Source: a virus. From it: a stretch of DNA of 21,554 bases. Numbering within the stretch: position 1 is the first letter of the stretch; every line of letters begins with the position of its first letter. Both the position numbers and the translations under genes were made by a program. Shown in pieces: positions 1 through 21,554 of this stretch. The DNA is taken from the IMG/VR virus record IMGVR_UViG_3300048006_000084, positions 1 to 21,554 of that record; one strand, written 5' to 3'. Under the pieces are notes generated by a model. The model made no database searches, had not been told where the DNA came from, and saw only the letters and a list, made by a program, of their open reading frames with translations.

Positions 1-288
1 GATTTACAGGCTATTGAAAATTTAGATTTATTGACTACTGAGGAAATGACACCAGCCCAAAAAAGAAGAGATTTAAAAGAATACACCGAATTTCACAAGA
101 TAGAATGTAATTGGGATGCTGAAACATCGAAATTACATTATGATATGCAGGATGTTGAGCCTAGGAATGAGAGAGTATTGGCTAAGAGAGTGTCAAAATT
201 AGAATTAAAAGTGCATGCTAATGAGATATATAAAGTTTGGAAAAATCCGAATAAAGAATACGACGATTTTGATATATCAGATTATTAA
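1..288 (+). CDS. Small acidic/basic hypothetical protein, 5'-truncated by the window edge
   Basis: The frame is open from base 1 to the TAA at 286-288, so the gene starts outside the window; 95 residues are visible. A TTG at 31 could in principle be a start, but no Shine-Dalgarno sequence precedes it and codons continue upstream, so I treat the gene as partial. The protein is hydrophilic, with a charged central part and an acidic end (EYDDFDISDY). I recognise no domain. It is followed by the first of three repeated leader hairpins. Confidence 0.6.
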   Translation, partial: DLQAIENLDLLTTEEMTPAQKRRDLKEYTEFHKIECNWDAETSKLHYDMQDVEPRNERVLAKRVSKLELKVHANEIYKVWKNPNKEYDDFDISDY

Positions 289-309
289 ATAATATTACAT
301 AATCCAAAG

Positions 310-342
310 GGCCCTGATATGGTATTCAATCCATACAGGGCC
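310..342 (+). promoter_or_regulatory. Leader hairpin, copy A
   Basis: Twelve base pairs form between 310-322 (GGCCCTGATATGG) and 331-342 (CCATACAGGGCC), with one bulged A at 317 and an 8-nt loop TATTCAAT. No T-run follows, so it is not a typical rho-independent terminator. It lies about 40 nt before the ATG of the SprT-like gene. Copies B and C have the same position and architecture, and base pairs covary between A and B. It is probably a structured mRNA leader, perhaps a processing or stability element; the function is inferred. Confidence 0.7.
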
Positions 343-381
343 AGCGGCAGTAATAGAAACAAACTTTGAAAGGTTAATATA

Positions 382-966
382 ATGAATACAACAATAGCAA
401 CAAGAGAAGAATGGTTAAATCAGGCTAAAGACGGTATGATTGAGACACTGTTTAAACAGGCCGGTGTAGAGGATACAGCGCAGAAAACTAAAATACGTGT
501 TACCTGCGCTCCGACATCATACCGTGCCAATTCCAAAATATTGGGATGGTGTTTCGGAGAGGGTTCATCGAAAGATAAAACCCACGAAATTATTATTTCA
601 TCTAACGTAGATGATGCGTCTAGAGCAATGGACATTCTAGCCCATGAAATAACCCATGCGGTCGTAGGTCTGGAAGCGGGACATGGTCCTAAATTTAGAG
701 CCTTAGCGATTAAAATAGGTCTTGAAGGTAAAATGACCGCTACGGTGGCTAGTGAAGAATTTAAAAAAGTAGCGTCTAAAATAATTGAGAAGATAGGCGA
801 ATACCCACACGCAGAATTTAACATTGGTAAAAAGAAACAAACAACACGCATGGTAAAGTTAACCTGTGAAGATTGTGGTTTTATCGCTAGAGCGTCCAGA
901 ACGGCGTTATCAAAAGCAGGCAATCCTACTTGTGGATGCGGTGGTTATATGTATACTGACGACTAA
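382..966 (+). CDS. SprT-like zinc metalloprotease
   Basis: This 194-residue protein has the zinc-protease motif HEITH at residues 88-92 (H88, E89, H92), followed by a third histidine in the GHG at about 101, as in the SprT/Spartan family. The C-terminus carries a zinc-ribbon-like cysteine set (C162, C165, C184, C186), as in other SprT proteins. Cellular Spartan cleaves proteins crosslinked to DNA; phage versions are common but their targets are largely unknown, so a role in clearing host proteins from DNA is inference. The ATG at 382 follows AAAGG with usual spacing and leader hairpin A. A GTTTAAAC site lies inside the gene at 450, and another just past the stop at 973. Confidence 0.82.
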   Translation: MNTTIATREEWLNQAKDGMIETLFKQAGVEDTAQKTKIRVTCAPTSYRANSKILGWCFGEGSSKDKTHEIIISSNVDDASRAMDILAHEITHAVVGLEAGHGPKFRALAIKIGLEGKMTATVASEEFKKVASKIIEKIGEYPHAEFNIGKKKQTTRMVKLTCEDCGFIARASRTALSKAGNPTCGCGGYMYTDD

Positions 967-993
967 TACCGCGTTTAAACAACGCCTCCAATA

Positions 994-1026
994 GGTCCCG
1001 ATATGGTAGCCAATCCATACGGGGCC
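994..1026 (+). promoter_or_regulatory. Leader hairpin, copy B
   Basis: This has the same fold as copy A. Positions 994-1006 (GGTCCCGATATGG) pair with 1015-1026 (CCATACGGGGCC), with the same bulged A (1001) and an 8-nt loop TAGCCAAT. Compared with A, one T-A pair became C-G (999-1021) and one C-G became a T-G wobble (996-1024). A GTTTAAAC site sits 13 nt upstream at 973-980. It lies about 40 nt before the ATG at 1067. Confidence 0.72.
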
Positions 1027-1066
1027 TTAGGCAGTACTAGAAACAATTTTAGAAAGGTTTAGAATA

Positions 1067-1309
1067 ATGGGTATATCTGTAAAAGAACATTTTATAAACG
1101 GTTTTAATTACGCCGTTAATGATGTAGAGGACGGAGAAATTTATGACGTTGAATTAGCTATAAAAGGATTTGAAATTGATCCTGCCGATAGTCCTACGCA
1201 ATCAGGCTATCTCGATGCTTTATTAAAAATAAATAAACGTGGTTTGAAAACAACTAGAGATTTATTAATATCTGGTGAATTAAGAAAGTTAGTATCTAGA
1301 AACAATTAA
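1067..1309 (+). CDS. Hypothetical protein, 80 aa
   Basis: No family is recognised. The protein is soluble and has mixed charge, with an acidic stretch around residues 18-28 (NDVEDGEIYDVE) and a basic C-terminal third. The ATG at 1067 is preceded by the repeated ribosome-binding segment AAAGGTTTAG, shared with neighbouring genes. The last codons (SRNN, stop) are encoded by TAGAAACAATTAA, which matches the non-coding leader in front of this and other genes, so the next gene's leader is partly overprinted on this gene's 3' end. Confidence 0.65.
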   Translation: MGISVKEHFINGFNYAVNDVEDGEIYDVELAIKGFEIDPADSPTQSGYLDALLKINKRGLKTTRDLLISGELRKLVSRNN

Positions 1310-1327
1310 TTAGGAAGGTTTAGAATA

Positions 1328-1609
1328 ATGAAAATAATTTCTATAGAAAAAACTGCCATTGATAATTTTATGAAAACATGGCCCTGCTCAGGTCTACATA
1401 AGATAGACCATATCTTAACTGCTTTTGATGACGAGGGTAATCTAGTAGACATGGAAGCTTTTAATGATGTTTTAGAGCGTGAACAAACGGACTATAACGA
1501 CTATGATGGTTCTGGTGCGATGCCTGAATTGCTTTTAGAGGCCTACGAAAATGCTACGCGCAATGTACAACCTGCTAATATGATTAATACTGGTTATATG
1601 TATAAATAG
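1328..1609 (+). CDS. Hypothetical acidic protein, 93 aa
   Basis: The product is unrecognised. It is acidic, with several aspartate-rich segments (FDDEG; DYNDYDG), and has no predicted membrane span. It begins 18 nt after the previous stop, with the ribosome-binding segment GGAAGGTTTAG in between. It is followed by a GTTTAAAC site and leader hairpin C. It is probably an early host-interaction gene by position only. Confidence 0.62.
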   Translation: MKIISIEKTAIDNFMKTWPCSGLHKIDHILTAFDDEGNLVDMEAFNDVLEREQTDYNDYDGSGAMPELLLEAYENATRNVQPANMINTGYMYK

Positions 1610-1633
1610 CATACCGTTTAAACACCCTCTATA

Positions 1634-1666
1634 GGCTGTATTCTAGTGTGATAACTAGATACGGCC
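1634..1666 (+). promoter_or_regulatory. Leader hairpin, copy C (diverged)
   Basis: Positions 1634-1647 pair with 1654-1666 (13 pairs, one T-G wobble, one bulged T at 1642) around a 6-nt loop GTGATA. The stem sequence differs from copies A and B, but the outer GGC...GCC pairs and the arrangement are kept. GTTTAAAC lies 10 nt upstream (1616-1623), then CCTCTATAGG. The leader sequence CTGTAATAGAAA and AAAGGTT follow before the ATG at 1714. Conservation of shape over sequence suggests an RNA-level role. Confidence 0.6.
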
Positions 1667-1713
1667 TTTAGGGGTGAAATCTGTAATAGAAATTAAATAG
1701 AAAGGTTAAAATA

Positions 1714-1821
1714 ATGTTAGATAAAATAGGAAACTTAATAACCAAAACAGGAATAGTCCTATTTACTTGTCTTGTTTTAAATGCTTTTTATAAGTTATTC
1801 ATATTATTTTTAGGAGTGTAA
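1714..1821 (+). CDS. Tiny membrane protein, 35 aa
   Basis: The start ATG follows the repeated AAAGGTTAAAATA ribosome-binding segment. Residues 13-35 are almost wholly hydrophobic (GIVLFTCLVLNAFYKLF and beyond), enough for one membrane span. The stop is 4 nt before the next ATG. It is the first of four tiny membrane proteins in this gene bank. The function is unknown; many phages carry such small inner-membrane proteins early, sometimes for superinfection exclusion, which is only a possibility here. Confidence 0.55.
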   Translation: MLDKIGNLITKTGIVLFTCLVLNAFYKLFILFLGV

Positions 1822-1825
1822 TATA

Positions 1826-1999
1826 ATGAAATACATAATTAAACCAGAAAACAATAGCGAATGGGTAGACCATGTCACACAATGGGCTATTTTAACCGAC
1901 GTTAATAATGATATGGGACCGTTAAGGATTGCTACGGTTTACGATCTAAAAGTAGCTGAAAACCTTGTTAAAATATTAGAATTAGAAGAGCTAATATAA
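1826..1999 (+). CDS. Hypothetical protein, 57 aa
   Basis: A short soluble acidic ORF with a well-placed Shine-Dalgarno sequence (TAGGAG, inside the end of the previous gene). It starts 4 nt after the previous stop and its stop overlaps the next start (TAATG), so translation is probably coupled. No motif is recognised. Confidence 0.5.
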   Translation: MKYIIKPENNSEWVDHVTQWAILTDVNNDMGPLRIATVYDLKVAENLVKILELEELI

Positions 2000-2091
2000 T
2001 GTTTGCAATTACAATTTTTATGGTTACAGTGTGGCTAGTAGGGATGTCTTTATATATTCCATCAATTTTAATAGATATTGAAAAGGATTAA
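1999..2091 (+). CDS. Tiny membrane protein, 30 aa
   Basis: It overlaps the preceding stop codon by one base. Residues 1-23 form a hydrophobic segment (including FMVTVWLVGMSLYI), followed by a charged tail (DIEKD). It is probably a single-span inner-membrane peptide made by coupled translation. The function is unknown. Confidence 0.5.
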   Translation: MFAITIFMVTVWLVGMSLYIPSILIDIEKD

Positions 2092-2095
2092 AAAA

Positions 2096-2341
2096 ATGCA
2101 AGTTTCAAATTACTACAATAAACAAAGTAACAATACTTTGGTTAGGACTAATCACGGTGATGTTTGGTTTTCATACAAAACACCAATAGCCTTTAGAACG
2201 CTAACTACTGGGTTAGTTATTAGTGAGAATGAATGGGGACCTACTACGGGAAAACATTTGAACTCTATCGATCCGGACAAATCAAAACGCATTAAACGTG
2301 CTGATTTTATGGACCAGTTAACTAATGCCGATCTAAATTAA
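2096..2341 (+). CDS. DUF8033-like small protein, 81 aa
   Basis: I use the ATG at 2096, preceded by AAAGGATTAAA; an upstream in-frame TTG at 2078 would overlap the previous gene more and has no better signal. The middle of the protein (HGDVWFSYKTPIAFR, then TTGKHLN near residue 57) resembles a small domain seen in many phage and archaeal proteins (DUF8033, from memory, unverified). The role is unknown. The gene ends just before a rho-independent terminator. Confidence 0.62.
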   Translation: MQVSNYYNKQSNNTLVRTNHGDVWFSYKTPIAFRTLTTGLVISENEWGPTTGKHLNSIDPDKSKRIKRADFMDQLTNADLN

Positions 2342-2357
2342 TTACCTTTCTAAACTA

Positions 2358-2390
2358 GGGGAGCGTTTAAACACGTTCCCCATTTTTTTT
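2358..2390 (+). terminator. Rho-independent terminator containing a GTTTAAAC site
   Basis: A nine-pair stem forms between 2358-2366 (GGGGAGCGT) and 2373-2381 (ACGTTCCCC), with one G-T wobble and a 6-nt loop TTAAAC. A run of eight Ts follows at 2383-2390. The stem and loop contain the GTTTAAAC palindrome at 2365-2372. This is the only clear classical terminator I find on the plus strand. Confidence 0.85.
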
Positions 2391-2413
2391 TATTTAGGTG
2401 TTGCTATTTATAT

Positions 2414-2422
2414 TGTTATAGT
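2414..2422 (+). promoter_or_regulatory. Possible extended -10 promoter after the terminator
   Basis: TGTTATAGT matches the sigma70 extended -10 pattern TG-N-TATAAT with one mismatch. There is no good -35 at the right distance. Its place, 24 nt after the terminator and 42 nt before the next ATG, supports restart of transcription here. It is a candidate only. Confidence 0.4.
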
Positions 2423-2464
2423 TTACTTTGGTTACAGTTAGAAATTAATTAGGAAGGTTAAATT

Positions 2465-2620
2465 ATGGAATTTGGAAATATAAATTTTGTTACTGGTGGT
2501 GTACCATTTATAAAAATATTTAAGTTTACTTTTGTAAACTTTAAGTATGCTAAAACTTTTAGAATACTTTACGAGTTAAAATCTAACACTTATAAAACAC
2601 TATTTAAATGGAGGTATTAG
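2465..2620 (+). CDS. Hypothetical basic aromatic protein, 51 aa
   Basis: The ATG follows TAGGAAGGTTAAATT, the same ribosome-binding segment used upstream of 1328. The protein is rich in Phe, Lys and Tyr (pattern FKFTFVNFKYAKTF), basic and short. It may be membrane-associated, though no uninterrupted span is seen. No family is recognised. Confidence 0.5.
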   Translation: MEFGNINFVTGGVPFIKIFKFTFVNFKYAKTFRILYELKSNTYKTLFKWRY

Positions 2621-2623
2621 AAA

Positions 2624-2779
2624 ATGTGGAAGTATAAAGTAGACCGTAGTGGGTGGAGGCCTAACCCTGCGATAGCACGTAGGATAAAAAAGTTGGATAA
2701 GGTCAACATTGGCTCTCACGAAGGCCGTGTTAAGTTTGGTTATAATTATTTACAATTTGTAAAAAAAGGAGGTGTTTAA
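2624..2779 (+). CDS. Hypothetical basic protein, 51 aa
   Basis: It starts 4 nt after the previous stop, with GGAGGTATTAG as the ribosome-binding site. The product is basic (RSGWRPNPAIARRIKKL at residues 8-24). The stop codon is part of a GTTTAAAC palindrome (GTT TAA AC), and the next ATG follows 2 nt later. The function is unknown. Confidence 0.55.
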   Translation: MWKYKVDRSGWRPNPAIARRIKKLDKVNIGSHEGRVKFGYNYLQFVKKGGV

Positions 2780-2781
2780 AC

Positions 2782-3030
2782 ATGGCCTACGCATGGAAAA
2801 TAACTTGGGCAATGGAGGGCCTAGAAGATGAAATAGGCTTTTCAGTTAGTGATGATTGGTCTGGCGATTGGTCTGGAAAATCGGAAACTTTTTCTTTATA
2901 TGATGATGATGAAGTGTTGTATTATAAAGGTATCATTGTCGGAGATTATGACGGCTTTGAGCCGTTGGACGATTTTGGTATGCCTAACGCTGGCTGTACT
3001 GGCATTAAATACGATGGAGAGTGGCTATAA
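2782..3030 (+). CDS. Hypothetical acidic protein, 82 aa
   Basis: The ATG lies immediately after the GTTTAAAC site, with AAAGGAGGTG upstream as a strong Shine-Dalgarno sequence. The protein is strongly acidic, with a short internal repeat DDWSGDWSG near residues 24-32, a DDDEV run, and a C-terminal segment FEPLDDFGMPNAGCTGI that I recall from other phage proteins of unknown function. Its negative charge would suit a DNA-mimic or regulator, but that is speculation. Confidence 0.6.
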   Translation: MAYAWKITWAMEGLEDEIGFSVSDDWSGDWSGKSETFSLYDDDEVLYYKGIIVGDYDGFEPLDDFGMPNAGCTGIKYDGEWL

Positions 3031-3116
3031 TGTATATGTTTATATTTAACGCTATTGTATTTTTAATAAATATAGCTATTATGGTTGATAATTTAAATTT
3101 ATTAAGGGAGTTCTAA
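3030..3116 (+). CDS. Tiny membrane protein, 28 aa
   Basis: It overlaps the previous stop by one base (TAATG). Residues 2-19 form one hydrophobic segment (FIFNAIVFLINIAIM). It is probably translated by coupling, and the function is unknown. Confidence 0.45.
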   Translation: MYMFIFNAIVFLINIAIMVDNLNLLREF

Positions 3117-3117
3117 C

Positions 3118-3201
3118 ATGAATAATTTTAGCGACTATTTAATTTTTGCCTTATTTTTATCAGGTGCTTTATGGGCATTGTCCACGGTAGGGTGGTTGTA
3201 A
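3118..3201 (+). CDS. Tiny membrane protein, 27 aa
   Basis: It starts 2 nt after the previous stop, with AAGGGAG upstream as the ribosome-binding site. Nearly the whole product is hydrophobic (DYLIFALFLSGALWALS). Its stop overlaps the next ATG. The function is unknown. Confidence 0.48.
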   Translation: MNNFSDYLIFALFLSGALWALSTVGWL

Positions 3202-3350
3202 TGAGTAATAAAAAATTAAACTTTGCACATTGGAAAATTTCAATTGAATATAAATATGATGTCTTGCCTGAGTGGTATAAAAATGCTACTGATAAGCAAC
3301 GAGAAGTTATGTGGGTAAAATATCTTAACAACGAATATATAGGAGATTAA
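3201..3350 (+). CDS. Hypothetical protein, 49 aa
   Basis: It overlaps the previous stop by one base. The protein is basic and aromatic-rich (HWKISIEYKYDVLPEWYKN). No motif is recognised. It ends with AGGAGATTAA, which provides the ribosome-binding site for the next gene. Confidence 0.5.
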   Translation: MSNKKLNFAHWKISIEYKYDVLPEWYKNATDKQREVMWVKYLNNEYIGD

Positions 3351-3351
3351 A

Positions 3352-3600
3352 GTGAGTCATTTAAATAACGATGAGTTGCAACAAAATTTGTTTGAAGCAT
3401 CTGAGGATGAAAAGTTCCAGTACGTTGAACAACGAAAGTTAAAAATGATTGATGATATGTGGGAGCATCACTTTTATAACCTCCCAGTTATAGATTTAAT
3501 TATCCTTGCAAAACAACAGTTTAAGGACAAACACTGTTTAAACACTGCGGATGAAATTGTAGATAAGTATAATGAAATTTTTCAAAAAGGGGAAAAATAA
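3352..3600 (+). CDS. Hypothetical protein, 82 aa, GTG start
   Basis: The start is GTG at 3352, supported by AGGAG nine bases before it; no ATG lies near. The product is acidic and mainly helical in character, with a hydrophobic patch VIDLIILAKQ near residue 46. A GTTTAAAC site at 3536 encodes part of CLNT. The stop overlaps the next ATG. No family is recognised. Confidence 0.58.
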   Translation: MSHLNNDELQQNLFEASEDEKFQYVEQRKLKMIDDMWEHHFYNLPVIDLIILAKQQFKDKHCLNTADEIVDKYNEIFQKGEK

Positions 3601-3755
3601 TGAGGTGTAGAATTTGTGACGTTAGGTTAAAAGATAACGATTTATTCCGAAAAGATCATAGGGGAAAATATATAGATACTTGTAATGATTGTTCAAGTTC
3701 AATTTATAAAACATTACGAGAGTTTGATTTACCCGAAATTAAAGATAAAAAGTGA
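3600..3755 (+). CDS. Small zinc-ribbon protein, 51 aa
   Basis: Two CxxC pairs (C3-C6 in CRIC and C32-C35 in CNDC) are spaced as in a small zinc ribbon. Between them lies a basic linker (FRKDHRGKY). It is probably a nucleic-acid- or protein-binding regulator, but the target is not known. It is the last gene before the 3756-3896 regulatory region. Confidence 0.62.
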   Translation: MRCRICDVRLKDNDLFRKDHRGKYIDTCNDCSSSIYKTLREFDLPEIKDKK

Positions 3756-3759
3756 TAGT

Positions 3760-3775
3760 GTGACATATTTGTCAC
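3760..3775. promoter_or_regulatory. Inverted repeat GTGACA-N4-TGTCAC
   Basis: This perfect 6-bp inverted repeat with a 4-bp spacer abuts the -35 hexamer at 3776. It is a likely operator for an activator or repressor. The half-site spacing does not fit CRP. Confidence 0.6.
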
Positions 3776-3804
3776 TTGACACGCTATTTGTTATCCTATA
3801 GGAT
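3776..3804 (+). promoter_or_regulatory. Sigma70-type promoter
   Basis: A perfect -35 (TTGACA, 3776-3781) is followed, after a 17-nt spacer, by TAGGAT (3799-3804, four of six matches to TATAAT). It lies in the largest plus-strand gap without a gene (3756-3896) and would drive the genes from 3897 on. Confidence 0.65.
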
Positions 3805-3805
3805 A
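3792..3805. promoter_or_regulatory. 14-bp perfect palindrome over the -10 region
   Basis: TATCCTATAGGATA reads the same on both strands and covers the -10 element of the promoter at 3776-3804. A dimeric repressor bound here would block RNA polymerase. The function is inferred from position. Confidence 0.6.
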
Positions 3806-3861
3806 CTTATGTGGTCTGAAATTATACTTTAAGTTTTATTTTTAGTTATTAATTTAGATCA

Positions 3862-3886
3862 CTTAAGATACTTAAGAATACTTAAG
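3862..3886. repeat. Three phased CTTAAG palindromes
   Basis: CTTAAG occurs at 3862, 3871 and 3881, about one helical turn apart, in the pattern ATACTTAAGA. They sit in the leader just before the ATG at 3897 and downstream of the promoter. They could be a cooperative protein-binding array or overlap the translation start region. Confidence 0.6.
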
Positions 3887-3896
3887 AAGGTGTAAA

Positions 3897-4064
3897 ATGG
3901 TTAGAAAAAATAGTAAGAAATATAAACCGAAAAAACTAAGGAACCCTGAAAAGTTTCTTATGGATAGATATTATCATCCTAAAGTTTTTAGGTCTAAAAG
4001 GGTTGGTCTCAAAGCGAGAGATGCCGATCAACAAGTAAAAGATTTTTATGAAGGGGAGATGTAA
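3897..4064 (+). CDS. Small very basic protein, 55 aa
   Basis: It is the first gene of the transcript expected from the 3776 promoter. The ATG follows AAGAAGGTGTAAA. The N-terminal 16 residues are almost all Lys/Arg/Asn, with further basic patches (FRSKRVGLKAR). It could bind nucleic acid. No family is recognised. Confidence 0.58.
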   Translation: MVRKNSKKYKPKKLRNPEKFLMDRYYHPKVFRSKRVGLKARDADQQVKDFYEGEM

Positions 4065-4065
4065 C

Positions 4066-4107
4066 ATGGAATATTTACTTCTGATGCTACTTAAGTTCTT
4101 AATATGA
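4066..4107 (+). CDS. Possible 13-aa leader peptide
   Basis: A very short ORF (MEYLLLMLLKFLI) is preceded by GGGGAG, and its TGA overlaps the next gene's ATG. It may exist to couple translation or as a tiny membrane peptide; it may also be chance. Confidence 0.3.
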   Translation: MEYLLLMLLKFLI

Positions 4108-4253
4108 ACTGTTGGCGCTGTGAAACTAAGTTAATTTGGGGCGGTGATCATGATATGGATGATGGGTTATATGTTATGGTTACTAACTTGACTTGTCCTA
4201 ACTGTGAGAGTATAGTAGATGTCTACTATCCAAAGGAGAAAGAAGATGAGTAG
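4104..4253 (+). CDS. Small zinc-ribbon protein, 49 aa
   Basis: CWRC (C3-C6) and CPNC (C34-C37) form a two-knuckle zinc ribbon, with an acidic loop between (GGDHDMDDG) and an acidic tail. Proteins of this pattern are frequent in marine phages, without known function. Its stop region overlaps the next start (ATGAGTAG). Confidence 0.65.
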   Translation: MNCWRCETKLIWGGDHDMDDGLYVMVTNLTCPNCESIVDVYYPKEKEDE

Positions 4254-4392
4254 TACAGATAAGAAAATACTAAAACGATCAGAGCTAGAAGATTTAATTC
4301 AAAAGTTTGTAACTGAACATAATTTAGACGCTCAATGGGGTAAAGAATACGAGGGTGTTTGTAGTATTAATTTTTCAGTTGATGATGAATGA
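4246..4392 (+). CDS. Hypothetical protein, 48 aa
   Basis: It overlaps the previous gene by 8 nt and has AAAGGAG upstream as the ribosome-binding site. The product has a basic N-terminal helix and an acidic end (FSVDDE). It is unrecognised. Confidence 0.5.
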   Translation: MSSTDKKILKRSELEDLIQKFVTEHNLDAQWGKEYEGVCSINFSVDDE

Positions 4393-4550
4393 CAAGTTGG
4401 TTATATCCTAGTAACACGAAAAATGTTGAGACAATTAAAAAAGTCTTACCACATCTTAAGTGTTGGAATAAACCGTTAGATAAAAATATCTTGACGTACG
4501 AAAATAATTATTGTATCAAGGATAAGAAAATTTTAGATGTAAAGGTATAA
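4389..4550 (+). CDS. Hypothetical basic protein, 53 aa
   Basis: ATGA overlap with the previous stop implies coupled translation. The protein is lysine-rich, with two cysteines. No motif is recognised. Confidence 0.5.
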   Translation: MTSWLYPSNTKNVETIKKVLPHLKCWNKPLDKNILTYENNYCIKDKKILDVKV

Positions 4551-4554
4551 TTCA

Positions 4555-4761
4555 ATGTATGTAAATTTATATGACTACGCACCCAGAATAGGCTCAGGTT
4601 GGAGAAGAGTTGAGTTAGTTTCTGAGGGTTGGAAGTGGACCAAAATAAAATACCGTCCAATGGGTTTAAACGGCTCCCCTATATTCGAGCGTCCTATACA
4701 CAGCAAGATACTTTCTAAAGTGTGGGAAAAGTTGCCTAAGAAAGAAAGGTTATTCTCATGA
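4555..4761 (+). CDS. Hypothetical basic protein, 68 aa
   Basis: It begins 4 nt after the previous stop, with AAAGG ahead of the start. It is rich in Trp and Lys/Arg (GSGWRRVELVSEGWKWTKIKY region, residues 13-33). A GTTTAAAC site at 4664 encodes GLNG. It overlaps the next gene by 4 nt. Confidence 0.55.
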   Translation: MYVNLYDYAPRIGSGWRRVELVSEGWKWTKIKYRPMGLNGSPIFERPIHSKILSKVWEKLPKKERLFS

Positions 4762-4979
4762 TCGTACCTTGGGAAAAAAATGAACAAAAAGTGTATATTG
4801 TGTTTGAGCATGATAGCTATGATTATTGTGGGGTTAAAGGTGTATTTGACAGCAGAGCTATAGCTAACGAAGCTAGAGATATTTATACGAAAAACGAAGC
4901 CGAAGAAGGGATGTTCTATTCGTATTTCGTAAAAGAATTTGATGTAGAAAAAAGAGTTTATAGTCATTTTAATTCTTGA
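4758..4979 (+). CDS. DUF7336-like small protein, 73 aa
   Basis: Residues 11-55 (VYIVFEHDSYDYCGVKGVFDS, then a helix with AIANEA) resemble a small domain seen in many phage and bacterial proteins in which a beta-hairpin is followed by a helix. The DUF7336 name is from memory and unverified. The stop codon overlaps the -35 of the next promoter. Confidence 0.58.
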   Translation: MIVPWEKNEQKVYIVFEHDSYDYCGVKGVFDSRAIANEARDIYTKNEAEEGMFYSYFVKEFDVEKRVYSHFNS

Positions 4980-5004
4980 CATAAGTTTTTACATCAAGTA
5001 AACT
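4976..5004 (+). promoter_or_regulatory. Sigma70-type promoter of the replication module
   Basis: A perfect TTGACA (4976-4981), a 17-nt spacer and TAAACT (4999-5004, four of six matches) precede the ssDNA-binding protein gene by about 40 nt. It likely starts a strong transcript for SSB and the replication genes. Confidence 0.65.
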
Positions 5005-5045
5005 GAGGTAGTAAGTTAAATTTTAATTAGTATGGAGAATACGAT

Positions 5046-5426
5046 ATGATTACAGAAGGTGTAGTAGCGTTTAGCAATTTAGCTGAGACAGAGAAGTACA
5101 ACGGTCAAGACACAGGTAAGTTTTCCATTGTGTTGACTTTAGAAGAGCAGGAAGCAGAGAAGCTTTCGGATGCTGGTGTCAACGTCAAAGAGTACAAGAA
5201 CCAGCCACAGCGTAAGTTTGTGACTAAGTTTCCAGACTTTCCAGTAATGGATTCGGAAGGCGACACAATCGCTAAACATATCCCCTACGGTTCCAAGGTG
5301 CGTGTCCTTTGGGAACCGGGCAAACCCCACCCTACTCACGGGGTAGCTCCCTATTTCAAGAAGATTAAAGTTCTTGAGATGGCACAACACGAAGGAACTA
5401 TGTCAGAAGGTGACGAAGAGTTCTAA
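5046..5426 (+). CDS. Single-stranded DNA-binding protein, T7 gp2.5-like
   Basis: At 126 residues it is shorter than T7 gp2.5 (232) but has the arrangement of the small marine-phage SSB versions: a beta-rich OB-like body (residues 1-110) and an acidic tail ending in aromatic Phe (EGDEEF). In gp2.5 such a tail contacts the polymerase and helicase; the primase-helicase here also ends in acidic residues plus Phe (DHEF). The product would coat ssDNA at the fork and help annealing. A strong promoter lies upstream, and the gene is followed by a GC-rich hairpin at 5433-5456. Codon use is more GC-rich than in the small genes before it, consistent with high expression. Confidence 0.75.
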   Translation: MITEGVVAFSNLAETEKYNGQDTGKFSIVLTLEEQEAEKLSDAGVNVKEYKNQPQRKFVTKFPDFPVMDSEGDTIAKHIPYGSKVRVLWEPGKPHPTHGVAPYFKKIKVLEMAQHEGTMSEGDEEF

Positions 5427-5432
5427 TCAATA

Positions 5433-5456
5433 GGGGCCTAGGGAAACTTAGGCCCC
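5433..5456 (+). terminator. GC-rich hairpin after SSB, weak terminator
   Basis: GGGGCCTA (5433-5440) pairs with TAGGCCCC (5449-5456), plus one G-T pair, around a 6-nt loop. The tail is only ACTTTGG, so termination would be partial. It may let SSB be made in excess over the replication enzymes. Confidence 0.55.
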
Positions 5457-5495
5457 ACTTTGGTACTGTTTAAACGCTTTCTTAGGAGATATGTT

Positions 5496-5741
5496 TTGAA
5501 AAGACTTTCATTAATTTTAACCACTGTTTTAATAGCAGGATGTGTTAGTTACGGTAATGACAATCAGGCTTACGAGTGGATAGGGTGTCACATAGTAACG
5601 GACAATCCCAGTAAAAACAATTATGCTTTTAACACTGTAGGTAAGTTAGAGGTAGGTAGTAAGATATATTTTAAAGCTGTAAATAAAGATGGAATAATAG
5701 GTCACATTACTACAGCTAGGCCATGTATGGAAGGGGAATAA
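5496..5741 (+). CDS. Small lipoprotein, 81 aa
   Basis: I choose the TTG at 5496 because AGGAG ends 7 nt upstream, and the resulting N-terminus is a textbook lipoprotein signal: K2-R3, a hydrophobic core and the lipobox IAGC with C16. The frame is open upstream to 5460, but that extension covers the ribosome-binding site. The mature part (about 66 residues) has two more cysteines and no known fold. It would be lipid-anchored in the cell envelope. Small phage lipoproteins often act in superinfection exclusion or as outer spanins; spanins normally sit beside lysis genes, none of which are here. A GTTTAAAC site lies 20 nt before the start. Confidence 0.7.
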   Translation: MKRLSLILTTVLIAGCVSYGNDNQAYEWIGCHIVTDNPSKNNYAFNTVGKLEVGSKIYFKAVNKDGIIGHITTARPCMEGE

Positions 5742-5742
5742 A

Positions 5743-7395
5743 GTGTTACAAAAAGTTTCTAAGGTTACAGGTAAAGGCCCTTGTCCTAAGTGTCGAGAGA
5801 AGGGTAACGATACTAAAGGGGATAACTTAGTTTCTTACGATGATGGGCATAAGTATTGTTATGCCTGTACATATACAGAGTTCTCAGATGGTTCCCCTAA
5901 CACAGAACCTTATGTAGTTAAACCAACGAAGGATTTTGAGATGGTAGGTTTTCACGGAGCGATTAAGGACAGACGTATTTCAGATACGATTGTTAAAAAG
6001 TTCGGAGTTACAGTAGAGAGAAACGAAGTAGACAATACACTATCAAAACATCACTACCCATATTTTGATAAAGATACAGGAAATGCGGTAGGTACTAAGG
6101 TCAGGTCAGTTCGTCAGAAAACCTTTTTAACTACAGGTACTCTGGACAACACTGGTTTATTCGGGCAACAGATATGGCGCGAAGGTGGTAAGTACGTCAC
6201 TATCACAGAAGGCGAGTTAGATGCTTTAGCTGTGGCAGAGATGTTTGACGGTAAATGGCCTTGCGTTTCAATTAAGACGGGATCAGCAGGGGCAGTCAAG
6301 GACATTAAAGCGTCTTTAGAGTGGTTAGAGACCTTTGAGAATGTAGTGATATGCTTTGATATGGATGACGCAGGTAAACAAGCAGTGGACAGTATACTTC
6401 CATTGTTCTCCCACGATAAGGCTAAAGTAGTATCTCTTCCGCTTAAGGACGCAGGGGAGATGCTTAAGGCAGGAAAGGTAAAAGAATTTATTTCCGCATG
6501 GTGGGACGCTAAACCCTATAGACCAGTAGGAGTAGTTTCGTTCGGTGATGAGGAGTGTTGGGATGCGTTTGTTAAACGTGGTACTGAGGAGATTATACCT
6601 CTACCTGATGCTTATGGCTCACTTAATGCCATGATGAATGGTGGTCTAGCGGCCGGAGAAGTAACTGTCATAGGTGCATTGACATCCATAGGTAAGACTA
6701 CAATGGTCTTTAATTTACTTTACGACATGGTACTACAGAACTCTAAAAAGATTGGTGCTGTATTACTGGAATCAGACCTAGGCGAGACTATAGAAAAGAT
6801 AGTTTCCCTACATAGTGGCGAGAATATATCTTTAGTTCCTAATGAGACTAGAGACAATTCAGTGTACCGTGATTTTTACGATGACTTTAAAAGTAAATCT
6901 AATGTGCATATTTTAAAGCACCTAGGTTTTTCGGATGTAGATGCCCTGTTCTCTAAGATGCGGTGGATGGCTGTGGGTGATGACTGTGACGTTATTATCT
7001 TAGACCCTCTCCATGCGGCTGTGAGGTCAAATGAGAACGGGCAGATAGATGAGTTTATGGATAGGTGTCTTAAGTTAGCTAAGGAGACAGGTGTATCTAT
7101 TGTTATTGTGTCACACATGAGGAAGCCTAACGTCAAAGACCCACATGATGTCAACGAGTACGACATGAAGGGGTCGGGATCGATCAATCAGATAGCCTTC
7201 AACACGATCTTACTAAGCCGTGACAAGATGTCTGATGATGAGTACACTAGGAACTCAACTAAAGTACAGCTAGTGAAGTGTCGTAGGACAGGCCGTACTG
7301 GTCATGCTGGTTGGTTGTACTATGAGCAGGACACAGGACGTATGGTGGCAGGTACAGAACCTAAGATAAAGGCGGTAGAAGATCATGAGTTCTAA
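5743..7395 (+). CDS. Primase-helicase, T7 gp4-like
   Basis: The 550-residue length is close to T7 gp4 (566). Visible domains: a zinc finger (CPKC 14-17, CYAC 39-42) for template recognition; a TOPRIM primase core (EGELDA 156-161, DMDD 206-209); and a RecA-type hexameric helicase with Walker A GALTSIGKT (311-319), Walker B VIILD (417-421) and the phosphate-sensor region VSHMRKP (456-462). The C-terminus ends acidic plus Phe (EDHEF), as needed for polymerase docking in T7. It unwinds DNA and lays primers for the lagging strand. The start is GTG, 1 nt after the previous stop, with AAGGGG upstream. Its 3' end overlaps the HNH gene by 11 nt. Confidence 0.93.
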   Translation: MLQKVSKVTGKGPCPKCREKGNDTKGDNLVSYDDGHKYCYACTYTEFSDGSPNTEPYVVKPTKDFEMVGFHGAIKDRRISDTIVKKFGVTVERNEVDNTLSKHHYPYFDKDTGNAVGTKVRSVRQKTFLTTGTLDNTGLFGQQIWREGGKYVTITEGELDALAVAEMFDGKWPCVSIKTGSAGAVKDIKASLEWLETFENVVICFDMDDAGKQAVDSILPLFSHDKAKVVSLPLKDAGEMLKAGKVKEFISAWWDAKPYRPVGVVSFGDEECWDAFVKRGTEEIIPLPDAYGSLNAMMNGGLAAGEVTVIGALTSIGKTTMVFNLLYDMVLQNSKKIGAVLLESDLGETIEKIVSLHSGENISLVPNETRDNSVYRDFYDDFKSKSNVHILKHLGFSDVDALFSKMRWMAVGDDCDVIILDPLHAAVRSNENGQIDEFMDRCLKLAKETGVSIVIVSHMRKPNVKDPHDVNEYDMKGSGSINQIAFNTILLSRDKMSDDEYTRNSTKVQLVKCRRTGRTGHAGWLYYEQDTGRMVAGTEPKIKAVEDHEF

Positions 7396-7804
7396 ATACC
7401 AAATACGACACGATATGTCAGGGCGTTTAAACAGGTCAGTTTATTTACGTAAAAGAAATAACTACTCTTGTGAAGTTTGTCTTGAGAATTACCCTGAAGA
7501 AGTTTTAGAGTTTCATCACCCTGATTCTTCTTTAAAAGAAACACAGTTAAGTAGTCATTCTTTTAGAGGTGTGTTACAGCCGAAGCAGAAAGTTCTTGAC
7601 GAGGCTGATGATTGTATAGTATTATGTAGTAACTGTCATAGACTTGAACATATAGCTTTAAAAAAAGGTGAGACTTTAATCAATGACAAAGAAGCTTATT
7701 CTAGATATAGAAACCACCGCTTTTCCAGTTACAAAGGTTTGGATGATCGGGACAAAGGACCTACAGACGAAGAAGAAGAAGAATTTCCTTGTGGACCAGT
7801 TTAG
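7385..7804 (+). CDS. HNH endonuclease
   Basis: This 139-residue protein has a zinc-bound HNH core: CEVC (29-32), EFHH (42-45) and CSNCHRLEH (81-89), giving paired cysteines C29/C32 and C81/C84 and the H44/H45-N83-H89 series. It should nick or cut DNA. Such genes between replication genes can be free-standing homing nucleases or host-DNA degradation enzymes; which applies here cannot be told. The last 122 bp lie in another frame inside the polymerase gene, so about 40 C-terminal residues (ending in an EEEEE run and PCGPV) are overprinted on the exonuclease domain. A GTTTAAAC site at 7425 encodes RLN. Confidence 0.82.
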   Translation: MSSKYQIRHDMSGRLNRSVYLRKRNNYSCEVCLENYPEEVLEFHHPDSSLKETQLSSHSFRGVLQPKQKVLDEADDCIVLCSNCHRLEHIALKKGETLINDKEAYSRYRNHRFSSYKGLDDRDKGPTDEEEEEFPCGPV

Positions 7805-9410
7805 CGAACTACAGGATTTTATAGATAGATATGATGTCATTATTGGTCATAATATTATTGATTTTGATATTCCTATTCTGGAAAGATTTCTAAAGACATC
7901 GTTTAAACAGCACAAGATTGTAGATACGTTAATTCTTTCCCGTCTGTTTAATCCTCAGTTAGAAGACGGACATTCGTTAAGGGCATGGGGAGAGCGTCTT
8001 AAGTTTCCTAAAGGTGATTATGATGATTGGACTAAGATAACACCTGAGATGATAGAGTATTGTGAGCAGGATTGTGACGTTACACATAAGGTCTACGAGG
8101 TACTTACTGAAAAGCTAGATACCTTTGGTGATACCAGTATTGAGCTAGAACATGAAGTTCAGAATGTAATTACTAAGCAGATACAACACGGGTGGTTATT
8201 AGATCAACGTAAATGTTACGATCTATTAGCTGAACTTAAACAACGAAAGATGGAGATTGAAGATGAAGTACACGAAAGGTTTAAAGCGTTACCTGTTTTT
8301 GTTAAAGAGATCACGCCTAAGTACAACAAAGACGGTAGACTTAGCAACGTTGGTCTTAGGTTTTTCGGTGATAACAGGCCTTGTATTGGGGGTTCTTTTA
8401 GTCGCATAGATTGGCCTGAGTTTAACTTAGGTTCTAGACAACAGATCGGGAGATACTTACAGTTTTTCGGATGGGTCCCTAAGCAACATACTGAGAAGGG
8501 TAACGTAATTGTGGATGAAGCAGTCCTTAGTAAAGTCAAGAATATACCAGAAGCTTCGCTAATAGCTGAGTATTTATTAGTTCAAAAGCGTATGGCACAG
8601 ATAGATTCATGGCTAGAAGGAGTAGAGGAGGACGGTAGAGTTCATGGTTACGTTAATCCTATAGGTGCTGTAACGGGACGTATGACCCACAGCAGTCCTA
8701 ATATGGCTCAGGTTCCGGCTAGTTACTCACCTTATGGTGGTGAATGTAGAAGTTGCTGGATAACACCTAAAGGTTATAAGCTTGTAGGTGTAGATGCTTC
8801 AGGGCTAGAGCTACGTATGTTAGCTCATTACATGAATGATGCAGACTACACCAATGAAGTAATACATGGTGATATACATACAGCTAATATGAAAGCGGCT
8901 GGTCTTACAGACCGCGATCAGGCGAAGACATTTATCTATGCTTTCCTATATGGTGCTGGTGACGTTAAGTGCGGTAGCATCGTAGGCGGTTCTAAGAAGG
9001 AAGGTGCTAGGCTTAAGGAGAAGTTCTTATCAAATACCCCTGCCTTACGACAGCTTAGAGAGAAGGTAGAGCTTAGTTCGCAGAGAGGTTATCTCAAAGG
9101 TATTGACGGTAGGAAATTAATTATACGATCTACACACGCTAGTTTAAACACTCTCTTACAATCTGCTGGTGCAGTTATTATGAAGAAAGCCTTGACATTG
9201 TTAGATCAATATGCGATACTACATAATATAGACTATAAATTTGTAGGTAACATTCACGATGAATTTCAAGCTGAAGTTCGGGAAGACCAAGTAGATAATT
9301 TTGGATGGTTGGCTGTAGAGTGTATTAAGTCAGCAGGTCTAAAGTTTAACTTAAGATGCCCCTTAGATGGTGAATATAAAACAGGCAATAATTGGGCTGA
9401 GACCCACTAG
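7683..9410 (+). CDS. DNA polymerase, family A, T7 gp5-like
   Basis: The 575-residue enzyme has a 3'-5' exonuclease domain: DIET (8-11), HNIIDFD (56-62) and Exo III around YCEQD (126-130). The polymerase domain has motif A VDASGLELR (370-378, Asp371), motif B RDQAKTFIYAFLYG (411-424) and motif C HDE (525-527). It ends in GNNWAETH, like T7 gp5. It is about 130 residues shorter than T7 polymerase (704), and I see no segment clearly matching the thioredoxin-binding loop. The residue equivalent to E. coli Phe762 is Tyr419, the T7 state, which has been linked with virulent life style in marine phages. The start at 7683 is fixed by the DIET motif. Confidence 0.95.
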   Translation: MTKKLILDIETTAFPVTKVWMIGTKDLQTKKKKNFLVDQFSELQDFIDRYDVIIGHNIIDFDIPILERFLKTSFKQHKIVDTLILSRLFNPQLEDGHSLRAWGERLKFPKGDYDDWTKITPEMIEYCEQDCDVTHKVYEVLTEKLDTFGDTSIELEHEVQNVITKQIQHGWLLDQRKCYDLLAELKQRKMEIEDEVHERFKALPVFVKEITPKYNKDGRLSNVGLRFFGDNRPCIGGSFSRIDWPEFNLGSRQQIGRYLQFFGWVPKQHTEKGNVIVDEAVLSKVKNIPEASLIAEYLLVQKRMAQIDSWLEGVEEDGRVHGYVNPIGAVTGRMTHSSPNMAQVPASYSPYGGECRSCWITPKGYKLVGVDASGLELRMLAHYMNDADYTNEVIHGDIHTANMKAAGLTDRDQAKTFIYAFLYGAGDVKCGSIVGGSKKEGARLKEKFLSNTPALRQLREKVELSSQRGYLKGIDGRKLIIRSTHASLNTLLQSAGAVIMKKALTLLDQYAILHNIDYKFVGNIHDEFQAEVREDQVDNFGWLAVECIKSAGLKFNLRCPLDGEYKTGNNWAETH

Positions 9411-9419
9411 GAGATTAAT

Positions 9420-10316
9420 ATGAGTAAAACATTAGACACATTAGTAGAAGACATCTATACGTTGATGAAGAATAAGAACTCAGCTAAAGGTGTTGACCCC
9501 GAAGCAGAGATAGAGAAGTTCGGAGAAGCTATGAAGGACCTTATGAAGAAAGAGTTCCTTCCCTCTACTAAAAGATACGATAGCCGTAATCTTAGGTTAT
9601 CTGCTGTAGGGAAACCTGATCTTCAACAATGGTATTCATCTAATAAATACGTAGGGGAAAAGTTATTACCCCAGACATTGATTAAATTTATGTACGGTCA
9701 TATGATTGAAGAGTTCCTTCTCATGCTTGTTCGTATGACGGGACATAAAGTTACTGATGAACAAAAAGAAGTCTCTGTGGGAGGCGTAAAAGGCCATATG
9801 GACTGTAAAATAGATGGTACTGTGGTTGACGTTAAGTCCACTACTGCTTTTGGAATAAAGAAATTTCAAGACGGAACCTTAGCAAAAGACGATGACTTTG
9901 GTTATGTAGATCAGATCAAAGCATATGCTCATGCAGAAGGTGATCGTAAGTGGGCATGGTTAGCTATGGACAAACAAAGCGGTACTCTAGCGGTACTTGA
10001 ATACGATCTGGATGACACAGAACATCCTATGTATGAACACTACTCAAGTGATATTGAGGAGCGTGTTTCTCATGTAAAAAAGTGCGTAGGGCTGGCAGAC
10101 CGACCTTCTCCATGTTCATATCCAGTGCCAGATGGCAAATCAGGAAATGTAAAACTATCTACTATGTGTGGCTACTGCCAATACAAACTACATTGTTACC
10201 CAGAAGTAAGGCTATTCAAAACTGGATCAGGACCAAAATATTTAACTAACGTAGTTAATGTTCCTAAGAATCGTTGGGGTAGACCTTACCCTGAAGTTAA
10301 CCTTAACCCTGTTTAA
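9420..10316 (+). CDS. PD-(D/E)XK exonuclease (Cas4/RecB-like fold)
   Basis: Nuclease motifs appear in order in this 298-residue protein: GHMIEEF (93-99, Glu97), GHMD (Asp128), VVDVKS (Asp137, Lys139) and QIKAYAH (Gln165-Tyr169). This is the RecB/Cas4-type core. Cysteines C222, C232, C250, C253 and C259 after the core could hold an Fe-S cluster or zinc, but the typical early Cas4 cysteine is not evident. It stands where T7 has the unrelated gp6 exonuclease and probably degrades host DNA or processes replication ends. AGGAGATTAAT precedes the ATG. The stop codon is part of a GTTTAAAC palindrome at 10311. Confidence 0.82.
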   Translation: MSKTLDTLVEDIYTLMKNKNSAKGVDPEAEIEKFGEAMKDLMKKEFLPSTKRYDSRNLRLSAVGKPDLQQWYSSNKYVGEKLLPQTLIKFMYGHMIEEFLLMLVRMTGHKVTDEQKEVSVGGVKGHMDCKIDGTVVDVKSTTAFGIKKFQDGTLAKDDDFGYVDQIKAYAHAEGDRKWAWLAMDKQSGTLAVLEYDLDDTEHPMYEHYSSDIEERVSHVKKCVGLADRPSPCSYPVPDGKSGNVKLSTMCGYCQYKLHCYPEVRLFKTGSGPKYLTNVVNVPKNRWGRPYPEVNLNPV

Positions 10317-10340
10317 ACATACTTACTATAGGAGGTCAAT

Positions 10341-10544
10341 ATGGCTACTAAAGAATTTAAAGTTATTAACACACCACGACATGATCGTTTTGAAGAAATG
10401 GTTACTAAACTTCTTAATGATAAATGGGAGCTACATGGTAGTCCCTTTATATCACAGACAGGAGGTATGACACAGGCTTTAGTAAGGGAAGTTAAAGCAC
10501 CATCTAAAGCAGAGGTATCTAAAAAATCTCTGGTTAAGAATTAG
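10341..10544 (+). CDS. DUF1737-like small protein, 67 aa
   Basis: The ATG follows a strong AGGAGGT. Residues 5-45 (a beta strand, a helix with FEEMVTKLLN, then WELHGSPF) match the layout of the DUF1737 family, whose members have a conserved G/K-W-x-x-x-G segment. The C-terminus is lysine-rich. The family's function is unknown. It overlaps the next gene's GTG by 1 nt. Confidence 0.7.
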   Translation: MATKEFKVINTPRHDRFEEMVTKLLNDKWELHGSPFISQTGGMTQALVREVKAPSKAEVSKKSLVKN

Positions 10545-10909
10545 TGAAAACTCCTAGGTATCGTAATAAGTTTGAAGCTCAAGCCGCAGAGGTTTTAAAG
10601 GACCTCTGTGGTTACGAGACTAAAAAGATACCTTATACTATTCATCGTAATTACATACCTGATTTTGTAGGGATGAAAGGTAAATTTGAAATTTTAATAG
10701 AGGCTAAAGGTTTCTTTAGAGTGGGAGATGTACAGAAGTACAAAGCTATTAGAGATAGTCTTCCTAAAAAGAAACAGTTAGTTTTTCTACTTTATAATCC
10801 CAATAAAAAAATAAGGAAGGGAAGTAAAATGAATATGGCAGAATGGTGTGACAAAGAAGGACTTAAGTGGTACACTTTAGAGAATATAGTCGATGTCTTT
10901 AACAACTAA
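10544..10909 (+). CDS. Endonuclease I (Holliday-junction resolvase), T7 gp3-like
   Basis: At 121 residues it is a little shorter than T7 gp3 (149). The catalytic set of the family is present: Glu11 (FEAQ), Asp40 (IPDF), Glu53 and Lys55 (EAKG), followed by the KYKAIRDSLP and GSKMNMAEWCDKEGLKWY blocks that align well with T7 gp3 (KHLLIREQHP; GSPTSYGEFCEKHGIKF). It cleaves branched DNA, helping packaging and host DNA breakdown. The start is GTG, coupled to the stop of the previous gene. It ends inside the next small gene (17-nt overlap). Confidence 0.9.
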   Translation: MKTPRYRNKFEAQAAEVLKDLCGYETKKIPYTIHRNYIPDFVGMKGKFEILIEAKGFFRVGDVQKYKAIRDSLPKKKQLVFLLYNPNKKIRKGSKMNMAEWCDKEGLKWYTLENIVDVFNN

Positions 10910-11090
10910 AAGATTACTCAATCGTGTGTCTGAACTAGCTGATCCTATTTATATTTGTGAAGTTTTAGAGTTAACTACTGAAGATTTATTAGAGAGATTT
11001 AATGATTTAGTAGAGACTAAAATAGATGTATTAAGGGAAGTTTACGATGTAAATACTAACTTTGAAGAGGAAGGGCAAGAAGATGGATGA
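10893..11090 (+). CDS. Hypothetical acidic protein, 65 aa
   Basis: It overlaps endonuclease I by 17 nt and the next gene by 8 nt. It is mostly helical and acidic; residues 20-45 (ICEVLELTTEDLLERFNDLVE) look like a helix-turn-helix-like or dimerising helical pair, but no clear DNA-binding motif is present. The function is unknown. Confidence 0.6.
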   Translation: MSLTTKRLLNRVSELADPIYICEVLELTTEDLLERFNDLVETKIDVLREVYDVNTNFEEEGQEDG

Positions 11091-11313
11091 TTCTGAAAAA
11101 GAAAACGAAGACGGTATGATGTTTATGGTTCCTGATGTGTTAGTAGCTAGAATGGAACAAGTAAGGCGTTTAAACAGAGACTTAGCTAAAGCTGACGAAG
11201 ATCAAAAGCTATTCTTAAAACAAGCTATACTTTTATTACTAGAAAGCTGTGACCCTAAATTTTCTAAAATACATAGGCCTCAGTATGACAACAACATTAC
11301 CCCGATCAATTAG
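11083..11313 (+). CDS. Hypothetical charged helical protein, 76 aa
   Basis: I prefer the ATG at 11083, preceded by GAAGGG, over an in-frame TTG at 11062. The N-terminus is very acidic (MDDSEKENEDG); the middle (VARMEQVRRLNRDLAKADEDQK) is a likely amphipathic helix. A GTTTAAAC site at 11168 encodes RLN. No family is recognised. Confidence 0.58.
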   Translation: MDDSEKENEDGMMFMVPDVLVARMEQVRRLNRDLAKADEDQKLFLKQAILLLLESCDPKFSKIHRPQYDNNITPIN

Positions 11314-11322
11314 GAGAGTTCG

Positions 11323-11568
11323 ATGAATACAGTCATTCTTATTGTTACTTTAATAATGTCTGATGGTAGTATAGGTTCTCAGGTGTTACCAGCACCTCCT
11401 TATATAACACTTAAAGATTGTGTTAACTTTACTGCTCCAAAAGTAGAATACTATCATCAAAATATTTCTCCAGAATCAAATAAATTGTTTGATATAAATA
11501 CTAGCTGTGTTATAATGAAAGTACCTATTGAAAAAAAATCAGACGATGGACAAGCAAGGAAAAATTAG
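11323..11568 (+). CDS. Possible exported or membrane-anchored protein, 81 aa
   Basis: The first 12 residues (MNTVILIVTLIM) are hydrophobic but short and lack positive charge, so this may be a weak signal or a buried strand. Two cysteines (C32, C62) could form a disulfide if exported. Similar short phage proteins beginning with hydrophobic residues then MSDGS are familiar to me but have no assigned role. TAGGAG lies 5 nt before the ATG. Confidence 0.55.
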   Translation: MNTVILIVTLIMSDGSIGSQVLPAPPYITLKDCVNFTAPKVEYYHQNISPESNKLFDINTSCVIMKVPIEKKSDDGQARKN

Positions 11569-11781
11569 ATGAATGATCCAGTAAATAATCCTTCTCATTA
11601 TAATATGCTTGACGTAGAAGCCATAGATATTATTGAAATGTCTATGACTAAAGAAGAGTTCTTAGGGTATCTCAAGGGTAACTCTATGAAGTATATGATT
11701 AGATACAAGCATAAAGGAAACCCTACTGAAGACTTAGAAAAAGCAACATGGTATTTAAATAAGCTAAAGGAGAAAGTATAG
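11569..11781 (+). CDS. DUF3310 protein (T7 gp1.7 C-terminal-like)
   Basis: This 70-residue protein has the DUF3310 pattern: NNPSHY (6-11), VEAIDIIE (16-23), GNSMKYMIRYKHKG (36-49) and EDLEKATWYLNKL (54-66). In T7 this domain forms part of gp1.7, a nucleoside monophosphate kinase, and it is often stand-alone in other phages. A link to nucleotide metabolism fits the nearby ribonucleotide reductase, but the activity of the short form is not established. It starts directly after the previous stop and the next ATG follows its own stop at once. Confidence 0.85.
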   Translation: MNDPVNNPSHYNMLDVEAIDIIEMSMTKEEFLGYLKGNSMKYMIRYKHKGNPTEDLEKATWYLNKLKEKV

Positions 11782-11958
11782 ATGCGTAGACAAAGTGATA
11801 AAGAGTGGGACTATGATGCCATAGACAAGCAACGTAACGAAGAGTGGGGTGGTATTCATAAGCTAGTCACAGACCATGCAGTAGAGAAGCGTGTAACAGC
11901 AGATGAAATAGCCAAGCGTAATTCTATTTTTTACAACCACATAGAAATTAATAAGTAG
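11782..11958 (+). CDS. Hypothetical charged protein, 58 aa
   Basis: It starts immediately after the DUF3310 stop, with AAGGAG upstream as ribosome-binding site. The product is rich in Asp, Glu, Arg and Lys, with several tryptophans and histidines. No motif is recognised. It ends 12 nt before the ribonucleotide reductase. Confidence 0.58.
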   Translation: MRRQSDKEWDYDAIDKQRNEEWGGIHKLVTDHAVEKRVTADEIAKRNSIFYNHIEINK

Positions 11959-11970
11959 GGGAATACAGTA

Positions 11971-13656
11971 ATGACTAATAACTACGGAATGACACTTCCT
12001 ATTTCAGAAGAAATTGATAAGGTTAAATACAGGCAGACGGGAGAAGACTTTTATAGTAAGGTTGTTCGTATTTCTGAATCACTTAAGGACACACCAGATC
12101 ACTTTGAATCCTTTAAAGATGCCCTAAGACACTTAAGGTTCTTACCTGCTGGAAGAGTGCAGAACGCTATGGGTGCGGCTAGACAAACTACAGCCTTTAA
12201 TTGTTTCGTTAGTGGAGCGATAGAGGACAGTATGGATTCAATCATGGGTAGAGCTACAGAAGCCGCTGAGACAATGCGTAGAGGTGGTGGCATAGGTTAT
12301 GACTTCTCAAGGTTACGTCCCAGAGGTAATCGTATCAAGTCATTAGATTCTAGAGCGTCAGGAGCAGTAAGCTTTATGCAGATATATGACGCAGTATGTC
12401 AGACAATAGCCTCTAGCGGTCATAGGAGAGGCGCACAGATGGGTGTCTTACGTATAGACCATCCAGACATAGAACAGTTTATAACCGCTAAGAATGACGG
12501 TACGTCCCTCACAGGGTTTAATATTTCAGTAGGTGTGACTGACGAGTTCATGGAATGTCTTGAGAAAAAAGAACCATTCCCTTTGAGGTTCGATGGTATT
12601 GTACATGAAGAGGTAGACCCTGTAGCCCTATGGGATATGATTATGCGTTCCACATGGGATTGGGCAGAGCCGGGAGTGTTGTTTATAGACACTATTAATA
12701 AAATGAATAACCTTTACTATTGTGAAAGTATAGAAGCAACTAACCCCTGTGGTGAGCAACCTCTGCCACCTTACGGTGCTTGTTTGTTAGGCAGTTTTAA
12801 CTTAACTAAGTATGTACATGATAAAGCGTTTGACTTTGGTTTATTTACTGGAGACATACATACTGTAGTCAGAGCTATGGATAACGTCATAGATAGAACT
12901 ATATACCCTTTACCTGAGCAGGAGAAGGAAGCTAAAGATAAACGTAGGATGGGTTTAGGTGTTACTGGGCTTGCTAATGCCGCTGAGATGTGTGGTATGC
13001 CATATGCGTCAAAGAAGTTTATGAAGTTTACTTCTCAGGTCCTAGAGACTTTAAGAGATTACTCTTATGCGGCTAGTTCTACTTTGGCTCAGGAGAAGGG
13101 GTCATTTCCTCTGTACGAAAAGGATAAATACACAGAGGGAGAGTTCTTTAAGACATTATCACCTTGGGTGCAGGATCAGATCAAAGAGTTTGGTATACGT
13201 AACTCACATCTGACTTCTATAGCACCCACAGGTACAATAAGCTTGACCGCAGATAACGTAAGTTCAGGTATAGAACCACCCTTTAGTTTGTTTTATGATA
13301 GAACTATACAGGAATTTGATGGTCATCAGATACAAAGAGTAGAAGACTATGCGTTTAAACACGGTGTAGAAGGTAGGACTGCTAATGACATTAGTGCTGA
13401 CGAACACTTATCTGTTCTGTCTTTAGTGTCAAAATACATTGACAGTGCTGTATCTAAGACCTGTAATGTAGGCAGTAGTGTTAACTTCGATGAGTTCAAA
13501 GAGTTGTACTTTAATGCTTGGAAACAAGGATGTAAAGGGATAACTACCTTCAGAGCAGACGGTAAAAGATACGGTATCCTTAATGAAGTTAAGGAAGAAC
13601 CTCAAGCAGAAGCTTGTTTTATAGACCCACAGACAGGTCAAAAATCTTGTGAATAA
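11971..13656 (+). CDS. nrdJ: Ribonucleotide reductase, class II (adenosylcobalamin-dependent) type
   Basis: This 561-residue catalytic subunit has the family motifs: NCFVSG (77-82, redox Cys78), the NPCGEQPL active site (258-265, radical-site Cys260 and Glu262) and APTGTIS (418-424, substrate phosphate binding). Cysteines 549 and 560 near the C-terminus would pass electrons to the active site. The absence of an NrdB gene anywhere near it and the short single-chain form point to class II, which uses coenzyme B12, as in many marine podoviruses; class I cannot be fully excluded by eye. It turns ribonucleotides into deoxyribonucleotides for phage DNA synthesis. A GTTTAAAC site lies at 13353. The next gene starts within its last codons. 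Confidence 0.9.
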   Translation: MTNNYGMTLPISEEIDKVKYRQTGEDFYSKVVRISESLKDTPDHFESFKDALRHLRFLPAGRVQNAMGAARQTTAFNCFVSGAIEDSMDSIMGRATEAAETMRRGGGIGYDFSRLRPRGNRIKSLDSRASGAVSFMQIYDAVCQTIASSGHRRGAQMGVLRIDHPDIEQFITAKNDGTSLTGFNISVGVTDEFMECLEKKEPFPLRFDGIVHEEVDPVALWDMIMRSTWDWAEPGVLFIDTINKMNNLYYCESIEATNPCGEQPLPPYGACLLGSFNLTKYVHDKAFDFGLFTGDIHTVVRAMDNVIDRTIYPLPEQEKEAKDKRRMGLGVTGLANAAEMCGMPYASKKFMKFTSQVLETLRDYSYAASSTLAQEKGSFPLYEKDKYTEGEFFKTLSPWVQDQIKEFGIRNSHLTSIAPTGTISLTADNVSSGIEPPFSLFYDRTIQEFDGHQIQRVEDYAFKHGVEGRTANDISADEHLSVLSLVSKYIDSAVSKTCNVGSSVNFDEFKELYFNAWKQGCKGITTFRADGKRYGILNEVKEEPQAEACFIDPQTGQKSCE

Positions 13657-13900
13657 AGAAAAGGATTTAACATGGAAGGTTAAGTGGGTATCTACTATAA
13701 TATTAATTTTAGCTATGATACTCACTAGCCAAAACATATACCCGTACAATTTAATCTTTCACATTATAGGCATTATAGGGTGGACCTATGTGTCTATTGT
13801 GTGGAACGATAGAGCTTTGATTGTAATTAATAGCGTAGGTCTAGCTATCTTTTCTAATGGTATCGTAAGTTACCTTGTTAAAATTAACGTATTGGAATAA
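13649..13900 (+). CDS. Small integral membrane protein, 83 aa
   Basis: It has two or three hydrophobic segments: residues 13-27, 36-50 and 55-80. The N-terminus is charged (NKEKDLTWKVKW). It resembles a small family of phage and alphaproteobacterial membrane proteins of unknown role (DUF6552-like, unverified). The start is GTG inside the last codons of the reductase gene, with no strong Shine-Dalgarno, so coupling is likely. Its 3' end overlaps the convergent gene at 13884-13994 by 17 bp. Confidence 0.62.
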   Translation: MNKEKDLTWKVKWVSTIILILAMILTSQNIYPYNLIFHIIGIIGWTYVSIVWNDRALIVINSVGLAIFSNGIVSYLVKINVLE

Positions 13901-13994
13901 TTATTTTACCACAGCGTCTACATATTCCCCTCTCTTCTCCTTTTAGATCGTGCCATAAAACAGCACACACTATACTTTTAAAAAATTTAATCAT
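13884..13994 (-). CDS. Tiny zinc-knuckle protein, 36 aa
   Basis: On the minus strand, after an ATGA overlap with the gene upstream, it encodes a hydrophobic N-terminus (IKFFKSIVCAVLWHDL) and a CRRC knuckle (residues 25-28). It is the last gene of the minus-strand operon, and its final 17 bp are also coding on the plus strand. I recognise similar W-H-D-L and C-x-x-C-G peptides in other marine phages but no function. Confidence 0.55.
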   Translation of the reverse strand: MIKFFKSIVCAVLWHDLKGEERGICRRCGKIIIPIR

Positions 13995-14146
13995 CTTCCT
14001 ACCTTTTTCATTGCGGCTTTATGTGCGGCTGTAAATGTACTACCGTTCTTCATACGAGTCTTCATAAAATCCATATGTTTTTTTGTATGATGTTTACGGT
14101 GTTTTGCTAAAGTATCTGTTTGTCTTTTCGTTAATTTCTTTACCAT
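13991..14146 (-). CDS. Small very basic protein, 51 aa
   Basis: Roughly 40% of residues are Lys, Arg or His (HRKHHTKKHMDFMKTRMK at 16-33), with a C-terminal TFTAAHKAAMKKVG. It likely binds DNA or packs in the virion by charge, similar in character to its upstream neighbour. Its ATG follows AAGGTAAATTTACATGG on the minus strand. Confidence 0.62.
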   Translation of the reverse strand: MVKKLTKRQTDTLAKHRKHHTKKHMDFMKTRMKNGSTFTAAHKAAMKKVGR

Positions 14147-14181
14147 GTAAATTTACCTTACCTGTTAAATACTGAGGAACA

Positions 14182-14454
14182 TTACCATTTTGTTTTGTTA
14201 GCCCAAAAAGCCGCTGACATATTTCCTCTATCGATGTTCTTTTTGTGCCTAGCTTTAAAAGATTTACGCCTAGCTTTTTCTTTAGGTGTCTTAGGATTGG
14301 AACCTGCACCGCTTACTCCCTGTTGTCCGAATCGAATTAACTTTACTTTATCCCCTGATTTAGCTAAGACTACGTGAGATTTTGTCTTATGATTAGGGGT
14401 TCTTTTTGGCTTATTATGGCCTGAGAATGTTATTCCTCTGTAGTTTATTGACAT
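14182..14454 (-). CDS. Conserved basic phage protein, 90 aa
   Basis: The residues HNKPKRTPNHKTKSH (13-27), VKLIRFGQQGVSG and KARRKSFKARHKKN, and the ending FWANKTKW, form a pattern I recall from many marine phages of several types (similar to DUF5872-like proteins). It is highly basic, with no acidic region, and is always of unknown function; a virion or DNA-linked role is likely. It starts directly after the stop of the 519-residue protein. Confidence 0.7.
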   Translation of the reverse strand: MSINYRGITFSGHNKPKRTPNHKTKSHVVLAKSGDKVKLIRFGQQGVSGAGSNPKTPKEKARRKSFKARHKKNIDRGNMSAAFWANKTKW

Positions 14455-16014
14455 TTAACGTACTCCAAATCCACCTCTTGAGAGGTCTAATTGATTAACT
14501 AAGTTTTCATATTCTATCATTTTATCTGGGTCTGTATCAGTTCTTCCTACAGGTTTAGAAGCCCTTCCCGGTGCAAACATACCTGCTTCTACTGCAACTC
14601 TTGAGTAATCCTTTTTAAAAGGAGTATTAGCTACTGCCTGTATTCTACTTAATTGTTCTCTGGTGACTCCTTTAGGGACAGGCGTTGACAAATCAACACC
14701 AGAATATTCTTTTAATTTATTCATTGATTTTTCAGCCGCTATTTGTTTTGGTTTATTTACTTTAGGCACAGGTTTTTTACTAGTAAGTAAGTTTACTTTT
14801 ATAGGGGTTGAAACAGTAAACATCCTGTCACCTTTTGGCATTTTTTGATTAAAAAGGTCATGCTCATCGTTAACAAAACTAGTTAATTTTCCTTTTTTAT
14901 TAATAGAAGTCATGTAATTAACTCCTCCTAAAACGTAAGAATCTGATTTTGTACTTCCAGTGACTACTGCTGGCATCCCTTTTAAAACTTCTTTTGGATT
15001 TTTAACATCAATTTTTGCTTCTTGTAATGCCTCTAAAAACTCTTTATCTGTTTTAAAACTTTTTGACTTACCGTGTTTCCACACACCTTTTTCTTTAACA
15101 CCCCCAAATATTTTCTTTAAATCGTCTAAAGTAGAACCTCCAAATAATCTTCTATTTAACCTAACAGGGCTTTCTAAATCTCCACCTGCCTGTGAAGACG
15201 TTCTTCTTACCGCTAGTTGGTATTTTTTTGTAGAATCGTACCCAATAGCAGGGAGTGTTTTTATTACATTAAAAACTGAATTTAATTCTGCTTCATTCAA
15301 CCCTGTTTTTTTAATTCCTCCTAGAACTGAAGCGTAATCATCAGCAGAAAAGTTAGGGGAAAACCCTACATTATCTACTCCTTCAGTAATTTTGTGAAAT
15401 TTAGAAGGTTGCTTCATCTGTCGTGACATTAAAGTTGATTGGTCAAACTGACCTATAGCTTTTTTAGCGGCTTGTTTGGCTATTCTTCTTCCTTCTTGTG
15501 TAGATTGATCTGCTTTTTTTATAACATTTAGTGCTTGTTTGGCTACTAGATTATCTGTGTAAGAAAGACCCTCACTCCACAAACCTCTACCAGTAGGGGA
15601 ATATCTTGCTTTAAAAAGGTTTTTTGCTCCTTTTGCCGCCCCCACACCTGCCGTTAATTTTTGCCCTAATTTACCACCCTTGCCTGAATAAAAACCATCT
15701 AAAAAATTAGGAGCGTTAGGTAAAGCCCTTGCTATGGTTTTTGTTATTCCAGCAGAAGGAACCCAAGGTAGCAAACCAGCTAATCCTAAACTAGCGTTTG
15801 TCCATGTAGGTTCTTTAGCAAAAGTTACTGCATCTGCTCCTAGACCCACTACATCTCCTAATACTGGAACAGGAGAGGTATATAAAGCGGCTTTATCGTA
15901 CCAAGGCATTTCGTCATACGCTTTGCCAAAGAGACCTGCCATTCTTTTTCTTGTAGCTTCAGCTTGTTTAGCTTCAGCCATCATTCTTCTAATGTTGTCC
16001 GAAGAAGATGCCAT
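14455..16014 (-). CDS. Putative internal virion protein, 519 aa
   Basis: This is the fifth large gene of the late operon. The N-terminus is helical and charged (residues 1-30); residues 45-100 are Gly/Ala-rich and hydrophobic (VPVLGDVVGLGADAVTF, then SLGLAGLLPWVPSAG), as in proteins that insert into membranes during DNA ejection. The rest is Lys-rich with mixed alpha/beta character (PVVTGSTKSDSYVLGG region). No peptidoglycan hydrolase motif is seen. TAATG overlap with the previous gene implies coupling. The assignment is by position and composition. Confidence 0.55.
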   Translation of the reverse strand: MASSSDNIRRMMAEAKQAEATRKRMAGLFGKAYDEMPWYDKAALYTSPVPVLGDVVGLGADAVTFAKEPTWTNASLGLAGLLPWVPSAGITKTIARALPNAPNFLDGFYSGKGGKLGQKLTAGVGAAKGAKNLFKARYSPTGRGLWSEGLSYTDNLVAKQALNVIKKADQSTQEGRRIAKQAAKKAIGQFDQSTLMSRQMKQPSKFHKITEGVDNVGFSPNFSADDYASVLGGIKKTGLNEAELNSVFNVIKTLPAIGYDSTKKYQLAVRRTSSQAGGDLESPVRLNRRLFGGSTLDDLKKIFGGVKEKGVWKHGKSKSFKTDKEFLEALQEAKIDVKNPKEVLKGMPAVVTGSTKSDSYVLGGVNYMTSINKKGKLTSFVNDEHDLFNQKMPKGDRMFTVSTPIKVNLLTSKKPVPKVNKPKQIAAEKSMNKLKEYSGVDLSTPVPKGVTREQLSRIQAVANTPFKKDYSRVAVEAGMFAPGRASKPVGRTDTDPDKMIEYENLVNQLDLSRGGFGVR

Positions 16015-17921
16015 TACTCAATCGTACTCATTTTATCATATCCTTTAAGCATCTGCATTAGGTTCTCATCTGGCATACCTTCAGCTATTGCTTCATCTAA
16101 AAAATCATTAGCTAACATAGCTCCTATTCTTAAAGCTTTCTTCGGAGGAGACTTGTTTATTTGAATTAACTTATTAATTGTTTTAGGATTAGTAGCCGCC
16201 TTAGCTAAAAAGTAAGGAGTTCCTAAAATTGTTATTGCACTAGCACCTGCTACAGCGGTATCTAAAGCACCAGTTAAAAGTCCTCCAGCTAAACCAGCAC
16301 CAGCCGCGTACTCCTTACCACGCAAGAATAATAAGGCTAATCCAGAAGCAGGTTTTTTATTTGCCGTGACCATTAAATTAACTGTTCTTCTGTAACTTTC
16401 AAAATTACGACCTAAAATTACTCTTAATCTTTTAGCTTCTGTAGGATTTTTTAATTGTTTAGCTACTGTTTTAAAAACTCGTAGACTAAAATCAGCATTA
16501 GCTATGTCAGGCATAGTCTTTGTAAGATACCCTTGTGCAATAGCATCTTTAGCTTCCTTAGCTGTTTTAAACATCATACCTTTAGCAACGTCAGGTGTAA
16601 TTAATTTATAAGCTTCGTCAATAGATTTAAAAGCCTTTTGTACATTTTGTACTTTTCCGGGTCGAGCAAACATAGCTCCCAAAGAAACGTATGATTCTTG
16701 TTTTGCTGATTTAACAAACGTATCGTTTATTTTTGGAAATAAAGAATTTATAACACCACTATAGTCTGACTGTAACTTTCTGTACTGTGTACCAGCATCC
16801 ACAGCTTTTTGTGACATTTTACCCATGTTGTCCATTTGTTGAGAAATAACACCTTGGACTTCTTTTTTTAAATTGACTAACTGAAGTTCAGTTACTGCTT
16901 TAGTGCTGTCCTTAGAAGCTTCTTCTATTAAACCGTTTAAACGCTTTTCAAACTGTATTAAATAACGTCCAGAAGCTACTGTATTTCCCGTTAATCTCCC
17001 TTTTAAATCTGAAATTATACTCATTGTTTCTTTAGAAAGTTCTGAATCCCCTAACTCGTCTGAGTTCTTTTTAACAAAGTTATCAATAGAATCAGACAAA
17101 ACTGATAATTTAAACTTTCCACCTGCAACAAGGTTACCTATTTTATCTAATGACTCTCCGTAAGAATTATTTAAAGCTTTTCTCCCTGCTTGCCAAGCCT
17201 GTGATACACCCTGCCCTACTAAATCATCAGATAAACCTGTTTGATTACCAGAAACTAATGCCATTCTTTCTTGAACAAGTTCTCTAATTTGTTTACTTTG
17301 TCCATCAAAAACATTCTTAGAAAGAATACCAGTTCTACCTATGAGTTCTTTAGCTATATCCCATTTTCCTCCAAGACCTGCTTGAAAAGGAGTTAAAGAT
17401 AAACCTCTTTCAGCTAATATTTCTTGGGATTCAATAGCGTCATCAGTCATCCCTGCTCTTTTAGCCTCTTCTGCCCTTCTTGCTAATTCTGTTGCTATGT
17501 CTTCAACAGGAGTACCTTTCTTAAAAGCGGCTTTAGCCCATTCAAATGCAGGTCTGGCTATATATCTTCCTAATCCAAAAGTAGTAAGATCAATACCTAA
17601 AGAAATACCAGCTTCGGTAAGGGCTTTAGTAAAGTTAATGTCACGATCCATCATTACATCAGACGCAATAGAACCTCCTCCTGACCCTAAAGCACCGCCA
17701 ATAATCCCACCAGCTATCATTCCCGGTGGACCACCTTTTATTCCTATAACTGTTCCAGCAATAGACCCCCCTATTCCACCCGGAGTAGCCATGTTATTTT
17801 TTAGCCAATCTAATGCAGTATTTTTATCTGGAGGCATATTAACTAACGCATCAGACCTCCAAGGTTCTTGTCCTCCTTGAGTAACAGGAGCAGTAACTAT
17901 TGCATCATCTTGCCAACCCAT
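16014..17921 (-). CDS. Putative internal virion/ejection protein, 635 aa
   Basis: The N-terminus carries a short repeated pattern, W-x-x-D-A-(I/L)-V (WQDDAIV at 3-9 and WRSDALV at 21-27), seen at the start of many podovirus inner proteins. A glycine-rich hydrophobic stretch follows (48-88, GGIGG and GGIIGGALG). The middle is long and helical, and a second hydrophobic Ala/Gly region (about 530-580) lies near the C-terminus. This resembles T7-like core proteins that form a channel through the envelope. No lytic transglycosylase motif is visible. One GTTTAAAC site lies at 16935. It overlaps both neighbours by 1 nt. Confidence 0.6.
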   Translation of the reverse strand: MGWQDDAIVTAPVTQGGQEPWRSDALVNMPPDKNTALDWLKNNMATPGGIGGSIAGTVIGIKGGPPGMIAGGIIGGALGSGGGSIASDVMMDRDINFTKALTEAGISLGIDLTTFGLGRYIARPAFEWAKAAFKKGTPVEDIATELARRAEEAKRAGMTDDAIESQEILAERGLSLTPFQAGLGGKWDIAKELIGRTGILSKNVFDGQSKQIRELVQERMALVSGNQTGLSDDLVGQGVSQAWQAGRKALNNSYGESLDKIGNLVAGGKFKLSVLSDSIDNFVKKNSDELGDSELSKETMSIISDLKGRLTGNTVASGRYLIQFEKRLNGLIEEASKDSTKAVTELQLVNLKKEVQGVISQQMDNMGKMSQKAVDAGTQYRKLQSDYSGVINSLFPKINDTFVKSAKQESYVSLGAMFARPGKVQNVQKAFKSIDEAYKLITPDVAKGMMFKTAKEAKDAIAQGYLTKTMPDIANADFSLRVFKTVAKQLKNPTEAKRLRVILGRNFESYRRTVNLMVTANKKPASGLALLFLRGKEYAAGAGLAGGLLTGALDTAVAGASAITILGTPYFLAKAATNPKTINKLIQINKSPPKKALRIGAMLANDFLDEAIAEGMPDENLMQMLKGYDKMSTIE

Positions 17922-19240
17922 TATTTTTTCTCCCTTGCTTTACCGCTTGGGTCTGCATAAAAACTACCACGGGGTAAAGAGTTGTACCATTCGTTAAAAT
18001 TTTTACCAGAAGGTAACTGTAAAGGAGAAGTTCTACTATTAGGAGTTCCTACTCCTTTTTTACTTAATGAAACATTAAAATCACTTAAATTTTTCTTAGC
18101 ATTTTTTTCTTCCGACCACCAATCTCCTATAGCAACAGTGTTGTCTATTTTATCTAAAGCAGATTCTAATAATCGTATATTTACTTTTTTAGATTTAACC
18201 ATACCAGCCATTTTATTAACTAAAAATTTTAAATCTGCGTCTGTAGGCCTTGCTCCTAATAAATCTTTTAAAACAGATAAAATTAAATTTCCCGTTCTAG
18301 AATTAAAGTCACCAGTGTCTGCTGGAAGAACTCCAAAAAATTCTTTTACATCAGCTTCAACACTAGCTAAACCACCCGTCTTAACTCTTTTTGATAATGC
18401 TAAAGCTGTACTTACATTTTCCCTCGATCTTCTAGCTTTTACACCAGCGGCTACGTATTTATTACGAGTTTCAAACTGAGTTTCATTTTTCTTTTTTAAT
18501 AAAGCCTCTTCAACTGCAAGTTTTTGTTTAAGTTTTGCTTCTTCTTTATTTAAGTCTGATTTAAACCCAGCTTTTTCTAATGCTCTTTTTAATTTTACAT
18601 CTCCTGTTTGCCCTACATTATCATCAATAACTTGTATTTCAGCACCAGTGCCTACAGGAACTTTTGGAGCGTTTGCGTTAAGAGGGGCGTAAATAGTTTT
18701 GTTTACGCCACCTACAGATTCCATTCGTGTAAAATACTTATTACCGTTTCTATCTTGAATTAACTTAGTTTTACTAAGAGAACGCTTATCAGTTGATGCT
18801 TTACCTTTAGCAATCTCTTTTCTTGCCATCATTTCAGCCATAGCTCTAAACTCTTTGGCTTCGTCTTGATACCCTCTTGACATAAGTAAAGACCAGCCCT
18901 GTTGCATTTCCTGCTCATCTATTACATCATCATCTGTCATATAACTATCAAGAGTACGTAAAATCTCATTCTTGTCTTTTTCTCTTTTGCTTGCTCTGAC
19001 CATACGAGGGTCTTGAGGTATTTCCATACCCATCATACCTGCACCTGCTCCAAGCATCCTGTCTAGCCCCTGTAGGCCCTGCTCACGGTATCTTGCCGCA
19101 TTAGCCGCTAATGGTCCACCACCTGCTTTTGTTTGGTCTAGGAAGGCTTGACGCACTCTTGCTTGGTTCTCCTGTTCCATGAGACTTCTTATGTCCCCCG
19201 GTGAAGCTCCACCAAATAATCCTGCAAATTTACTAGCCAT
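17921..19240 (-). CDS. Putative internal virion protein, 439 aa
   Basis: The N-terminus (residues 1-80) is Ala/Gly-rich with Met-rich turns (MLGAGAGMMGM); the middle is a long charged helical region (about 205-265, many Lys and Glu, possible coiled coil). No enzyme motif is recognised. AAGGAGTGATTTATA precedes its ATG on the minus strand. Its place in the late block and its size suggest a core or scaffold role. Confidence 0.55.
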   Translation of the reverse strand: MASKFAGLFGGASPGDIRSLMEQENQARVRQAFLDQTKAGGGPLAANAARYREQGLQGLDRMLGAGAGMMGMEIPQDPRMVRASKREKDKNEILRTLDSYMTDDDVIDEQEMQQGWSLLMSRGYQDEAKEFRAMAEMMARKEIAKGKASTDKRSLSKTKLIQDRNGNKYFTRMESVGGVNKTIYAPLNANAPKVPVGTGAEIQVIDDNVGQTGDVKLKRALEKAGFKSDLNKEEAKLKQKLAVEEALLKKKNETQFETRNKYVAAGVKARRSRENVSTALALSKRVKTGGLASVEADVKEFFGVLPADTGDFNSRTGNLILSVLKDLLGARPTDADLKFLVNKMAGMVKSKKVNIRLLESALDKIDNTVAIGDWWSEEKNAKKNLSDFNVSLSKKGVGTPNSRTSPLQLPSGKNFNEWYNSLPRGSFYADPSGKAREKK

Positions 19241-19261
19241 TATAAATCACTCCTTGTATTA

Positions 19262-20458
19262 TTATAGTGTCCAATCATCATCAGACCAATCAAACGATAA
19301 ACCATCATCACCTACTCCAGAAAAATCACTAGCCTCTGTGCTATCCCAATCCATGTCTATTCCTTCGTTAGTAAAATCTGCTATTACATTAGCTATTGTT
19401 TGTTGTCTATTATAACCTACATCAGACCTTTCCGCTATAGCACCTGCTTCGTTTTGTATAGCTCCTGTACCATCACGATTATACTGAGCAAGGGCTTGTT
19501 GGTTTGTTACGTTATGATCTCCCTGTCCAAAATCTTGGAAACCAAATGGGGTATTAGTGTTAAAATCTGTTGTATAATCATCAAAATTTGAAACAATTTC
19601 TTGATCGAATTGCTCCCACGGAATAGCTCCTGTAGCTAAATCCCGTCCCGTCATGTAACCCATTCCATCAACCTTAAAATACTGATCTGGGTTAGCCTCA
19701 AAAAAATTTTGATTGTTTAGATCACCATATTGATGACCACCACCTCCGGGATGAGAAGCTGAATCCCAAGATATTCTTCCAGATTCGGGATTGTAAGATA
19801 AGTTTGATTCATACCTTGGGTCAAAATCGTGATGAAATCCCATAGCATTTGCTATACCACCAAAGAGACCTACGCCTGTTGCCCCCATTCCCGGCATTAA
19901 CAAAGACATACCTGCTCCTAAACCACCTGCAACTCTAGCACTCATAGGTAAAGTTTTATCATTAGCCCCTCTCATAAAACTACCTGTACTTCCTTGGTTT
20001 CCTACTTTGTCTAAAAAATTAACTGTTGTGTCCCCAAGAAGACCCCTCATAATAGTATCAGGTAATTGATTTATTGTACCTAATAATCCTGTTTCTTTTT
20101 TTTGTTCTGTACTTTTTTCTATAGATTTTCCAGCATCTTTAAACATACTGGAAGCACCGTCTATTAATGAATTTCCAAATTCTGTTATATCTTCCATGAA
20201 CTGACCGGGAATATTACTTAGGTCTCTTCCGACATCTTCCCAACTTGTAGGATATGAATCTAATACAGGAGATGTTTCATACATCCAACTATCATCACTT
20301 CCGTCATCTATACTCTCAACAGGTCTACGTCTGCGAATTACAGGTTGGTCAAAAAGACCACTGGACGCTACTGAAGTAGAGGGGTTTTCTATAGCACCTC
20401 TATTCATAGCCCACTGAGCTAACCAATCAGGAAGATTTGTACTATTTAGTTTTGCCAT
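19262..20458 (-). CDS. Putative structural protein, 398 aa, acidic C-terminus
   Basis: The protein has a central Gly/Met-rich region (residues 165-205), Asp/Asn/Gln-rich loops (about 210-320) and a strongly acidic end (FDWSDDDWTL). It overlaps the upstream stop by 1 nt. The acidic tail could bind a basic partner such as its late neighbours. No family is recognised. Confidence 0.55.
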   Translation of the reverse strand: MAKLNSTNLPDWLAQWAMNRGAIENPSTSVASSGLFDQPVIRRRRPVESIDDGSDDSWMYETSPVLDSYPTSWEDVGRDLSNIPGQFMEDITEFGNSLIDGASSMFKDAGKSIEKSTEQKKETGLLGTINQLPDTIMRGLLGDTTVNFLDKVGNQGSTGSFMRGANDKTLPMSARVAGGLGAGMSLLMPGMGATGVGLFGGIANAMGFHHDFDPRYESNLSYNPESGRISWDSASHPGGGGHQYGDLNNQNFFEANPDQYFKVDGMGYMTGRDLATGAIPWEQFDQEIVSNFDDYTTDFNTNTPFGFQDFGQGDHNVTNQQALAQYNRDGTGAIQNEAGAIAERSDVGYNRQQTIANVIADFTNEGIDMDWDSTEASDFSGVGDDGLSFDWSDDDWTL

Positions 20459-21264
20459 TATGTTCTCAATCCTTGAAGATTAAGAGTTACACCTTGATTT
20501 TTTACAGGAGGTTTAAACAGTCCCCCTGCTCTTGTGAGTAAGTCTCCCATGCTTGAACCACTGGCTCCTAATGTAGCCGCAAGTTGTTGTTGACCGGAAC
20601 TACGTGACGCTAAACCTTGAGCGGCTAAGTTACCTATACTTCCTCCAATTCCTCTACCAATATTAGCCTGTTGTATAGGTACGTTAAGAAGACCCGTAGC
20701 AGTTCCAATGTCGGCACTTTCACGACCTAAGAGTGCAGAAATTAAAGACTGAGCCTGTGAAAAACCTTGGTTACGTCTTTGAGCTTGTCCCTTAAGAATA
20801 CCTTCCTCTAAAGCAGACATTTGATCTCTACCGCCTGTGGAACCTAAGCGTCCCTGAGCAAGCAATCGTGTCTCAAGGTTTGTCCTTAAGTCATCTTCCT
20901 GTTCTGCATAATAAGGTTGCATTTGCTCATAAAAAAGATTACCTGCGGCAAATGGATCACCAGAATACTGAGCTAATTGATCTCCCCAAAGTCCACTTCT
21001 GCTTAAGGCTCCTTGGTAAATACTTTGGAGTTCAGGAGAAAGATTAAGCAGTGCGGTTTTACTGTCTGGGTCAAACTCTGCTGTACCACCTACACTACCC
21101 ACACCATAAGGCGTACCAGCCTCTATTACAGCATCAGCATTTTGATTAAGAACTGCCGCTTGTTCTCTAGCCGCCTGAATATTTGCATCAGCGTTTGCCC
21201 TAGAACCTAAGTAGGATAAGCCTCCACCCAGTAAACCAGCCCAACCTCCTAAACTTTCTAACAT
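20458..21264 (-). CDS. Putative DNA-ejection/internal virion protein, 268 aa (T7 gp14/P22 gp7-like in character)
   Basis: It begins with a Gly-rich hydrophobic segment (LGGWAGLLGGGLSYLGS) followed by an Ala-rich helix (NADANIQAAREQAAVL). The rest is Ala/Gln/Gly-rich with amphipathic helices (GLASRSSGQQQLAATLG). This layout is typical of the small ejection proteins of podoviruses that enter the outer membrane. AAAAGGAGAAAAAGAT precedes the ATG. One GTTTAAAC site lies at 20511. Confidence 0.6.
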   Translation of the reverse strand: MLESLGGWAGLLGGGLSYLGSRANADANIQAAREQAAVLNQNADAVIEAGTPYGVGSVGGTAEFDPDSKTALLNLSPELQSIYQGALSRSGLWGDQLAQYSGDPFAAGNLFYEQMQPYYAEQEDDLRTNLETRLLAQGRLGSTGGRDQMSALEEGILKGQAQRRNQGFSQAQSLISALLGRESADIGTATGLLNVPIQQANIGRGIGGSIGNLAAQGLASRSSGQQQLAATLGASGSSMGDLLTRAGGLFKPPVKNQGVTLNLQGLRT

Positions 21265-21279
21265 ATCTTTTTCTCCTTT

Positions 21280-21554
21280 TTACCTTGTCTTACCTTGTTT
21301 CGTCAGTAACGTAGCTGATACTAAACTTGAAAAATCTCCCACTACTTCCGTAATCATTCGCATTTTAATTACTTTACCTGTGCGTCCTAAAGGAACTTTG
21401 TATTCTACTGGACCTACTTTAGATGCAAATTTAGATACGCTATAAAGAGAACTTGAAACTCCATAAAGGGCTGATTCATCTGTAGCGGCTAAATTAAATG
21501 ATTTAACAAGTGGATTTATAGAATCATAATCTACATATATTTGTAAAGCAGTTG
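21280..21554 (-). CDS. C-terminal part of a late structural protein, cut by the window edge
   Basis: Ninety codons plus a TAA (21280-21282) are open to the right edge on the minus strand; the start lies outside. The visible part is beta-rich with evenly spaced hydrophobics (LQIYVDYDSINPLVKSFN and KVPLGRTGKVIKMRMITEV). That recalls the end of tail-tube or DNA-stabilising proteins, but I cannot assign it. It is the first gene seen of the minus-strand block. Confidence 0.6.
   Translation of the reverse strand, partial: TALQIYVDYDSINPLVKSFNLAATDESALYGVSSSLYSVSKFASKVGPVEYKVPLGRTGKVIKMRMITEVVGDFSSLVSATLLTKQGKTR

Follow-up and report, generated by a model that had tools for sequence, protein, structure and literature searches.

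Conserved RNA hairpins between early genes of a marine phage, and a separate dispersed DNA site that accompanies a SprT-like protein

In phage T7, intercistronic RNase III sites are hairpins that lie between early genes and lack a U-tract. A different arrangement is found in cluster K mycobacteriophages, in which SAS repeats are present at start codons and about half of them have an upstream inverted repeat, forming an ESAS (PMC3203893). In Adephagia, an ESAS precedes the SprT gene 75 and another precedes gene 76 (PMC11373665). The locus described here, from a marine phage, shares features with both systems. It lies in a 21.5-kb virus record (the window, meaning the whole stretch of DNA that was analysed). 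As in T7, hairpins without a U-tract lie between early genes, but the stems are shorter in most copies. As in cluster K, a start-codon leader is repeated, and an inverted repeat stands just upstream of a subset of the copies (three of five in the window). The ESAS positions of Adephagia are the same as those of hairpins A and B (Table 1). The parallel to cluster K is striking, but membership fails. The 13-bp SAS of cluster K (GGGATAGGAGCCC) was not found at the start codons of the window, where the leaders read TAGAAA...AAAGGTT or AAGGTT. Furthermore, a cluster K ESAS has conserved half-sites with -35 and -10 promoter hexamers, whereas in the window the stem letters vary and the pairing is kept. 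The cluster K SprT protein (Pixie gp78) belongs to another subfamily that lacks the KKQxTR motif described below, and its 17-kb region contains neither GTTTAAAC nor GTTTACAC.

These two words are short DNA sites for which other systems offer the closest comparison. CapP and CapH form a metallopeptidase-repressor pair. PprI/IrrE and DdrO form another, in which PprI senses ssDNA and cleaves the repressor (PMC10904395). In these pairs, as in the phages studied here, an HEXXH metalloprotease is linked to a dispersed DNA operator; here, however, the occurrence of the site follows the zinc-ribbon tail of the SprT-like protein itself, and a repressor apart from it was not recognised. Like the SPRTN/SprT DNA-protein crosslink proteases, the phage protein has a SprT protease part followed by a zinc-binding part, and it has a weak fold match to SPRTN. 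To our knowledge, no sequence-specific DNA recognition is known in the SPRTN/SprT family. Cluster A mycobacteriophages, in turn, carry stoperators and immunity repressors (PMC9283540, PMC6550527). Stoperators resemble GTTTAAAC and GTTTACAC in being many copies of one short DNA site throughout the genome, some of them at promoters. A stoperator is asymmetric and has one orientation, whereas GTTTAAAC/GTTTACAC is an 8-10 bp near-palindrome without strict orientation in the phage Henoccus. Cluster A phages have a known repressor family, in place of which the site-bearing phages appear to have the SprT-like protein. The best explanation of the whole locus, to which we assign a probability of about 0.55, is that two independent elements overlap in it, namely RNA hairpins at gene boundaries and SprT-linked GTTTAAAC sites in the DNA.

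The DNA polymerase encoded in the window is ~51-52% identical to those of the pelagiphages HTVC103P, HTVC104P, and HTVC115P; no DNA similarity of the window to deposited phages was found. The + strand carries small early genes followed by genes for a primase/helicase, the DNA polymerase, a Cas4-like nuclease, and a ribonucleotide reductase. The - strand carries large genes without clear family matches. Four large proteins (398-635 aa) are encoded there at 14455-20458. Three of the four have no PHROG match, and the fourth (16014-17921) is weakly matched in PHROG; Pfam searches with three of the four returned no match.

Table 1. Positions of the SprT-like gene, hairpins, leader copies, and GTTTAAAC sites in the window
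Feature	Position	Strand	Sequence or basis
SprT-like protein, 194 aa	382..966	+	HEITH active-site motif, KKKQTTRM motif, C-terminal zinc ribbon; phrog_6361; Pfam SprT-like
Hairpin A, upstream of SprT-like gene	310..342	+	GGCCCTG A TATGG TATTCAAT CCATA CAGGGCC
Hairpin B, upstream of ORF 1067-1309	994..1026	+	GGTCCCG A TATGG TAGCCAAT CCATA CGGGGCC
Hairpin C	1634..1666	+	GGCTGTA T TCTAG TGTGATAA CTAGA TACGGCC
Leader copy 1, with hairpin	354..375	+	TAGAAA...AAAGGTT
Leader copy 2, with hairpin	1038..1059	+	TAGAAA...AAAGGTT
Leader copy 3, without hairpin	1297..1320	+	TAGAAA...AAAGGTT
Leader copy 4, with hairpin	1687..1707	+	TAGAAA...AAAGGTT
Leader copy 5, without hairpin	2439..2461	+	TAGAAA...AAAGGTT
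GTTTAAAC site, inside SprT-like gene	450..457	.	word count
GTTTAAAC site, before hairpin B, conserved in L011	973..980	.	word count
GTTTAAAC site, before hairpin C, conserved in L011	1616..1623	.	word count
GTTTAAAC site, in arm and loop of terminator-like hairpin 2358-2381	2365..2372	.	word count
GTTTAAAC site, between Shine-Dalgarno and ATG	2774..2781	.	word count
GTTTAAAC site	3536..3543	.	word count
GTTTAAAC site	4664..4671	.	word count
GTTTAAAC site	5468..5475	.	word count
GTTTAAAC site	7425..7432	.	word count
GTTTAAAC site	7901..7908	.	word count
GTTTAAAC site	9142..9149	.	word count
GTTTAAAC site	10311..10318	.	word count
GTTTAAAC site	11168..11175	.	word count
GTTTAAAC site	13353..13360	.	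word count
GTTTAAAC site	16935..16942	.	word count
GTTTAAAC site	20511..20518	.	word count

Each of the hairpins A, B, and C is 33 nt long: one bulged base separates a 7-bp lower stem from a 5-bp upper stem, which is capped by an 8-nt loop. One further pair can close in hairpin C, which together with its outer arms (~1623-1676) reaches ~22 bp, with bulges. A scan of the whole window for this geometry found it on the + strand at 310, 994, and 1634 only and nowhere on the - strand; dinucleotide shuffles gave an expectation of 0.23 per strand, with a maximum of 2 among 60 shuffles. The folding z-scores of the leader-plus-hairpin stretches were -3.7, -3.7, and -6.1 for A, B, and C, respectively. 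The hairpins lie 21-30 nt downstream of a stop codon (21-27 nt in the window, and 27 nt past that of the SprT-like gene for B) and about 39-47 nt upstream of a start codon, and the spacing is similar in homologues. Intrinsic termination was ruled out because no U-tract directly follows the stem of A, B, or C on the 3' side, and a terminator scan omitted all three. An Rfam search gave 0 matches at the gathering score. A first-pass annotation had placed hairpins at these positions, describing a 12-pair stem with a bulged A and an 8-nt loop in A and B, the same shape in other sequence in C, and no T-run that would make them ordinary terminators; all of this was borne out. The changes from T-A to C-G and from C-G to T-G that it listed between A and B are present as well. 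However, A and B are recent duplicates that also form a 73-nt direct repeat, 81% identical, so the comparison of A with B alone is weak evidence for covariation.

The same annotation had coupled the hairpins to the TAGAAA...AAAGGTT leader. The leader does follow all three hairpins, but it occurs five times in the window and two of the copies have no hairpin. A scan of the sequence collection with the leader word GGCAGTANTAGAAACAA returned 41 stretches, of which only those of one contig (L011, whose SprT part is 93% identical to that of the window) were genuine. L011 was also the only contig with relatives of the ORF at 1328-1609. A promoter within the TAGAAA leader (9-10 of 12 matches) was rejected, as its -10 element would overlap the start codon.

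Stronger evidence for covariation came from an alignment of ten distinct hairpin sequences, namely the three window copies and seven homologues, several of which are closely related. The homologues lie in L011 (364-390 and 736-768) and in the contigs L132, L133, L134, L023 (the same as L136), and L137. In these last five contigs the SprT-like gene is 57-61% identical to that of the window, and the hairpin lies directly behind it, which is the position of hairpin B. The lower 7-bp stem was paired in all ten sequences, with changes on both sides at four of the seven pairs, and one pair was U-G in seven of the ten. The covariation score was 0.411, compared to 0.227 +/- 0.034 for shuffled alignments (0/500), and slid partners scored at most 0.214. 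The upper stem is type-specific, and about half of its cells pair across types. Loops differ among the A/B, C, D, and B' types, with no conserved loop. The bulge is present in the A, B, and C types, where its identity varies, and absent in the D type. No constant promoter hexamers were found in the alignment. The G-U pairs and the changing stem letters point to an RNA stem rather than to a protein-binding dyad in the DNA. The hairpin is a selected, evolutionarily conserved RNA stem-loop. The proposal of a structured mRNA leader, for which missing covariation in homologues had been named as the refuting result, is thus supported. The covariance-model search suggested along with it found no hairpin copy outside this clade.

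What does the hairpin do? Most relatives have a different small gene in the slot that follows the SprT-like gene and its hairpin (966-1067 in the window), while the hairpin and leader stay. The retention of the hairpin when the downstream gene is replaced, together with the unlike loops, argues for a role of structure alone rather than for control of particular genes. In combination with the constrained distances, it favors a generic intercistronic boundary for processing or protection. In this model, the hairpin would be a structure-only element in the gap between small early genes, ahead of a repeated Shine-Dalgarno leader. It would divide the preceding message from the following cassette, whose 5' end it would protect, whichever gene fills the slot. 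We hold this generic role in processing or stability tentatively, at somewhat less than an even chance within the best explanation.

A more specific mechanism is T7-type RNase III processing, in which cleavage at the hairpins would free separate mature messages. The intercistronic location within the early gene block and the preservation of structure but not of the loop are consistent with it, as are the ~22 bp, with bulges, that hairpin C reaches with its outer arms. RNase III sites span about two helix turns. The A, B, and D types measured 12-17 bp in the comparison of stem lengths; their stems of 12-16 bp are short and lack convincing long outer helices. RNase III processing is therefore plausible for hairpin C and less so for A, B, and D, and it appears unlikely as the explanation for all of them. 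Another possibility is that a phage or host RNA-binding protein binds the hairpins and controls translation of the following gene. The bulge seen in types A, B, and C would suit such a protein, as would the fixed distance of ~40 nt to the start codon, but the identity of loop and bulge varies by type, the D type has no bulge, and the hairpin stays while the downstream gene changes, making this control improbable. Least likely is that the hairpin-leader units are mainly recombination boundaries for gene swapping: ORF 1067-1309 is missing from L011, the gap falling exactly between two leader copies, and the slot behind the SprT-like gene varies in most relatives, but recombination needs sequence identity rather than base pairing, and the pair-preserving double changes point to an RNA function.

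The second element is the DNA site. The first-pass annotation had noted GTTTAAAC before hairpins B and C and joined it to them. The word is present there, but it is a separate, genome-wide site tied to the SprT-like gene; in other words, the structured, non-terminating RNA leader of that annotation stands and the joining of GTTTAAAC to it does not. As a part of the hairpin the word was rejected because the A and D copies have no adjoining site and the word is spread over the genome. No other 8-mer of the window is as over-represented (16 copies vs ~1 expected). One copy falls in a terminator-like hairpin with a T-run, detected by the terminator scan and conserved in L011 at ~1635-1660. The excess is equally extreme in near relatives and in contigs related via the SprT-like gene only, including GC-rich ones. 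In 72 distant SprT-positive contigs taken together, GTTTAAAC occurred 432 times vs 12.1 expected, with at least two copies in 68 contigs, and nine other words showed no comparable excess there. The word is palindromic, and its flanks are Y..R in 390 of the 432 sites, which extends the site to YGTTTAAACR. In 40 control contigs picked by an unrelated DNA word, 12 copies were found vs 9.6 expected. Three or more sites were present in 58 of the 72 SprT-positive contigs and in none of the 40 controls (Fisher p 8e-19, a value that overstates independence, many contigs being related). The environmental contig set is also biased to the motif, KKKQTTR being one of the two query peptides, whereas the named isolates were found by tblastn without this bias. 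For these reasons, the argument rests on the isolate lineages and on joint losses of site and motif.

Among the isolates, the observed and expected numbers of GTTTAAAC were 8 vs 0.02 in R5C and 9 vs 0.01 in Pan1 (both GC-rich), 8 vs 0.96 in Alexa, 4 vs 0.9 in ep3, 4 vs 0.05 in Mica, and 2 vs 0.06 in Persinger. Relatives of the window's DNA polymerase provide a further comparison. A clear match to phrog_6361 was found in three of these records only (E ~1e-41 to 1e-42), and they carry 11-13 sites; SprT-negative relatives (20-54 kb, outside the window's clade) carry 0-3. HTVC104P has a marginal phrog_6361 match (2.9e-5, 40 positions) and GTTTAAAC at chance level. Two contigs with 9-11 sites (L017 and L021) gave no SprT match, but both are partial pieces of the window's own clade and stop short of the SprT region. 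Thus, GTTTAAAC sites occur almost only in phages with one kind of SprT-like protein. A word of the host lineage is an unlikely explanation, since the phages infect very different hosts and the word is at chance level in the pelagiphages HTVC104P and HTVC115P. Literature searches for GTTTAAAC, GTTTACAC, and their extended forms found no report of such a phage site among the papers searched. The densest contig seen (L145) has 20 copies in 10.1 kb vs 0.38 expected.

Actinophages carry GTTTACAC instead of GTTTAAAC. There are 27 copies in Powerpuff vs 0.13 expected, 36 in Henoccus vs 0.05 (in both orientations), 18 in VroomVroom, and 9 in Percival, with an expectation of 0.13 or less. In Powerpuff and VroomVroom, several sites follow a TAGACT element, and several in IAmGroot are placed between TTGCGC and hexamers resembling TATACACT. 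Sites at promoter-like sequences are in positions expected for the binding of a transcription regulator. A site beside the SprT-like gene was not found as a general feature among the 72 contigs (six of them, no excess over their own site density), which leaves general autoregulation of this gene unsupported. Single cases of an adjoining site are Powerpuff, VroomVroom, Alexa, ep3, Persinger, Mica, L002, and L004. In the Microbacterium phage IAmGroot (L230 17187-19264), four similar promoter-like sequences have GTGTAAAC between the TTGCGC and TATACACT-like hexamers.

The SprT domain of the window's protein matched PF10263 at 28.1 bits (cut-off 25.6), and its HEXXH motif reads HEITH. An AlphaFold model (pLDDT 89) has a SprT-like arrangement with a C-terminal ribbon. 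A fold search of the PDB with this model gave weak matches only (best E 0.012); the first five include the SPRTN protease domain, CapP, and, further down, a PprI-ssDNA complex. A profile search of PDB sequences with the protein found nothing. In an alignment of SprT-like proteins, those of site-bearing phages have KKQ[TSG]TR[ML] just before the zinc ribbon (PKQ in two), and the site-less Eden and FP1 have lost KKQxTR. Four further phages were fetched as a test: Epa5, Quenya, and Coltrane have neither KKQxTR nor a site, and IAmGroot has KKQxTR and 9 sites vs 0.012 expected. In a tree of the proteins, Eden, Quenya, and Coltrane stand beside IAmGroot in the actinophage group, with support of 94/92, just under the tool's mark, at the fork joining IAmGroot, and FP1 and Epa5 stand elsewhere. 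Motif and sites were therefore lost together at least twice. HEXXH is intact in every SprT-like protein of the tree, including the site-less ones. The correspondence has exceptions: L006 and L007, which lack the motif, carry 2-3 sites vs 0.3 expected; L201 combines 12 sites with a variant of the motif; and in L143 and L177 the motif is accompanied by a single site in ~7 kb.

The link between protein and site points to an unrecognised gene-control system in which the SprT-like protein is probably a site-specific regulator. YGTTTAAACR would be its cognate double-stranded DNA site, scattered over the genome, and the protein would bind through KKQxTR and the zinc-ribbon tail and thereby control transcription. 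We infer direct binding and regulation from the co-occurrence and co-loss of sites and motif in the sequences. A separate DNA-binding partner may recognise the sites instead. More broadly, SprT-like proteins with KKQxTR and a zinc ribbon may form a new class of DNA-binding regulators, with YGTTTAAACR or GTTTACAC as operators, that includes the repressor of clusters AZ and EH, for example that of Powerpuff; we rate this just short of an even chance. The cluster AZ phage Powerpuff forms stable, homoimmune lysogens without an identifiable repressor, and a SprT-like gene is common to clusters AZ and EH (PMC8758107). The words 'motif' and 'repeat' are absent from the text of that paper. With moderate confidence, the SprT-like protein is a candidate repressor of temperate AZ/EH phages.

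Alternatively, the SprT-like protein could be a protease that removes another repressor seated on GTTTAAAC, as PprI acts on DdrO and CapP on CapH. Retention of HEXXH in all the proteins fits this role, and the weak structure matches to the SPRTN protease domain, CapP, and the PprI-ssDNA complex would agree with it, PprI being a protein that senses ssDNA and cleaves a repressor (PMC10904395). However, the sites follow KKQxTR and not the protease motif, which site-less proteins retain, and, judged by annotation, no single DNA-binding gene adjoins SprT throughout the annotated records. We consider such a protease doubtful, and direct binding is favored over cleavage of a partner because the sites track the protein's tail. 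It is also unlikely, and a little more so, that GTTTAAAC marks DNA for replication, segregation, or recombination rather than transcription. The sites run through coding DNA in proportion to coding density (372 of 432 lie inside ORFs) and are present in phages without an annotated integrase, as a mark of DNA metabolism would allow, but several of those in Powerpuff, VroomVroom, and IAmGroot lie at promoter-like sequences.

As an addition to the phage leader elements of unassigned function, the hairpin is modest and well supported. More important is the connection of the SprT-like protein with its site, which provides a widespread phage gene family, so far carrying only the annotations 'SprT-like protease' or 'transcription elongation protein', with a function that can be tested. 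It also supplies a concrete candidate for the repressor whose presence in cluster AZ phages had been inferred (PMC8758107). Microbacterium phages of the same host with and without motif and sites constitute a natural experiment.

Other features of the window were noted in passing. In a different frame, an HNH-endonuclease-like ORF (7385-7804) overlaps the predicted start of the DNA polymerase ORF (7683) by ~120 nt. A TTGACA-17-TAGGAT sequence resembling a promoter is located at 3776. At 3861-3890, directly upstream of the ORF at 3897, CTTAAG occurs three times with a spacing of 10 nt (ACTTAAGATACTTAAGAATACTTAAGAAGG), and CTTAAG-like repeats are also present in L023 at ~5573-5605.

Follow-up and report, generated by a model that had tools for sequence, protein, structure and literature searches.

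In phage operator switches of the lambda type, symmetric DNA sites are arranged around a promoter. Other phage leaders work as RNA: that of T7 gene 10 is an mRNA stabiliser of the 5′-terminal stem-loop type, and the put-type antiterminator of HK022 is a leader RNA that modifies RNA polymerase. In the available text of PMC3997798, RppH and RNase E require single-stranded 5′ ends, and structure at the 5′ end makes messages more stable; stabilisers of the ompA and papA type follow this principle, with a stem-loop at, or a few nucleotides from, the 5′ end and an open ribosome-binding site after it. Dense TTAA repeats near phage promoters are described, in the available text of PMC9437464, as arrays of CtrA boxes in phages of Alphaproteobacteria, where the site is TTAA-N7-TTAA.

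Here we describe a locus in a 21.5-kb virus record (IMGVR_UViG_3300048006_000084; the whole stretch of DNA that was analysed, hereafter the window) that, judged by its sequence, is a conserved promoter joined to a co-varying 5′ leader. The leader resembles the ompA and papA stabilisers in having a predicted stem at or a few nucleotides from its 5′ end and, past it, a ribosome-binding site predicted to be open. It differs from them in that its stem has no fixed sequence, with paired changes across the phage group, overlaps the promoter start and has its 3′ arm in or beside tandem CTTAAG boxes. As in CtrA-box arrays, TTAA repeats are dense near the promoter, but in the 23 leaders compared the CTTAAG boxes lie mostly at 10-nt steps, so that N6 spacing predominates (TTAA-N6-TTAA 20 times, N7 once), and the arms co-vary; a CtrA-box array was rejected for this wrong spacing. 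As in a lambda-type switch, symmetric sites stand around the promoter, but those at the −35 and −10 are not conserved; no divergent repressor gene was found in the window region. The candidate RNA element is of a known general kind, and the titles and abstract openings of the literature searched (on CTTAAG phage promoters, terminal stem-loops, structured RNAs of marine phages, put/HK022 and pelagiphage promoters) hold no description of it.

Promoter, boxes and palindromes in a gene-free gap

The window has a G+C content of 37%. On its + strand, a block of small genes is followed by genes for a single-strand binding/annealing-like protein, a primase-helicase, a DNA polymerase and a ribonucleotide reductase, beyond which large genes lie on the − strand. 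Megablast of the window against 50,697 phage records returned no match. The nearest named relatives of its DNA polymerase are those of the Pelagibacter phages HTVC104P, HTVC103P and HTVC115P (51–52% identity, 52% for HTVC104P), and the adjoining helicase (5743–9410 for both) is about 35% identical to the best named match among those listed, a contrast that suggests mosaicism. The close relatives of the window are IMG/VR contigs. Among named phages, the examined parts of HTVC115P and Slicky01 gave no match and HTVC103P gave one at chance level (E 4.6); a helicase scan of genome contigs for a link to a host found no relative.

The features in and around the 141-bp gap at 3756–3896 are as follows.

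3600–3755, + strand: gene for a small CxxC protein of 51 aa, upstream of the gap; a conserved neighbour by inspection, with a weak GATA-like Pfam match below the cut-off
3776–3781, + strand: −35 hexamer TTGACA, invariant across 16 aligned leaders
3799–3804, + strand: −10 hexamer TAGGAT after a 17-nt spacer, TAGnAT-like in relatives
3806–3811, + strand: CTTATG at the predicted start, a variant CTTAAG box, from the alignment of relatives
3811–3820, + strand: 5′ arm of the predicted terminal hairpin, GTGGTCTGAA, from folds and covariation
3853–3862, + strand: 3′ arm of the predicted terminal hairpin, TTTAGATCAC, with two G.U pairs, from folds and covariation
3862–3886, + strand: three CTTAAG boxes, of which the last two can pair as a 6-bp hairpin with a 4-nt loop
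3886–3892, + strand: putative ribosome-binding site GAAGGTG before the ATG at 3897, from sequence; predicted to be mostly open
3897–4064, + strand: gene for a small basic protein of 55 aa, the first past the leader; its family has no Pfam or PHROG match

An earlier note had described the gap as free of genes, which it is, and as a compact control region; the latter view, with a σ70-type promoter, is supported by the presence of TTGACA-N17-TAnnnT at the same place in most relatives. The predicted +1, set 7 nt past the −10, falls at about 3811. When positions 3300–5100 were compared with the relative loci by blastn, the promoter–leader stretch was matched even where its surroundings had diverged. 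The layout common to the relatives comprises TTGACA-N17-TAGnAT or similar, a CTTAAG-like box at the predicted start, about 40 variable nucleotides and, at the end of the leader, 1 to 9 CTTAAG/CTTAGG boxes followed by the ribosome-binding site. Such an element points to where promoter and transcript start probably lie in genomes that come without any expression data. At L027:1116–1194, the CTTAAG-like array has grown to nine boxes at steps of 9–10 nt, a sign of slippage. A second promoter-like site in the window, ahead of the gene at 5046, has by eye no such leader.

A scan of 3756–3896 for an intrinsic terminator or attenuator (a G+C-rich hairpin with a T run) found none, and this reading of the gap was rejected. 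Elsewhere in the window, between the genes at 2078 and 2465, positions 2358–2390 hold a strong intrinsic-terminator-like hairpin (GGGGAGCG...CGTTCCCC) with a T-run.

The earlier note took the gap for a genetic switch with several operators, on account of three kinds of symmetric site, all of which are present: the inverted repeat GTGACA-N4-TGTCAC (GTGACATATTTGTCAC, 3760–3775), which touches the TTGACA at 3776–3781; the 14-bp perfect palindrome TATCCTATAGGATA (3792–3805), which covers the −10 TAGGAT; and three CTTAAG sites ahead of the next ATG, at 3862, 3871 and 3881. The window has one perfect palindrome of at least 14 bp against a mean of 1.87 in dinucleotide-preserving shuffles, and at least one falls within the 141 bp in 46 of 2,000 shuffles. 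Inverted repeats of 6 bp with gaps of 3–6 number 42 in the window (shuffled mean 32.3) and three in the 141 bp, where at least one occurs in 487 of 2,000 shuffles. The triple CTTAAG array arose in 0 of 200 shuffles of the window, and the triplet recurs in relatives as part of the larger leader element.

In L004, the nearest non-identical relative (two aligned pieces, 96.7 and 93.4% identical), the places of the two dyads read GTGACATATTTACCAC and TTTTCCATTAGGATA: both dyads are broken, and the promoter and CTTAAG array are kept. In the other loci covered by a search for the exact patterns (the dyad with its adjoining −35, and the 14-bp palindrome), these occurred only in copies of the window sequence. 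On the strength of both shuffling and conservation, the sites are thus real as sequence, yet only the promoter and the CTTAAG part are notable; the GTGACA dyad and TATCCTATAGGATA look like chance, and their reading as operators was rejected for want of conservation in relatives. Non-conservation of the symmetric sites is what the earlier note had itself named as evidence against its proposal, and it is what we find for the −35 and −10 dyads, since neither is conserved even in L004 and both are absent from the other loci searched. A switch with several operators is therefore not supported, the CTTAAG boxes being better explained as arms of, and elements beside, a co-varying hairpin at the predicted transcript start. 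Eye-catching palindromes can be chance while an adjoining symmetry is what is conserved.

Co-variation and folding of the predicted terminal hairpin

Related uncultured marine phages have an inverted repeat whose 5′ arm sits at the predicted start; the 3′ arm follows some 40 nt later, among the 1 to 9 CTTAAG-like boxes directly before the ribosome-binding site. Past the first box, the 5′ arm is the reverse complement of a stretch that ends in a 3′ box, and the predicted hairpin is 10 bp long in the window and 16 bp in L056. The sequence of the arm varies by group and its partner follows, with GTGGTCTTAAG facing CTTAAGACCAC in L056, GTAGTCATAAGGA facing TCCTTATGACTAC in L088, GTATCCTAAGGAG facing CTCCTTAGGATAC in L046 and ACCTAAGCAGT facing ACTGCTTAGGT in L026.

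In a 12-sequence alignment of the 16-bp stem, 90.1% of cells are paired, against 24–56% in slid registers of the same alignment, and two-sided changes that still pair account for 14 cells, compared with a shuffled mean of 4.5 (0 of 500). RNAalifold, given no structure, returned the same helix, starting at the predicted +1 column. Arms were also swapped among leaders, using the transcribed parts only and 14 representatives of 15 clusters (L020 was left out, its promoter register being unsure): cognate arms average −17.7 kcal/mol against −10.4 kcal/mol when the partners are permuted (sd 0.96, 0 of 20,000), and for 10 of the 14 the cognate arm is the best partner. Pairing is poor in L007, with a cognate rank of 10 of 14, and in L028. 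Between the window and L004, 9 of 144 positions differ, seven of them upstream of the predicted start; the other two, the sole differences among the 89 positions from +1 to the ATG, compensate each other as one base pair (U-A to C-G), position 3858 being A in the window and G in L004, with a compensating T to C change in the 5′ arm. Covariation, RNAalifold and the arm swap make it likely that selection keeps the arms paired, neutral correction of the repeat being improbable.

Folded alone, the window leader is little better than its own shuffles (z −1.64, with 12 of 200 shuffles as good; −1.98 in a second analysis), so that the case for the hairpin rests on comparison. The analyses of fold, repeat extent, box spacing and strand used 23 leaders from 29 places, after removal of two duplicates and of L030, L017, L016 and L028, which are without the 17-nt TTGAC promoter. 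A 5′-terminal stem was defined by a base paired within the first three nucleotides, with 10 or more of the first 16 nt in the stem. Folding from the predicted +1 gave such a stem, starting no more than about 3 nt from the predicted 5′ end, in 19 of the 23 leaders against 4.8 expected (mean z −3.1), where leaders found through the covariance model or the inverted-repeat pattern are selected for the stem and those found by blastn are not. In the predicted ensemble, the first five nucleotides are buried in 13 of 19 leaders (unpaired probability of at most 0.16), and the start region is mostly open; in 17 of 19 it is more open when the 5′ arm is included than when it is omitted. The apical loop is no better structured than in shuffles (mean z −0.33, 6 of 12 negative). 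The preference for one strand is weak in an alignment scored without regard to G.U, where mismatches comprise GT (12), TG (2), AC (3) and CA (2), with many TT and AA.

Possible roles of the leader

From promoter-like sequence, conserved position, co-varying arms and predicted folding, we infer a transcription start and effects on RNA stability and translation. The leader probably forms a 5′-terminal RNA hairpin on a σ70-type transcript, with a buried 5′ end, an open ribosome-binding site after it and a stabilising effect on the message. A σ70-type polymerase would start at, or a few bases from, the base of the inverted repeat, and the first 10–16 nt of the RNA would pair with the segment about 40 nt downstream to give a hairpin at the extreme 5′ end. 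Its 3′ arm would lie in or beside the CTTAAG-like run that ends at the ribosome-binding site, the spare boxes pairing mutually. The paired 5′ end would resist RNases and pyrophosphohydrolases that require an unpaired one, the tied-up 5′ arm would keep the ribosome-binding site free of complementary boxes, and the outcome would be a longer-lived, well-translated message for the small genes downstream. Message protection is the simplest role because RppH and RNase E, in the available text of PMC3997798, act on single-stranded 5′ ends. If the leader does stabilise, it would offer a phage that depends on σ70 promoters a compact means of keeping its messages alive.

Co-variation of the arms outside the boxes (GTGGTC/GACCAC, GTAGTC/GACTAC, CCTAAGGAG/CTCCTTAGG) speaks against an explanation in DNA terms, whereby a phage or host protein would bind CTTAAG boxes spaced about one helical turn apart around and past the start, to repress or activate, and arm pairing would be a by-product of repeated palindromic boxes. 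So do the shrinkage of the array to a single box in L042-type leaders and the box at the predicted start: 5 of the 15 clusters have one or more members in which it is altered, which ill suits an essential operator there. We consider such operators rather unlikely, even with the 10-nt steps of the boxes (N6 in 20 cases), the same steps in the leaders of a divergent promoter in relatives, and a repeat that reaches upstream of the predicted start in their favour. The boxes may have a DNA role besides the hairpin, because the inverted repeat runs to about −5, the preference for one strand is weak and only suggestive (in 10 of 15 clusters the sense strand is the more stable, Stouffer −1.7) and the boxes keep their 10-nt steps.

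As to other readings of the leader, it is unlikely to be a tunable clamp, which would make it the first of a new class among phage leaders: a single 5′-terminal arm would grip any of several tandem 3′ copies beside the ribosome-binding site, copy number and register would set message life and translation, and evolution would proceed by gain and loss of repeats. An RNA switch is also unlikely: either competition among several 3′ copies for the 5′ arm or binding of the leader by a protein or small molecule would regulate access to the ribosome-binding site in infection. Many leaders do have several 3′ copies, the partner segment ACTTAAGACCACTTAAG of L056 occurs in two overlapping registers, and in 17 of 19 leaders folding without the first 20 nt lowers the predicted opening of the start region; yet copy number goes down to one in L042-type leaders, there is no conserved loop or ligand-like core, and the leader has no Rfam match at the gathering score, for which reason a known RNA family was also rejected. 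Template switching during replication can correct quasi-palindromes, and a repeat near the start that has no function and keeps its arms complementary in this way, without selection, would also show arms that change together and the slippage seen in tandem boxes (nine in L027), but it is very improbable given that diverged phages have the repeat at one and the same place by the predicted start, and that G.U and T.T mismatches, which such correction should also repair, persist in the stem of the window and L004 alike.

Distribution, neighbouring genes and other leaders

A covariance model search of 82 sources gave an upstream + strand match in 35 of 37 relatives (the weakest, L047, at E 0.28), the relatives counted being those with a helicase identity of at least 63% and at least 2.4 kb of upstream sequence; there are 39 of these, of which L003 (identical to the window) and L025 (like L024) were left out of the search, while nine of the 37 are seeds of the model and many of L046–L053 are near-identical. 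L036 had no match in the searched stretch, although the far end of its record has one, which a circular record would place about 3.8 kb upstream, and the match in L028 reached only E 0.48 and was not counted. In longer records, the main model match is mostly single at this place. An unannotated candidate RNA element supported by covariation is present in nearly all members of this group of uncultured marine phages that have enough upstream sequence.

The earlier note regarded the flanking zinc-ribbon and basic proteins as possible regulators; they are conserved neighbours of the leader, and a regulator role finds no support here. In L021 and L027 the first gene past the leader is unrelated to that of the small basic protein, an observation that speaks against a leader dedicated to autoregulation by this protein. 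The product of 3897–4064 founds a small basic family (RNPEK..MD.YY.PKVFRS) that is kept past the leader in relatives. It had no match in the phage collection, and its predicted structure is mostly helical, at low confidence (mean pLDDT 67.7).

On the opposite strand, relative loci carry a strong promoter (TTGACTTT...AATATGTTATAAT-like, with a 17-nt spacer), which in several of them lies 3–4 kb upstream of the leader:

L026:460, L042:1477, L041:1998, L037:1594, L016:197, L007:521, L091:2377, L072:838 and L074:267, − strand: opposite-strand promoter

This promoter lies beyond the reach of the window and stands before another leader, which is rich in hairpins and has CTTAAG-N4-CTTAAG pairs. In the more distant loci L057–L081 (about 60% helicase identity; for example, L070:5300–5560 and L062:4270–4530), long leaders with multiple hairpins and abundant CTTAAG, CTTTA and TAAAG occur ahead of the single-strand-binding gene and on the opposite strand, with the main stem away from the 5′ end.
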